From contig PBMR01000014.1 in NCBI GenBank assembly GCA_002722735.1, forward strand, positions 1-64,000: a stretch of DNA of 64,000 nt, written 5' to 3'. Source of the DNA: Methanobacteriota archaeon (lineage in GTDB: Archaea > Thermoplasmatota > Poseidoniia > Poseidoniales > Thalassarchaeaceae). Shown here piece by piece: positions 1-64,000 of the stretch. Numbering within the stretch: the first letter of the stretch is position 1; every line of letters starts with the position of its first letter. Under the pieces are notes generated by a model. That model was not told the DNA's origin, made no database searches, and saw only the letters and a program-made list of their open reading frames with translations. The translations under genes were made by a program, and so were the position numbers.

Positions 1-25
1 GGCACAGAATCCTCGTGAGTCCGGA

Positions 26-769
26 CTAAAGCACCGAAGCCTGCTGAAGAAGGTCGCGCTCAATCTCTTGGGCCTTCACGAATAGCACGTGGTTCTCCTT
101 GTGTATGTGGATATGCGTGTCCTTCTCGAGAAGCTCCAACTCGCCGAAGAGTGCCCGATAGGTATTGCAAGCATGAAGCGGAGGGGTGTAGGAGTCGGAC
201 AGCTCCCTCAGCCTTGCCAGAGCGAGGCCCGCAGAGTCGTGCTCCACGAACATCGCTCGTATTGGGCTGCGCACGCTCCCGCAGTGCATATCTGGGAGGC
301 TTGTCGAGCTATCGAGCAGTCTGATCAGAGGGAATAGAATCGTTTCCTCCTTCATCATATGGGGCTCCAAACCCTCCTTTAACTCTGCAAAGACCCGTGC
401 TATCTCCTTGAGATGCGGCTCTCTCCCCCCATGGACCAAAGCTACCTTCTCGGCATGGGCGCTGATGGTGGGCAAGTGCTGTCTGAGAAAATTGTGATGA
501 CGGGACTCAATGTGATCGCACAATTCGGTGGCGCTCATATTTTCCAACTCTCCCATCTCGGACTCGTTGTTCATGACGTCGATGTCATGTATCTCTCGAA
601 TGACCTCCTCTAATTCGATGCCCTTCTCCTCGCAAGCAGTGGCCAGGGCCTGCTTTCCCCCACAACAGAAGTCAATCCCAAATTTAGAGAGGACAGCCCC
701 CCTAACGGGCAATTCGGTAACGATATCGCATACTCTCGACTCTGCTAGAAGGGCACCCTGTTCGCTCAT
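26..769 (-). CDS. ric: Iron-sulfur cluster repair di-iron protein (RIC/ScdA/YtfE family, hemerythrin-like)
   Basis: N-terminal CDIVTELPVRGAVLSKFGIDFCCGGKQ is the ScdA_N/RIC signature; downstream His/Glu-rich hemerythrin-like domain (HHNFLRQHLP, HMMKEETILFP, EHDSAG, HIHKENHVLF). Confidence 0.9.
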   Translation of the reverse strand: MSEQGALLAESRVCDIVTELPVRGAVLSKFGIDFCCGGKQALATACEEKGIELEEVIREIHDIDVMNNESEMGELENMSATELCDHIESRHHNFLRQHLPTISAHAEKVALVHGGREPHLKEIARVFAELKEGLEPHMMKEETILFPLIRLLDSSTSLPDMHCGSVRSPIRAMFVEHDSAGLALARLRELSDSYTPPLHACNTYRALFGELELLEKDTHIHIHKENHVLFVKAQEIERDLLQQASVL

Positions 770-1434
770 TTCTCGCTCACCCCTATACTCTCTTGGCTCT
801 GGGATCCATAACTGGAATTTTCTCGATTGATATCCGGGTGGCAGGGCCTCCTGTCACGAACCAGAACTGCTGCCGCCAGCAAGGTGGTCAGGGAGACTAC
901 CGACGTGAATCCGGGTAGGGAGTCGTTGGGGGGGCTGTTACCGGCAAGGGTGACTTCTGCCTTGTTCCACTCGTCACCCGAGTTTGTTCCGTCTCCGTTG
1001 ACCGAGTTTCCGTGCGCAACGAAGGTGACGTCCTTGGCGTTGTCGGACGGTGCAGTCCACCTCACCTGCCAACTCCGTTGGTTACCCCCAATCTCCGTGT
1101 GAGTCGCTTCTCCATCCATTATCTGAGTCTTATCGTCCACAGCGGCCAGAGTGCCCGCACTGGTGACCAGGTTGAACCCGCCGTGACTCTCTCCAGCAGC
1201 CACCGGGCCGCCCGTGATGGTGATCGTGAGGTCCACCACATCGCCACCGGAGTAATTCGATGGAATCCCGTCAAATGTGACTGTGACCCCGCTGGAGGCA
1301 TCGGCGTTGTGGCAAACACAGCCACTGGAAACACCAGAAATCCCAGATGGGAAAGCGGTGGCTGGGGTAACTGATCCCACCAGTAGGACAAGAACAACCG
1401 TCGTCGTCAGCTTCAACACCTTTCTCGTTACCAT
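766..1434 (-). CDS. Secreted choice-of-anchor-V (Reeler-like) domain protein with PGF-CTERM-like segment
   Basis: Signal peptide; GCVCHNADASSG...GGPVAAGESHGGFNLVTSAGTL...RSWQVRWTAP; LPGFTSVVSLTTLLAAAVLVRDRR resembles PGF-CTERM. 4-nt overlap with ric. Confidence 0.7.
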   Translation of the reverse strand: MVTRKVLKLTTTVVLVLLVGSVTPATAFPSGISGVSSGCVCHNADASSGVTVTFDGIPSNYSGGDVVDLTITITGGPVAAGESHGGFNLVTSAGTLAAVDDKTQIMDGEATHTEIGGNQRSWQVRWTAPSDNAKDVTFVAHGNSVNGDGTNSGDEWNKAEVTLAGNSPPNDSLPGFTSVVSLTTLLAAAVLVRDRRPCHPDINRENSSYGSQSQESIGVSEK

Positions 1435-1490
1435 TTTCGCTCCATCCTGCAGTTATTCAGAGGAGTCGAATGACCACAGTTGTCTCTTTG

Positions 1491-1553
1491 GCGAACATGT
1501 CCGATGCGGTTACTACCGGTAGGTACCATAATTACGGCAATGGACATGTTCGC
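1491..1553. promoter_or_regulatory. Candidate paired operator in the ric / nar divergent promoter
   Basis: GCGAACATGTCC (1491-1502) and its exact inverted copy GGACATGTTCGC (1542-1553) between divergent genes; core matches the bcr palindrome CGAACATGTTCG. Confidence 0.65.
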
Positions 1554-1670
1554 ACCCAATACGATGGTCTTGCCCCCTGATGACGCAATTGCAAGGAGGG
1601 CGCACGCCCCCACAGAATATTGAGTATCAAAGAATCAACGCAGAATATACTATTGGAATCGGAATCTACT

Positions 1671-2342
1671 ATGGCATTAATAATGGGAAAAAACCCCTCT
1701 TCAGTAGTATTGGTTCTGGTATGCTCCACGCTATTCCTAGTGCCTTCAGTAAGCAGCCTCCCGAATGGAATTGACACAGGGACCACCGGCGGCAATGGTT
1801 GCTTTTGTCACGGAGCCCAAACGGAAGACGTGACTCCGAGTTTAGCAGTAGTCGGTGACGTCGGAGCAATCGTTGAAGGTGACTCATACGCCCTCGAAGT
1901 AAGCCTCACAGGTGGCCCTGCCGAGGCTGGAGAAAACTATGGGGGTTTCCTCGTCAGCGTTGACTCCGGGTCTTTCGCAGCCCCAGATGCTGATGTCGCA
2001 GTCGACGGCGACGAGGCGACTCATACCACCGCAGGGAATGATCAGCGCTCCTGGCAAATCGAATGGACCGCAGGTTCCGCTGATGTCGCAGAATTCACAC
2101 TCCGAACCAACTCGGTCAATGGTGATGGTGGAAGCACAGGCGACCAATGGAATATGGCAACTTTCTACCTGAATGCGGATGGAAGCATAACTCAGACTCT
2201 GATCGGTCCCGCGGCGAGAATCGATGATGCCACTATGCAGACGGGTGAGAATGTAATCATCCTGTCCTGCATCCTTCTGATGGGGGTGCTCAGCTTCCTC
2301 TCGGTTTCGAAGAAGTCGCGAGGAAGGCGAGGAGAATTCTGA
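1671..2342 (+). CDS. Secreted/membrane-anchored choice-of-anchor-V (Reeler-like) domain protein, paralogue of 766-1434
   Basis: Same core as the divergent neighbour (GCFCHGAQ...GGPAEAGENYGGFLVSVDSG...RSWQIEWTAG...NSVNGDGGSTGDQWN) plus C-terminal TM helix and basic tail. Internal ATG at 1671 preferred over the TTG at 1620. Confidence 0.7.
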   Translation: MALIMGKNPSSVVLVLVCSTLFLVPSVSSLPNGIDTGTTGGNGCFCHGAQTEDVTPSLAVVGDVGAIVEGDSYALEVSLTGGPAEAGENYGGFLVSVDSGSFAAPDADVAVDGDEATHTTAGNDQRSWQIEWTAGSADVAEFTLRTNSVNGDGGSTGDQWNMATFYLNADGSITQTLIGPAARIDDATMQTGENVIILSCILLMGVLSFLSVSKKSRGRRGEF

Positions 2343-2354
2343 CGAGGTGAAGTG

Positions 2355-5300
2355 ATGAGTGGAAAGAATGGAAATGGCAGATTTACGTGGTTCAAGAAAG
2401 CGAAGGAGTCCCGCACCTGGGAGAAGTTCTACCGTGACCGTTGGGCCCACGACTACTCGGTTCGAACCAGTCATAGCGTGAACTGCTCGGGCTCGTGCAG
2501 CTGGGAGGTCTTCGTCAAGGATGGGATCATATGCTGGGAGTTGCAGAAGGTCGATTGGCCACAGATTAATGACGAGACCCCGAACTACGAGCCCAGGGGA
2601 TGTCAACGAGGAATCTCGGCTTCTTGGTACCCCTATTCGCCCGTGCGCCCGAAGTTCCCCTACGTCCGCAAGAAACTGTGGAACGCCTATCAGAGATCGA
2701 AGAGGGATGGGATGGGGCCAGTCGAGGCTTGGGCATCGATCGTAGAGAATCCGGAGCTTTCCAAGTCCTACAAGAAGGCCCGTGGTAAGGCGGGCTGGAA
2801 GCGAGTCAACTGGGACGAGGCAGCAGAGATCGTCGCAGCAGGACAGATTTACACAATCAAGAAGTACGGGCCCGACCATCTCGCCGCTTTCTCCCCCATT
2901 CCCGCGATGAGCATGGTCTCCTTCACCTCCGGTCAGCGCTGGAACCAGCTGATGGGCGGCACCATGCTATCCTTCTACGAATGGTATCACGACCTGCCGC
3001 ACATCATGCCGTGGATCTGGGGTGACCAGACAGATGTGGCAGAAAGCGCTGATTGGTACCAAGGGACCTACTGGATTGTAATGGGCTCAAACCTGCCTAT
3101 GACTAGGACGCCCGACGCGCACTTCGCCTCCGAGCACAAGTACAACGGTGGCAAGATTACCAACCTCTCGCCTGATTACGCGGATATCACGAAGTTCGCC
3201 GACCTGTGGGTGCAGATCAAGGAGGGGACGGACAACGCCTTCCTCAATGCATGCATCCACGTGATTCTCAATGAGTACCACCACGAGCGCAAGACGGGCT
3301 ACTTTCAGGACTACGTGAAGCAGTACACCAACCTGCCCTTCCTCGTGATGCTCGACGAGCAGGAGGGAGGGCATCACCGAAACGGTCGCTTCCTGCGGGC
3401 CTCGGACATCGCATCATTCGACGGGGAGGAGTATTCCGAGTGGAAGCCCCTGCAGATGGAGGCGGGCACGAACGCACTGAGGATTCCAACCGGGACGGTC
3501 GGGCATCGGTGGGAGAAGGAGAACACCGGACGATGGAACCTAACGCACCAGGATTCGCTCTCTGGAGAGGAATTCGACCCTCTTCTCAGTTTCATTGATT
3601 CGGAGAAGAGGAGGGAGACAATGGTCTCCTTCCCCGACTTCACACACACCTACGATGCCCTCGGAAAGACCGAGGGCACGGGAAACGAGGCTGTCAATCG
3701 TATCCGGGGTGTTCCTGCATTTGAGGTCGAGACGAAGGACGGCCCCGTGCTCGTGACTACGGGCATGGATCTTCTGATGGCCCAGTTCGGCGTCGGCCGG
3801 GGAATGTCAGGAGACTATCCAGAGGGCTACGACGATGCTGACAAGCCGTTCACACCAGCATGGCAGGAGCAGGAGACAGGCGTCAGCCGGGACCTCGCTA
3901 TCCGAGTAGCGAGGGAATGGGCTGACAACGCGGAGGCGACCGAGGGCAAATCCCTGTTTATCACCGGCTCGGGAATCCTGCACTGGTACCATGGAGGGCA
4001 GTCAACCTACCGCGCAGAGGCGGTGATGGGGATAATCTGCGGTTGCCAGGGAAATAATGGCGGGGGCTTCGCTCACTATGTTGGAACCGAGAAAATCCGC
4101 AATTACGCAGCTATTGGGATGCTTGCTGGGGCGACTGATTGGAGCCGTCCACCTCGGCATGCGAACAGCACTTCGTGGCAGTACTTCCACACTGACCAGT
4201 GGCGCTACGACGGCATGCCGCTGACGTCTCTCTGGGCTCCCGATGCTGAGGATCTGCCCAGACACGGAGAGCACTCCGCTGACATCAATCACCTAGCGGT
4301 GAGGGCTGGCTGGCTCCCGTTCTACCCGCAGTTCGACAAGATGAACCCAATAGCAGTGTACGAGCAAGCCGTAGAGGCAGGCTGCGAGAGCGAGGAGGAG
4401 ATTGCTGCATGGGTAGCGAAGCAGTTTGAAACCGGAGAGTTTGATTTCGCACTCAGCGATGTCGATGCTCCTGAGAACCACCCAAAGGTCCTCACAATTT
4501 GGCGAGGCAATCTCTTCGGTACGAGCACTCGTGGTCAGGAGTACGGACAGAAGTACCTACTGGGAACGCACGATAACGTGCTCGGTGGCGAGAGATCTCA
4601 GGAGATGGTGAACGAGGTAAAATGGCATGAGGAAGTCGATGTCGGCAAACTCGATCTCGTCGTCTCGTTCAATCTGAGGATGGACTCGTCTGCAAACTAC
4701 GCCGACGTCGTCCTGCCTACTGCGCACTGGTATGAGAAGCACGACCTGACCTGTAGCGATCTGCACTCGTTCCTGCACCCATTCAACCCGGCTCACGACC
4801 CGCCGTGGGAGTGCAAGTCGGACTGGGACGGTTTTAGGTTCCTAGCGAAGAAATTCTCGGAGATGGCTGCGGACTACTTCAGCGAGCCGATAAAGGAGGT
4901 CGTGATGACTGCTTTACAAACCGATTCGCCCGATGAGATGGCCCAACCCCTTGGGGAGATCAAGGACTGGCGAAGCGGTGAATGCGAAGTGATTCCCGGC
5001 AAGACATTCCCCAACGTGAACGTCGTAGAGAGAGATTTCACCAAAATCCACGACATGATGACCACCCTCGGCCCCCTGGGAAACCAGCCTGAAGGATATG
5101 GGGCGAAGGGCATCAACTTCGATCTCAGCGAGGTCTACGAGGAACTCAAGACGAACCGCCAGGTGGGGGAGAAACTCGGACGGCCGGACATGACCAGCGC
5201 CAAGCAGGTCGCCGAGGTCATCCTCAGGATTTCTCCTGAATCTGATGGAGAGGTGTCATTCCAGATCTTCAGCGAGCTGGAGAAGCGAGTGGGTCTCCCA

Positions 5301-6119
5301 CTGGCCGACATGGTCGAGCACGAACGTGAGATCGCCCACTCCTACGTCGACCTCTCGAGCCAGCCGAGACGCTCGATTACCTCGCCCCACTGGTCAGCGA
5401 TCGAGTCCGCAGGGCGCACCTACGGCCCTTGGACGATGAATGTCGAGAAGCTGAAGCCGTGGCACACACTGACAGGTAGGCAGGCGATATACTTCGATCA
5501 TCAGGCCTACTGCGACCTCGGTGAGGCCCTTCCGACATACAAGCCGCCCGTGGATACAGTCGCCATCGGCGATCTGCCTTTGGAGGAGGTCAAAGAGGGT
5601 AAGGCAAAGATACTGAGATTCATCACCCCTCACGGCAAGTGGCAGATTCACTCCATGTTCCGAGACACCTGGCAGATGACCAATCTGTTCAGGGGAGGCC
5701 CTCTGTGCTGGTTGAACGACGAGGATGCGGCAGAGATAGGGGTGGGGGACAACGACTGGGTCGAGGTATTCACCAATAACGGCATTCAGGTCGCCCGAGC
5801 GGTGACCAGTCACACCGTCAAGCGTGACATGTGCATTGTCTACCATCAGAACGAGCGCCACGTCAACGTCCCATTCTCTCCGCTGGCGAAGAAGTACGGC
5901 GCCACGGATCTCCGTGGAGGGGGCAACAACGCCCCCACGCGAGTGATGATGAACCCGAACTCGATGATAGGGGGGTATGGCCAATTCACCTACTTCGTGA
6001 ACTACCAGGGCCCAAGTCCCTCCGAACGCGACATGGGGGTTCTCGTGCGCAAGATGCCGCTAGTAGACGGCAAGCCGATCTACGAGGAAAAGGACCTCTA
6101 TCTACTGAGGGGGGAGTGA
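2355..6119 (+). CDS. narG: Respiratory nitrate reductase alpha subunit
   Basis: HSVNCSGSCSW...EPRGCQRG (FS0 ligands), MLSFYEWYHDLPHIMPWIWGDQTDV, GSNLPMTRTPDAHF; full-length NarG followed by narHJI. Confidence 0.97.
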   Translation: MSGKNGNGRFTWFKKAKESRTWEKFYRDRWAHDYSVRTSHSVNCSGSCSWEVFVKDGIICWELQKVDWPQINDETPNYEPRGCQRGISASWYPYSPVRPKFPYVRKKLWNAYQRSKRDGMGPVEAWASIVENPELSKSYKKARGKAGWKRVNWDEAAEIVAAGQIYTIKKYGPDHLAAFSPIPAMSMVSFTSGQRWNQLMGGTMLSFYEWYHDLPHIMPWIWGDQTDVAESADWYQGTYWIVMGSNLPMTRTPDAHFASEHKYNGGKITNLSPDYADITKFADLWVQIKEGTDNAFLNACIHVILNEYHHERKTGYFQDYVKQYTNLPFLVMLDEQEGGHHRNGRFLRASDIASFDGEEYSEWKPLQMEAGTNALRIPTGTVGHRWEKENTGRWNLTHQDSLSGEEFDPLLSFIDSEKRRETMVSFPDFTHTYDALGKTEGTGNEAVNRIRGVPAFEVETKDGPVLVTTGMDLLMAQFGVGRGMSGDYPEGYDDADKPFTPAWQEQETGVSRDLAIRVAREWADNAEATEGKSLFITGSGILHWYHGGQSTYRAEAVMGIICGCQGNNGGGFAHYVGTEKIRNYAAIGMLAGATDWSRPPRHANSTSWQYFHTDQWRYDGMPLTSLWAPDAEDLPRHGEHSADINHLAVRAGWLPFYPQFDKMNPIAVYEQAVEAGCESEEEIAAWVAKQFETGEFDFALSDVDAPENHPKVLTIWRGNLFGTSTRGQEYGQKYLLGTHDNVLGGERSQEMVNEVKWHEEVDVGKLDLVVSFNLRMDSSANYADVVLPTAHWYEKHDLTCSDLHSFLHPFNPAHDPPWECKSDWDGFRFLAKKFSEMAADYFSEPIKEVVMTALQTDSPDEMAQPLGEIKDWRSGECEVIPGKTFPNVNVVERDFTKIHDMMTTLGPLGNQPEGYGAKGINFDLSEVYEELKTNRQVGEKLGRPDMTSAKQVAEVILRISPESDGEVSFQIFSELEKRVGLPLADMVEHEREIAHSYVDLSSQPRRSITSPHWSAIESAGRTYGPWTMNVEKLKPWHTLTGRQAIYFDHQAYCDLGEALPTYKPPVDTVAIGDLPLEEVKEGKAKILRFITPHGKWQIHSMFRDTWQMTNLFRGGPLCWLNDEDAAEIGVGDNDWVEVFTNNGIQVARAVTSHTVKRDMCIVYHQNERHVNVPFSPLAKKYGATDLRGGGNNAPTRVMMNPNSMIGGYGQFTYFVNYQGPSPSERDMGVLVRKMPLVDGKPIYEEKDLYLLRGE

Positions 6120-6121
6120 TT

Positions 6122-7666
6122 ATGCAGATTGGACAGCAGATGGCGATGGTCTTCAACATGGACAAGTGCCTAGGATGCAATACCTGCACCGTGGCCTGCA
6201 AGAACATCTGGACGAATCGCGAAGGTGCCAAGTACATGTTCTGGAACAATGTCGAGACGAAGCCTGGCATCGGCTATCCCAAAGAATGGGAGAACCAAGA
6301 GGAATACAGGGGCGGATGGGTGCTGACAGGGAAGAAGAGCAAACCCCTCAGGCTCAGAATCGCGCCCAAGTGGCTCGAACTCGTCAACCTCTTCTACAAC
6401 CCTCACCAGCCTGAGATGAAGGATTACGTCGGTGATACGGGCACCTACACCTTCACTTACGAGGATCTGCATTCTCCTGAGGGTCTGACTCAGCAGCCCG
6501 TCGCCAGACCTAAGTCGGAGGTCACAGCAGAGGAGAACGTCAAGCCCAACTGGGGTGTCAATTGGGAGGACAATGCCGCCGGGGCCAATGTCACCGGTCA
6601 CTGGGACGTCAATTTCGATGATATCAGCAAGGAGGAGAAAGAAGCCCTCCTGCAGTATCAGGACTCCTTCATGATCTACCTTCCGAGAATCTGCAACCAC
6701 TGTGCGAATCCCGCCTGCGTCGGGGCCTGCCCATCGGGTGCAGCGCACAAGCGTGAGGAGGACGGAGTGGTCCTCATTGACCAGGATCGCTGCAGGGGCT
6801 GGAGATACTGCGTCTCCGCCTGTCCTTACAAGAAGCCCTACTACAACTGGAGGAGTGGAAAGATGGAGAAGTGCCTATTGTGCTATCCGCGCCTCGAGGC
6901 AGGACAACCCCCTGCCTGCTTTCACGCCTGCCCGGGCCGGATCCGATACATGGGCCCGATAATGGTGGATGAGGACCGAGTGATGGAGGCTGCCACGGCC
7001 GATGAGGCCGACCTCGTCTCCGCACAGAGGAGCATAGTACTCGATCCCCATGACCCGAAGGTCATCAAGCAAGCAAAGAAGCAGGGTATTTCGGATTCGT
7101 GGCTCGAGGCTGCCAAGCGCTCACCGGTCTACAGGATGTTCGTCGAATGGGAGATCGCGCTGCCGTTGCACCCAGAGTTCAGAACCGTGCCCAGCCTGTT
7201 CTACATCCCACCTGAGAGCCCCGTTGCCTCGGTTCTCGATGAGGGGGAGAGACGCTCTGCTACGGACAGCGACTCGGTCCTCCCCACTCTTGACAACTTC
7301 CGTGTCCCGGTGAAGTATCTCGCGTCGATGTTCTCGGCAGGCAACGTGGATGAGGTGAAGACTGCGCTGAACAGGCAGCTCGCATTACGCAGGTACCGGA
7401 GAAGCATCCGCGTTGATGGGGATCCCGACCTTGAGGTCCTAGAGCAGTCCGGACTCACGGAAGAGGATGCTCAGGACATGCACCGCCTCCTTTCCCTCGC
7501 CTTCCTCGATGAGAGGTTCGTCGTTCCCACGACGCGTCGCGAGAAGGACAGGGACACGAGTCCGTTCATCGAGCGGGGGTTCACTGGCTTCGGCCAGATG
7601 AACCCGCACGATATGAAGAGGCGCGAGTACATGCACGTGGATTTACAAGGGGACCAGGTGATCTGA
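6122..7666 (+). CDS. narH: Respiratory nitrate reductase beta subunit
   Basis: KCLGCNTCTVACKNIWTNREGAKYMFWNNVETKPG; CNHCANPACVGACPSGA; CRGWRYCVSACPYKKPYYNW. ATG at 6122 directly after narG. Confidence 0.97.
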   Translation: MQIGQQMAMVFNMDKCLGCNTCTVACKNIWTNREGAKYMFWNNVETKPGIGYPKEWENQEEYRGGWVLTGKKSKPLRLRIAPKWLELVNLFYNPHQPEMKDYVGDTGTYTFTYEDLHSPEGLTQQPVARPKSEVTAEENVKPNWGVNWEDNAAGANVTGHWDVNFDDISKEEKEALLQYQDSFMIYLPRICNHCANPACVGACPSGAAHKREEDGVVLIDQDRCRGWRYCVSACPYKKPYYNWRSGKMEKCLLCYPRLEAGQPPACFHACPGRIRYMGPIMVDEDRVMEAATADEADLVSAQRSIVLDPHDPKVIKQAKKQGISDSWLEAAKRSPVYRMFVEWEIALPLHPEFRTVPSLFYIPPESPVASVLDEGERRSATDSDSVLPTLDNFRVPVKYLASMFSAGNVDEVKTALNRQLALRRYRRSIRVDGDPDLEVLEQSGLTEEDAQDMHRLLSLAFLDERFVVPTTRREKDRDTSPFIERGFTGFGQMNPHDMKRREYMHVDLQGDQVI

Positions 7667-8272
7667 GTGTTGGAGAAGAGCGCTCCACCACTCGAGGAGG
7701 GGTTGTTGGCTGACGCCTACCTACTCTCATCCGTCCTCTTCGCGAACCCAGAGGCGATGGAGAGGGAATCCACTGACGCCCGAATAGACAATCTTTGCAA
7801 TGAGCTCGAACTGCAAGGGCGTCCGGACATAGCACATCACTTCGGGCTGTTCCGCGAAGAGTTGTGGGATATCTCGGAGGATGAGTACCTCTTCACTTTG
7901 GAGATGACCCCCTCCTCCCCGCCTTATCTCGGATCCTATGGATTTGATGCACCCAAGTCGTGCTCGGACATCGGAGCCAACGAACGTAACATGTACATGA
8001 TTGAGGTCGCTGCTGTGTACAAGCACTACGGAATGGAGATGGAACACGGAGAAATGCCGGATTACTTCCCCGCAATCTGTGAGTTCCTCGCTATTTCACT
8101 AGTAGAAGAAGACCTCCGGGCGAGGAAACTGCGCAAGGGGTTCATCGAGTCGCTCGTCCTCCCCTTCCTGCCAGATTTCATAAGGGGGCTGGGGAAGAAG
8201 CCGTGGGCGCATATCGTCACCGCAGTGGCCGAACTTATCGCCACCGAGATTGAGGGGGGTGTTGAGGGGTGA
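7667..8272 (+). CDS. narJ: Nitrate reductase assembly chaperone (NarJ/TorD family)
   Basis: EYLFTLEMTPSSPPYLGSYGF...NMYMIEVAAVYKHYGMEM...DYFPAICEFL; position between narH and narI; GTG start directly after the narH stop. Confidence 0.88.
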   Translation: MLEKSAPPLEEGLLADAYLLSSVLFANPEAMERESTDARIDNLCNELELQGRPDIAHHFGLFREELWDISEDEYLFTLEMTPSSPPYLGSYGFDAPKSCSDIGANERNMYMIEVAAVYKHYGMEMEHGEMPDYFPAICEFLAISLVEEDLRARKLRKGFIESLVLPFLPDFIRGLGKKPWAHIVTAVAELIATEIEGGVEG

Positions 8273-8997
8273 ATTGGAATGACATGTTCTTCTTGGCGTT
8301 GCCCTACGTCACAATCCTGCTATTCTTCCTCGCACCCGTCTGGCGCGCGTTCTCCGGCCAGTGGGCATGGTCAGCCCGAGGGGATTTCGAATGGACGCCC
8401 AGGCCCAGCGGCTTCTTCGGCCGCCGATCTATGGGGATGGCGGCATTGGCATTGCACTGGGGGGTCATCACCCTCATTTTCGGCCATTTGTTCCTCGGCC
8501 TGGTCGGCGCGCTCTGGGGCCCCATCATTCTGACCGATTACTTTCGATGGGTAGGGCTGGCTGGAGGGCTGATGTTCCTCTACGGTCTGATTGTGGCTCT
8601 GTTGAGGCGAATCCTCATCGACGAGGTCAGGGTGATGAGCAAACTCGAGGATTACGTCATCCTCTGCCTCCTCATCACTGCAGCAGGCTCCGCTCTCTGG
8701 ATGGCAATCATCGCCAACGATTTCGAGGGCAATTGGGGCTGGTCCTCGACAGTCTTCCCGTGGTTGGAATCCATCCTCACCTTCTCACCCGATGCATCGA
8801 GCATGCAGGAAGCCCCGCTCCTGACGAAGCTGCACCTAATCGTCAGCATGCTGTTCTTCTGTTACATCCCATTCACGAAAATGGTCCATTTGTGGAGTTA
8901 CCCTTTCGAGTATGTAACTCGGCCGTTCATCTCGATACGAGAGCGGGGAAGTTGGGTGCCCCGGCCTCTCGGGCACCAATTTCGCCGTCGACGCTGA
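8269..8997 (+). CDS. narI: Respiratory nitrate reductase gamma subunit (cytochrome b)
   Basis: About 5 TM helices, paired His residues (LALHWGVITLIFGH; KLHLIVS...KMVHLWSYPFEYVTRP); 4-nt overlap with narJ. Confidence 0.92.
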   Translation: MNWNDMFFLALPYVTILLFFLAPVWRAFSGQWAWSARGDFEWTPRPSGFFGRRSMGMAALALHWGVITLIFGHLFLGLVGALWGPIILTDYFRWVGLAGGLMFLYGLIVALLRRILIDEVRVMSKLEDYVILCLLITAAGSALWMAIIANDFEGNWGWSSTVFPWLESILTFSPDASSMQEAPLLTKLHLIVSMLFFCYIPFTKMVHLWSYPFEYVTRPFISIRERGSWVPRPLGHQFRRRR

Positions 8998-9037
8998 GTC
9001 ACATATGATGTAACACCAAGAAACCAAGGAGAGAGAG

Positions 9038-10729
9038 ATGGAATCGGGGCAAGACGCCTCCTACGATGGGGCCGATGCGACGAGATCCAGAGCGTACAGG
9101 GTCCTGACATTGAGTACGGCCGCCTTCACAGTCAATTTTGCCTGCTGGATGATGTATGGGGTGCTCATCACCTTCCTCGTTGTCAATCAGCTCTACGACT
9201 GGGACAAATCACAGACTGGCTGGCTCATCGGCATCCCCGTCCTCACCGGAGCGTTGCTCCGCCTCCCTGCCGGGGTGCTTACTGACATGTACGGTGGACG
9301 CAAGGTGTTCACCGCGGTGATGCTAGTCTCCTCCATCCCCATGTTCCTCGTCAGTCAGGCGGATTCATTCTATGCCTTCCTCTTCGCCGGGCTTGGCTTC
9401 GGCCTCTCGGGTGCTAGTTTCGCTGTAGGCATCGCCTACACGTCCGTCTGGTTCGACAAGGAGCAGCAGGGAATCGCTCTAGGGATCTTTGGAGCAGGCA
9501 ATGCCGGTGCGGCACTAACCGCCGTATTCGCGCCGATAATGCTCCTCAGGCTGACCAATGATGGCACTGACCTCGAGGGGTGGCGCACCCTGCCGCAGAT
9601 CTACGCAGCCTTGCTAGTGGCGATGGCCGTGCTGTTTTGGCTGCTCACCTTCGAGCGCAAGGTGCACGAGAGCGAGAGCCTGACTCTGCGAGAGCGACTA
9701 GAGCCAATACGGGATGTGCGAGTTTGGCGCTTCGGCTTCTACTACTTCCTGGTCTTCGGTGGCTTCGTGGCACTGGCACAATGGCTTGTTCCTTACTACG
9801 TGAACGTCTACACTGTCAGCATCGCTACTGCCGGCATGCTCACCGCCGTGTTCAGCTTCCCATCTGGGGTCATTCGCGCACTGGGGGGTTGGATGTCTGA
9901 CTACTGGGGCGCACGCAGGGTGATGTACTGGGTACTATTCACTTGCTTGGTCTCATCCCTGCTGCTACTACCCCCCAAGATGGAAGTGATTTCCCCGGGC
10001 GAGGGAGTGATGGCCATCCGCGACGGCATCGTAACAAATGTCGACGAAGCGAACTTCACCATCACCGTTGACGGCGACACGGTCTACAGGTACGATGGAC
10101 TCATCGTGTCGGACGACGATGGGGCGGAAAACAATGAATGGAACCTGCTGCCGGTAATCGAGAGATGGCAGGAACCGTCAGTCGAGGAGGGCCAGCAGGT
10201 CGTACGCAAGCAGCTGCTGGCCAAAGGAGTTTCACACATCACTTTCGAGGCGAACATTGGGGTGTTCACTCTCCTGGTTTTCATTCTCGGTATCGCAATG
10301 GGGATTGGCAAGGCGGCGGTGTACAAGCACATCCCGGTATACTACCCGAAGGACGTCGGCGTGGTCGGGGGCCTAGTCGGCGTGATAGGGGGGCTGGGCG
10401 GTTTCGTCTGTCCTGTCATCTTCGGATACCTGCTAGAGTGGACCGGGCTGTGGACTTCCACCTGGGGTTTCTTTGCCCTAATCTCCACTGCCTGCCTGTT
10501 CTGGATGCACCATACCATTCAGCGCATGACCCATGCCCGCGCCCCCCTTATTGCTCAGATGATTGAGGATCCGGACCTATTCGTAAAACTCGACACAAAC
10601 GGTGACGGGGAAATTTCGGATGAGGAATGGGATGAGTACAGGGTATACCGTGACGAAATCAAGGCAGAACAGGGGGTAGCCGACTCTGGCGGTGGAGAAG
10701 AATGTGCGAATCCCAATTTGTCAGATTAG
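9038..10729 (+). CDS. narK: NarK-type MFS nitrate/nitrite transporter with soluble insertion and C-terminal EF-hand-like motif
   Basis: MFS/NarK motifs (FAGLGFGLSGASFAVGIAYTSVWF, GNAGAALTAVFAP, GMGKAAVYKHIPVYYP-like segment); C-terminal DTNGDGEISDEE. Confidence 0.88.
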   Translation: MESGQDASYDGADATRSRAYRVLTLSTAAFTVNFACWMMYGVLITFLVVNQLYDWDKSQTGWLIGIPVLTGALLRLPAGVLTDMYGGRKVFTAVMLVSSIPMFLVSQADSFYAFLFAGLGFGLSGASFAVGIAYTSVWFDKEQQGIALGIFGAGNAGAALTAVFAPIMLLRLTNDGTDLEGWRTLPQIYAALLVAMAVLFWLLTFERKVHESESLTLRERLEPIRDVRVWRFGFYYFLVFGGFVALAQWLVPYYVNVYTVSIATAGMLTAVFSFPSGVIRALGGWMSDYWGARRVMYWVLFTCLVSSLLLLPPKMEVISPGEGVMAIRDGIVTNVDEANFTITVDGDTVYRYDGLIVSDDDGAENNEWNLLPVIERWQEPSVEEGQQVVRKQLLAKGVSHITFEANIGVFTLLVFILGIAMGIGKAAVYKHIPVYYPKDVGVVGGLVGVIGGLGGFVCPVIFGYLLEWTGLWTSTWGFFALISTACLFWMHHTIQRMTHARAPLIAQMIEDPDLFVKLDTNGDGEISDEEWDEYRVYRDEIKAEQGVADSGGGEECANPNLSD

Positions 10730-10738
10730 TGGAACTGA

Positions 10739-12424
10739 GTGAGAAGTGGTAAATTGACAGAAGAGAATGATGGCGAAGATATTGATGCGAGACCCCCCTC
10801 GATGGGATCTAGGGATCCGGGAGCGGGGGTGCAGTTCGATTTCTGGGACCCGGAGGATGAGGGGTTCTGGGAGGAGTCGGGCAAGAGGCTGGCGAACCGA
10901 AACCTGTGGATATCGATTCCCAACCTGTTTCTCGGCTTCGCCATATGGATGGTCTGGGGCGTGATAGTCACCAAGATACAGGGGATTCATGACCTTCATC
11001 CGGATCTCTATTCATTCAGCGAATGGGGAGGGGGGCTGACTGGAGACGAGTACAAGGCCCTGCTGTACACCCTAGCCGCCTTGCCCGGATTGGCTGGCGC
11101 GACCTTCCGCATCCCAAACTCCTTCATGATATCCATCTCTGGCGGCCGCAACGTCATCGCCGCCACCACGCTGCTACTGCTGCTGCCGATGGTCGGAGCG
11201 GGAATCGCCCTTCAGGACCCGGATGTAGCCTTTCTTACCTTGCTGACCTACGCAGTGATGTCTGGCGTTGGTGGGGGGGCCTTCGCCTCCTCGATGTCCA
11301 ACATCTCCTTCTTCTTCCCACGCAAGATGCAGGGCCTGACACTGGGCCTCAATGCCGGACTCGGAAATCTTGGGGTCAGCGCGATGCAGTTCTCAGTCCC
11401 GATCGTGATGGGTTTCGCTCTGTTCGGGGGCATGTCAGGCTCTGCGATTGGTGGCTACTATGTGGCTGACGCAGCGCTGCTTTGGGTGCCGTTCTGCGCC
11501 TTCTTCATGATTGCAGCGTGGTTGTGGATGAATAACATGCCAGAGCATGACGTCGCCAACACGACGGACTCGCTGAAGAAGTACATCTGGCTAGAGGGGA
11601 TCGGCTACATCGCCGCTGGAATAGGCGTCTCGGTGCTGGTTGCGTCACGGAACAGTGAGGCTTTCGACTCGCCCTTGATGGGCATCGTCCGCATCTTCGT
11701 GATGGTGGCATTGGCAGTGGCGCTCACGCTCTGCCTGATGCGCTATGCCACCCCCGCTCCGGTCAAGGAGAGTCTTCTGGATCAGTGGAGGATCTTCGGC
11801 GAGAAGCACAACTGGCTGATGACCTGGCTCTACCTCATGACCTTTGGTTCATTCATCGGCTTCTCCGCGGTCTTTCCCAAACTCATCCTCGATGTCTTCG
11901 GGTACCTGCCGGATGGAAGTATCAACCCATGGTACGACGATCATGCTCTGACCTATGCATTCCTCGGACCACTGGTGGGTGCGCTCATTCGTCCTGTGGG
12001 GGGATGGATGGGTGACAAGTGGGGAGGTGCGAGGGTGACTCACTGGGACACCATCGTGATGATCTTCGCCACAATCGGGGTCGGGCTCATCATCGTCGAG
12101 GCGAAGGCATCACAGACCCCGGAGGACTTCTTCCTCCCATTCATGGCCCTGTTCATCATCCTGTTCACCACCACTGGAATTGGCAACGGCTCGACCTTCC
12201 GAATGATTGCCGTCATCTTCCCCCGTGAGCAGGCTGGCCCAGTGCTCGGATGGACCTCGGCGATTGCGGCATATGGGGCCTTCATCATCCCGTCAGTGTT
12301 CGCAGTCTCAATCGCTGCCAAAGTGCCCGAGTACGCAATGTATGGATTTGCCACTTACTATGTCTCCTGTCTCGGAGTCAACTGGTGGTACTACGCTCGC
12401 AAGGATGCTGAGATGCCCTGCTGA
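10739..12424 (+). CDS. narK: Second NarK-type MFS nitrate/nitrite transporter
   Basis: LPGLAGATFRIPNSFMISISGGRNV, MSGVGGGAFASSMSNISFFFPRKMQGLTLGLNAGLGNLGVS, GIGNGSTFRMIAVIFPREQ are NarK-family hallmarks; GTG start. Confidence 0.9.
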   Translation: MRSGKLTEENDGEDIDARPPSMGSRDPGAGVQFDFWDPEDEGFWEESGKRLANRNLWISIPNLFLGFAIWMVWGVIVTKIQGIHDLHPDLYSFSEWGGGLTGDEYKALLYTLAALPGLAGATFRIPNSFMISISGGRNVIAATTLLLLLPMVGAGIALQDPDVAFLTLLTYAVMSGVGGGAFASSMSNISFFFPRKMQGLTLGLNAGLGNLGVSAMQFSVPIVMGFALFGGMSGSAIGGYYVADAALLWVPFCAFFMIAAWLWMNNMPEHDVANTTDSLKKYIWLEGIGYIAAGIGVSVLVASRNSEAFDSPLMGIVRIFVMVALAVALTLCLMRYATPAPVKESLLDQWRIFGEKHNWLMTWLYLMTFGSFIGFSAVFPKLILDVFGYLPDGSINPWYDDHALTYAFLGPLVGALIRPVGGWMGDKWGGARVTHWDTIVMIFATIGVGLIIVEAKASQTPEDFFLPFMALFIILFTTTGIGNGSTFRMIAVIFPREQAGPVLGWTSAIAAYGAFIIPSVFAVSIAAKVPEYAMYGFATYYVSCLGVNWWYYARKDAEMPC

Positions 12425-12450
12425 CGTACCACTTCAAGAGGACGAGTCGG

Positions 12451-12954
12451 ATGGGAATCAATATGTCCGTTGAGGGGGATCACGGCCTGCACGATTTTTT
12501 CACGCAGGACCATCGTCGTCTGGACAGCCTGTTCAACCAATTCAAGGAAGGCGACCCCCCCTCCGACATCGACGTACTCCACGAGTTTGCAAGGGGGCTA
12601 ATCCAGCACATCATATGGGAGGAGGAGTTTCTCTTTCCAGTCTTTGAGGAGGTTACCGGGATGGTTACGGAGGGCCCCATAGCCCTCATGCGCCAAGACC
12701 ATCATACCATCCAGGAACTGCTCTACGAGCTGTTGATGCAGACTAGGTCGGGAAAGGTGGACCCCACCCTCCCCCTCCGTCTGGAGGGTCTGCTGCTCCA
12801 GCACAATCTAGCCGAGGAGAACGTGCTGTACGAAGCCGTAGAGAGCATGATTGCGCCGGAGAGCCGGGTTGAGCTGCTTCAGATCCTGTCCGAAGAGCCC
12901 GAGTTGGATCTCGAGAGATGGATTGAGGGAGTCACCGAGATAGCGCACGACTAG
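12451..12954 (+). CDS. Hemerythrin-like (HHE cation-binding) protein
   Basis: HDFFTQDHRRLDSLF, HIIWEEEFLFPVFE, MRQDHHTIQELL, HNLAEENVLYEA: di-iron hemerythrin ligand pattern. Confidence 0.85.
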   Translation: MGINMSVEGDHGLHDFFTQDHRRLDSLFNQFKEGDPPSDIDVLHEFARGLIQHIIWEEEFLFPVFEEVTGMVTEGPIALMRQDHHTIQELLYELLMQTRSGKVDPTLPLRLEGLLLQHNLAEENVLYEAVESMIAPESRVELLQILSEEPELDLERWIEGVTEIAHD

Positions 12955-13029
12955 CGGTCGAGCCTGACGGGGATGCCCCCTGCCCGACTCATAGACCGGC
13001 TTCACACGACTCCAAAATCCCTCAGGCCG

Positions 13030-13464
13030 CTAGTTGATCTTGTGGCCGGTGGTCTTGTCAACGCCCTCGGGAATGGGGCCCTCTTGACTGTCGCCGGTTG
13101 ACAAGGTTCCAGTCGGCTCGAACATCAGAATGGATGCCCCGGGTGAGAAGGGTCTGTGGGAAATTCCCTTGGGAACCACATAGGTATCTCCCTCGAGTAG
13201 TTTCACGATTCGCTCCTCGCCGCCATCATCCCGCATTGCTATGTTGAACTCCCCCTCAAGAACGAGGAAGAACTCGTCAGTGTCCCGATGCGCATGCCAT
13301 ACGTGCTCGCCCTCGACGTGCGCGATGCGAACGTCGTAGTCATTCATCTGCGCGATGATGTGCGGGCTCCAGAGCGCTTCGAATGAGGACAGGGCATCTG
13401 AAAGATTGACCGGCCCCTTCTCCATCGCACCGGGATTCTTCCCACTTGGATAAACACATCCCAA
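13030..13464 (-). CDS. Cupin-domain protein
   Basis: HVWHAHRDTDEFFLVLEGEFNIAM...LLEGDTYVVPKGISHRPFS cupin motifs 1 and 2. Start codon uncertain. Confidence 0.85.
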   Translation of the reverse strand: MGCVYPSGKNPGAMEKGPVNLSDALSSFEALWSPHIIAQMNDYDVRIAHVEGEHVWHAHRDTDEFFLVLEGEFNIAMRDDGGEERIVKLLEGDTYVVPKGISHRPFSPGASILMFEPTGTLSTGDSQEGPIPEGVDKTTGHKIN

Positions 13465-13485
13465 GGGGGGGCAACTCCAAGCCCA

Positions 13486-14793
13486 TCAGGGGTGGTCTGG
13501 GACCTCGTCAGACCAATGTGCCATCTTGTTGACGGTGATGGTGACATTTGTGACCTCTCCTTCCCCCCAGTAGTCCACTGCGATGAAAGTGGGTCTGTTG
13601 TCCATTATCTCCCAGCACTCGATCGACCTCTGTAGGAGGGCCTCATAGTCGTTCACATCAACGGCTCTAATCGAGTCGGGCAGCCCATAGGGATTGGTCA
13701 GCCAGTTGTTCAAGTGCCATACGGGTTGCGAGCCGTCGCCCCTGTAGACGGTGCAATCCATATCCTCGGGATCGTTCTCCGCGTAGTCGGTAGTCCAACT
13801 GAAGACACCGAAGTCATGCAGCCAGGGGAACTCGTCATTCTGCGACTGCTCCCAGAATACCACTAGATCAGTTCCCCCAAGGACCATGTCGCCCAGACTG
13901 GGCCACGGGTCCCCCGGCGTGTGTGTGTAAATCCTCCTCGACATACCAGTCTCGTTGAACAGGTGGCTAAGATGGGGTGCGGGCACGTAGTTTTCGATCA
14001 GGAGGGTCACAACATCTCCGCTGCTGTTGTTCATCAACGAGTCAAGCAGCCTGAGCCAATCGAACGCATCGACTATTCCGAATTGGCACGGGTGGAAGAA
14101 CTGGCCGGTTGAATGGCAGAATCTTACGTCTTCAGCCGTGGTGTTATCATACGTGCGATGATGCGAGTCAACCATGAATGCCCTGATGCCGCCTTCCCAT
14201 TGACTCTGTAGCCCGGTGTAGTGATTTACCCCGATAAGGAACTGGTCTTCCATCGTTGAGTAGGCATTGTGAGTCTCTGCGAAAGTGAAGTCGTCAAATG
14301 TCCTGAGGCAGTACACTGCCTGCCCATGACAGGTCATTTGGTCATTAGCGTCCATGGGATTGAACCCCCTGTCAGCTTCCCAGTCGTTAGGGAGCCCGTC
14401 GCCGTCAGCATCATCGTCCAGAGGATCGCAAACCCCGTCATCATCCACATCCCCGGGAATTGATGCTGGTTCTAGAGAGCCGGTCCCGCACTCAGACTCC
14501 TCAGCATCGCCCCACCCGTCTCCGTCGTCGTCTCCGTCCAAGAAATCGCAGTCAGAGTCCCCATCCAGATCCGATGGGAATGAGCTAGAGTTGTCATGAG
14601 CAGTGCTGCAGTTCTCTTCGACTGTATTGTTCCAGCCATCCCCATCAAGGTCACTGTCGATGGAGTCCTCTATCCCGTCACCATCCATGTCCGGAGGCGG
14701 CTGGGAAAGGCAACCGGACAATACCATGCAGATTGAGACAACGACTGCCCCCAAGCGAGTACCCATCGGATTCGAAGTTGGACACGTGCTCAT
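13486..14793 (-). CDS. Secreted lipoprotein: thrombospondin type 3-like Asp-rich repeats plus PI-PLC-like phosphodiesterase domain
   Basis: Lipobox-like LSGC; DMDGDGIEDSIDSDLDGDGW...DDDGDGWGDAEESECGTG repeats; FAETHNAYSTMEDQFLIGVNHYTGLQSQWEGGIRAFMVDSHH. Confidence 0.7.
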   Translation of the reverse strand: MSTCPTSNPMGTRLGAVVVSICMVLSGCLSQPPPDMDGDGIEDSIDSDLDGDGWNNTVEENCSTAHDNSSSFPSDLDGDSDCDFLDGDDDGDGWGDAEESECGTGSLEPASIPGDVDDDGVCDPLDDDADGDGLPNDWEADRGFNPMDANDQMTCHGQAVYCLRTFDDFTFAETHNAYSTMEDQFLIGVNHYTGLQSQWEGGIRAFMVDSHHRTYDNTTAEDVRFCHSTGQFFHPCQFGIVDAFDWLRLLDSLMNNSSGDVVTLLIENYVPAPHLSHLFNETGMSRRIYTHTPGDPWPSLGDMVLGGTDLVVFWEQSQNDEFPWLHDFGVFSWTTDYAENDPEDMDCTVYRGDGSQPVWHLNNWLTNPYGLPDSIRAVDVNDYEALLQRSIECWEIMDNRPTFIAVDYWGEGEVTNVTITVNKMAHWSDEVPDHP

Positions 14794-14830
14794 GAAGCAA
14801 TCGTTCCCATAACGTCCATTCGATCAAATC

Positions 14831-15727
14831 CTAGTCCATGACCGATTCGTGGTGGTTCGGAACGAAAGTCTGTTCATTCATTGGCGGTCTGACGTAACCT
14901 CTGGCTCGCTTGCGCTCGGGCAGCTTGATTGGCGGTGGTGTCAGGTCCTCGTGGGGGATCATCGACAGGAAGTGGCTGATGCAGTTGAGGTGGGCGTGGC
15001 GCTTGATTTCCGAGTTGACCACATACCAGGGGGCCTGCTTGGTGTCGGTGTGAGCGAACATCTTGTCCTTCGCTTCCGAGTAGTCCTCCCACCGGGTCAG
15101 AGACTCGAGGTCCATCGGGCTCAACTTCCAGCGCTTGTGAGGCTCGTCCAGCCTAGCCTTGAACCTCTTGAGCTGCTCGTCGTCTGAAACCGAGAACCAG
15201 TACTTGAGGAGGATCGTGCCCGATCTGATAAGCATCCTCTCGAAATTCGGGCAGGAACGAAGGAAGTCCTGATACTCATCATCGTTGCAGAAGCCCATCA
15301 CGCGCTCCACTCCAGAGCGGTTATACCAGCTTCGGTCGAACAGCACGATCTCTCCGGCCGCCGGCAAGTGGTTGACGTAGCGCTGGAAGTACCATTCGGT
15401 CTTCTGCCTGTCAGTTGGTGCTGGTAGCGCGGCGACCCGTACCACACGCGGGTTCAGGTATTGGGTGATGCGCTTGATCACGCCCCCCTTTCCCGCTGCA
15501 TCGCGGCCCTCGAAGATCACGACGACCTTGAGGCCCTCAGACTTGACCCACTCCTGCAGTTTGATCAGGTCTAGTTGGAGCCTGAAGAGCTCCTCGTTGT
15601 ACTTCTTCTTGCCTATCCTCTCCACTTCCTTGCCCTTATCGTCGCCCATGGTTACCGTCCCCCGATTGCCGGCAGCGACAAAAGGACTGCGGTCGGAGAC
15701 TAGGCGTTTTCTGACGACCCCGACCAT
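14831..15727 (-). CDS. ppk2: Polyphosphate kinase 2 family protein
   Basis: VVIFEGRDAAGKGGVIKRITQYLNPRVVRVAALPAPTDRQKTEWYFQRYVNHLPAAGEIVLFDRSWYNRSGVERVMGFC. Confidence 0.95.
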   Translation of the reverse strand: MVGVVRKRLVSDRSPFVAAGNRGTVTMGDDKGKEVERIGKKKYNEELFRLQLDLIKLQEWVKSEGLKVVVIFEGRDAAGKGGVIKRITQYLNPRVVRVAALPAPTDRQKTEWYFQRYVNHLPAAGEIVLFDRSWYNRSGVERVMGFCNDDEYQDFLRSCPNFERMLIRSGTILLKYWFSVSDDEQLKRFKARLDEPHKRWKLSPMDLESLTRWEDYSEAKDKMFAHTDTKQAPWYVVNSEIKRHAHLNCISHFLSMIPHEDLTPPPIKLPERKRARGYVRPPMNEQTFVPNHHESVMD

Positions 15728-15733
15728 CCACGC

Positions 15734-16444
15734 TTAGAGTTCTGAGACTAGGTCGTCCAAAGCGGTTCGCGGGTCTTCTGCCTTGGTGACTCCGCTAGCG
15801 AGCAGAACCCCCGAGGTGCCCAGTTCGATTGCCTTGGCGACATCGCCCCCTGTCTTCACACCGGCCCCGCACAGGACTCCAACGTTCGCAGAGACCTCCC
15901 TGACAGCCGCTGCAGTGCCGCTGACAATGACCGGGTCCGCGCTCGTGACCGAGACATCCCCACCAATCAGTTCGGGGGGCTCGACAGCAACGAAGGTCGG
16001 CTCGAGTGCGGCCAATGCTCTCGCCTCATCGACATCGGCGGCGCAAGCGCACACGCAGAACCCCTCGGGGACCTGCTCGAGCAGAGCGGCCACGTGCTCG
16101 AGGCTGATCTTGTGCTCGGCGTGGTTGATCAGGGTGCCAGAGGCACCGCGCTCGATGGCCGTGGCTGGGTGGGCCCAACCCGTGTTCGAGCCGAACTGAA
16201 TTGGGTCGAGGTGCTGGCACCAGACCTCCAGCCCCGGGGCTGCGGCGACGACTGCAGAGAGGTCAAGGGCGGAAACAGCCGCCACCAAGCGCGCATCGGT
16301 TTCGATGCTGACCATGACTCGGGCCAGTTCTTCGGCAGACGCGCCGTGGGCGGTCTGGTAGGTCTTGAAGTTCACAACGACGATGCAGTCGCTCACGATA
16401 CCGCGAGCAGCGAGGCCTCTTTGACCGTGCCGGGGATTAGTCAA
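15734..16444 (-). CDS. tpiA: Triosephosphate isomerase, archaeal type
   Basis: VVNFKTYQTAHG, WCQHLDPIQFGSNTGWAHP, GTLINHAEHK, VAVEPPELIGG, VLCGAGVKTGGDV. Real start may be the GTG giving VSDCIVVVNFKTYQ. Confidence 0.92.
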   Translation of the reverse strand: MTNPRHGQRGLAARGIVSDCIVVVNFKTYQTAHGASAEELARVMVSIETDARLVAAVSALDLSAVVAAAPGLEVWCQHLDPIQFGSNTGWAHPATAIERGASGTLINHAEHKISLEHVAALLEQVPEGFCVCACAADVDEARALAALEPTFVAVEPPELIGGDVSVTSADPVIVSGTAAAVREVSANVGVLCGAGVKTGGDVAKAIELGTSGVLLASGVTKAEDPRTALDDLVSEL

Positions 16445-16469
16445 AGACCTATGACGAGTTCATGGGGGT

Positions 16470-17783
16470 GTGACCGGCCCGCCAAAGTGGTCAGAGGAAA
16501 CCCTTCGCCAGCACTACTCCAATGGGCCGGTCATCGAACTGTCGTGGCTGTCCAAGCCCACGAGGCACCAGTTCAGGTGGAGGACGCTAAAGGGACCATG
16601 GGTCACATCTAGGAGACGGATTTCATCCGGCCAATCGCTAGTTAAGGACTTCAAGGGATCAATGCCAAGAGACGTCTTCGTATCGACCTCATCATGGCTT
16701 GATCCCGTCAATCTCCCTCGACTTAAGGATGCCAATAAACCGCCCCCGATTCTTCTAGATCACATGGTTGTGTTCGACATAGACATGCGACCATTCTGCA
16801 TCAGCAGGCTTGACGAGGCAAGGGTGGCAGCGATAAGGCTGAGAGAATGGATTTCTGAGACTACTGACCTAGATCTTCAGCATATTTCCTTCTCAGGGGG
16901 CAAGGGATTCCACCTAATCGCGCGAGACCCAGACAGGTCTGCCTTCTCCGAGCCAGATCCAGTCAGGAGGGAGGAGGCGGTGAGGGAGCAGAGGAGGTCC
17001 CTGCTGGATCGTGCAGTCGAGGCTGGCCACCCAGTAGATCCGGTCGTGACTCCTGACACTCGCAGAATCATCAGGCTTCCCGGCACACTTCACGGCTCCA
17101 CTGGATGGGCTTGCACCATCTTGGAAGACGGACTGATCGAGAAACCAGTGAAGGACTGGATTGGTGGAATCACCAGACATAATTTGGCAGTCAGTATGCC
17201 GAAGAGGCCACCAATCCAACTCCCCAATTTTAGGATTAGGATGCGCCCGAAGGTCATGCTCGAGGTGAGGAAGGAAGAGGGAGAGGGGTATCTCAGCCTA
17301 GAGGTCAGCAGCCATGTCAAGGGAACCAGAGACCGATCTGCTGTGATTGCATGGCTCCCGGAGAGATGGGGGGATCCCAGAGAGGCAGTCGATAGGGCAC
17401 AGGAGGTGTTTGACTCGATGGATCTGGGTCCTGTTGCTTACATGTACGATGGAAACGGGGTCCTTGCCATAGTCCCCCGTGCCATCCCCAGAGACTTCCT
17501 GCTGAGTAGGTTGAGAAAGGCAGGATTGAGGAAGTTCGAGCACGAGACGAGGAGATTTGACCACTCATGGGCCAGAATCTCCGGCAGGATGCAAAACGGT
17601 GATTGGCAGAGCAATCTAGAGCCTATCACGGTTCTCGGGCATGAGGCCAGCAACCGCTGCTCTCATCCATGGTCGGCCCCACACCTCGAGCTCTGCAAGC
17701 GAATAGGGTTGCCAATCAGACCAATGGAAGGAGACGTCTCAGGGAGCATGGAACCCTCGATCAGGGTGGCTATCCGGCGCTGA
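16470..17783 (+). CDS. priS: DNA primase small (catalytic) subunit, archaeal/eukaryotic type
   Basis: VVFDIDMRPF (DxD), HISFSGGKGFHLIARD (SxH motif), VTPDTRRIIRLPGTLHGSTGW. Confidence 0.85.
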   Translation: MTGPPKWSEETLRQHYSNGPVIELSWLSKPTRHQFRWRTLKGPWVTSRRRISSGQSLVKDFKGSMPRDVFVSTSSWLDPVNLPRLKDANKPPPILLDHMVVFDIDMRPFCISRLDEARVAAIRLREWISETTDLDLQHISFSGGKGFHLIARDPDRSAFSEPDPVRREEAVREQRRSLLDRAVEAGHPVDPVVTPDTRRIIRLPGTLHGSTGWACTILEDGLIEKPVKDWIGGITRHNLAVSMPKRPPIQLPNFRIRMRPKVMLEVRKEEGEGYLSLEVSSHVKGTRDRSAVIAWLPERWGDPREAVDRAQEVFDSMDLGPVAYMYDGNGVLAIVPRAIPRDFLLSRLRKAGLRKFEHETRRFDHSWARISGRMQNGDWQSNLEPITVLGHEASNRCSHPWSAPHLELCKRIGLPIRPMEGDVSGSMEPSIRVAIRR

Positions 17784-17882
17784 GTTTATCTCCCCCCTGC
17801 CAAATTACCGCATGTCCCAGAGAAGGAGCCCGCGAGGGCGATGACTGTTTGGCTACGCCAATTGACTCTACTTACCTCACCA

Positions 17883-17909
17883 GCCTCGGCGCCGGGACAG
17901 CGCCGAGGC
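17883..17909 (+). terminator. Strong intergenic hairpin (10-bp perfect stem, 7-nt loop)
   Basis: GCCTCGGCGC-cgggaca-GCGCCGAGGC between priS stop (17783) and the CDS at 17920. Function not established; strand assignment is nominal. Confidence 0.5.
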
Positions 17910-17919
17910 CAACACCCTA

Positions 17920-18714
17920 GTGGTAATCGTGTCCGAAATTGAGATTGCATTCTACTGCTGTGCGGGGATACTATGGGCACTCAGTGGGGAGGGAGGCCCA
18001 GAACTGCAGGCCATCACTATAATTGGACTCATCATATTCTTCTGGATGATGGTTTCTGGCTCCAACGACGCCACAGGCTCTCGTTCCACTTACGCCAAGA
18101 AGTTCGGAATCTCCCCTAGTCGAATCCGCGGTTATGACGTATTAATCGACTACATACAATTCCACTCTTCTGGAGACGAATCCCCAATCACCTCAATCGA
18201 GGAAGGGATCTCGAGGTTCGAGAAGATAAAGGAGAATGAACCCCTTCTAGCCTCAGATGCGAAGAATTTCTTCTCCAGCCCCTATGTAATCGCGACTATC
18301 GGTTTGGGAGGGGACACTGTTGAATCGGACGGCGGAGGCAATGATCCGGCCATGACAGTGGGAGGGGCCTGTACAATTGCTGGGTGTCCAGAGAGCGTGA
18401 TGTTCAACAGCAATGTCTGCTACAAGCATCGCGACCTTCCGGACCATTCAGAGAAAATCGGAGATGACTGGTGGGAGGAGGGATATTCTGCCGATGAGGG
18501 AGTAGTAAGTGACGCTAGTTCCAAGACGGTCGTTGAGATGGAGTCCGCACCCACTCCCTCGACGAAAGAGATGGGTTCGGAGGATACCTGCGGAGAAGCG
18601 GGGTGCTCCACTCCTGTGAATGCCTTCGACTTCAGGTGCTTCACGTGCCGGAAGAGGTTCTGCCAGGCACATGGGGGCAAGGGAGTGGATTGCCAGGAAT
18701 GCTCTGGCAAGTGA
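17920..18714 (+). CDS. Membrane protein with C-terminal AN1-like / Cys-His zinc-binding segments
   Basis: N-terminal hydrophobic segments (AFYCCAGILWALSG, ITIIGLIIFFWMMVS); CTIAGCPESVMFNSNVCYKH and CGEAGCSTPVNAFDFRCFTCRKRFCQAHGGKGVDCQEC. Confidence 0.6.
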   Translation: MVIVSEIEIAFYCCAGILWALSGEGGPELQAITIIGLIIFFWMMVSGSNDATGSRSTYAKKFGISPSRIRGYDVLIDYIQFHSSGDESPITSIEEGISRFEKIKENEPLLASDAKNFFSSPYVIATIGLGGDTVESDGGGNDPAMTVGGACTIAGCPESVMFNSNVCYKHRDLPDHSEKIGDDWWEEGYSADEGVVSDASSKTVVEMESAPTPSTKEMGSEDTCGEAGCSTPVNAFDFRCFTCRKRFCQAHGGKGVDCQECSGK

Positions 18715-18715
18715 C

Positions 18716-21505
18716 TCAGGTGAACACGCTCTTCCTGTGGAATGACCCCTTGGGCGTCAGGCCGGCCTGCTTGGCGGCCTGAACATAGCCCCTCCCGTCC
18801 TTGCTGCGCCCGTACATTACCTCTCCCGGGCTGACCTTCCAGTTCCACTGCTGCTGGAAGACCCCTGCATCCTCCTTGTTCTTGCACAGCCTCTTGGGGA
18901 CTGCGTGGTACATGGCCAGCACGTTCTTGCCTGCTCGGAAGTACTTCCCGATGACTTCCGGGAGGATATTGCTCAGCCAGGTCTCGCTGACCATCCTTAC
19001 CTCCCTTGAGATGATGTAGCGAGGGTTTTCCAGGGGCCCCAGTACCTCTTGCATCGCCTCGGCGAAAATCGCGGACTCCTTCTCCGTGCTGTCTTCGAGG
19101 TAGGACCTCATCCAGCCCCCACCGCGACTCCCGCCCGCGATCCTGGCCTTGGGCCCCAGTTCGCCCAGTGCCTGCAGCGAGCAAGCCACCGCGTCTGCTA
19201 TTGCGAGCACTAGTGACTCGTCCGACCACTCCGCCAAGCCTATCCTCCTCATTGGCGGGAAGCCTCCTCCGAACCCCCCCTTGACCTCTATGGCCTCCCT
19301 CGGCACAGCGTCGAAAGGCTCCCCTATCCCCCATAGATCCCGTGTGCGTGGACGGTTCCTGGCTCGCCTGATCATCTCCTCGTTGAACACGTCCATGGTC
19401 TCCGAGACGCCCTCAGGCTTCACCTCGGTGAACGCCGCGTGGACGTGGCCCACGCCTTTCTCTATCGCTCCGTCATCGCAGACCCCGTACAGCTGCTTGT
19501 GCTTCCTCTCGAAGCGGTGGTAGTCGTCGAAGCCCTTGGTGAACTCCTCCGCGAGGCAAACTATGTCCCAGTTGTTAGCGACCTTATCGGGCCAGAGCTT
19601 GTCAAGCCTGAACGACCTACCCCTGAGCTGGTTGATGCTCATGCTCGTGGTGACCGTGGTCAGGTCGACCAGCACATTGATCCTACTTGCGTCCCAGCCC
19701 TCCCCCAGAAGCCCCCTCGTGCCGACTAGGCACCTGGTGACCCCCTCTTGGAACATCTCCGTGATCATCATCGTGTAGTACCTGGGCAGCCAGTCCTTGC
19801 CCCTGCCCCTGATCTCGAAGTAGCCCCCCCTCTCTACGTAGTCGAACTTGATGTCCAGTTGGCGCTCTGAAGCCCACTCCTCGAACCTCGGGAAGATACG
19901 CTCTAGGAGGTCGTCGTCCACCAGCACCGTGGTCCCGGTCATCAGAACCGGGTCGAGCCTGTCGGTGGCCTCGGAACCCAGGACGGCTCGGTATGCGGCC
20001 ACCGCTCCTCCGGCCTCGTCATCGAGCACCCCCTTGACCAGTGCGGTCGCCGAGGTCTTCTCGAAGTCGGTGATTATGACCGCGCGGATATCCGCCCCGA
20101 GAGCCTGCATCTCCGCGGAGAGTATCTCCCTGAGCGCACCGTACTTCGCGGAGGCGTAGGCCATGACCCTGCCGACGGGCGATGCGCAGGCCCTCACCCC
20201 GCCCTCGGTGATCTGGACGCCGAGCATCCTCAGCTTCTCCTTGGCCTCCTCGGCGAGGGCGTGGTCCTCCTTGCTCTCAGAGCGCATCAGGCCGTTTCTG
20301 ATGTAGCGGTCGAGCACTGTCATCACAGTGTCCATGCTGCCCCCCGTGGCGACCAGCTCGTTCTCGGGTTCCGGGACGCCCGGAGGCAGGCTCAGCCCTC
20401 CAGCGGTCAGATAGGCCCGCGCGGCGTCGGCCAGGCTGGGATCCCTCCTTCTGAATGAGCCCCAGTCTTTCGCCGCGCCGGCTGGCAGCATGAGCCCGTC
20501 CAGCACCCTTGCGAGCCAAACCTCCAGTTGGGGGGTGCGTCCCTTCTTGTCGCCTTCCGGCCCCCTCCTCAAATCCCCTATCAGGCCCTTGAAGTCCTCG
20601 TCGACATTTGCGATGTATCTCAGCTCGTCCGGAGAGGGTCGCACGAAGTAGGCGAGGTCCTGGTAGGGGGATAGGTTGCTGTCTCTGACCAGCGCGGGGA
20701 CCGGGACCTCGTAGTCCACCTCTCCGAACAGGTCGAGGTACCGGTCCGCTGAGGCATCGTTGTCCTCGTCCGGGGGGGTCGCTGTGAGTCCTAGTACGAT
20801 TGGGTTCCCCAAGAACTCCCTTGCCTCGATCAGCACCTTGCCCCAGTGCTCCATGAGGTGGTGGCACTCGTCGAGGATGATCAGCCCGATACCGACTTCG
20901 GACAGTCGCATCAGGTTCGCCTTAGCGGATTCGTGAAGGACCCACAGGGCGTTGCCGTGGTCCGCGAAGTCGTCCCTCACCTTCTTGCGGTAGTGGCCGA
21001 GCCTACCCGAGTGGTAGTCAGGGTTCTTATCCTCCAGGTCGGCGATCCAAGCCAGCGCGCTCTCCCGATCCTCGGCCTCCACTGAACCATCGGCCTCGTC
21101 CGGTGTCATCAGCTTCGAGATCCAGAGCTCGAGAGCCGCATCGTCCAAACCCTCCCCTCCCCGCTTGGGCAGGGTGATTGACTGGTAGGTCAGAGAGGTC
21201 AGTATCCCGGGATTCTTCGGGTCGGTGCCAATCTGCTCCTCACGGCCGTCTAGGTGGAATAGCTCCTTTGCCCGAGCGATCCACTGGGCCTGGATGGCCG
21301 AGTTGGGACTCAGGACTAGCGTAGGCAGCCTGACAAGGTCCGACCAGACGTAGAGGCCAAGGACGGTCTTGCCCGAGCCGGGTGGCGCTACTATCAGCAA
21401 CTCCTTCGAATCGGACTCGAGCTCCCTCTCGATTATGCTCGATGACGCCACCTGTGAGGGCCTGAGGGCCCCCGAGAAGCCTATCTTTCCGAAGTCCGCA
21501 CCCAT
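18716..21505 (-). CDS. SF2 DEAD/DEAH-like helicase (ResIII/XPB-like), 929 aa
   Basis: APPGSGKTVLGLYV (Walker A), LIILDECHHLMEHWG (motif II), VLGLTATPP (motif III), SINQLRGRSFRLDK (motif VI). Confidence 0.82.
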   Translation of the reverse strand: MGADFGKIGFSGALRPSQVASSSIIERELESDSKELLIVAPPGSGKTVLGLYVWSDLVRLPTLVLSPNSAIQAQWIARAKELFHLDGREEQIGTDPKNPGILTSLTYQSITLPKRGGEGLDDAALELWISKLMTPDEADGSVEAEDRESALAWIADLEDKNPDYHSGRLGHYRKKVRDDFADHGNALWVLHESAKANLMRLSEVGIGLIILDECHHLMEHWGKVLIEAREFLGNPIVLGLTATPPDEDNDASADRYLDLFGEVDYEVPVPALVRDSNLSPYQDLAYFVRPSPDELRYIANVDEDFKGLIGDLRRGPEGDKKGRTPQLEVWLARVLDGLMLPAGAAKDWGSFRRRDPSLADAARAYLTAGGLSLPPGVPEPENELVATGGSMDTVMTVLDRYIRNGLMRSESKEDHALAEEAKEKLRMLGVQITEGGVRACASPVGRVMAYASAKYGALREILSAEMQALGADIRAVIITDFEKTSATALVKGVLDDEAGGAVAAYRAVLGSEATDRLDPVLMTGTTVLVDDDLLERIFPRFEEWASERQLDIKFDYVERGGYFEIRGRGKDWLPRYYTMMITEMFQEGVTRCLVGTRGLLGEGWDASRINVLVDLTTVTTSMSINQLRGRSFRLDKLWPDKVANNWDIVCLAEEFTKGFDDYHRFERKHKQLYGVCDDGAIEKGVGHVHAAFTEVKPEGVSETMDVFNEEMIRRARNRPRTRDLWGIGEPFDAVPREAIEVKGGFGGGFPPMRRIGLAEWSDESLVLAIADAVACSLQALGELGPKARIAGGSRGGGWMRSYLEDSTEKESAIFAEAMQEVLGPLENPRYIISREVRMVSETWLSNILPEVIGKYFRAGKNVLAMYHAVPKRLCKNKEDAGVFQQQWNWKVSPGEVMYGRSKDGRGYVQAAKQAGLTPKGSFHRKSVFT

Positions 21506-21514
21506 TGCACCGAC

Positions 21515-22501
21515 TCAGGCTGTTCCTAGAACATGGTTCACTATTTCGTCGGACAATTCCTGATCATCATCGATTCTAGCGTCCATTCCAATCAGACAGC
21601 CCTCGACCCTACATCCCGAGCCGACCCTAGCACCCTCGAGGATAACGGAGTCACGGACCGCCGCTCCTTCACCTATCTCCGCACCCGCACCGACAGCGCT
21701 CCGGCGTACATCACCGGCGTTGCTGGAGCCATCGCCGAACCACGAGTCGCCCATGATCACCCCGCTGCTGAAGCGCCTGTTGGTGATGCAGACCTGCGCT
21801 GCTTCGATGTAGGAGGCAGAGGTGCCGGCATCGACGAACCAGCCCTCGAACGGGAATCCGTTGAGACCGCCGATCTCCGCGAGGTCCTCGTAGACGTCCC
21901 GCTCGATGCTATGTGCTCCGTCAGGCATTAGCTTGAAGATATCAGGCTCTAGGATGTAGGTCCCGGCATTGATGAGGTTCGAGTAGGCCTCCTCCCTCGG
22001 CGGCTTCTCCTGAAAGCGCCTAATCTTGCCCTCCTCGGGGTCGAAGTCAGCAACCCCAAACCTCGAGGGATCCTCCACCTCCCAGAGGGATATGGTTGCA
22101 ATCCCCCCGTTCGCGGTGTGCAGATCTAACATTTCCTCGACTCTGAGGCTCGTGATCAGGTCGCCGTTGATCACGCAGAAGGTCCCGCCGGACAGGTGGT
22201 CCTTGCAGTTCGCTATGGCACCCCCAGTTCCGAGAGGCTCCGTCTCCTCCACGATGACCATCTCGTAAGGCAGGCTCAGCGTCGAGAAGTACTCACGCAT
22301 CCGGCCTATCCCGAAACCAGCGGCAATTAGGACGCGGTCGACCAGAGATTCAGGGAGCACGGCCACCACATGCTCGATCATCGACTTGTCGAGGATCGGG
22401 AGCAGGGGCTTGGGCACGCTATTCGTCCAAGGCCGGAGCCTCGTCCCGAATCCTCCTGCCAGAACGACAACATCCATGGTCAGACGGACGTAGTCCCCCA
22501 T
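21515..22501 (-). CDS. NDP-sugar pyrophosphorylase / nucleotidyltransferase
   Basis: MDVVVLAGGFGTRLRPWTNSVPKPLLPILDKSMIEH; C-terminal left-handed beta-helix hexapeptides. Confidence 0.9.
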   Translation of the reverse strand: MGDYVRLTMDVVVLAGGFGTRLRPWTNSVPKPLLPILDKSMIEHVVAVLPESLVDRVLIAAGFGIGRMREYFSTLSLPYEMVIVEETEPLGTGGAIANCKDHLSGGTFCVINGDLITSLRVEEMLDLHTANGGIATISLWEVEDPSRFGVADFDPEEGKIRRFQEKPPREEAYSNLINAGTYILEPDIFKLMPDGAHSIERDVYEDLAEIGGLNGFPFEGWFVDAGTSASYIEAAQVCITNRRFSSGVIMGDSWFGDGSSNAGDVRRSAVGAGAEIGEGAAVRDSVILEGARVGSGCRVEGCLIGMDARIDDDQELSDEIVNHVLGTA

Positions 22502-22577
22502 TTCATCACTTCGCGAGTTTAGTCAGGTTACTGGCCGGGCGCATCGTTCAAGGACGTGATGCGAGTGGCCGAGGCGT

Positions 22578-23789
22578 ATGAACATACACGAGTACCAGGC
22601 CAAGGCTCTGTTCAGGGATGCAGGGGTCGAAGTGCAGGAGGGGGTGCACTGCACGAATGTCGAGCAGGCTCTTGCTGCCTACGACTCGTTGGGATCGAAA
22701 ACGGTCGCCGTCAAGAGTCAGATACACGCCGGTGGGCGTGGCAAGGGCAACCTGTACCACCCCGATTCGGGGAAACTGGCCATGGAAGGGGGGGTAAAGG
22801 TAGCAACCTCACGTGAGGAAGTGGAGGAGTTCGCGTCGAACATCCTCGGGCACAGGCTGGTGACCAAGCAGACCGGCCCATCTGGCAAACTAGTCAGCAA
22901 CCTCTACGTCGAGGCCGGCTGCGCCATCGCGCACGAGTACTACCTAGCCCTGCTCATCGACCGCGAGGAGGACTCTGTTCTCGTCATGGCCTCCACCGAG
23001 GGTGGGGTGGACATAGAGGAGGTCGCCGAGAGCACTCCCGAGGCCATCTACAAGGCTTGGGTCGACCCGTTGGTTGGCCTACAGGATGAGCAGAAAGGCG
23101 CGCTGGCCGACTCATTGGGTCTCTCGGGCACCGCTCATGCCTCCTTCGTTGAGATGATCGGGTCACTCACATCTATATTCATAGACAGAGACTGCTCGAT
23201 GATCGAGATCAACCCCCTTGTCAGAACCGAGGACGGCACGATGGTGGCTCTGGATGCGAAGATTAGCTTCGATGACAGCGCCTCCTTCAGGCATCCTTGG
23301 CGTGCTGATTTGCGCGATCCCTCAGAGGAGTCCGACATCGAGGTCCGAGCTCGCGAGCACGGACTCTCATACGTCGATCTGGATGGGAATATAGGCTGCC
23401 TGGTCAATGGTGCCGGCCTCGCAATGGCCACTATGGATGTCATCAAGCTCTACGGGGGCGAACCAGCAAACTTCCTCGACATAGGAGGCGGAGCTGACCG
23501 CGAATCCATCACCACCGCCTTCGGGATAATCCTCGAGGATCCCCGTTTGGATGGGATTCTTGTCAATATCTTCGGTGGCATTATCCGATGTGACATGGTT
23601 GCCAGCAGCATCATCGAGGCTTCCGAGGAGATCGAACTCAACATCCCTCTCGCAGTTCGCTTCTCAGGAACGAACCACTCGGAGGGCAAGCAGATTCTCG
23701 ATGATTGCGATTTGGACATCATCACTGCCAGCACTCTCGCCGAAGCCGGAGAGGCAATCGTCAAGGTCATCGGGGGCACATCGCAATGA
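22578..23789 (+). CDS. sucC: Succinyl-CoA synthetase (ADP-forming) beta subunit
   Basis: [71 protein letters not shown]. Confidence 0.97.
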
Positions 23790-24715
23790 GCATCTGGATC
23801 AACGAGAGCAGCAAGGTCCTGGTTCAGGGCATCACGGGCAGTCAGGGAATGTTCCATGCCACCCGGATGATCGAGTATGGCACTGATATCGTTGGAGGGG
23901 TCACACCGGGGAAGGGGGGACAGACCGTTGATCTGCCCGGTCGCTCAGTACTCGTCTACGACACCATGTCCGAGGCGATCTCCGAAACCAGTGCGGAAGC
24001 CAGCGTCATCTACGTCCCCGCACGATTTGCGGCTTCGGCTATAACGGAGGCCGCCGATGCCTTCCACGAGATCAACGGCGGCGGCTTGGTCGTTTGCATC
24101 AGTGAGGGTATCCCCACTCTGGACATGGTGCGGACGGTGGCTCACATCGGCCAGAGGCCCGGTGTACGGCTCATCGGGCCGAACTGCCCGGGCATCATCA
24201 GCCCCGGTGATGACGGTGGCTGCAAGATCGGCATTATGCCCGGCTACATCCACGCCAAGGGGCGAATCGGCATCATCTCCAGGTCTGGCACGCTCACATA
24301 CGAGGCTGTGGCCCAGACGATGGGTGTCGGCGAGGGCCAGACGACCTGTATCGGAATCGGTGGCGACCCTGTAAGCGGAACCGGTTTCATCGACTGCCTC
24401 TCTGCCTTCGAGGAGGACCCAGAGACTGAGGCGGTGGTGATGATTGGCGAGATTGGCGGCACGGCCGAAGAGGATGCAGCAAAGTGGGCCAAGGAGAACT
24501 TCTCCAAACCCCTCATTGGATTCGTTGCCGGAGCCACTGCTCCACCAGGTAAGAGAATGGGTCACGCTGGTGCTATTATTTCTGGTGGAAAAGGAACGGC
24601 TGAGGAGAAGTTCACTGCATTTGAAGCAGCTGGCATCCACATCGCAAGGGACCCTTCGAAAATCGGGGAGGTCCTGCTTGACGTGCTGGTCGAAGCGGGC
24701 CTGCGAGAGTCTTAG
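23786..24715 (+). CDS. sucD: Succinyl-CoA synthetase (ADP-forming) alpha subunit
   Basis: [67 protein letters not shown] overlap with sucC. Confidence 0.97.
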
Positions 24716-24717
24716 GA

Positions 24718-25764
24718 GTGAGCCACCTGCGTGGCCTAGGTGGTGGTTTCATGCCCGAGATGCTAGCCCCCGATCTTGACTCGATTCTAGAGGGGACTTC
24801 ACGATCCTTCTACCTGACTCTCAAGTTGCTGCCCTCGCGCATCAGGCCTCAGGTTGGCTTGCTGTACCTTCTGGCTCGCACATCCGACACCATCGCCGAT
24901 TCAGAGAATGGCTCCACCGACCAGAGGCTGCAAGCACTCGAGCAGTTCAACGAACGTATTCAGGAGCGCTCGTCCACGCTACCGGACCTCGTCGCCTTGG
25001 CACGGCTGCAGAGTAACCCTGCCGAGGCGAAGCTTCTGGAGAGCGCCGACTCATCTGTAGAATGCATGAGGAGGTTTCCCTCTGTCGATCAGCAACGAAT
25101 TCAGCAGTGCCTCGACATCATCATCAGCGGCCAGAACCTCGATCTTCGGCGCTTTGCAGACGCCTCCGGGGAGTCCATCATCGCGCTCTCCAATGAGGGC
25201 GAACTCGACGATTACGCTTACCGTGTGGCTGGAAGCGTCGGTGAGTTCTGGACCCACATTTCCCTCGAGCACCTTTTCGAGGCTGATGCCCATACCAAGG
25301 CGCGACTATTCGAGACCGGTGCGAGGTTCGGCAAGGCGCTGCAACTGATCAACATCCTGCGCGATATACCAGAAGACCTTCGATTGGGACGCTGCTACCT
25401 GCCAAGCGAAGCACTGTCCGAGCACGGCTTGTCTCCTTCCGATCTGCTCGAATCGGGAGCCATCGACCGTTTCCGCACTCTTTTCGACGAATACATCGAC
25501 AAGGCATCCTCGCACTTGGATGCCGCAGTCGAGTACATCACCCTATTGCCCCACAGGCAGTTCCGATTGAGGGGGGCATGCATGATGCCAGTGCTCATCG
25601 GTCAGCGGACTCTGAGGCTGCTGCGAAATCACAATGTTCTGGAAGCCGAGAGCCGCATTAAGGTCTTAAGGCCTGAAATCAAGCGACTGAGGAACAGAAC
25701 CATCCTCGCTCTACCCTTTTCTCGGCTAAGTCAGAAGCTCCTCGACGCCAATCGAAGCCCCTGA
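24718..25764 (+). CDS. Squalene/phytoene synthase family protein
   Basis: GTSRSFYLTLKLLPSRIRPQVGLLYLLARTSDTIADS; GKALQLINILRDIPEDLRLGRCYLP. Confidence 0.88.
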   Translation: MSHLRGLGGGFMPEMLAPDLDSILEGTSRSFYLTLKLLPSRIRPQVGLLYLLARTSDTIADSENGSTDQRLQALEQFNERIQERSSTLPDLVALARLQSNPAEAKLLESADSSVECMRRFPSVDQQRIQQCLDIIISGQNLDLRRFADASGESIIALSNEGELDDYAYRVAGSVGEFWTHISLEHLFEADAHTKARLFETGARFGKALQLINILRDIPEDLRLGRCYLPSEALSEHGLSPSDLLESGAIDRFRTLFDEYIDKASSHLDAAVEYITLLPHRQFRLRGACMMPVLIGQRTLRLLRNHNVLEAESRIKVLRPEIKRLRNRTILALPFSRLSQKLLDANRSP

Positions 25765-25778
25765 CACAAGGCTCTCTG

Positions 25779-27116
25779 ATGTGCTATTCAACAATCCGAC
25801 GTGCTACGCAATCGCACCCACGAGACATTCAAGAAGAGCGTGCCCGACCCGATTCCTGGAACGCAATGTCACATAGGCAGGATTCCCGGGTCGCGACCAT
25901 GCCCCTAGACGAGTATCAAAGGAGCATATTCGTCGGTGCGCCTAGCGATCCCGAACAGCCCATTGATATAATCAGGTCCGCAGTCGACTTGACCAAGGAA
26001 GCGACCCGCGCCATCAGCATCACCGCCTTAGAAGCAATGCGCGAGGGAGCCCTCTTCATGGGTGTCATCGGGACACGCGGGGATTTGGTCAACCCCTTCA
26101 GGCACATCGATGCCGCCATATGGTCCGAACCCGATGTTCCCGAGCACATTATCGAAACGGCCTACGATTACTGCGAGGAGCTGACCCGGAAGGAGGCTGG
26201 GAACTTCTACCACTCGTTCAAGTACCTTCCAGAAGCCGAGCGCCGTGCCATCATGGCATACTACGCATTCTGCAGAAGGGCCGACGATATCGCCGATGGG
26301 GACTATGTCGATTTCTTCCCCGGGGGTTCTTCGAAGAATCCTGAGTCTGTTGATTACAGGGACAGCATCGAACGCCTCAGCCCCGGAGAGCCGGTGCTCA
26401 ACCGATCCATCTACAACGAAAAGATGTCACAACTCTTCTACTATAGGAAGAAACTGTCTACAGCCTACGGAAACGTCACCTCAACCGATCCTATCTTCAT
26501 CGCAATCAAGGACACTGTGAGGACTTTCGGCGTCCCCCGTCAGCTTTTGGATGACATGATAAGCGGTATGGAGGACGACTTTCACCGCAATAGGTACCAA
26601 ACCTTCGAAGACCTCTACTCATACTGCTACAGAGTAGCTTCGACCGTGGGCCTAGTCTGCATCGAGATCTACGGTTATGACGATCCGAAGGCACGCGAGT
26701 ACGCGGAGTCATGGGGTGTGTTCATGCAATTGATCAACATTATCCGTGATGTCGCTGAGGACGCCGAAAGGGATCGGATCTACCTGCCCATGGAGGACCT
26801 CATTCGCTGGGGTATCAGCGAGGAGGACGTGAAGAGCGGTGAGGCGCTGTTGAGCCATCCCGGATGGGCGCCCTTCGTCAGGGAATACCTCGATCGCGTT
26901 GAGGGATACAGGGAACGGACGTTCAAACTGTTCCCCCTGCTCGACAAGTCTTCCCGTTACTCTCCCGCGGCGATGTCATCCTTCTACCAGTCGATAATGA
27001 AGAAGATCATCAAGCGTGATGGCGACGTGTTCACTGAGAGGATACAACTCTCGAAGACCGAGAAGATGCTGCTGGCAGCATACGTGTATGTGAGGTATCG
27101 GTTCCTCGGACTCTGA
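25779..27116 (+). CDS. Second squalene/phytoene synthase family protein
   Basis: GNFYHSFKYLPEAERRAIMAYYAFCRRADDIADGD; MQLINIIRDVAEDAERDRIYLPMEDL. Actual start likely internal. Confidence 0.88.
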   Translation: MCYSTIRRATQSHPRDIQEERARPDSWNAMSHRQDSRVATMPLDEYQRSIFVGAPSDPEQPIDIIRSAVDLTKEATRAISITALEAMREGALFMGVIGTRGDLVNPFRHIDAAIWSEPDVPEHIIETAYDYCEELTRKEAGNFYHSFKYLPEAERRAIMAYYAFCRRADDIADGDYVDFFPGGSSKNPESVDYRDSIERLSPGEPVLNRSIYNEKMSQLFYYRKKLSTAYGNVTSTDPIFIAIKDTVRTFGVPRQLLDDMISGMEDDFHRNRYQTFEDLYSYCYRVASTVGLVCIEIYGYDDPKAREYAESWGVFMQLINIIRDVAEDAERDRIYLPMEDLIRWGISEEDVKSGEALLSHPGWAPFVREYLDRVEGYRERTFKLFPLLDKSSRYSPAAMSSFYQSIMKKIIKRDGDVFTERIQLSKTEKMLLAAYVYVRYRFLGL

Positions 27117-27123
27117 GAGAAAA

Positions 27124-27145
27124 GCGGCTGCCTCCGGCAAGCCGC
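27124..27145 (+). terminator. Hairpin downstream of the phytoene synthase gene
   Basis: GCGGCTGCCtccGGCAAGCCGC, stem with one bulge, 8 nt after the stop codon. Confidence 0.35.
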
Positions 27146-27185
27146 ATGGAAGATGTATTGAGCGAAACGCAAGGGGGAAAGAAGC

Positions 27186-28964
27186 ATGAGAGTGGCAGTT
27201 CTTCTAGAGGACCGTTGCCAGCCAAAGAAGTGTAACTCCGAGTGCTGGGCCTTCTGCCCTCCGGTGCGCAACGGTATTGAGTGCATCGTTTTAGACGATG
27301 GTTCGGGCAAGCCGAACGTCTCAGAGCCACTGTGCATTGGCTGTGGCATCTGCGTCAGCAAGTGTCCCTTCGACGCGCTGATCATCACAAATCTCCCGGG
27401 GGAGCTGGAGGGGGAGATGACCTATCGCTATGGTGAGAACGGCTTCCGCCTATTCCGCCTGCCAGCACCCAGGGAGGAGAAGGTCGTGGGAATCTTGGGC
27501 CCCAACGGGATGGGCAAGTCCACTGCAATCAACCTTCTATCCGGGGCCATCAGGCCCAATCTCGGGGATTGGACGTCGAACTCGAAGGCTTGGACGGAAA
27601 TCCTGTCCTCGTTTCCCAGGGGCGAGTTGAGGGACTATCTCGCTTTGGTCTCCGAGGAGGAGGTCACCGTTGCGGTCAAGCCGCAGTACGTCGATAAGCT
27701 GCCAGAGATTTTCGATGGTCTCGTTAAGGAGCTGCTGGATAGGGTTGACGAGCGTAGCGAGGCGGCATCGTATGCCGAGGCGCTCACCATAGACCACATC
27801 CTCGAACGTGACCTTCAGTCGCTCTCGGGCGGGGAGCTACAGAGGGTAGCCATCTGCGCCACCTTGCTGAAGGAGGCCGATGTCTACTTCTTCGATGAGC
27901 CCTCCTCCTACCTCGACATCCATGAGAGGATGCGAATAGTGCGAATAATCCAGGATCTAGCCGAGCGAGGCAAGCGAGCAATCGTGGTCGAGCACGACCT
28001 CGCCATCCTCGATGTCCTCTGCGATCTGATCCACGTCGTCTACGGCGAGCGTGCTGCCTATGGAATTTTTACACCCGCAAGGTCGACCAGAACTGCAATC
28101 AACGCATATCTTGACGGCTTCCTACCCGAGGAGAACATCCGTATTCGAGACAAGCCAATCCAATTCCTGAAGGGCCGCGTGAGGGGTGAGGGACTCGGTC
28201 AAGCATTGCTTCGGTGGGGGGACATGGAGAAGACGCTCGGGGAATTCGAACTCACCACCGGCGAGGGACAGGTGAGGTCCGCGGAGGTTGTCGGCATCGT
28301 CGGACCCAACTCCACTGGGAAGACGACCATGGTGAGGATGATTGCCGGGGAGATGGAACCCGATCAAGGATGGTGCACTATGGACTCAGAGGTCTCCTAC
28401 AAGCCACAGCACGTCAGCACAGACTTCGAGGGGACCGTGATGGAGTGGATGGATAGTGAGATTGGCGTCTCGTGGAGGTCAGGCGAGTTCCACACCCAAG
28501 TCATCAGGACCCTGCAAATCGATCAGTTGCTCGAGCTCAGGGCCAAGAAGCTCTCTGGTGGCGAGCTGCAGGCCGTCAGTATCGCGATATGCCTTGGAAA
28601 GGAGGCAGACTTGTACTTATTCGACGAGCCTAGCGCATTCCTCGACGCCAATGCGAGGATGGAGGCGGCGAAGGCGATCAGGAGGACCATGGAGAGTAAT
28701 GAGAAGGCCGCCATGGTGATAGATCACGACACCTACTTCATCGACATCGTCAGTGACTCCCTCCTAGTCTTCCAAGGTGAGGGCGGCAAACACGGCCATG
28801 CCGTGGGCCCCCTTTCCCTGCGAAAGGGAATGAACCTCTTCCTGTCAGATGTCGATGTTACCTTCAGGCGCGATATAGAGTCCCACCGCCCCCGCATAAA
28901 CAAGCCGTCCAGCCGCAAGGACCGCGAGCAAAAGGCGGCCGGCGAATACTTCTACGCGAACTGA
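27186..28964 (+). CDS. Ribosome-recycling ATPase ABCE1/RLI
   Basis: N-terminal ferredoxin-like [20 protein letters not shown]...[16 protein letters not shown]; two ABC domains ([49 protein letters not shown]). Confidence 0.97.
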
Positions 28965-29001
28965 CTCAGACCATCGGATTCTTGAGTGGTGCTTTGAACC
29001 C

Positions 29002-29508
29002 GTGACCGTGCCGGGAGGGGGTTCGGACGAGATTCCCGAAGTCGGGGATGCCGATGATCCCGATTTAGAGGGGAGATTGGCCGAGCTCGAGAAGGAACTC
29101 CAATACGCCAATGCCGAGGTCGCCAATGCGCGGCAGAGGGCAGTGAGGGACCGCTCCGAGGCAATCAGGTATGGTAGCGCCTCACTAGCCAGGCGACTGC
29201 TGCCCATGGTCGACAGCCTGAGCAAGGCTGTAGATTCTGCAGAGGGCGACAACGGGGCCGAGACGGTCATCGAGGGCGTGAGAATGACACTCGATGGCAT
29301 CAGGACCGCCCTCGAGGCAGAGGGCGTGAGTCCCATCGAAGCCGCTGGCAAGCCATTCGATCCAACTTGCATGGAGGCCATCGCAACTGTGCCAGGGCCA
29401 GAGGGGTCACAGCCAGGCAGCGTCATTGAGGTCATCGAACAGGGTTTCACCTTCCATGATCGCGTTCTCAGGGCAGCTAGGGTCGTCGTTGCCGAAGACG
29501 ATACCTAA
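29002..29508 (+). CDS. grpE: GrpE nucleotide exchange factor
   Basis: Coiled coil then SLARRLLPMVDSLSKAV, FDPTCMEAIATVPGPEGSQPGSVIEVIEQGFTFHDRVLRAARVVVA. Confidence 0.88.
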   Translation: MTVPGGGSDEIPEVGDADDPDLEGRLAELEKELQYANAEVANARQRAVRDRSEAIRYGSASLARRLLPMVDSLSKAVDSAEGDNGAETVIEGVRMTLDGIRTALEAEGVSPIEAAGKPFDPTCMEAIATVPGPEGSQPGSVIEVIEQGFTFHDRVLRAARVVVAEDDT

Positions 29509-29541
29509 CCGGCAAAGGGTGCTCATGCCATAACGTCGAAA

Positions 29542-30663
29542 TTGCTACATCGGAGTGCTTTGAGGGTTGGCGCGGAGATCATCTTGCCACTCCCCATCAA
29601 CCCCGATATCCGCAAAGCGCAGACGCTTCCCTCGTGCTATTACACGGACGAGGCGCTGTTCTCGGAATTGCTCACGACCTTTTCCGAGTCATGGCACTAT
29701 GCCGGTCATGAGGGACAACTATCCGAGAATGGCTTCCTGCCGCTTGACCACATGGAAACTCTTGTGGGCGAGCCGATGCTCATGACCATGGACGGGGGTG
29801 TTCGATGCATCTCGAATGTCTGCACCCACAGGGGCATGCTGATGGCTAGCGGGCCATGCTCGACCCAGACTCTGCGATGCCCGTACCACGGCCGGACCTT
29901 CGACTTGGACGGATGCCTCAGGAACATGCCTGGGTTCGAAGGGGTCGAGGGATTCCCAAGCCCATCGGACGACCTCCCCTCCTTCCCTGTCCTCAGGTGG
30001 AAGGGAATCGTGTTCACCAGTACTAATCCAACCGATCTCGAAGGCTGCATTGCAGAGTTGCAGAATAGGCTCGGGTGGATTCCTATCGAGGATTTCGAGC
30101 ATGACCCATCTCGTCACCGCTCGTACGACATTCGGGCCAATTGGGCACTGTACGTCGACAACTACCTGGAGGGCTTCCACATACCGTACGTCCATCCCGA
30201 CCTCCACGAGGCGCTTGACTACGATGCCTATCGCACCGAGCTGTTCGAAGGAGGGGTACTCCAAATCGGCATTGCCAGCGAGGGCGAACCCGTCTTCGAA
30301 GTACCAGAGTCCTCGCCAGACTTCGGCGAGCGAGTGGCGGCGTACTACTACTGGCTCTACCCCGGCCTCATGCTCAACTTCTATCCGTGGGGGCTATCAG
30401 TCAATCTCGTAATCCCCCTCTCAGTCGATCGAACACGCATTATCTACCATGGCTTCGTAGGCGACAAATCGATGCTTGGCAAGGGGGCTGGGGGTGACTT
30501 GGATAAGGTCGAGGCCGAGGACCAGGAAATCGTCGAGGCAACCCAGCGTGGCGTGGGTGCCGGAGTTTATGACCGCGGCCGCTACTCGCCAACTAGGGAG
30601 ACTGGGGTCCATCACTTTCACAGAATGCTGACAAAATCCACCCATACATCGAGTATTGAGTGA
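29542..30663 (+). CDS. Rieske non-heme iron oxygenase, alpha-subunit type
   Basis: CTHRGMLMASGPCSTQTLRCPYHGRTFDLDG (Rieske CxH...CxxH); NYLEGFHIPYVHPDL mononuclear iron site. Start uncertain. Confidence 0.85.
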   Translation: MLHRSALRVGAEIILPLPINPDIRKAQTLPSCYYTDEALFSELLTTFSESWHYAGHEGQLSENGFLPLDHMETLVGEPMLMTMDGGVRCISNVCTHRGMLMASGPCSTQTLRCPYHGRTFDLDGCLRNMPGFEGVEGFPSPSDDLPSFPVLRWKGIVFTSTNPTDLEGCIAELQNRLGWIPIEDFEHDPSRHRSYDIRANWALYVDNYLEGFHIPYVHPDLHEALDYDAYRTELFEGGVLQIGIASEGEPVFEVPESSPDFGERVAAYYYWLYPGLMLNFYPWGLSVNLVIPLSVDRTRIIYHGFVGDKSMLGKGAGGDLDKVEAEDQEIVEATQRGVGAGVYDRGRYSPTRETGVHHFHRMLTKSTHTSSIE

Positions 30664-30700
30664 AAATACCTTGATAACCCACCCCCCTACACCTGATTCA

Positions 30701-31978
30701 ATGCACCATCACCGTCCGTTAATCGCCCTCGCCCTCGTTAGTTGTATGCTGCTCTCAGGCTGCATGTCAGAGCCTAGTGATGAAACCCCTGCCGACGTAC
30801 TGGGGTGCATAGATGAATCTGCTAGCAACTATGACATCACCGCTACGGCCGATGACAGCTCCTGCGAATACCCGGATTCTGATGGAGACGGAGTTTTCGA
30901 CAAGGACGAGATAGTCGGTTGCATGTCCGCAGAGGCGACCAACTACGACCCCGTGGCCACTGACGAGGCTCCGTGCGTATTCCCCCCATGGGAGTCTTCC
31001 TATGGGGTGAATTGGATTCGCCACAATCCCGGAGGGGACTGCGAGTGCTCGGACGGCTCTAACTACTCCTTCTGGACTAGGGATGCTGACCCGTCCCGAG
31101 TCGTTCTCTACTTCCAGGGTGGCGGCGCCTGCTGGAACGACTACAGCTGCCAATTCGAGGGCGGGACTTACAAGACGACGGTCGGGGACTGGGACAATCC
31201 CAGTACGGCCTCCTCTGTATACTCCAACAACGGGGGAATCTTCAACTTCAACAATGAGGACAATCCCTTTGCCGATTGGTCCTTCGTCTTCGTCCCATAC
31301 TGCACGGGGGACCTTCACCTTGGCGAGACCGTGACCGAATACGAGGGCGGCCCTGTTAGTCACAACGGTCACGTGAACTCGCAGACCGCCTACACCCACA
31401 TGCTCGAGACCTATCCCCTTGCAACCCAAATCTTCGTCACTGGGTCCAGTGCAGGCTCACCGCCCTCGCCCTTCTACGGGGCCCTTGCTTCCGATGACTA
31501 CCCCGAAGCGAGCATCACCGTCTTCAACGATGGCAGTGGTGGGCTGTTCTCGAACAATACCTACGATTTCTATGACATATGGGGGTTGGACACTTCACTG
31601 GCGGATTTCCCCATGGACGGACTCGCCTTCAACCAGATGACTGGTGGCGATCTCATTCTGCGGGCTTGGGCTCATGACAATGACATCAGGTTCGCACGCT
31701 TCGACGACTCCTACGACAATACGATGCGCTACTTCAACGCCCTGCTGGAGCACGATGTGTCGGTGGACTACAAATCGCTCATCATCACCGCCGATAATCA
31801 GATCGAGGAGGCGGGCATACCCTACTCTGGATACCTCGCGCCCGGACAGGCGCATACCATTCTCACATCTGAGAGATTCTACACGCTGGAGGTCGAGGGC
31901 GTGCCCTTCCTCGAATGGTTCACCTCTTTCGTGGAGGGCGGACAGCCCGAAAGCGTGTATTGCACGCAATGTGGTTAG
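30701..31978 (+). CDS. Secreted lipoprotein, pectinacetylesterase/Notum-like hydrolase with GCxDxxAxNYDxxAT-type repeats
   Basis: Lipobox LLSGC; GCIDESASNYDITATADDSSCEY and GCMSAEATNYDPVATDEAPCVF repeats; VVLYFQGGGACWND, VTGSSAGS. Confidence 0.8.
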   Translation: MHHHRPLIALALVSCMLLSGCMSEPSDETPADVLGCIDESASNYDITATADDSSCEYPDSDGDGVFDKDEIVGCMSAEATNYDPVATDEAPCVFPPWESSYGVNWIRHNPGGDCECSDGSNYSFWTRDADPSRVVLYFQGGGACWNDYSCQFEGGTYKTTVGDWDNPSTASSVYSNNGGIFNFNNEDNPFADWSFVFVPYCTGDLHLGETVTEYEGGPVSHNGHVNSQTAYTHMLETYPLATQIFVTGSSAGSPPSPFYGALASDDYPEASITVFNDGSGGLFSNNTYDFYDIWGLDTSLADFPMDGLAFNQMTGGDLILRAWAHDNDIRFARFDDSYDNTMRYFNALLEHDVSVDYKSLIITADNQIEEAGIPYSGYLAPGQAHTILTSERFYTLEVEGVPFLEWFTSFVEGGQPESVYCTQCG

Positions 31979-32092
31979 GTCGGAGGAGTTCGAATCTCAA
32001 GCTCCTTCTCGCATTTCTAAATCAGAATCTCATGGTGTAGTTTCATTGAGACTTTCCTCACCGGCATGGTATGGGCAGATATGTCTAAATAC

Positions 32093-32144
32093 CGAACATG
32101 TTCGCCTTTGAGCATTATAATGCTTACTATTATACACATGTTCG
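32093..32144. promoter_or_regulatory. Candidate operator region of the bcr operon
   Basis: Perfect 12-bp palindrome CGAACATGTTCG (32093-32104), perfect 14-bp palindrome AGCATTATAATGCT (32111-32124), second half-conserved copy tacACATGTTCG (32133-32144); AT-rich intergenic DNA upstream of bcrC. Confidence 0.6.
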
Positions 32145-32213
32145 GGGTTAAAGCGACAAACTCTACTCCACTCACGGAGTATACGTGCGGGTAGGCTGCA
32201 TTGGGTGGTTGAA

Positions 32214-33395
32214 ATGACGGCGGTTGAAACAACAAAGGATACTTTGGAAGGATGGAGGGGGGAAAGCCTCGAGCAGGTCCTATGGCTTTGCAGGGAGGTT
32301 CTCGAAGATGAGAACTGGCCCACCGTCAAGGCTTGGCGCGATGGCGGGGGCAAGGTTCTCGGGCACTTCCAAGTCTACTTCCCAGAGGAGTTCGCCCACG
32401 CCGCTGGCATGTTGCCGCTAAAGATTGCTGGGGCACCCGTCGAACCCCGATTGACAGACAGCCGGTTCGGATCGTACCTTTGCTCGATACTGAAGACCTC
32501 CCTGGAACAGGCATTGAGTGAGAGAGTTGTCCTTGACATGTTTGTCACCCATCCAATTTGTGATGCTTCACGCAATTTGGGTGCTATTTGGGGTCGAAAC
32601 TATGACTATCCATGTCAAATCCTATACTTGCCCCAGAATCCGAACTCGAGTCATTCGAAGCAATATCTCACCGAAGAGTATCAACGAATAATTGAATTAA
32701 TCGAAGAAGTGAGTGGGAATGAAATAACCGATGAGGCCTTGAGCAATTCAATCGCGCTATTCAATGAGAACCGCAAGCTTCTCAGAGACTTGTATCGGGT
32801 GAAACTGGAAACTCCGTGGAAGATAACTGCCGATGAGGCCTACACACTCGTCCGCCTTGGTGGAATGATGCCCAGAGAGGAGCACAATGAGTTACTTATC
32901 CAGGTTCTCAACTCGATCGATGAAAGACCAACTCGAAAGCAAGACCGTATTCGAGTTGTCTTTGAGGGGGGATTTTGTGAACAACCTCCGCTCGATTTAA
33001 TCAGGACTATCGGACGGTCGTGCTATGTCGTCGATGACGATTTCTTCATTGGCCTACGCTGGATTCTGGAAGATGTCGTTGCCGGTGATGATCCAGTCGC
33101 AGCACTCGCAACAGCATATATCGACTCATCTTCCTACAGCCCCGTGCAGCATGACCTCAATAAGCCGAAGGAAAAGATGTTGCTTGAGAGGGTGAATAGG
33201 GCGAATGCCGATGCAGTCATCATCACAGCAGCAAAGATGTGTGAGCCTGGGCTTGAGGAGCAGGTGACATATATCCACACATTGGAAGAAGCGGACATCC
33301 CATTCTTCGTTAGCGAGTTTGAAGAGAATATGACCACATTCGACCATCTGGAAATCCAACTCGAGACATTTGTGGAGAATATACTGTTTGACTGA
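32214..33395 (+). CDS. bcrC: Benzoyl-CoA reductase subunit C (class I BCR; HgdB/2-hydroxyacyl-CoA dehydratase family)
   Basis: [89 protein letters not shown]; first of a four-gene bcrCBAD set. Confidence 0.88.
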
Positions 33396-33404
33396 GGTGA
33401 AATT

Positions 33405-34706
33405 ATGAGTTCGGTAAAAGATAATGAAATGTGGAGAAGAGGAAATCGAGAGGGTTCGGCCCTCTTCAAAAAGTGGTTTGAGGGACTTGACAAGGCTGCC
33501 AACGAAGGGCAGTGGGGCGCTTATGTCTTCGTCATGGGGAGCTTGGCCGAGATTCTACAGAACTTCGATCTGCCAATCGTGTTTCCTGAGATAACCTCCT
33601 TGCAAACAGCAGTGCGCCACAAAGCGCCTGAGTTGCTCAACGAAGCCGAAGATCACGGTTACTCTCCCGATATCTGTGGCTATGTCAAGGCTGACTATGC
33701 AGTCCAGGTTCGTGGGGGGCAACACCCACAAGGACGCTTACCCACACCGGGGTTTGCCGTGTTGACAAATGCCTGCAACACCTATCTCAAGTGGGGCGAG
33801 ATTTGGGAACGCATCCTCGACACCCCATTGTTCACGCTCGATGTCCCGGGAACCCGTTCAGTCGGCACCCAATGTTGGCCAGGTGACGAACAGTTCGAGA
33901 GGGAGAAGCGCTATGTGCGAATCCAATTGGAAGAGATGATAGCCCAATGCGAGGAATTGACCGGAAAGAAATTCGACATGGATAAGTTGCACCAAACCCT
34001 GACTTACTCCAATCGAATGTCAGCGGCATGGAAGGAAATAATCGAATTGAACAAGAACAATCCCGCGGTCTTCAACGCCATCTCAGATGGAACTGCCTAC
34101 CTAGGGGTGAACAATGTCTGGCGAGGAACGAAAGAGGGTGCCGAGTACTTCGAACGGCTACTGGAGGAAAAGCAGTGGATGGTCGATGAGGGCGTCGGCG
34201 CACATGATAATGAGAAACACAGGCTCGCCTTCATTGGCGTACCTTGCTACCCAATTTTCAGGGAGTTCACCGAGTTATTCACCGATTGGGGCGGTGTCTT
34301 CGTCACTTCGACATACATGTGGTTTGCCTCGGGAGGCAACAATCTAGGATTCCAATACAATCTCGAAGATCCACTTGACTCACTGGCCGAGGTCACTCTC
34401 ATCCACGTGCGCGACTCAATGGACTCGATGTTTCACCCTGAACAGATTGTGTACAGTTGCATGGATGAGTTCGGCATCGATGGTGTGGTCTACCACCCGA
34501 TTAAGAGTTGTCGCACCACGTCCACCGGAATGGCCGACAACCGTAGGGCGCTAATGGAGGAAACAGATCTCCCAAGCCTCTTTATCGAATCCGATATGAT
34601 GGATAAACGAGTGGTTTCAGTAGCCCAGATGAAGAATCGAATTGACGCCTTCTTCGAAGGCATGGAGATGCGCAAGGCCGCAAGGTTGCAGGAGGCGACC
34701 CAATGA
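33405..34706 (+). CDS. bcrB: Benzoyl-CoA reductase subunit B (class I BCR)
   Basis: [107 protein letters not shown]. Confidence 0.9.
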
Positions 34707-35500
34707 TCTACACGGCGGGTGTCGACGTCGGCTCGACCCAGACGAAAGCAGTGATTATTGATGAGGATTTGAATATTGTCGGGCGCGCTCTCATTGATAC
34801 TGGTGCGGATGTTGTTGCCGCAGCAGAAACATCATTCGAGTATGCGCTGAAGGAGACGGATATCGATTCTGATTTGATCAAGTACGTCATAGGGACGGGC
34901 TACGGTCGTTACAAAGTCACATTCGGAGACGATCAGGTGACTGAGATATCTTGTCACGGCCGCGGTGCTGTACACATGTTCCCGAACACCCGTACCGTTC
35001 TCGATATGGGGGGGCAAGATACCAAGGCGATTTCAGTTAGTGAACAGGGGGAAATTCTCGATTTCTGCATGAATGACAAGTGCGCTGCCGGAACTGGCCG
35101 CTTCCTCGGAGCCGCCTCGACAGCCCTAGACATTCCGTTGGATAACCTCGGGCCAACTGCGCTGGAGGCCACTCGCCCAGTTCGCATCAGCACCACCTGC
35201 ACGGTCTTCGCTGAATCCGAAATCCTCTCGTGGCTGGGCAAGGGCAAGAAAATCGAGGATATCCTGATGGGGGTTCACGAATCAATAAGCGCTCGCTCAA
35301 TCGGTCTGCTCCGCAGAGTAGGCATCACGGAAGGGGTCTCCTTCTCGGGGGGCGTGGCAAAGAATCTCGGAATGGTCCACGTGCTCAACGAACACATGGG
35401 CCTGGAGATGAACGTCAGCGATGAATCGCACTACATGGGGGCCTTGGGAGCTGCCCTTTTTGCCATGGATCGAGCAAAGACTGCAGAGGTAGCCGCATGA
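34703..35500 (+). CDS. bcrA: Benzoyl-CoA reductase ATPase subunit A (BadF/BadG/BcrA/BcrD family)
   Basis: [64 protein letters not shown] overlap with bcrB. Confidence 0.9.
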
Positions 35501-36297
35501 AGTGCGTTGCAGGAATAGATGTTGGATCGACATATACCAAATCGGTAGTCTTCAATCCAGCTGGCGATATCATTGGAAAGGCGATGTTGAGTACTGGATT
35601 CAGACTGGGTGAGGCTGCTCGCAAAGCCTGTGACAAAGCCATGGAAGATGCTGAGATTGGGCAGGAAGACGTCGGCTATGTTATTTCCACAGGTTACGGA
35701 AGACACCAAGTTGACTTCGGCGATGTCACTGTGACCGCCCTCACGGCTGCAGCGCGAGGTGCGCACTGGCTATTCCCTGAAACACGAACCGTCTTGGACA
35801 TCGGTGGCCAGACGATGAAGGCGACGAAACTCGATGAAAACATCAAAGTCAAATCTTTCAGACTCAATGACAAATGTGCCGCCGGTACGGGGGCCTTCTT
35901 GGAGAAGACTGCACGCTACATGAGCTACGAAACAGAGGAAATCGGGGATTTGGCAGCATCTTCAAATGAAGAGGTTGACATCTCTGGAGTCTGTGCTGTA
36001 TTCGCAGAATCGGAAGTCATCAATCAACTCTCAATTGGCTCAGCACCCTCAGACATAATGCATGGGGCGATGCTGTCACTCATGGCCCGTTCACTGCAAT
36101 TGATGCGCCGTATCAAAATGGAGCCTGAATACACGCTGATCGGGGGAATTATGAGATTCCCCACGATGGTCGAGTCTCTGACTGAGAAACTCGGCGATGG
36201 CGTGAATGTCCCTGAAGGCGACCTCGTTCAGTATGTGGGGGCTATTGGTGCGGCGACCCTGGCCATGCAGCGGATCGAGAAACTGAGGGCCCAATGA
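35497..36297 (+). CDS. bcrD: Benzoyl-CoA reductase ATPase subunit D (BadF/BadG/BcrA/BcrD family)
   Basis: [67 protein letters not shown] overlap with bcrA. Confidence 0.9.
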
Positions 36298-36563
36298 TGA
36301 GACTCCCGGTGACGACGGCTCAACCCGAAGTCCCAGACACGGCCATTGATGGATGGGTCAAGCAGTTCTCCGCTTCCGACCCTCGTCTCTCGGAGATGGT
36401 AGGCGTATTCCAATCCATGGGCAAGGAGATTAAGCTGGAGCGAGAGTGTGGTGACAATCTCCTATTTGAGGAGTGCAAGGCTTGTATGGAATCACACCCA
36501 TCAGGTGTCTGGTCGATTTGGACCAGGGATTCACCAGAGGGAAATTCTGGAAACGAATCCTAA
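36294..36563 (+). CDS. Small uncharacterised protein (89 aa), translationally coupled to bcrD
   Basis: ATGA overlap with bcrD stop; three Cys in CGDNLLFEECKAC (CxxxxxxxxCxxC); same strand, between bcrD and dch. Confidence 0.65.
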   Translation: MMRLPVTTAQPEVPDTAIDGWVKQFSASDPRLSEMVGVFQSMGKEIKLERECGDNLLFEECKACMESHPSGVWSIWTRDSPEGNSGNES

Positions 36564-36620
36564 TATGTTCGTGCATCAGGTCATGAGCCATAATGTGCCA
36601 CGGAGCACCGGGGGTTTAGC

Positions 36621-37418
36621 GTGAGCAGTGAAACCAATCCGCATGAGAATGGGTCGGTGCTTGTCATCGAGATAGAAAACCCCCCGGTGAACATTATTGA
36701 TTCAAAGGTAATCGCATCCATGGTCCAAGCCATCGATGCTGCTGGTTCCAATACCGACTGCCGTGCTATTGTCATCGTCGGTGCCGGCGATAAGGGGTTC
36801 AGTGCTGGGGCCTCGATTGAGGAGCACCTCCCCGAGCATGCGCCTGAGATGATAGGGAAATTGGTGGAGCTTCTCGAGCGTTTGGGTGAAACCCCGCTGG
36901 TCACCCTTGCTGCGGTCAATGGCTTCTGTTTCGGTATCGGTGTTGAGGTTGCACTTGCATGTGATTTCATCGTGGTTAGCGAGGACTGCAAGATGGGAAT
37001 ACCAGAAATCACCGTTGGATGCTATCCCCCGTTCGCCATGCTCCAGATACCCCCCTCTGTAGGAATGCGCAAGGCGAAGCAGATGATACTCAGTGGAACC
37101 CCCATCACGGGTTCCGAGGCTGAGGCAATCGGCCTCGTGAACAAATGCGTCCCCAAAGAAGATCTGTTGCGAGAATCAATGGCACTTCTCGACCCCGTTC
37201 TCTCCAACTCACCCCGAATCGTCGAGATTGCTCTCCGCAACCTGCGCTCCCTCGACCAGCTCGTGCACGGCACAGGTCATCGGCGGATGGGCGAGAGATT
37301 CATCTCGGACCTCATCGACCACCCTGATTACTCCGAGGGACTGAACGCTTTCCTAGAGAAGAGAAAGCCCGAGTGGCAGGATGGCAGAGAACCAGAGAAT
37401 GCTGCGGGGGTTGACTGA
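36621..37418 (+). CDS. dch: Cyclohexa-1,5-diene-1-carbonyl-CoA hydratase (enoyl-CoA hydratase family)
   Basis: Crotonase fold (DKGFSAGASIEEHLPEHAPEMIGK, AAVNGFCFGIGVEVALACDFIV, MGIPEITVGCYPPFA); placed between bcrD and had. Confidence 0.75.
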   Translation: MSSETNPHENGSVLVIEIENPPVNIIDSKVIASMVQAIDAAGSNTDCRAIVIVGAGDKGFSAGASIEEHLPEHAPEMIGKLVELLERLGETPLVTLAAVNGFCFGIGVEVALACDFIVVSEDCKMGIPEITVGCYPPFAMLQIPPSVGMRKAKQMILSGTPITGSEAEAIGLVNKCVPKEDLLRESMALLDPVLSNSPRIVEIALRNLRSLDQLVHGTGHRRMGERFISDLIDHPDYSEGLNAFLEKRKPEWQDGREPENAAGVD

Positions 37419-38513
37419 ATGCAGGAAGTTCAGGACCTCTTCCACATCACTGGATGGGAGCTCCACGAAGTCGGAGAGCCCCCTAGGATACGCACTTGGA
37501 CGCTCGATCCAGAAGATCTAGGCTCGGATGAGGTGCTCGTCGAAGTCGCGGGTTGCGGAGTCTGCCACACCGATCTCGGCTTCCACTATGATGGGGTTCG
37601 GACCAAGCATCCCTTGCCCCTGATTCTCGGACACGAGATTTCTGGAATAGTCGTATCATCCGGCCCCTCGTCTTCGTCTTGGGTCGGCCAACGGGTGATC
37701 ATACCTGCAGTAATGCCGTGTGGTGAGTGCGACGATTGCACCGGTGGGCGAAGCAATGTCTGCAGCGACCAGCTGATGCCGGGCAATGACATCGACGGCG
37801 GCTTTGCCAGTCACATCAGGACCCCATCTCGATGGTTGGTACCTATCCCCGAGACATTCGAGGGGGACATCGCCCACCTTTCGGTTATCGCTGATGCGGT
37901 TAGCACTCCGTGGCAGGCGATACTCAGATCCGAGGTTGAGGACGACGATGTCGTCATCGTCGTCGGCTGCGGCGGGGTCGGGGGATACTGCGCACAATTG
38001 GCTCGATCTCGGGGCGCGCACGTCATCTGTCTCGATGTCAGCCCAGAGAAGCTTGACTCGATGGCACGACTCGGCTTCGAACACCTGCGTGAGGTATCTG
38101 GGGAGACTAGCAGGGAATGTCGTGCATGGCTGCGCGAGCTGACTTCATCAGAGGGTTGGGCCAGTAAGGGCTGGAAGATTTTCGAGTGCAGCGGAAATCC
38201 CTCCGGACAGACCCTGGCATTCGAGTTAATTGGCCCCAGTGGTACACTGGCTGTAGTCGGATTCACCATGAGCAAGGTGAGTATCCGCCTATCCAATCTG
38301 ATGGCGCACGATGCGAGGGCCTTTGGTAACTGGGGATGCCAGCCCGAATACTATCCCGAACTACTGGAAAGGGTTCTTTCTGGGGCAGTCAACCTGCTTG
38401 CGACCACTGAGAGGAGGAGACTTTCCGAAATCAGCGAGGTTTTCGAGTCAACCCATCACGGTGAAACCGCCAAACGTACCATTCTCATTCCTGACGAATT
38501 GTGGGAGGGGTAG
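37419..38513 (+). CDS. had: 6-hydroxycyclohex-1-ene-1-carbonyl-CoA dehydrogenase (Zn-dependent alcohol dehydrogenase family)
   Basis: GCGVCHTDLGFHYDGVRTKHPLPLILGHEISGIVV; VIIPAVMPCGECDDCTGGRSNVC; MPGNDIDGGFASHIRTPSRWLVPIP is characteristic of Had. Confidence 0.85.
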   Translation: MQEVQDLFHITGWELHEVGEPPRIRTWTLDPEDLGSDEVLVEVAGCGVCHTDLGFHYDGVRTKHPLPLILGHEISGIVVSSGPSSSSWVGQRVIIPAVMPCGECDDCTGGRSNVCSDQLMPGNDIDGGFASHIRTPSRWLVPIPETFEGDIAHLSVIADAVSTPWQAILRSEVEDDDVVIVVGCGGVGGYCAQLARSRGAHVICLDVSPEKLDSMARLGFEHLREVSGETSRECRAWLRELTSSEGWASKGWKIFECSGNPSGQTLAFELIGPSGTLAVVGFTMSKVSIRLSNLMAHDARAFGNWGCQPEYYPELLERVLSGAVNLLATTERRRLSEISEVFESTHHGETAKRTILIPDELWEG

Positions 38514-38520
38514 AAGAAAT

Positions 38521-39093
38521 ATGAGAAGAAGCACGAAAAGACTGATGGATGAACACGAACTAATCCTCGAGGCGATAGGTTCGATAGAAATCATGGCTGA
38601 GCACACTTCTAAGACTGGGGAGATGGATGAGTCATTCTGGCGTGATTCTATCGACTTCATTCGGAGTTTCGCTGATGGGATGCATCATGCAAAGGAGGAG
38701 GATCAACTCTTCGAGATGTATGCCCAAAGGGGAATCGGCTTGGACTACGGACCCGTAGCCGTCATGATGAACGAGCATGAGATAGGGAGGAATTGCGTTG
38801 CCCGAATGGAGGGGGCGCTTGAATCCGAAGCCCCCGAGGAGCTTGTCCGAGCAGCTAGGGAGTACAGCGAGTTGCTGACCCTGCACATCGCCAAGGAGAA
38901 CCAGATTCTGTTTCCCTTGGGCGAAGGGGTGCTGTCAGACTCTGACGAGACCGAGCTGAACGAACGGTTCGACGAGGCCGAACTCAAACTCGGAGGCCAA
39001 CAGACGATCCACCACTACCAAAACCTCACATCCTCACTAGCCGAGCGCGCGGCAGCGACTCAACCTACGCACCGCCAAGAGGTGATTGAATGA
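38521..39093 (+). CDS. Hemerythrin-like (HHE) protein inside the bcr operon
   Basis: LMDEHELILEAIGS, FADGMHHAKEEDQLFEM, MMNEHEIGRN, LHIAKENQILFPLGE. ATG at 38521; ATGA overlap with oah. Confidence 0.85.
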   Translation: MRRSTKRLMDEHELILEAIGSIEIMAEHTSKTGEMDESFWRDSIDFIRSFADGMHHAKEEDQLFEMYAQRGIGLDYGPVAVMMNEHEIGRNCVARMEGALESEAPEELVRAAREYSELLTLHIAKENQILFPLGEGVLSDSDETELNERFDEAELKLGGQQTIHHYQNLTSSLAERAAATQPTHRQEVIE

Positions 39094-40244
39094 CGAAGAA
39101 AGACCTCCCGGGTTTCTCCGATGCACCCTCGGGCACCAATAGGCACGCTTTCTCTGAACACGCTGACTTCAAGCATGTCACGGTTGATTTGCGCCCGCTT
39201 GAGAAGCCGGACGGTAACAAGGTCGAGGATTTGTTCGATGTCTGGATATGGCTTGACAATCCCTCTCAGTACAATTCCTACACTACTGCCAGCTTGCGTG
39301 AGCTGTGCCTCGCTCTAGACTGGGCTTCGACCCGTCCCGATGTGAACTGCGTTGTTTTGACTGCCGTCGGCAATCGAGCCTTCTGCACGGGTGGAAACAC
39401 TGTCGAGTACGAGAATCACTACTCATGGCGCCCACAGGAGTACCGCACCTACATGGGTGTGTTCAACCGCATGGTTTCCCTCATTCTCGAGAATGAGAAG
39501 CCGGTGATTAACCGAGTAAATGGAATGAGAATCGCCGGTGGCCAGGAGATGGGTCTCGCCTGTGATTTCACCGTCTCGAGCGACCTCGCCCGATACGGTC
39601 AAGCCGGCCCCAAGCACGGCTCTGCTCCCGACGGCGGCTCGACAGACTTCCTCGACCTCTACGTCGGTTTCGCTCGAGCTATGGAGTCGTGCGTCCTTTG
39701 CGAGCACTGGTCAGCCCACAAATCCCTCTATTTGGGATTGGTCAATCAGATTGTCCCCGTGTTGAAGGACTCCGATGACCAATGGGTCACCAATCCGCTC
39801 GTCAGGCTAGATTGGGTGGACAACTCAACCGGGCAGATTGTCTACGGCGACTTCCTCGAGGGTGATGCGAAGAGGGACGGCCAAGCTGTAGTGAGCGATT
39901 GCGAGATTGACCTCTCGGCCCTAGACACCGCTGTCAACGATCTCTCTTGGAAGCTGGCAAATACTTTCCCAGGATGCACTCGCAAGACGTTGACCAGCGT
40001 TCGTAAGAAGAAGCTGCAATGGTGGGATGCAAATCGTGAGACCAATCGCGAGTGGCTGGCACTTAACATGGCTGTTGAGGCTGCTGCCGGATTCCGCGCC
40101 TTCAATGTCGGTGGCGGCAAGCGAGAGGATGGGACCCGTATCCCCAGACAAGTCGATTTCATCGCTATGCGACAAGCTATTTCCAAGGGTGAGCGTTGGT
40201 CACCCGACCTAGTCGAGTCTTGGATGCCGCACCACGATGAGTAA
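39090..40244 (+). CDS. oah: 6-oxocyclohex-1-ene-1-carbonyl-CoA hydrolase
   Basis: FCTGGNTVEYENHYSWRPQEYRTYMGVFNRMVSLILENEKPVINRVNGMRIAGGQEMGLACDFTVSSDLARYGQAGPKHGSAPDGGSTDFL is the diagnostic Oah/BamA block. Confidence 0.95.
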   Translation: MTKKDLPGFSDAPSGTNRHAFSEHADFKHVTVDLRPLEKPDGNKVEDLFDVWIWLDNPSQYNSYTTASLRELCLALDWASTRPDVNCVVLTAVGNRAFCTGGNTVEYENHYSWRPQEYRTYMGVFNRMVSLILENEKPVINRVNGMRIAGGQEMGLACDFTVSSDLARYGQAGPKHGSAPDGGSTDFLDLYVGFARAMESCVLCEHWSAHKSLYLGLVNQIVPVLKDSDDQWVTNPLVRLDWVDNSTGQIVYGDFLEGDAKRDGQAVVSDCEIDLSALDTAVNDLSWKLANTFPGCTRKTLTSVRKKKLQWWDANRETNREWLALNMAVEAAAGFRAFNVGGGKREDGTRIPRQVDFIAMRQAISKGERWSPDLVESWMPHHDE

Positions 40245-40255
40245 GGGGCGAGAAG

Positions 40256-41011
40256 ATGGCCGTGGAAATCAACATGGCCGGAAAAGTCGTTCTCATCACT
40301 GGCGGCAGCATGGGCATTGGCAAGGCCTGTGTGTTGGAATTTGCAGCTGCGGGCGCCAATGTAGCCTTCACCTATCGCAAACATGAGGCAGAAGCGAAAG
40401 CGATTGCCGAGGAAGCGAGCCAAGCAGGAGTCAAAGTGCTGCCCCTCAAGGCCGACGTGGCCGATCATGAGCGCTCGGCAGAGGTCGTCGAAGAGACCAT
40501 CTTCGAGTTGGGGGGGCTCGATTTTCTGATCAATAACGCCGGTATGAACTGGGACGGCGTCATTTGGAAGATGTCTGAAGAGCAATGGGACCGTGTAATC
40601 GAGGTCGATCTCAAGGGTTGTTTCAACTTCCTTAGGGCGGCCACCCCCACAATGCGAGAGGAAGGCGGCGGCAGCATCGTCAATATCACTTCGATCAACG
40701 GACTGCGAGGAAAGTTCGGCCAGTCAAACTACACCGCTGCCAAGGGCGGCGTGATCGCACTCACAAAGACGGTGGCGCGCGAACTAGGCCGCAATGACAT
40801 CAACGTGAACGCCATAGCCCCTGGGTTGATTGAGACGGAAATGGTTTCCGAAGCCCCGGATAGCGTGAAGGAGAGGGCGCTGGGGGAGATTGTACTCGGC
40901 AGGCTTGGCCAGCCTGCTGAAGTGGCCAGAGTAGCACTCTTTCTCTGTTCACCACTCGCCCGCCACGTCACAGGCCAAGTGCTCAACGTCGATGGTGGCC
41001 AACTGATCTGA
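40256..41011 (+). CDS. Short-chain dehydrogenase (FabG-like; probable 3-hydroxyacyl-CoA dehydrogenase)
   Basis: VLITGGSMGIGKACV, INNAGMNWDG, SNYTAAKGGVIALTK, NVDGGQ. Pathway role by context. Confidence 0.85.
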   Translation: MAVEINMAGKVVLITGGSMGIGKACVLEFAAAGANVAFTYRKHEAEAKAIAEEASQAGVKVLPLKADVADHERSAEVVEETIFELGGLDFLINNAGMNWDGVIWKMSEEQWDRVIEVDLKGCFNFLRAATPTMREEGGGSIVNITSINGLRGKFGQSNYTAAKGGVIALTKTVARELGRNDINVNAIAPGLIETEMVSEAPDSVKERALGEIVLGRLGQPAEVARVALFLCSPLARHVTGQVLNVDGGQLI

Positions 41012-41033
41012 ACATTACGGAGTATGATATGCG

Positions 41034-42260
41034 ATGCGCGAAGTCGTGGTAGTCTCAGCAGTTCGCACACCAATAGGCAATCATGGTGGTGCACTGGCCA
41101 AGGTCCGCTCCGATGATTTGGCGGCACTGGTCATTCGTGAAGCGGTCCAAAGGGCTGGCTTAGAAGGGGGGGAGATTGATGAGGTCTACTTCGGCTGCAC
41201 CAATCAGGCTGGAGAGGACAGTCGCAACGTGGCGCGCATGGCGACCCTAATTGCTGGACTGCCTACCTCGGTCGCCGCTGTGACTTTCAATCGATTATGC
41301 GCATCGGGTCTGAGCGCACTGAATGCAGCGGCTAGGGCGATTCGCTGCGGTGAGGGGGCTGTCTTTGTCGTAGGGGGGGTCGAATCGATGTCCCGCGCCC
41401 CCTATGTGATGGCCAAACCCGAAACCGGCTTCGCTTGGGGGGACCCCAAGGTCCACGACACTACCATCGGTTGGAGATTCTCCCATTCCGGGCTGCGAGA
41501 TCAATTTGGCAATGATGGAATGGGCGTGACAGCTGAGAATCTGCGCGAATTGGAAGGGGTTGAAGCAGGGAAGACTTCGCGTCAAGAGCAGGACCGCTTC
41601 GCTGTACAGAGCCATCAACGAGCCATCGCAGCCATTGACAGTGGTAGATTCGATGCGGAGATCGTAGCTGTAGAGGTGCCACAGCGGCGTGGTGATCCGG
41701 TCGTCGTAGATACTGATGAGCGACCACGACGGGACAGCACATTGGCGAAAATAGCGAAACTGCGTCCGGCATTCAAGAAGGACGGGAGCGTGACTGCGGC
41801 AAACTCCAGTGGTATCAACGACGGAGCGGCGGCTCTGGTGCTGATGAGTTCCGACAAGGCTGCAGAGCTTGGAATCGAACCCCTGGCCACCTGGCTCGCC
41901 TCAGCTGCTGCGGGAGTCGCACCGCGAACAATGGGATGGGGGCCCGTCCCCGCCACACGAAAAGCGCTTGAGAGGGCGGGACTGGGAATCAACGATATTG
42001 ATTTGGTTGAGTTGAACGAAGCGTTCGCTGTCCAAGCCCTGACCTGTGTCCATGAACTCGGACTCGAAGAGGAGTCTGTGAATGTGAATGGGGGGGCTAT
42101 AGCCCTAGGGCATCCTCTTGGTTGCTCGGGAGCTCGCATTGTGGTCACTCTGCTGCACGAGATGGCCCGCCGCTCAGGGAGTTCTGAGGCGACGCTGCAC
42201 GGCCTTGCCACCCTCTGCGTCGGTGTAGGGCAGGGTGAGGCAGCCATCTTCCGCCGTTGA
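41034..42260 (+). CDS. Acetyl-CoA acyltransferase (thiolase)
   Basis: [68 protein letters not shown]. Confidence 0.93.
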
Positions 42261-42311
42261 ATCGAGACTAGGTAACCTCCAGACAGTGATGAGCGATGTC
42301 GCTCAAGCAAA

Positions 42312-43553
42312 TCAGATCAGGTTCTCTTCACGGAAGCCCTCAATTTCCGCATCAGTGAAACCCGCCTCGTGGCAGAGGGCGTTCGTCTGCTCGCCAGAAT
42401 GGGGTGGGAAGGGGATCTCCTCCGAATCCACTGAATGGTCGTTCGCTTCAGTCTGAGTTTGGGGTTGATCGAAAGGCGATGGCGGCAGAGGGATTTCCAC
42501 GTCTGTCGGACTCCTTGTGCGGAACAAATGCTCAGCAATGCCATCCATTGCCAGTGTAGCCTCGACCTCGTTGATTGGGGCTGCTACCGTCCCAACCGAG
42601 CGCCAATCTGAGAGCACATCCTCCAAGGAGCGTTTGGAAGTCAGGGCGGCTATTTCCTCATCTATTTCTTCCCGTTCGAGAATCCGTCCTTCGTTCGTGC
42701 TCCGACTTGGCGAGTCGAGACTGCTCATCCACTCCAGACTCAATAATCTCCTCCACTGGTCATCACTGCCATTGGCGAGGAAGGCCCAGCCATCTCGGGT
42801 TGGGTAGGTGTTTACTGGCCCGAACATTGGATGACGGTTGCCACTTCGAGCGAGACGACCCTTCGAGACACCCATTGAAGGGAGGGGAAGTTTCGTCGGC
42901 AACCACGAGACAGCACAGCGAGCCATGGAGATATCTATGGGTTGGATGGTGGCAGTCTCACTTCTTTCTAATCGAGCAGCATCACGCTTCCAAAGGGCTA
43001 ACAACACTGCTGTGAACAGTTGTTCTCCAGCGAGCAGGTCAATCATTGGCACCCCCGATGCTAGGGGAATCCCATCTGCCTCTCCTGTGAGGGACATGAA
43101 GCCCAATTCTCCTTGCATCGCTGGATCATAACCCGGTCTTGAGGGATGGTCTAAGCCCCATGCTGAGAGCGATGCCCAGATTAGCGAGGGGCTGATGGAT
43201 TGTAGTTTGGCTGCATCAATTCCCAGTTTGGCATGGTTGCGAGGCAGGGTGTTGCAGCAGAAGACATCGATATCGAGACGAGTCAAAATCTCACATAGCA
43301 GCTCTTGCCCCCTTGCAACGGAGAGGTCAATCGCCAACGATTCCTTTCCTACGTTTGGGGCGATGAAGTAGGCACATAGGTCCTCTCCGCCGACCTCTGG
43401 TCCAATGAAGCGGTTGGGATCTCCTCTCCGCACACCCTCACGAAGCGGCATCTCGAGTCTGATTACCCGCCAGCCCATTCGCACCATACGCTGTGTGGCA
43501 TGTGGTAGGGAGAGCCCCTGTTCAAGCGATAGGACCAGGGGGGTCTGCGTCAT
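42312..43553 (-). CDS. CoA-transferase family III (CaiB/BaiF)
   Basis: [74 protein letters not shown]. Confidence 0.85.
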
Positions 43554-43563
43554 TCAGTTCCCC

Positions 43564-46029
43564 TCACATCACTTCGGAGATAAACTCGGCCCCATCACTA
43601 GGCGTGACTGGCAGTGGAAATTCCTTCTCAGGGGCGAGGTTGCGAATCGGTGGTGGCACTAGGGTCGATGAATCGATACCTTCAGCTGAGAGGGCTGCCA
43701 ACACGGTCTCCGGCTTGAGTGGTAGTCTGTTGATCCAGGCCCCGGTGGCGTGGGCAACCGCGTTGACCAGTGCGGCAGCCGTCGGGATGGCTGGGGCCTC
43801 ACCAATCCCCTTGGCTCCTCTGGGACCCTCTGGGTCATCGGTTTCAATGAAATCCATTTGCACTGGCGGCATCTCGGGAGCAGTAATCAGATGATAATCA
43901 CGGAAGGTAGGATTGGCCAGAATCCCCCCTCGGACCAGCATCTCTTCGGTCAGCCCGTAACCAAGCCCCATAGCAACGCCTCCCTCTACCTGCCCCATTA
44001 TTCCCAGTTGATTCAGCACTCTCCCCACATCGTGCACGGATGTAACCCGTAATGGCTGTATCACCCCTGTCTGCATGTCGACCTCAACTTCGACTACCTG
44101 AACTCCCCAAGCATACGAGGCAGAGACATCACCGTGGAAGCGTTCATCCTGATAATCGCTGGGTGGTTCGTAGAATACCTGTACTTCGACCAATTGATGC
44201 TGCCCGCTGAAATGTAGTTCTCTAACCAATTTCCCTAGATCTAGAATGGCCGAATCAGTTCTGATATCCCAAATCCCTCCCTCGCGCAGCGTCAACTGCT
44301 CAGGTGGCAGACCAACTATTTCGCTAGCAGCGGTCAGCAATTGGGTCCGCACCTGCCGGGCAGCCTTGAGCGCTGAGTTTCCAGCAATGAAGGAAGTCCT
44401 GCTTGCGTGAACACCGACATCCCACGGTGTCTGGCGAGTGTCATCGTTGGTGACTCTAATATCGGTGATCTTGACTCCGAGCTCATCAGCCACCAATGCA
44501 GCCAGAACCGTCTCAGAGCCCTGCCCGATCTCCGTCGAACCACTGCACAAGTGGACTTTCCCGGCGTGATCGATGGAGAGTCTTGTACCACATCCGTCGG
44601 AGCGGTAGATCTTCGCCCCGCCACCCACGTGAAGCAAGGAGGCGATTCCTATGCCCCGACGCAGCTCTCCACTGGCCCCTATTGGGTTGGCCAGCCCCCA
44701 TTCCTTCCGCTTGCCCTCCCAGGAAGATAGCTCACCGGCCCGTCGGAGGCATTCCTTGAATCCACAGGAACGAAAAACCATGCCCTGTGACGAGATATCG
44801 CCTGCTTGCTGGGCGTTGGCAAGACGAACCTCGAGAGGATCGCGAGCGGCCATGGCGGCCAAGCGGTCGAGATTCGTCTCGACTGCCAGCGTGGCTTGGA
44901 GATTGCCATAACCACGGAAGGAGCCAGCATACGGATTGTTAGTGGATACCGCTTGAGTGTGGAATGAAGCGTGAGGAACTCGGTAGAGGGATGAGATGGT
45001 CTGCATCATCACGAAGGGCGTTGTTGCCCCCCATGATGTGGCTCCACCATTGTCATGCAGGAAGCGCGCCTCTCGGAAAGTGAGTGCCCCCTCATCATCC
45101 ATACCGGCTCGGATGCGTGCTACAGTAGGCTGCCGGGTTGGGGAGGCGATGAACTCCTCCTCCCTGTTGAAGAGGATGCGCACAGGTCGGCCAGCAGCCT
45201 TGGCGAGGAAGACGGCGATTGGTTCGTAGGGATAAATATCCAGTTTGGAGCCGAATCCACCACCGATTGTCGGTTGAACGATGTGGATGCACTCTGGAGC
45301 AAGTCCGACTATGTGGCCAAGATCGCGTCGGTAGAGGAAGGGAACTTGAGTCAATGAGTGCAATAGGAGGTCACCTCGCGCGTCAAATTCAGCAATGATT
45401 CCAGAGACTCCGAGGCAACAGTGGGTTACCCATGTGAGGTGATACTCATCCTCCAGAACCAACGACGATACGGCCTCACCAGCGGAGATGTCCCCCCCTG
45501 ACCAATCGAAGTTGAGCACTAGATTGCCATCGTGCAGGGGATGAATCTGCCGAGCACCCGGCTCAAGGGCACTGAAGGGATCCAAGATAGGCTCAATCTC
45601 CTCCAACTCAATCTTGACGAGAGCCAGCGCCTTTCTCGCTGTGACTTCGTCCTCAGCAGCCACGGCGACCAACTCATCCCTCTCGCAGCGTACAAAATCC
45701 TGTTTCAGAGCGGTGTTGTCCCGACCATGCCCGAATGGTACTAGGGGGATATCTTCAGCGGTTAAGACCGCGTGGACACCCGGAAGCAGCTTTGCGGCAC
45801 TGACGTCTATGCTGACAATGCGGGCACTGGGCACGCCAGCGCGAAGAATGGCACCATGAAGCATCCGTGGACGGGTGATGTCCTGAACATAGGACACCTT
45901 GCCACTGATTCGTTGTGGCCCATCCAGCTTGGGTATCCTAGTACCGATATTGCCTCCATTGGCGAATCCCCAATTTTCGGTTGCACTGGCAGGAGGGCCG
46001 ATACTGGTATTGATGGTTTTCTCACTCAA
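43564..46029 (-). CDS. Xanthine-dehydrogenase-family molybdopterin-binding (large) subunit
   Basis: TIGGGFGSKLDIYPYEPIAVFLAKAAGRPVRILFNREEEF, AGSFRGYGNLQATLA, GSTEIGQGSETVLAAL, GPRGAKGIGEAPAIPTAAAL. Probable TTG start at 46029. Confidence 0.9.
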   Translation of the reverse strand: MSEKTINTSIGPPASATENWGFANGGNIGTRIPKLDGPQRISGKVSYVQDITRPRMLHGAILRAGVPSARIVSIDVSAAKLLPGVHAVLTAEDIPLVPFGHGRDNTALKQDFVRCERDELVAVAAEDEVTARKALALVKIELEEIEPILDPFSALEPGARQIHPLHDGNLVLNFDWSGGDISAGEAVSSLVLEDEYHLTWVTHCCLGVSGIIAEFDARGDLLLHSLTQVPFLYRRDLGHIVGLAPECIHIVQPTIGGGFGSKLDIYPYEPIAVFLAKAAGRPVRILFNREEEFIASPTRQPTVARIRAGMDDEGALTFREARFLHDNGGATSWGATTPFVMMQTISSLYRVPHASFHTQAVSTNNPYAGSFRGYGNLQATLAVETNLDRLAAMAARDPLEVRLANAQQAGDISSQGMVFRSCGFKECLRRAGELSSWEGKRKEWGLANPIGASGELRRGIGIASLLHVGGGAKIYRSDGCGTRLSIDHAGKVHLCSGSTEIGQGSETVLAALVADELGVKITDIRVTNDDTRQTPWDVGVHASRTSFIAGNSALKAARQVRTQLLTAASEIVGLPPEQLTLREGGIWDIRTDSAILDLGKLVRELHFSGQHQLVEVQVFYEPPSDYQDERFHGDVSASYAWGVQVVEVEVDMQTGVIQPLRVTSVHDVGRVLNQLGIMGQVEGGVAMGLGYGLTEEMLVRGGILANPTFRDYHLITAPEMPPVQMDFIETDDPEGPRGAKGIGEAPAIPTAAALVNAVAHATGAWINRLPLKPETVLAALSAEGIDSSTLVPPPIRNLAPEKEFPLPVTPSDGAEFISEVM

Positions 46030-47572
46030 GTCCGACCCCTCCCCCAAGACGGGCTGCATGCCTTTCTAGTCCGGATAGCAGCCGAAGATACCCGGTGCAG
46101 CGACAGAGGTTACCCTCTATCGCACGAGCCAGCTCTTGCTCCCCGCCACCTCCTCCGTTGAGGAAGTGAGAGAGGCCAGAGATCACCATCCCCGGAGAGC
46201 AGAAACCACACTGCACGCCTCCTTCGATGAGCATATCTTCCATCAGGTCATGCAACTCGCCATCCGGTGCGTAGACCCCTTCCACTGTGACTACCTCCCT
46301 CCCTTCGCATTCGACAGCCAATGTGAGGCAGGATTGGACCGCTCGGCCATCCAGAAGAACTGAGCAGGCACCGCACTCCCCCTCCTCACAAGCTATCTTG
46401 GTTCCAGTCAGATTCTCATCCTCGCGCAATAGGGCAACCAATGTAGCCCCAGCTGCGATGTTACGACGCATAGGCCCACCGTTCAGAGTGAAATTGACTT
46501 CGATATCCCCCTCTTGTAACTCAGCACTTGGTTGCGGCGTCATAGGTGGGAGCTCGCAGTTCGTCAATGCTGAGCCGGATTGGGTGATGGTCATTCGCTG
46601 CGGAGGCTCGTAACCGTTGAAGTCAGAATAACCCATGCGGGCGGCTATGCCATCCAGTGCTCGATGTGTCAGCACCTCGACAAGGTGGCGTCGATGTGCA
46701 GCAGAGCCACGCACATCATCAATCGGACTTGCTGCCTCTGCTGCCATTCGGGAGGCTCTGGAGTGTCCTTCTTTCGAGCCAAAGCCACCTTCTGCAAGCA
46801 GTTCAGCGACTTGGGGAACTAGTAGTGGGGTGGGTGCGACCGCACCCAGCGCCAGTGAAGAACGGCACAATCCGCCATCCCCATCCGGCTCGACGGCCAA
46901 GGTGATAGAGACGATGGAGATATCCTTGGCCGGACGGCGACAGTGTTTCTCGTAGGCGACCCATCCGGAGTCCGGGAAGATTGGCAGTTCCACAGCGACT
47001 AGCAATTCATCGGCGGCCAGTGCACAACGTCCGGGTCCGAGCCAGAATTCAGCAAGTGGGATGTGGCGTTCATCTACACTCCCATCCCGCCATCCCGCGC
47101 AAACAACTACTGCCTGATGCACGAGCAGCGGTCCGGCAGTATCGGCGGCCGGCGAGGCATTGACTAGGTTTCCTCCCAAGGTTGCCGCATGCCGGATTTG
47201 GAACGAAGCGAAGAGGTCGCAGGCAATCGCCAGCGCCGGTGCGTGAGCAGAGATCAGAGGGGATCGACGCATCTCTTCGATAGTTGTCAATGAACCGATA
47301 CGTAACATATCGCCGACTACTTCGATGCCACTCAGTTCGGAAACCGAACGCAGGCTTAGCAATGATTGCAAGCCCCCCTGCTCCGGGCTATCCAGCCAAC
47401 GCATCCGCATCCGCGGCATGAGGTCAGTCCCTCCGGCCCAAACCAGCGGTGGATATTCCTGAGTCGAAGATTCTGCGAGGTAGCGCACCGCGGCGCTCAA
47501 AGTGGCAGGGGCAATGTATCCGCTGATGCCCAGCTCCCAATCCATCCTAGTTCCCCTTGCTTCAGGCCTCAC
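46022..47572 (-). CDS. Fused xanthine-dehydrogenase-family subunit: N-terminal FAD domain, C-terminal [2Fe-2S] domain
   Basis: WAGGTDLMPRMR...HAATLGGNLVNASPAADTAGP (FAD) followed by CEEGECGACSVLLDGRAVQSC...CGFCSPGMVISG...EGNLCRCTGY ([2Fe-2S]). Confidence 0.9.
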   Translation of the reverse strand: MRPEARGTRMDWELGISGYIAPATLSAAVRYLAESSTQEYPPLVWAGGTDLMPRMRMRWLDSPEQGGLQSLLSLRSVSELSGIEVVGDMLRIGSLTTIEEMRRSPLISAHAPALAIACDLFASFQIRHAATLGGNLVNASPAADTAGPLLVHQAVVVCAGWRDGSVDERHIPLAEFWLGPGRCALAADELLVAVELPIFPDSGWVAYEKHCRRPAKDISIVSITLAVEPDGDGGLCRSSLALGAVAPTPLLVPQVAELLAEGGFGSKEGHSRASRMAAEAASPIDDVRGSAAHRRHLVEVLTHRALDGIAARMGYSDFNGYEPPQRMTITQSGSALTNCELPPMTPQPSAELQEGDIEVNFTLNGGPMRRNIAAGATLVALLREDENLTGTKIACEEGECGACSVLLDGRAVQSCLTLAVECEGREVVTVEGVYAPDGELHDLMEDMLIEGGVQCGFCSPGMVISGLSHFLNGGGGGEQELARAIEGNLCRCTGYLRLLSGLERHAARLGGGVGLE

Positions 47573-49665
47573 AATGGTATTCGTTCCTGTCGCACCCCAT
47601 GACAGTCCCTCATAACGTCATAGACTTCTCCTACCGTGACTTCTGCCGCAGCCGCAGCGAGCATCGCTGGCATTACTGAGATGCCCGAATTCGCCGCTTG
47701 GCGCAACTCTTCCAACGCAGCCTCGACGGACCCATCATCCCGTCGAGTCTTACGTTCTGCCAGTTGCGCACTCTGGTGCGAAACGATTTCTCCACTCCAA
47801 GGATGCAGTTCAACTTGGGGCTCTTGAGTCGCATCGGGATGGAGATGCCGATTTACTCCGACCTGAGCCCTCTCTCCACTGGATATCGCTTCGGCCTCAG
47901 CAAACGCCTGGTATGCTAGTTTTGCCTTTAGTCCCCCATTGGCGACTTGGCTGACTACGCCTTCGGATCCCTCCAGCGCTTCTAATTCCTCGACCATAGC
48001 CTCCTCAAGTTGGTTTGTCAGCGTCTCGACGTACCAAGAACCAGCGAGTGGGTCTACTGTCTGTGTCACGCCAGTCTCCTCGGCTAGAATCTGCATCGTG
48101 CGCAGAGAAAGAAGGGTGGCTCGTTCGGAAGGTATGGTGAATGCCTCATCGAAGCAACACAGGGCCATTGTCTGAGTTCCTCCGAGAGCGCTTGCGAGAG
48201 CGAAGTATGAACTGCGGATGAGATTGTTCTCCGGCTCAAGGAAGGTGAGGCCACCCCCACCACCACCCGCCATCATTCGCAGGCGCATCACCTTCTCATC
48301 CTCACAGGCGAAGCGTTCCTTGAGCAATCGAGCCCAAAGGCGACGAGCAGCACGGAATTTCGCAATCTGCTCGAACAACAGACCATGGATGTCGAAGTTG
48401 AAGGATAGGCGACGAGCGACCTCGCTTGCCACCAATCCCCTTTCCTGTGCCTGTTGGATGTAAGTCAGGGCGAATGCGAAGGCCCAAGCTATCTCCTGCA
48501 CCGGATTTGCACCCGATTCACGCAGATGATATCCACACACACTCACCGGGCTTGCCTTGGGCATCTGCGTCACACAGTATTCGATTGAGTCAGTGACCAT
48601 GTTCAGGGCGGGTTCCACTGGTAGGAACCACGCCCCTCGGCCGACGTATTCCTTCAGCATGTCATTTTGCAGGGTCAGACGCAGCACTGCTGGATCCATG
48701 CCCCTGCGTCGGGCGAGTTCGCACATCATCGCCAGCAGGTAGGGAGCGGGGGCATTGATGGTCAGGGCGATGGAGACCTCATCGAGAGGGATTCCATCGA
48801 GGGCGAGATCGAGATCTTCGACGCTGTCGACAGCCATCCCAACCCGTCCGACCTCCCCCGCAGCCCGTGGATCGTCGGAATCCAATCCCATCTGGGTCGG
48901 TAGGTCGAAGGCGACATTGAGTGCATTCTGCCCTCTCTCGAAGAGGAATCTGAATCTTTCATTGGTCTCTTGTGGGGTCCCGAATCCAGCGTACTGGCGC
49001 ATTGTGAACATGCGGCCACGATACATCTCGGGATGGATGCCTCGAGTGAAGGGGTATTGACCCGGATTTCCGACTCTCCCAAAACCACCTGACTGCTCAA
49101 CGTCCTCGGGCCCATAAACAATCTTGATGGGCAGGCCAGATTCATGTACTGGCTCGGCCGCCTTAGCCGAATCCTTGCTATGTTTGACCTCGGTCCCAGG
49201 GGTATTGGAACCTCGGTCATTATCACTCGCACCAGCCCCCCTCAGTGGTCGGCCGAGTCGGTCACCGAGGGCGGTGAACCAGGTGATGACCGAGTGGAGG
49301 CTGGTAGACGATGGAAATACTTCGTTTATGCCCAGAGCGAGTAGAGCCTCCTCATCACGCTTGGGAATGGGACCACCAACCACCCACGCCTCAAGGTCTG
49401 GAATCGCTGACTGCAACAGTGGAGCCAATTGCTGACATAGGGGGAGATGAGCTCCAGAATGTATGGAGAGTCCGACAACCTGAACATCCTCGTCAGTAGC
49501 AATGCGGGCGATGGCCTCGACCTCGGCGTGCAGACCAGTGTAAATCACCTCGCAGCCGGCATTGCGCAGCGCCACTGCCAGCACTAGGCCTGCTCGGTCA
49601 TGCCCGTCTAGTCCCGGTTTGGCTAGTAAGACTCGCAGAGGTCCTTTCTCACAGTCGAGATCCAT
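47569..49665 (-). CDS. Methylmalonyl-CoA mutase-family protein with N-terminal B12-binding domain fused to catalytic domain
   Basis: RVLLAKPGLDGHDRAGLVLAVALRNAGCEVIYTGL (B12-binding DxHxxG) then FTRGIHPEMYRGRMFTMRQYAGFGTPQETNERFRFL...VAFDLPTQMGLDSDDP...GYHLRESGA. ORF extends to 49932, but ATG at 49665 fits the operon spacing. Confidence 0.88.
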   Translation of the reverse strand: MDLDCEKGPLRVLLAKPGLDGHDRAGLVLAVALRNAGCEVIYTGLHAEVEAIARIATDEDVQVVGLSIHSGAHLPLCQQLAPLLQSAIPDLEAWVVGGPIPKRDEEALLALGINEVFPSSTSLHSVITWFTALGDRLGRPLRGAGASDNDRGSNTPGTEVKHSKDSAKAAEPVHESGLPIKIVYGPEDVEQSGGFGRVGNPGQYPFTRGIHPEMYRGRMFTMRQYAGFGTPQETNERFRFLFERGQNALNVAFDLPTQMGLDSDDPRAAGEVGRVGMAVDSVEDLDLALDGIPLDEVSIALTINAPAPYLLAMMCELARRRGMDPAVLRLTLQNDMLKEYVGRGAWFLPVEPALNMVTDSIEYCVTQMPKASPVSVCGYHLRESGANPVQEIAWAFAFALTYIQQAQERGLVASEVARRLSFNFDIHGLLFEQIAKFRAARRLWARLLKERFACEDEKVMRLRMMAGGGGGGLTFLEPENNLIRSSYFALASALGGTQTMALCCFDEAFTIPSERATLLSLRTMQILAEETGVTQTVDPLAGSWYVETLTNQLEEAMVEELEALEGSEGVVSQVANGGLKAKLAYQAFAEAEAISSGERAQVGVNRHLHPDATQEPQVELHPWSGEIVSHQSAQLAERKTRRDDGSVEAALEELRQAANSGISVMPAMLAAAAAEVTVGEVYDVMRDCHGVRQERIPL

Positions 49666-49676
49666 TGTTTTCGAAA

Positions 49677-50888
49677 TCAGCACTTCACCTCCACCACGAC
49701 AGCCATCGCCGAGTCTCCAGCTGCACAGCCGGAGAACAGGCCTAGCCCTCCACCGCCGAGAGTCAATTCTTCGATCAACTCGATAACTGCCCGCAATCCT
49801 GTCGGTGCTTGTGGATGGCCCCAGATGAGGGGGGAGCCATAGCGATTGACCGTCTCGGGTTGAAGGCCGAATTGACGACAGAAGTAGACATCGTTGATAG
49901 CAAATGGATTGTGAGTCTTGATGCCAGCACAATCCTCGATAGTGATTCCAGCAGAATCCAAGGCATCCTGTGCCGCGGGAACAGCAGCCATCGGCATTAG
50001 CCCCTTGTCCACACGAGCGGTTCCAAAGGAACGCACTCGAATGCTGACTCCTGAATCACTGCTCAACTCCTTGGCCCGTTCCTCTGTGCACATCACTAGG
50101 CCAACATTGCCATCCGCTGGGTGAGTCTGCGCTCCGAAAGTCACCACCCCTCCTTCGACGACCGGGCGAAGGTTGGCCAACCCATCTTCTGTGGTTGGGT
50201 GCACTCCTTCATCCTGCTCGAGGGTGCCAATGGTGCGGCGCCCTCGACGTAGTTCGACTGGAACCATGTAGCGGTGCTGAAAGGCGCAGTCATCAGCAAG
50301 TGAATCCTCGTATTGCGAATAGCGCAGCAGAGTCATTGCATCTTGTTCTTCGCGGCTGATGCCTTCCTTGGAGGCCACATTTTCTGCTGTTGAAACCATC
50401 GCCCCCCCCGCCCAGGGGTCACGACCGAAATTGTCCCACACCGGGTCCTCTGCTATTCCCTTGCCACCCGGGCCACTGGGGTCGGGATAGTAGATGTGAG
50501 GGCCGTTGCTAGTGCGGTCAGCGGCGATGTTGAGAAGGCTCTCATACTGGCCACACTCGACTTCTTGCGCTGCAATTGATAGCATGCGCACAGATGTGGC
50601 GCAGGCTTGTGAGACGGTCGGTCCAGTGATGTTGGGGGCTCCGAGCATTCCCGCGACCCACGGGGCACCGTAAAATGAGGCATTCTGAGGTACGGTAATA
50701 CCGAGCACCAATCCATCGAAACCGGCTGGATTGATTTCACGCGCGGCCAGAGCCGCAGAACCAATCTCAGCTGCTAACTCCAATGAGTGGCGTTGGCCCA
50801 GACTGCCTTGCCAGCGGGCGAAGGGGGTGCTCCAATAGGCACCGTAGGGGATGAAGACTTTCTCGTATGGCACCCTATTCCTCCTCAA
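49677..50888 (-). CDS. Thiolase-superfamily protein with atypical active-site motifs
   Basis: QACATSVRMLSIAAQEVECGQ (nucleophilic Cys region), KTHNPFAINDVYF in place of NEAFA, WGHPQAPTGLR, LFSGCAAGDSAMA. Confidence 0.75.
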   Translation of the reverse strand: MRRNRVPYEKVFIPYGAYWSTPFARWQGSLGQRHSLELAAEIGSAALAAREINPAGFDGLVLGITVPQNASFYGAPWVAGMLGAPNITGPTVSQACATSVRMLSIAAQEVECGQYESLLNIAADRTSNGPHIYYPDPSGPGGKGIAEDPVWDNFGRDPWAGGAMVSTAENVASKEGISREEQDAMTLLRYSQYEDSLADDCAFQHRYMVPVELRRGRRTIGTLEQDEGVHPTTEDGLANLRPVVEGGVVTFGAQTHPADGNVGLVMCTEERAKELSSDSGVSIRVRSFGTARVDKGLMPMAAVPAAQDALDSAGITIEDCAGIKTHNPFAINDVYFCRQFGLQPETVNRYGSPLIWGHPQAPTGLRAVIELIEELTLGGGGLGLFSGCAAGDSAMAVVVEVKC

Positions 50889-52048
50889 AGCCCTAGCTCA
50901 CGCGCCACCGAGAGCAGTAATATCTCGGAAGTTCCACCTCCGAAGAGTGTGAACCACGAATCGCGAAGTATTCTCTCGACTGGATATTCGGTCGAGTATC
51001 CATAGGAAGCGAGGGTCCGCATGGCCGCCTGACTAGTGGCGAGCGCGGCCTCGGAAGCCTTCCATTTGGCCATGCAAGCACGACCTATGAGCCCCAAATC
51101 ATCTCCGGAGGGGGGAGATTCTCCCGAAGTCGCTAGCTCGGCTCTTCTCGCCACATCATCGACGAGAACTCGTGCCGCTTCAAGCTCAGTCGCCACTTCG
51201 GCTAGGCGTAGTCGAGTGGCTTGGAACTTGGCAAGAGGGCGGCCGAACTGCTCCCTCTCCCCGGCATAGTTGAGGGCCTCTTCCAGAGCCGCTCGCCCCA
51301 AACCGAGAGCTAGAGCAGCGGTTTGGATGCGAATCTCGACTAGAATCTCACGTAGTGCGCTCATTCCTTCGCCGAGTGGGACTAGAACCCTCTCTTGCGG
51401 TACGACAACGTCCTCAAGGAAGAGCTCGCATGTCACAGATCCCCTCACGCCCAGTTTGTCCAATTGGCGACCCAAGGTGACTCCTTGTTGGTCAGCAAGC
51501 ACGAGGAAAGCACCCAACTCCCCCTCATTGTCTCCACGGGCAAAGACGGTGAAGAAATCAGCCACAGGGGCTGAAGTGACCCATGTCTTCTGGCCGTTGA
51601 GTGTGAATTCCCCTGAATCAGAGCGGTTTGCTCGGGTGGACATGGAGCGCAGGTCAGAACCTGAATTTGGCTCGGTCATGCAGATAACGCCAATTGCTTT
51701 ACCAGCAATTGCCGGTTCAAACCATGTGGAACGGATATCGGCATCACCACAGCGATAGAGGAAGTGAGTCCCCATTAGGGATTGCATCAGACAAGCAGCT
51801 CCAAGACTGCCTGAGCCCCACGAAATCTCCTCGATCGCAGTGGCAAGGGCACGCATACCTAGGCCACTTCCACCCACATCTTCGGGATATCGCAGTCCGA
51901 AACAACCAATCTCACCCGCTTTGGACCAGAGCTCTTGAGGAAACGAATCATCCGAATCGATAGCCGCAGCCTGCGGCCTCACCTCATTAGCTGCGAAATC
52001 TTGGAATAGGCTGCGAATCTGCCCCAGAACCTCATCATCGCCGTGCAC
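50885..52048 (-). CDS. Acyl-CoA dehydrogenase
   Basis: ICMTEPNSGSDLRSMSTRA, FTLNGQKTWVTSAPVADFFTVFA, LGVRGSVTCELFLEDVVVP, YGYSTEYPVERILRDSWFTLFGGGTSEILLL. GTG at 52048 is a plausible start. Confidence 0.9.
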   Translation of the reverse strand: MHGDDEVLGQIRSLFQDFAANEVRPQAAAIDSDDSFPQELWSKAGEIGCFGLRYPEDVGGSGLGMRALATAIEEISWGSGSLGAACLMQSLMGTHFLYRCGDADIRSTWFEPAIAGKAIGVICMTEPNSGSDLRSMSTRANRSDSGEFTLNGQKTWVTSAPVADFFTVFARGDNEGELGAFLVLADQQGVTLGRQLDKLGVRGSVTCELFLEDVVVPQERVLVPLGEGMSALREILVEIRIQTAALALGLGRAALEEALNYAGEREQFGRPLAKFQATRLRLAEVATELEAARVLVDDVARRAELATSGESPPSGDDLGLIGRACMAKWKASEAALATSQAAMRTLASYGYSTEYPVERILRDSWFTLFGGGTSEILLLSVARELGL

Positions 52049-52064
52049 TCCCGGTCCCCCTCCC

Positions 52065-53810
52065 TCATGCCCCTCTTCGCTTGGCTTTCTGTGCTTTGCG
52101 CCGAGAACGACGCTCAGAGATGCTGCCCGCAGCATCGATTATTCCTTCAGAATCGAGCACTACGCCATAATCCTCGCTAGCCCGTGTGCTGCTGATGTAA
52201 CCTCGTTCAAGATCAGCGGCGACCAACTCCAACTCTCGATCCAGTGGATTGCCAAAACCCCCCCCTCCCGCGGCGTCCATAGTCACGACATCACCGGGTT
52301 GAAGTTGGGTCAATCCATACGGGTCACCAGCCTCATTATTGACAGAGAAGTGTGCCAGACCACCAGAACATCCACCGTTCAGACCCTCGGGCGGTAATTG
52401 GAATCGACCCGATTGAAGTCCCATATTGACAGGTCCGCTGAGTGCCGATTCCCCCTCAGGAACGCGGAAGACGACTCTACGTCCAAGGCCGCCACGCTGT
52501 TTGCCCGCCCCTCCAGAATCAGGTAGAAGTTGACGGCACTCGATATGAAGCGGAGTCTCACTCTCAAGGATCTCAACCGGTGTGTTGGCGCCATTGGCCG
52601 GGAAGATGAAGCAATGCCCCCCATCTTCGCCCTGACTGGCACCCATGCCACCACCACGAATGATTACAGTGTGCCATGGAACGCCCACGTGGTCCTTGCC
52701 ATAGAAGACGTTCATCGTCGCCGGTGTTCCTCCGCTAGCGGCGAGAACCCGGTCCGGTAGAGCCGGAGAGAGAGCGCGATAGACAACCTCGGTGAGAAAA
52801 TGCCCAATCTGCATCCTTGCGGCGACAGCGGCGGGGAAGTGGCAGTTGACGACGCTCCCCTCGGGGGCTATGAGTCGAATCGGTGCTGCAGAACCATGGT
52901 TGTTCGGGACTTCGGGATCGAACATCGACTTGAGGGCCATGAACACGTAGGCGTAGGTGAAATTGTATACCACATTCCCGCCCCATCTGACTTCAGCTGA
53001 TGAGCCACTGAGGTCGACAGTAATCTCATCACCACTAACTTCGATGCTTGCAGCGATTGTCAGATTGGGCTCCTCGGGCCTCTGTTCAATCTCGACAGAG
53101 GAGGTGTAAATTCCGTCAGCCAGTTCAGTTATTGAAGCACGCATGCTGGCTTCTGTGCGCTCGATGATCTCATCGGCTAGATCATCCAGGGAATCGAGTT
53201 TGTAGTCGGAGAGTAGCTTGCATACCTGAATGGCGCAGACATGGTTCGCTGCGGTCTGCGAGCGAATGTCACCGACGATTTCGTCCGGAGTGCGGACGTT
53301 CCAACGAATCATATCGAGGACTTCTTCGTTGAGTTTCCCGCCCGCATAGAGTTTGACGAGGGGAATGAAGAGACCCTCCTCGAAGACGTCCCGGTTGTCC
53401 GAGGCGACCCGCCCCCCTATATCGGAATGGTGGAAGACACAGGCCGTGAACCCGACCAATTGTTCGTGGTGGAAGATTGGTGAGAGCACGCAGACGTCGT
53501 TGAGATGGCCAGCGAGTGCCCAAGGGTCGTTGGTGATGAAAACATCCCCGGGCTGGAGCTCAGATGTGACGAACTTTTCGACGATACTCTTGATGCCCAG
53601 AGCCATGGCACCAGATTGACCGGGTGTGGCGAGAGTTCCTTGCGCCAACTCGCGCCCTTGACGGTCAGTGAACATGCACGTGTAGTCATGGGCATCGCGC
53701 AAGAGGGATGAGAAAGCCGTACGCGCGACAGTCACGTCAGCCTCGTCAACGATGGAGATGAGGCGTCGCCAGAGGATTTCCAGCGTGATTGGGTCGAACC
53801 TCTCGCTCAC
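52065..53810 (-). CDS. HyuB family (N-methylhydantoinase B / acetone-acetophenone carboxylase alpha-like)
   Basis: FDPITLEILWRRLISIVDEADVTVARTAFSSLLRDAHDYTCMFTDRQGRELAQ; GDVFITNDPWALAGHLNDVCVLSPIF. Confidence 0.88.
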   Translation of the reverse strand: MSERFDPITLEILWRRLISIVDEADVTVARTAFSSLLRDAHDYTCMFTDRQGRELAQGTLATPGQSGAMALGIKSIVEKFVTSELQPGDVFITNDPWALAGHLNDVCVLSPIFHHEQLVGFTACVFHHSDIGGRVASDNRDVFEEGLFIPLVKLYAGGKLNEEVLDMIRWNVRTPDEIVGDIRSQTAANHVCAIQVCKLLSDYKLDSLDDLADEIIERTEASMRASITELADGIYTSSVEIEQRPEEPNLTIAASIEVSGDEITVDLSGSSAEVRWGGNVVYNFTYAYVFMALKSMFDPEVPNNHGSAAPIRLIAPEGSVVNCHFPAAVAARMQIGHFLTEVVYRALSPALPDRVLAASGGTPATMNVFYGKDHVGVPWHTVIIRGGGMGASQGEDGGHCFIFPANGANTPVEILESETPLHIECRQLLPDSGGAGKQRGGLGRRVVFRVPEGESALSGPVNMGLQSGRFQLPPEGLNGGCSGGLAHFSVNNEAGDPYGLTQLQPGDVVTMDAAGGGGFGNPLDRELELVAADLERGYISSTRASEDYGVVLDSEGIIDAAGSISERRSRRKAQKAKRRGA

Positions 53811-55918
53811 TCCCCCATCACCTCCGTGAGGTCACACCAGAGGAAACCGTACTCATCGACTTCCACCATGGCTCCAGATGGGACGATGAGGGTCGACTCA
53901 CTCTCTTCGACAATAGCAGGCCCATGAAAGGAGTCACCAGGAGTGAGGTGGTGCCGATCCCAGACCTGATGGGGGATGAAATCCTCGCTATGCTCCGAAA
54001 AGGCGAGACGTTCCCCCTTGAGTGCCTGTGGATGGGTCTCTACAGAGATTTCTGAGGAAGGTAGGTCGAGTAGCTTCACCGGTAGGCTCGAACGCAGGCG
54101 CAGATTGACCAACTCGAGCGGCGTGTCTGGGTAGGTGCGCCCATAGAGTCGCTCGTAAATGACATCGAAAAGATTCCTAATCCCCTCTGTTCCGATGGTT
54201 GCAAGGTCGCCGGAAGGCAAGGGAACGTTGGTCTCGGAGCCCTGGCCGATAAAGCGTGCGTCCAAGGAGCGTGAATGCGTGACTCCCTCCTCACCAGCAT
54301 CGAGTCCAAGCGCTATCTCACCCTCCTTTCCCAATTGCTCGAAGATCCCATCTACCCGCTTGAGGTCAATCTCAGATAGAGCGACCTTGTGACTTCGAGC
54401 GGTGTCGAAGGCGCGTGGAGCGGTGAAGAAGCCCAGTGCCGAACCCACTCCTGCATGTGGTGGGATGACCACTCGGCTAGCTCCAATCTTCTGTGCCAGA
54501 CCTGCGGCATGGACCGGTCCCGCCCCTCCGAAGGCAGCCAATGTAACCGTCACGGGATCACCCCCCTTCTCTGCGATGTGAGTCTTCGCTGCGGCAGCCA
54601 TTGTCTCATTGATCATGTCGTGAATCCCCCATGCCGCTTGGACCAAGCTGATTCCCAATGGTACAGCGATGCATTCTTCGATCCCTAGTCGAGCTGCTTC
54701 GATGTCAAGTTGCATCGTCCCCCCGAGGAAATGGTCGGCATCGAGGTAGCCCAGAACTAGATCAGCATCGGTGACGGTAGGCTGGCTGCCCCCCTGTCCA
54801 TAGCAACAGGGCCCCGGTTCCGCACCCGCGCTCTCCGGTCCAACCTGCAATGTCCCCATTCGGCCGATTCTGGCGATGCTCCCCCCTCCAGCCCCAATCT
54901 CCATCAGGTCAACGACCGGAACTTGGATCTTCAGTCCACTACCGCGCATGAATCGCTGTACCCGCCCGACCTCGAAGGTCGGCACGACCCCAGCCACGCC
55001 ATCTTGGATGAGACATGATTTCGCCGTGGTACCCCCCATATCGAAGCAGAACATCTCAGAGATGTCGAAGAGGCGTCCGTAATACTGGCCAGCGATGACT
55101 GCTGCTGTGGGCCCCGACTCAATGATGCGCACTGGGTGTTCGGCCGCTGTCTCCACACTAGTGATCCCACCACTGGAGAGCATGATGAACAGCCTTCCAG
55201 AGAACCCGATTTCTTCCAATCGAGAAGACAGGCAAGTCAGGTATTCCTCTGTCAGCGGTTTGACATAGGCATTCGTAACGGTGGTGCTGGTACGTTCGAA
55301 CTCCCTAATCTGAGGCAACACGTCGTAGGAAATGGAAAAGGGGATTCCCGGAGCGATTTCGGTGATGAGGGACTTTAGCTCCTGCTCGTGCACGGGGTTG
55401 GCGTAGGAGTTGAGTAGGCAGACGGCAATTGAGTCGACCTGCCGGTCGAGCAATCCGTTGATCGCCTGTCGGGCCTGCTCTGTTTCGAGTGGGGTGAGAA
55501 TAGAGCCGTCCGCAGTCACCCTCTCATCTACCTCGACGCGCAACTCACGTGGCACGAGTGGCAGGGGAAACTCGGCCATGATGTCAAATGGCGCGTAGCG
55601 AATCTCGCGCCCCAGTTCGAGTATGTCTCTGAAGCCTTTGGTTGTAATCAGGCCAGTCCGTGCTCCCTTGCGCTCGATGATCGCATTGATGACTAGGGTC
55701 GTGCCATGTATCAGTTCGTCTAGCTTGGAGACGAAACCAGGTTCCTCGATATCGATCTGCTCCATTCCCTTGACCACTGCGTCAGACGGGTTTGAGGGAG
55801 TCGTCAGGCATTTGTGGATGGTCAACTCACCAGTCTCTTCGTCAAGCAGGACAAAGTCAGTGAAGGTGCCCCCCACATCGACTCCGAGCCGCTGCTTGAG
55901 CGCCCCCCTTTCACTCAC
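53807..55918 (-). CDS. HyuA family (N-methylhydantoinase A / acetone-acetophenone carboxylase beta-like)
   Basis: LGVDVGGTFTDFVLLDEETGELTIHKCLTTPSNPSDAVVKG; LIHGTTLVINAIIERKGARTGLITTKGFRDILELGRE; FDMGGTTAKSCLI. Confidence 0.9.
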   Translation of the reverse strand: MSERGALKQRLGVDVGGTFTDFVLLDEETGELTIHKCLTTPSNPSDAVVKGMEQIDIEEPGFVSKLDELIHGTTLVINAIIERKGARTGLITTKGFRDILELGREIRYAPFDIMAEFPLPLVPRELRVEVDERVTADGSILTPLETEQARQAINGLLDRQVDSIAVCLLNSYANPVHEQELKSLITEIAPGIPFSISYDVLPQIREFERTSTTVTNAYVKPLTEEYLTCLSSRLEEIGFSGRLFIMLSSGGITSVETAAEHPVRIIESGPTAAVIAGQYYGRLFDISEMFCFDMGGTTAKSCLIQDGVAGVVPTFEVGRVQRFMRGSGLKIQVPVVDLMEIGAGGGSIARIGRMGTLQVGPESAGAEPGPCCYGQGGSQPTVTDADLVLGYLDADHFLGGTMQLDIEAARLGIEECIAVPLGISLVQAAWGIHDMINETMAAAAKTHIAEKGGDPVTVTLAAFGGAGPVHAAGLAQKIGASRVVIPPHAGVGSALGFFTAPRAFDTARSHKVALSEIDLKRVDGIFEQLGKEGEIALGLDAGEEGVTHSRSLDARFIGQGSETNVPLPSGDLATIGTEGIRNLFDVIYERLYGRTYPDTPLELVNLRLRSSLPVKLLDLPSSEISVETHPQALKGERLAFSEHSEDFIPHQVWDRHHLTPGDSFHGPAIVEESESTLIVPSGAMVEVDEYGFLWCDLTEVMGE

Positions 55919-56580
55919 TCGGACACCTCTGCTTCTGCATTTTCCCAGAGGTGAGCCTCATGCAAAAACTCCTCGCCCGCATCGAAAGCACGTAATCCAC
56001 TCTCCCAGCGTTTGCTGGAGAGTTGTTCGCTAACCCCCTCACGCAATTCCTGTACGGACAGGCCAAGCATCTCATTGCCTGCTGCCCATCCAAGGAGGGC
56101 CATACCGGGATCAGTTCTGAGCACCACGTCCCATTCGTTTCCCGGGAGGGCGAGAAGGTGCAGTGTGGGGCAGAAACCCCTCAGTTCTGAGATTAGCGCC
56201 CCTCGGCTCGGACTGGGTTGTGCCTGTTCTAGGAATGGTGAGCGAGAACGGCGAAAATCCAAGGAGATGATGGCACCCTTTTCAGCAACAAGCTCTGCTT
56301 GGCGGCATGTTTCCATCAATTCCAGGCCGATTAGGAGTTCGACCGAATGAGGCGGGACATGCGTCGAGGCCTCCGAGCCGGAGCGAATCGAAGCACATAC
56401 CGTCCCTCCCCTCTGTGACATGCCATGCAATTGGCCTAAAGTGACCGAAGAATCACTGGTGTGCAGCACTTCACCGAGCATTCGGGTAAGGGAAATGACA
56501 CCCTGTCCGCCAGTACCTGCGACGAGAATGTTTTGGGGAATTGATGGGGAAATTGCGCCTCCACCTTCCCCTGAACTCAT
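55915..56580 (-). CDS. iorB: Indolepyruvate-type 2-oxoacid:ferredoxin oxidoreductase beta subunit
   Basis: NILVAGTGGQGVISLTRMLGEVLHTSDSSVTLGQLHGMSQRGGTVCASIRSG. 4-nt overlaps on both sides. Confidence 0.88.
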   Translation of the reverse strand: MSSGEGGGAISPSIPQNILVAGTGGQGVISLTRMLGEVLHTSDSSVTLGQLHGMSQRGGTVCASIRSGSEASTHVPPHSVELLIGLELMETCRQAELVAEKGAIISLDFRRSRSPFLEQAQPSPSRGALISELRGFCPTLHLLALPGNEWDVVLRTDPGMALLGWAAGNEMLGLSVQELREGVSEQLSSKRWESGLRAFDAGEEFLHEAHLWENAEAEVSE

Positions 56581-59500
56581 CTTGTGACCTCCACGATGGC
56601 CCCATTAGGACATAGATCGGCGCAGACGCGACAACCAGTACAAAGATCCTCAATGATGTGAGCACTCCCATTTACTTCCTCGATAGCCGGGCAATCGAGA
56701 ATTTCCAGACAAGCCGAGCAGTTTGCGCAGGAGGAGCAGAAGTGGCAAGCATGGGCGGCGGCCATTAGTGTCACTGAATCAAGCTCAGCGGGGTATTGGT
56801 GCGCGGGGGTATGAACTTCAACAGTGGAATGTTGCCTCCCACGATCATCTGGTTCGCCTAGTGCGTCCACGCTGCCGTTCGAGTGTAGGACTGGGCCTTC
56901 AGAGTCGAGGAAATCGAGTTGAATCAATGGCTCATCCACTACTCCGCTGGTGGATAGCAGCCTATCCAGGCCGGCAGCTGCCCTTCGACCACTGGCCAAT
57001 GCCTCGACTACGGTGCGTGGTCCGCCACAAAGATCGCCAGCAACGAAGAGGCGATCGCTTCCTGTTGCCGACGAACTGCTTACATGGCCATCACTGTGAT
57101 TGCAAACCAATGATCCATCAGAATTAACCGCCAGGCCCAGATTTTCCAATTCTGATGGTAAATCGAAACTTTGCCCAATTGCAAAGAACAGCCGATTGCA
57201 CTGCAGTTGCTTAGGTGATTGTGTGCCCTCGACTAGGGAAGAGTCTGCAAGGTAAAGGGTGTGCAACTCATCAGCGTCCGTTGAAACGCGTTCAACGATC
57301 GAACCACTGATGAATTCCAATCCATCACCCATCGCAATCTCAATTTCTTCACTAGCCGCCGGCATGTCCTCGCGTCGGCGACGATAGACGAGCGTCGTGC
57401 TCCTCGCACCACCCAGTTGACTGCTACGAACAGCATCGATGGCAGCATCGCCGCCACCGACGACCACGACATCAAGCCCCTCGAGACTCTCCAGTTGCTG
57501 CTCCCCACGAGCTAGTCGGCGCAAGAGTTCGAGAGCGGATTCGATTCCTGCAGCGGGCAGCCCCTCGATATCGGGCACCATGCCCTTACTGGCACCCAGT
57601 GCGAGGATTACTCCCGCATTCTTTGTGAGCAGGTCGCTCAGGCTCGTATCGACTCCCAATTGTGAGCCACCATGGAAGGCGATTCCGAGGTCAAGCACCC
57701 GCTTAATCTCCATCTCCAGCTTATCACGAGGCAGTCGAGCAGGGGGGATGGCGTGAGCCAACAACCCTCCCGCCCTCTCATCCCGATCATGTAGGTTGAC
57801 CCGGTAGCCAGCTGCGGCTAGGTCGTGTGCTGCCGCCAAGCCGGCCGGCCCAGCCCCAATGACTGCGACGGAGACCCCATTCGAATCTACGGGAGTGAGG
57901 GGGGGCAATCCACCATCGCGCGCTATTACGGAATCGACAGTCAGTCGCTTTATCTGATTGATAGGAATGCTTCCATCAGCACTCCCCGCCTTCACACATA
58001 CGGTCTCGCACGGATGATGACAGACGTGTGAGAGGACGGCAGGAAATGGCGTTCGCTGGTGGATGGTGGCCAATGATCCATCAAAATCCCCTGCTGCGGC
58101 CAATCCAACATACCCCTGGATGCAGATGTTGAGGGGACAGGCTGTTGCACAAGGTGTCTGGTCTGGAATGGTGAGCAGATCCTCCGTTGGGGGCGGGGAC
58201 TCTTGGCGTCGGCGCACTAACTCTTGTTCGTATGGAACTCGAATGTCTACGCCGCAGTGTAGATTCGATGCGCAGGAATGAGCACAGTGGCGGCAACGCC
58301 CGGAATCGACTTGGAAGAGGGGCAAGGGGGAGCTATTCATTCGGTTTTCATAGATAGGACATGGATCAGTAGCCACGAGCACGGTGGGTCCGCTGCTAGA
58401 CCAAGCGTTACGGAAGGCAGCAGCCATCGCAGGAAGATTCAGAGCCTCGACCACTTCGACCTGTGCCACCCCGAGTGCACGACAAACATCAGCGATGTTC
58501 TGCTCTTGGCTCAATCCGGTGACTAGGGGGATCGGCTCCTCCATGACATCATCGGCACTGACCAAGTCCTGAGTACCCTTCTCGCCCGAAAGTCCCCCTT
58601 CACTGGTCGGGCTGGGTTGGAAACCAGTCATTGCAGTAGTCCGATTATCCAGCACAACCACGAGCACGTCATCATTCTGTTCGACGATGTTGGCCAAGCC
58701 TGGCATTCCTGCATGGTAGAAGGTCGAATCTCCGACGAAGGCGACAGTACGCTCTCCGGTCAACCTACTCACAACCGAAGCCTGACTGAGGCTACTGCCC
58801 ATGGAGAGCACACTCTGAGCAGCATCGAAAGGCGGCCCGTAGCCCAAGGTGTAACAGCCGATGTCATTGAAGCAGAGCGGTTTGGGTCCGAGAATCATGC
58901 GCATGGCAAGATAGCTTCCCCGATGAGGACATCCGGCACACAAGATTGGGGGCCGCATTGGCACTTCCAGTTTCCCAGAATTGTGAGTGATGGCACCATT
59001 TTGGGGATCACTCGCCCTGCCGTTGCCCTCAGAACCAATCTTATTCGGCGAGAAATAGCGATCCAAGGTAGCGACAAGTGTGGGAGCATCGAGCTCACCA
59101 TGGGAGGGAAGCCAGCCATCGAGCATTCCATGAATCTCCCCCTCCCATCCATGTATCTGGGCCAACAGTCGCACCTCCTCCTCGAGAAATGGGGACCCCT
59201 CCTCGACTACCAGTAGTTTTGACGAACCAGCCAATAGGTCGAGAACAGGTGCGTCGGGGAAGGGATGAACCACCCCCAGCGTTAGCAGTACTATGGGCGG
59301 TAGTTGCCGATTTTGGGATAATTGCTCCAGATTATCTCGCAATAACCATGCAGGTGCACCGCTAGAGATGAGCAATAGTGGCTCCTCTCCTTCGGTTTGG
59401 GATTGCGGACTCCAGGTTCGAGCGAATGAAGGCCTCTCAGCCCATTCTTGGGCCGTCGCGAGCCGCCCCTCGATTTCGCCTCGCATACGTCGAGCATTGC

Positions 59501-60131
59501 TCGGCAGGGGGCATAGGCGAGAAGCCTCGCGCGGAAAGTCTGCAGGTGCACCACTTTTCCGAGGGGGATCTATGCGAACCGGTGCGCGCGCATGACAGAT
59601 GCGAGTGGTGACGCGCATGAGGACGGGTAGGTTGCAAGCTTCTGAGAGCGCGAATGCATCGCGCGCCATATCATGAGCAGCCTGCGGGGTATCGGGGTCA
59701 ATACAAGGCATATGCCACGCCTTTGCTAATTGGCGCTGGTCCTGCTCGTTCGGCGAGGTGTGGCAACCGGGGTCACCCGCGCTGACTATGAGCAGCCCGG
59801 CACCAACTCCGACATACGGCATCGTGGCAGCGGGATCGGCTGCCACATTGAGTCCCAGATGCTTCATGCTGGTGATGCTGCGCACACCTGATAGAGCAGC
59901 GGCGTGGGCTACCTCAAGGGCGATTTTCTCGTTTACACTGTATTCTTGAACTACCTCACCGCTCTGAGCGATGGCAGCGAATCCGTCCCCAATCTCACTA
60001 GCGGGGGTACCGGGATAACCACTTGCGAATCCCACCCCCGCGGCTCGTGCCCCGGCAACAATCGCTTCATTCCCAAGCAGCAAGCGGGCAGGTGGAATTT
60101 GTTCTGAGGTGCTGTGACTATCCGAATCCAA
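56577..60131 (-). CDS. Multidomain fusion: IorA (TPP 2-oxoacid oxidoreductase) + GltD-like FAD/NAD(P) oxidoreductase + C-terminal 4Fe-4S ferredoxin domain
   Basis: IorA: GNEAIVAGARAAGVGFASGYPGTPASEI...CAGCPHRGSYLAM...FNDIGCYTLGYGPP...FVGDSTFYHAGMPGLANIV. GltD: CATACPLNICIQGYVGLAAAGDF...VAVIGAGPAGLAAAHDLAAAGY...VVVGGGDAAIDA...LFVAGDLCGGPRTVVEALASGRRAA. Ferredoxin: CHFCSSCANCSACLEILDCPA...CTGCRVCADLCPNGAI. Confidence 0.9.
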   Translation of the reverse strand: MDSDSHSTSEQIPPARLLLGNEAIVAGARAAGVGFASGYPGTPASEIGDGFAAIAQSGEVVQEYSVNEKIALEVAHAAALSGVRSITSMKHLGLNVAADPAATMPYVGVGAGLLIVSAGDPGCHTSPNEQDQRQLAKAWHMPCIDPDTPQAAHDMARDAFALSEACNLPVLMRVTTRICHARAPVRIDPPRKSGAPADFPREASRLCPLPSNARRMRGEIEGRLATAQEWAERPSFARTWSPQSQTEGEEPLLLISSGAPAWLLRDNLEQLSQNRQLPPIVLLTLGVVHPFPDAPVLDLLAGSSKLLVVEEGSPFLEEEVRLLAQIHGWEGEIHGMLDGWLPSHGELDAPTLVATLDRYFSPNKIGSEGNGRASDPQNGAITHNSGKLEVPMRPPILCAGCPHRGSYLAMRMILGPKPLCFNDIGCYTLGYGPPFDAAQSVLSMGSSLSQASVVSRLTGERTVAFVGDSTFYHAGMPGLANIVEQNDDVLVVVLDNRTTAMTGFQPSPTSEGGLSGEKGTQDLVSADDVMEEPIPLVTGLSQEQNIADVCRALGVAQVEVVEALNLPAMAAAFRNAWSSSGPTVLVATDPCPIYENRMNSSPLPLFQVDSGRCRHCAHSCASNLHCGVDIRVPYEQELVRRRQESPPPTEDLLTIPDQTPCATACPLNICIQGYVGLAAAGDFDGSLATIHQRTPFPAVLSHVCHHPCETVCVKAGSADGSIPINQIKRLTVDSVIARDGGLPPLTPVDSNGVSVAVIGAGPAGLAAAHDLAAAGYRVNLHDRDERAGGLLAHAIPPARLPRDKLEMEIKRVLDLGIAFHGGSQLGVDTSLSDLLTKNAGVILALGASKGMVPDIEGLPAAGIESALELLRRLARGEQQLESLEGLDVVVVGGGDAAIDAVRSSQLGGARSTTLVYRRRREDMPAASEEIEIAMGDGLEFISGSIVERVSTDADELHTLYLADSSLVEGTQSPKQLQCNRLFFAIGQSFDLPSELENLGLAVNSDGSLVCNHSDGHVSSSSATGSDRLFVAGDLCGGPRTVVEALASGRRAAAGLDRLLSTSGVVDEPLIQLDFLDSEGPVLHSNGSVDALGEPDDRGRQHSTVEVHTPAHQYPAELDSVTLMAAAHACHFCSSCANCSACLEILDCPAIEEVNGSAHIIEDLCTGCRVCADLCPNGAIVEVTR

Positions 60132-60140
60132 TCTCTCACC

Positions 60141-62153
60141 TCATTTATGGCAGAACTCAGCTGGGCTGCGTGGGCCGTGCTGGAGGAAGTTCTCTAGCCC
60201 AATGTGCATGTCTTCTGTCTCATAGCAATCTCCGAAGGCACTAACTTCCAATTCCAATCCCTCTGCCAAGGACATCTTCCACCCATCCTCGACCGTACGA
60301 ACCAGAATCTTGTCGATCAGACGACTACGGTGCCCGATGTCAATCTCTACATCGAAAGCTGTTGGCTGTTGTGGTTCGGTGGGTAGGTGATTGGCTCGAG
60401 TCTTCTGCCCCAATAGTGCCTCAAGATGAGTGAAGGCGGAGGGGAGGAACGGCTGCTCGACGAGCCCATCGACGAGCCCCGATGCCAACGCGTCTTCTGC
60501 GCTCATAACACGCCCTGTTCTCATCATCTCCAGCGCTGGCCCCAGTCCGATGAGTCGTGGTAGCCTCTGGGTGCCGCCTGCCCCGGGAATGATGCCTAGG
60601 TTGGTCTCGGGCGCTGCAGCAAGAAGCGGGAGCCCAACAGGAGCGAGTCGTGCAGTGCAGGCAAGAGCAAGTTCCAAGCCACCACCAAAAGCCAGACCGT
60701 TGAGAAGCGCCACGACTGGTTTGGGACCGGATGCTATTGCATGGAAGGCCGCTTGTGTGCGCCTGCTGATTGCTTCGGCCCCCTCCCTGCTTTCTAACCC
60801 GGCCAGCATGTCGATATCTGCTCCGCTGACGAAGGCCTTGGTACCAAATCCGGTCAGTACCACTGCACGAACCAATGGGTCGGTCTGAGCGGTATTGAGC
60901 GCCTTCTCCAGTTGTTCTAGGACCAACTCATTCAGCGCATTAAGCTGCAGTGGCCGCCGGATGGTGATGATGGCGAATTCGCCTTCACATCGTGAATGCA
61001 CGTAGCTGGGCGGAGGAGCGGTTCCAGAAGCGATCCATTCGCGAATGCATCTCGCGCGTGGCAAATCAGGCCAACGGTTCTCCGCCAGCCTCATAGCCTG
61101 CTCGACACCATCGGCACTGAGTCGACGGAATATTGTCTGAGGCGAATCGATGACTAACGCAATCTCGATTCCAGATTCAAGATCAGAGGCTGAGAGAACC
61201 CCCGCATCGATAATCTCGCCGCATAGAGCTAGATACGCACCATGGAAGAGGGGCAGCACTGCATCACGTTGCTTAGCAGACAAATCGACGGTTTCACCTC
61301 GTTTGGCAGTGTCCCACCTCTCTCCGCTGGCAACCATCTGGTCAAGCAGGGCCGGTGGCTTGTACCAAGGGGAGATCTCAGAACCCATTCTTGCCAATCC
61401 CTTGGCTGTGATCGGGTTTCCTCCAGTCAGATTCATTGCTGTGAACGGGCCGACTACCAACCCAAGAGCCTCACAGGCCAGTCGGTCAACCTGACGCGGC
61501 TCCCCCATTCCCGAAGCGACTAGTTCAGTCGCCACCTGCACCAAGCCCTCAAAGATTGGATCGATGGCATACCCATAGCGACTATTGACCCTGAAGGGCA
61601 CCTTACCTATCGTTTCGTACATCGACAAAAGACGCTGCAAGGCCTCTTCGGCAAAGTTGGGATGAGGTACGAGTTCCACTACTCGATTACGCTCTGCAGG
61701 GAAGAAGTAGTGGATGACAAGACATCTCTCAGGATGCGGGGTTGCTGAGAAAATCTCCTCAGGAGTGAGGTGTGATGAATTGCTGGCTAGGACTGCATTG
61801 GGTGAGAGCAGTTCACCCAGTCGAACCATTATCTGGTGCTTGATACCCACTTCCTCGGTGGCCGCTTCGATAACCAAATCGGCACCAGCGAGTTCAGTGA
61901 CATCTTCGGTGAAGTGCAGGGATGCAAGCATCTTGTCGACCGCTGCTTGGCGAAAGGCCCCGCTCTTGACCCCCATGTCCAACTTCCGCTCGATCTTCTC
62001 TCGGCCGCGTTCCAGTGCCGAAGCATCGATGTCCTGCACGATGACCCGGCTGCTTTGATCGACTAGGGCCTTGGCGAAATGCAATGCAATATCGGGGCCA
62101 ATCTGCCCACTACCAACCACCCCAACAGTACCTAACCACTTCGTCGGATGCAT
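60141..62153 (-). CDS. Fused 3-hydroxyacyl-CoA dehydrogenase (N) / enoyl-CoA hydratase (C)
   Basis: VGVVGSGQIGPDIALHFAKA...ASNSSHLTPEEIF...HYFFPAERNRVVELVP (HCDH); GFGTKAFVSGADIDMLAGL...LNGLAFGGGLELALACTARLA (ECH). Confidence 0.92.
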   Translation of the reverse strand: MHPTKWLGTVGVVGSGQIGPDIALHFAKALVDQSSRVIVQDIDASALERGREKIERKLDMGVKSGAFRQAAVDKMLASLHFTEDVTELAGADLVIEAATEEVGIKHQIMVRLGELLSPNAVLASNSSHLTPEEIFSATPHPERCLVIHYFFPAERNRVVELVPHPNFAEEALQRLLSMYETIGKVPFRVNSRYGYAIDPIFEGLVQVATELVASGMGEPRQVDRLACEALGLVVGPFTAMNLTGGNPITAKGLARMGSEISPWYKPPALLDQMVASGERWDTAKRGETVDLSAKQRDAVLPLFHGAYLALCGEIIDAGVLSASDLESGIEIALVIDSPQTIFRRLSADGVEQAMRLAENRWPDLPRARCIREWIASGTAPPPSYVHSRCEGEFAIITIRRPLQLNALNELVLEQLEKALNTAQTDPLVRAVVLTGFGTKAFVSGADIDMLAGLESREGAEAISRRTQAAFHAIASGPKPVVALLNGLAFGGGLELALACTARLAPVGLPLLAAAPETNLGIIPGAGGTQRLPRLIGLGPALEMMRTGRVMSAEDALASGLVDGLVEQPFLPSAFTHLEALLGQKTRANHLPTEPQQPTAFDVEIDIGHRSRLIDKILVRTVEDGWKMSLAEGLELEVSAFGDCYETEDMHIGLENFLQHGPRSPAEFCHK

Positions 62154-62489
62154 TTTTCGACCTCATTTCCGTCTTCGATTAGTCATGAGCAGGGTCTTGG
62201 AGCAATATTGGAAGGTTCACATGCCGTATCTCTTCGGTGCGGCCAACGACCAACATCTCACCGATTGTGTACGTACTGAATTTCCATATTAACTCATCTG
62301 GCCCACCTCCTGATGGTCTTCGAGGGCAGGGCCACCCTCTCAAACGCCAGTTGAGATTTGAAGGGGCCTAGTTGGGAAATACTGAGGCGGCACCGTGTTG
62401 ATCTGATATCGGTGAACTAAGTTCAATAGGGGGTGAATGGGAATGTTATCTAAGGGGCGTGCGCCTCACTGACCACGAACGGTGGAACG

Positions 62490-62942
62490 ATGGACAGCGG
62501 TGGTGAGCAGTCGATGCCAGACGGGGACGGAGAATTCTGCGAAGTGGTCAATCCCAAATCTTGGCCCCGGCCACGCGGATATTCCAATGGGATCCTCTGC
62601 CCTTCCGGTGGACGCATACTGATGCTCGCCGGGCAAGTCGGATGGGATTCCAGTGAGAAAATGGTAGTAGGGGGCTTCGTGGCACAGTTCCACCAAGCAC
62701 TGCTGAATATCCGCAGCATCGTAGAAGCAGCGGGGGGGGAGGCACACAACGTGGTCCGCATCCTCGGCCTACTCGGTGACAAGCGGGACTATCTGGACAA
62801 TTTGAAGGAGATTGGATCTACGTGGAGGGAAGTCTTCGGAGGCCATTACCCCGCGATGTCCTTCGTTGAAGTCGCCGGTTTCGTTGAAGAGGGCGCACTG
62901 CTTGAACTACAGGCGGATGCGTGGTTACCCTCGGCTGAGTGA
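62490..62942 (+). CDS. RidA/YjgF family protein
   Basis: YSNGILCPSGGRILMLAGQVGWDS...FVAQFHQALLNIRSIVEAAGGEAHNVVRILGLLGDKRDY. Confidence 0.85.
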   Translation: MDSGGEQSMPDGDGEFCEVVNPKSWPRPRGYSNGILCPSGGRILMLAGQVGWDSSEKMVVGGFVAQFHQALLNIRSIVEAAGGEAHNVVRILGLLGDKRDYLDNLKEIGSTWREVFGGHYPAMSFVEVAGFVEEGALLELQADAWLPSAE

Positions 62943-62966
62943 TTTGTGGAAGCGCATTCGCCGATT

Positions 62967-63329
62967 CTAGTAGTGACCAACCATGGCCCGACATCGCTCG
63001 ATCAGAGCAGGCATTTCGTCAATGACTGAGTCGGCATCCTCAGTGAAGCGTAGAGTCCCCTTTCCTGTTTTCCTCGGTTTGAGTACGGCTGGTAGGATTT
63101 CTGGATGGTAATAGAGTGGTAGGAGGTAGACGCCCACATGACTGCGCTGAATCCTCACAGTGGCGAATGGCCGACCAGCCCCTGTCTCGATTCGCAGGTC
63201 ACCGGGCTCGTCCATGATGACTGGCATCCCGATGGAGGCCTCTTGGATGATAGTGGAGAGTTTGGCCCACAGAAAGAGGAGACTGTCGTTCTTCATCGCT
63301 TGGCCCTCTCCCCGCCGGGCCATACACAC
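62967..63329 (-). CDS. Conserved-looking small protein of unknown function (DUF1801-like by eye)
   Basis: ORF on the same strand as, and 6 nt downstream of, the HTH gene; LRFTEDADSVIDEMPALIERCRAM tail. Family guess weak. Confidence 0.5.
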   Translation of the reverse strand: MCMARRGEGQAMKNDSLLFLWAKLSTIIQEASIGMPVIMDEPGDLRIETGAGRPFATVRIQRSHVGVYLLPLYYHPEILPAVLKPRKTGKGTLRFTEDADSVIDEMPALIERCRAMVGHY

Positions 63330-63335
63330 TATTGC

Positions 63336-63995
63336 TCATTGCTTAGGGCTCTGTCTGCGTACGGACTCTGCGAATTCCCCGATAATCTGCTTCTCTATTA
63401 GGTGAATCAATTCGCACATCGTAGATTTCGAGACCCCCGCCAGTACCGCTAGATTAGTCAGTGTGATCCTCCGGGGGGACTCGTAGTATCCATGCTTCAC
63501 AGCAAGATCGAAGACCTCTCTCTGACGCACGGTCAGCAAACGGGATGACGTATCCTTGGACAGGGAGTGAATTCTGTGTGGCAGGCCACTTTCCTTGAGA
63601 TTCCTAACTAGGTTGACCACGTGCTCATGATCAGTCGAGAACTCCCACTCGACCCATCCATCACGAGCATCGAATGGCGTCTGTGGAACCACTTCAGCAT
63701 CGATGAGGGGCCGTAGAAAACCACCTCCACCTTTAGATATAGTAACGGCAAACTCGAACCTGTCAGACTCTTCGGCGAAGTATGTGACCGATTCGATTCC
63801 GGGATGCCCCTCCAAGCTCTCCATGCACGCATCAATGCCATCTCCGCTGACGGTCCCCTGAGCAGACCCCCGCCCCCTTGGCAGGGGCATGTGCTCTCTT
63901 ATCCTGATTGTGACGTTATTGTTCTCTCGGGTGATGTCTCCAGCCCAGTGGCCATCTGGGAGGCGAATGGAAATCAGAAGATGCTGAATATCCAC
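63336..63995 (-). CDS. Transcriptional regulator, bacterio-opsin activator (Bat) HTH_10 family
   Basis: LTVRQREVFDLAVKHGYYESPRRITLTNLAVLAGVSKSTMCELIHLIEKQII; variable N-terminal sensory region; the ORF reaches the window edge, so it may be 5'-truncated. Confidence 0.85.
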   Translation of the reverse strand: MDIQHLLISIRLPDGHWAGDITRENNNVTIRIREHMPLPRGRGSAQGTVSGDGIDACMESLEGHPGIESVTYFAEESDRFEFAVTISKGGGGFLRPLIDAEVVPQTPFDARDGWVEWEFSTDHEHVVNLVRNLKESGLPHRIHSLSKDTSSRLLTVRQREVFDLAVKHGYYESPRRITLTNLAVLAGVSKSTMCELIHLIEKQIIGEFAESVRRQSPKQ

Positions 63996-64000
63996 TCCGT

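Follow-up and report, generated by a model that had tools for sequence, protein, structure and literature searches.

The 64,000-nucleotide stretch analysed here (the window) encodes a 1184-residue polypeptide in which an IorA-type core, a GltD-like flavin module and a ferredoxin domain are joined. Together with IorB, this fusion is probably a TPP-dependent arylpyruvate oxidoreductase, most likely acting on indolepyruvate, that feeds an iaa-type pathway whose genes share its operon. The first-pass annotation had regarded the protein chiefly as an electron source for aromatic ring reduction. Its description of a TPP-dependent 2-oxoacid oxidoreductase with a GltD part beside a benzoyl-CoA-type operon stands, but electron supply no longer appears to be the prime role.

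Domain architecture of the Ior fusion

The fusion gene (56577..60131, minus strand) is an intact open reading frame running from 60131 to 56577, with TTG as the start codon and GAGGTG a few bases 5′ of it. The first-pass annotation had placed it at the correct coordinates, and the intact frame assigns it to the minus strand; inspection of the open reading frames shows the plus strand of this interval to be full of stops. The three modules proposed for the single polypeptide are borne out by domain and profile matches: an IorA core (residues ∼16–626), a GltD-like FAD/NAD(P) module with Fer4_20 (∼654–1065) and a C-terminal IorA-type 2[4Fe–4S] domain (1129–1179). The Pfam-type domains are POR_N (27–190), TPP_enzyme_C (423–586), Fer4_20 (658–736), Pyr_redox_2 (754–1048) and Fer4 (1158–1179). 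The IOR_alpha profile TIGR03336 scores 554 bits over residues 16–626 and does not reach its curated cut-off of 650.9; judged by its sequence, the core is homologous to IOR_alpha, yet it is no equivalog by NCBI's rule. PRK12771 scores 330 bits over residues 654–1179, and the GltD module is closest in sequence to the modules of NfnA, Nfn-like, DPD-type and other NADP-linked complexes. The TPP motif GDS..N, CxGC.HR and the flavin/NAD(P) glycine motifs are invariant in the fusions. A structure prediction of the fusion from five sequences gave a mean pLDDT of 41.6 and a pTM of 0.28, too poor for use.

Directly behind the core there is only a CX2CX9C remnant (613–626), and the full 2[4Fe–4S] domain lies behind GltD. 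The internal cluster region (CRHCAHSCASNLHC) had been called degenerate, and this description fits the remnant. Since every one of the 16 fused homologues retains Cys613, Cys616 and Cys626, whereas Cys620 is not invariant, the degeneracy is a feature of the family and not the decay of a single gene. The C-terminal module contains ten invariant cysteines and matches the ferredoxin domain of IorA (profile positions 565–613); it had earlier been named merely a '4Fe–4S module'. IorB, the gamma-domain subunit (PF01558; 55915..56580, minus strand), adjoins the fusion, and its start at 56580 overlaps the fusion stop codon (ATGA), in agreement with the 4-nt overlap noted before. The IorB models score under their curated cut-offs on this protein.

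The surrounding operon and its neighbour

The gene content and a GGG motif make it likely that the minus-strand operon, with the fused Ior as its entry, encodes an anaerobic indoleacetate (iaa)-type pathway. All of its genes lie on the minus strand. The first (60141..62153) encodes a fused 3-hydroxyacyl-CoA dehydrogenase/enoyl-CoA hydratase (HAD-ECH), recognized by domain and profile matches. Behind the fusion and iorB, profiles and gene order identify a HyuA-type ATP-dependent lactam hydrolase/carboxylase subunit (53807..55918), a candidate for oxindole-ring opening that is also identified by its homologues, and a HyuB-type partner subunit (52065..53810). The window HyuA is 65–67% identical to proteins from four delta/Myxococcota genomes that have the fusion. 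The next gene (50885..52135) encodes an acyl-CoA dehydrogenase with GGG (FGGGTSEI) where YEG is usual, which points to an IaaF-type decarboxylating (2-aminobenzyl)malonyl-CoA dehydrogenase. The GGG motif is found too in the homologous delta/Myxococcota loci, and IaaF orthologues with this motif are reported to be encoded, all of them, within iaa clusters (PMC8360864).

The remaining genes, again recognized by profiles and gene order, encode a thiolase (49677..50888), a candidate for the final step of side-chain oxidation; a B12-dependent acyl-CoA mutase with an N-terminal B12 domain (47569..49932; IaaGH role), whose true start is probably downstream of the listed TTG; fused XDH-type FAD and 2Fe–2S subunits (46022..47572), which are separate genes in the Myxococcota loci; an XDH-type molybdopterin subunit (43564..46059), a candidate indole C2 hydroxylase; and a family III CoA-transferase (42312..43553; IaaL role). 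The roles of the mutase, the CoA-transferase and the XDH-type proteins are assigned from family and context. No CoA-ligase (PF00501, AMP-binding) was found among the open reading frames scanned from 29 to 62 kb; the IaaB role is thus vacant, and Ior could supply indoleacetyl-CoA directly. Of the pathways known to us, only the iaa pathway agrees with the gene content of this operon.

The adjacent bcrCBAD-dch-had-oah operon is divergent from the fusion operon and lies on the plus strand. Profile matches identify bcrC-bcrB-bcrA-bcrD-like subunits of an ATP-dependent benzoyl-CoA reductase (32205..36297), followed by genes for a dch-like hydratase, had, a hemerythrin-domain protein, an oah-like protein, an SDR and a thiolase (36621..42260). 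The had product exceeds the cut-off of TIGR03201 (416.1 versus 338.65), the oah-like product falls below that of TIGR03200 (447.7 versus 464.45), and the Bcr subunits score below their equivalog cut-offs. This operon had been described as having no stand-alone ferredoxin gene, and the motif search agrees: other CxxCxxCxxxC motifs in the 64-kb window occur only in narH and ABCE1. Elsewhere in the genome, a different contig has a 116-aa open frame for a short Fer4 protein.

Comparison with known systems

KorABC of Azoarcus evansii and PadEFGHI are 2-oxoacid oxidoreductases that contain a GltD-like subunit and are linked to the metabolism of benzoyl-CoA. The window has the same combination of a GltD-like FAD/NAD(P) component with a 2-oxoacid oxidoreductase; however, it is fused into one polypeptide with an IorA-type core, whereas KorABC and PadEFGHI consist of separate subunits and act on other substrates. 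The IorAB enzymes (TIGR03336/TIGR03334) share with the window proteins the TPP core, CxGCxHR, a separate IorB and a 2[4Fe–4S] domain of the same type. The fusion differs from them by the GltD-like module between the core and the ferredoxin domain, by an internal cluster that retains only three invariant cysteines and by scores under the curated cut-offs. The 'indolepyruvate ferredoxin oxidoreductase' of PRK13029/13030 (∼1170 aa) resembles the window fusion in length and annotation, but it is an IorA–IorB-type fusion without GltD, and the window protein scores 97 bits against the 816 required.

XDH and hydantoinase genes belong to the Iaa pathway of Aromatoleum, as they do to the window operon. 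The CoA-transferase, the B12 mutase and the GGG-type dehydrogenase, encoded in one operon, are also shared with the pathway of A. aromaticum (IaaB, IaaL, IaaGH, IaaF; PMC8360864), which is reported in Ferroglobus placidus as well. In contrast to Aromatoleum, entry in the window would be by the fused Ior and not by the ligase IaaB, the mutase and XDH subunits are fused, and ETF genes are absent from the operon. AadN, the Nfn-like donor of R. palustris (PMC9973337), is a GltD/Nfn-family flavoprotein that serves benzoyl-CoA reductase and has no 2-oxoacid-oxidizing part.

Distribution of the fusion

Fifteen homologous fusions, 36–43% identical to the window protein, are present in delta/Myxococcota genomes; together with the window protein they make up a single clade of 16 in the tree. 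The window protein is a long, distinct branch within its subclade (support 100/100). Gene order is conserved as well: the order Ior fusion-IorB-HyuA-HyuB-ACAD-thiolase-mutase is identical in one Myxococcota locus (G688), and much or all of the same gene set is found in G769, G693, G593 and the delta contig G060 C563. The proposed link to the ring-reduction pathway is seen at the level of genomes: nine of the 12 fusion-bearing Myxococcota have Oah, compared with 24 of the 183 other Myxococcota (Fisher p = 6 × 10⁻⁶, with genomes counted irrespective of phylogeny). The fusion gene itself is located among iaa-type genes and outside the bcr operon. The objection that the architecture might be widespread in organisms without aromatic degradation applies in part. 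In subclade B, three of the four fusions belong to genomes that lack both Oah and HyuA, and the two neighbourhoods inspected contain non-catabolic genes, whereas in the window's subclade all eight Myxococcota fusions come from Oah-bearing genomes. By itself, the fused architecture is no diagnosis of ring reduction, and the fused enzyme, to judge from these genomes, can have other functions.

Among the archaea, stand-alone IorA is present in many genomes of the phylum survey, whose listed matches include no full-length fusion besides the window's own and none in the window's own family; the gene is also absent from 60 close relatives of the window genome. HyuA was also matched in five further genomes from the order of the window genome, which proved to have HyuAB pairs without the rest of the fusion operon; the matches in Desulfobacula and Bathyarchaeota (L010–L012, L014) are of the GltD type and have no IorA fused to them. 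Our literature search found neither the fused architecture nor benzoyl-CoA genes in Myxococcota.

Proposed function and alternative explanations

The IorA/IorB part would convert indolepyruvate and CoA to indoleacetyl-CoA, CO2 and two low-potential electrons. Via the Fe–S clusters, these would reach the GltD-like flavin module and the C-terminal 2[4Fe–4S] domain and, from there, NAD(P)+, a soluble ferredoxin or both. By homology, the XDH-type hydroxylase would oxidize indole C2, HyuAB would open the lactam at the expense of ATP, and the family III CoA-transferase, B12 mutase, GGG-type decarboxylating dehydrogenase, HAD-ECH and thiolase would then act, yielding 2-aminobenzoyl-CoA for the adjacent bcr operon. 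Benzoyl-CoA, suggested before as a possible direct product, is not expected; the operon content points to indoleacetyl-CoA instead. An OFOR that makes indoleacetyl-CoA from indolepyruvate has been reported, although OFOR substrate specificity is not reliably readable from sequence, which limits the indolepyruvate assignment (PMC13290082). Because the gene lies in the minus-strand operon with iaa-type genes, the enzyme most likely serves first of all to bring substrate into the pathway and not to supply electrons as such. Electron supply for ring reduction survives as a putative second role of the fused Ior, with NAD(P)+ and ferredoxin as candidate acceptors. The stoichiometry is compatible with it: we infer that the 2 e⁻ released in each Ior turnover would cover the 2 e⁻ needed to reduce one ring.

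It is possible, although doubtful, that the protein oxidizes aryl-2-oxoacids in general and mainly serves to provide low-potential electrons for benzoyl-CoA reductase, as first proposed. The adjacent bcr operon without a ferredoxin of its own, the enrichment for Oah, the Hermodarchaea genes, in which bcr is followed by a GltD-type gene, IorA and IorB, and the precedents of KorAB and AadN for BCR (PMC9973337) are consistent with this role, but the operon in which the gene resides, the three Oah-negative genomes that keep the fusion and the short ferredoxin-type protein encoded elsewhere in the genome argue against it. The GltD module could also indicate a bifurcating or confurcating enzyme, which would combine or split the electrons of NADPH and the 2-oxoacid so that ferredoxin is reduced. 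We consider this unlikely: NfnA, Nfn and DPD-type proteins have similar GltD-like modules and the additional Fe–S clusters are conserved, which would fit, but the fusion has no NfnS-type partner domain, and bifurcation is unneeded since 2-oxoacid oxidation alone suffices for ferredoxin in ordinary IorAB.

Ordinary oxidation of Phe, Tyr and Trp to acyl-CoA for energy, unrelated to indoleacetate breakdown, would make the neighbouring genes coincidental. The operon order common to the archaeon and Myxococcota and the GGG-type dehydrogenase within the same operon render this rather improbable, although stand-alone IorA is widespread and subclade B fusions occur without aromatic context. An assembly or binning chimera, with a bacterial stretch joined onto an archaeal contig, would account for the island's codon usage (GC3 of 0.58–0.61 versus 0.75 in neighbouring genes) and for the 60 close relatives without the gene. 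However, archaeal-type genes flank the island within its 129-kb contig (ABCE1 on the left, DUF359 on the right), and the GC content changes rather little along the island. Moreover, the window copy forms a long branch of its own, and the locus has extra gene fusions unseen in bacterial loci; a chimera is therefore very improbable.

Biological implications

The funding of the very negative electrons for benzoyl-CoA reductase is a long-standing question. The locus offers a single gene that would couple substrate activation to electron supply, and the operon common to Myxococcota and an archaeon is a system in which this idea is testable. We tentatively suggest an arylpyruvate dehydrogenase that funds its own ring reduction, one polypeptide oxidizing indolepyruvate, conserving the thioester and delivering the electrons. 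The transferable 30-kb package around it might allow a marine nitrate-respiring archaeon, probably of Marine Group II, to mineralize tryptophan or auxin anaerobically via 2-aminobenzoyl-CoA; narGHJI is present on the same contig. The predicted outcome is a ligase-free entry of tryptophan into an anaerobic auxin-degradation pathway, and a nearly full set of genes for anaerobic aromatic degradation seems to have been imported by an archaeon with a small genome and a probably planktonic life.

Domain architecture and cluster sites of the fusion

The polypeptide joining IorA, a GltD-like module and ferredoxin in the first-pass annotation is borne out by an open reading frame of 1184 aa on the minus strand (60131 to 56577), which starts with TTG downstream of a GAGGTG motif. 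Its IorA core contains POR_N and TPP_enzyme_C (Pfam) and matches TIGR03336 (NCBIfam) with 554 bits over residues 16–626. The GltD-like module contains Fer4_20 and Pyr_redox_2 (PRK12771, 330 bits, residues 654–1179), with Fer4 at the C-terminal end of the fusion (Pfam/NCBIfam); the nearest solved relatives of this module are NADP-linked flavoproteins and Nfn-like complexes. As annotated, iorB follows directly (55915–56580) with an ATGA overlap. The window Ior proteins score below the curated Ior cut-offs of the NCBIfam models.

The Fe–S cysteines were compared in an alignment of 16 fused homologues. The site after the TPP domain, which is a 2[4Fe-4S] domain in stand-alone IorA, keeps just three invariant cysteines in all 16 fusions (C613, C616 and C626), in agreement with the earlier description of the internal IorA cluster region as degenerate. 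Because this site is invariant in all members, its reduction is a family feature and not the decay of a single gene. The GltD N-terminal domain has six invariant cysteines in the 16 aligned sequences (C661, C665, C670, C704, C708 and C712), and the C-terminal module has ten, from C1129 to C1174, in 15/15 rows extending that far. A profile HMM of 33 stand-alone IorA sequences matches the window fusion twice: over the core, ending at residue 627, and at 1134–1182, which corresponds to profile positions 565–613, the ferredoxin domain of IorA itself. The core cluster region is reduced in the fusion, and the IorA-type ferredoxin domain is placed behind the GltD module.

Distribution and origin

The fusion gene is single-copy in its genome (1.4 Mb, 80% complete) and absent from 60 close relatives, where the matches are of short ferredoxin or flavoprotein type. 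In the phylum, 232 of 390 surveyed genomes have a match at 1e-30; stand-alone IorA accounts for the strong ones, and among the matches listed the window's own is the only full-length fusion. Fusions of 1133–1195 aa occur in 15 delta/Myxococcota genomes, the copy in the delta genome G060 being cut by the contig end. The 16 fusions group together in the IorA tree as a single clade (100/99), which splits into three subclades; the window fusion is a long basal branch of the subclade containing eight Myxococcota sequences (100/100).

The fusion operon and the divergent bcr operon lie inside a contig of 129,449 bp, flanked by ABCE1 on one side and by COX1/2, class-I aldolase and DUF359 on the other. 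The codon-usage distance between the two operons is 0.047, compared with 0.10–0.12 to neighbouring genes, and their GC3 is 0.58–0.61 versus 0.75. Since their codon usage is alike and unlike that of the neighbours, and since the fusion is absent from relatives, the evidence points to acquisition of both operons together as one island.

The window also encodes a complete narG-narH-narJ-narI operon (2352–8997, +; TIGR01580 and TIGR01660 over cut-off), followed by two MFS transporters. Genome size, gene content and relatives make a Marine Group II (Poseidoniales) host probable. Nitrate reductase is reported in just three Poseidoniales MAGs (PMC6461757), and neither 'aromatic' nor 'benzoyl' occurs in the text of that paper. 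Three hemerythrin-domain proteins (38311–39093, +; 26–769, −; 12451–12954, +), one of them encoded between had and oah in the bcr operon, could possibly protect oxygen-sensitive enzymes from O2 or NO. The stretch immediately before the anaerobic bcr operon (29542–31978, +) encodes the alpha subunit of a Rieske ring-hydroxylating oxygenase, together with a pectinacetylesterase-like protein.

Likeness to indoleacetate operons

By family matches, the minus-strand operon (62153 down to 42312) encodes, in order, a HAD-ECH fusion, IorA-GltD-Fd, IorB, HyuA, HyuB, acyl-CoA dehydrogenase, thiolase, B12 mutase, XDH FAD/2Fe-2S, XDH Mo-subunit and family-III CoA-transferase. A RidA-like (Ribonuc_L-PSP) protein is divergent from the operon start (62490–62942, +). 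The acyl-CoA dehydrogenase has FGGGTSEI in place of the YEG of ordinary family members. This GGG motif is diagnostic of IaaF, which in the anaerobic breakdown of indoleacetate serves as the decarboxylating (2-aminobenzyl)malonyl-CoA dehydrogenase; GGG-type enzymes are all encoded alongside more iaa genes (PMC8360864).

The Myxococcota genome G688 has the window order from the fusion through IorB, HyuA, HyuB, GGG-type dehydrogenase and thiolase to the mutase, as does G693 up to its contig end; G769 has fusion, IorB, HyuAB, GGG-type dehydrogenase, mutase, CoA-transferase and XDH genes in a single run. On delta contig C563 of G060, HyuA and the mutase are 66 and 56% identical to the window proteins, accompanied by a GGG dehydrogenase, CoA-transferase, XDH genes, the fusion and, judged by sequence inspection, ETF-like genes. 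These window-like gene sets therefore make the fused Ior a recurrent member of iaa-type operons.

In the window, a B12-binding domain is fused to the mutase (47569–49932, −) and the XDH FAD subunit to the 2Fe-2S subunit (46022–47572, −); both pairs are separate in Myxococcota operons. The presence of several fusions in one operon suggests gene-fusion streamlining. HyuAB pairs at three other loci (L155, G751 C73; L157, G594 C5; L148, G591 C289) are 65–70% identical to the window's, whereas the Ior fusions reach only about 40% and the HyuA beside the fusion in G688, G693 and G769 35–38%, so the operon genes may have separate histories.

Predicted role in substrate entry and electron supply

In Aromatoleum, the ligase IaaB opens the pathway by forming indoleacetyl-CoA (PMC8360864). 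The ORFs scanned at 29–62 kb of the window gave no AMP-binding ligase, and Ior would form the same thioester from indolepyruvate; an OFOR product consistent with this conversion has been demonstrated (PMC13290082). We therefore take substrate entry to be the first role of the fused Ior, with indolepyruvate as predicted substrate. Downstream, following the work of Ebenau-Jehle (2012) and Schuhle (2016), an XDH-type enzyme reportedly hydroxylates indole C2, HyuAB is said to drive ring opening with ATP, and the pathway reportedly ends at 2-aminobenzoyl-CoA.

The neighbouring divergent operon (32205–42260, +), a near-complete upper benzoyl-CoA pathway operon in a Poseidoniales archaeon, contains bcrC/B/A/D-like and dch-like genes, had, which exceeds its curated cut-off, and an oah-like gene scoring slightly under its own. 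Among 195 Myxococcota genomes searched for Oah, a marker of this pathway (E <= 1e-100), it occurs in 9/12 with the fusion versus 24/183 without (Fisher p = 6e-6, relatedness ignored) and 2/16 with stand-alone IorA (p = 0.0015, relatedness ignored). The eight Myxococcota fusions that share the window's subclade are all from Oah-bearing genomes, the G693 match being partial (at a contig end, 452.9 bits); G061 is the only Oah-bearing genome of the second subclade. The proposal that the fusion is an electron source tied to aromatic degradation fits the overall enrichment but not the second subclade.

In two Hermodarchaeota (Asgard) loci, L008 and L009, bcr genes are followed by an 836–846 aa GltD-type protein, IorA and IorB, an unfused version of the GltD–Ior–bcr association. 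For bacteria, links to benzoyl-CoA reductase are described for Nfn-like AadN as well as for KorAB, a 2-oxoacid oxidoreductase (PMC9973337). The electrons of the fused Ior could pass to NAD(P)+, ferredoxin or both. We infer a match in number: one indolepyruvate oxidation would yield two electrons, as many as each ring reduction would consume.
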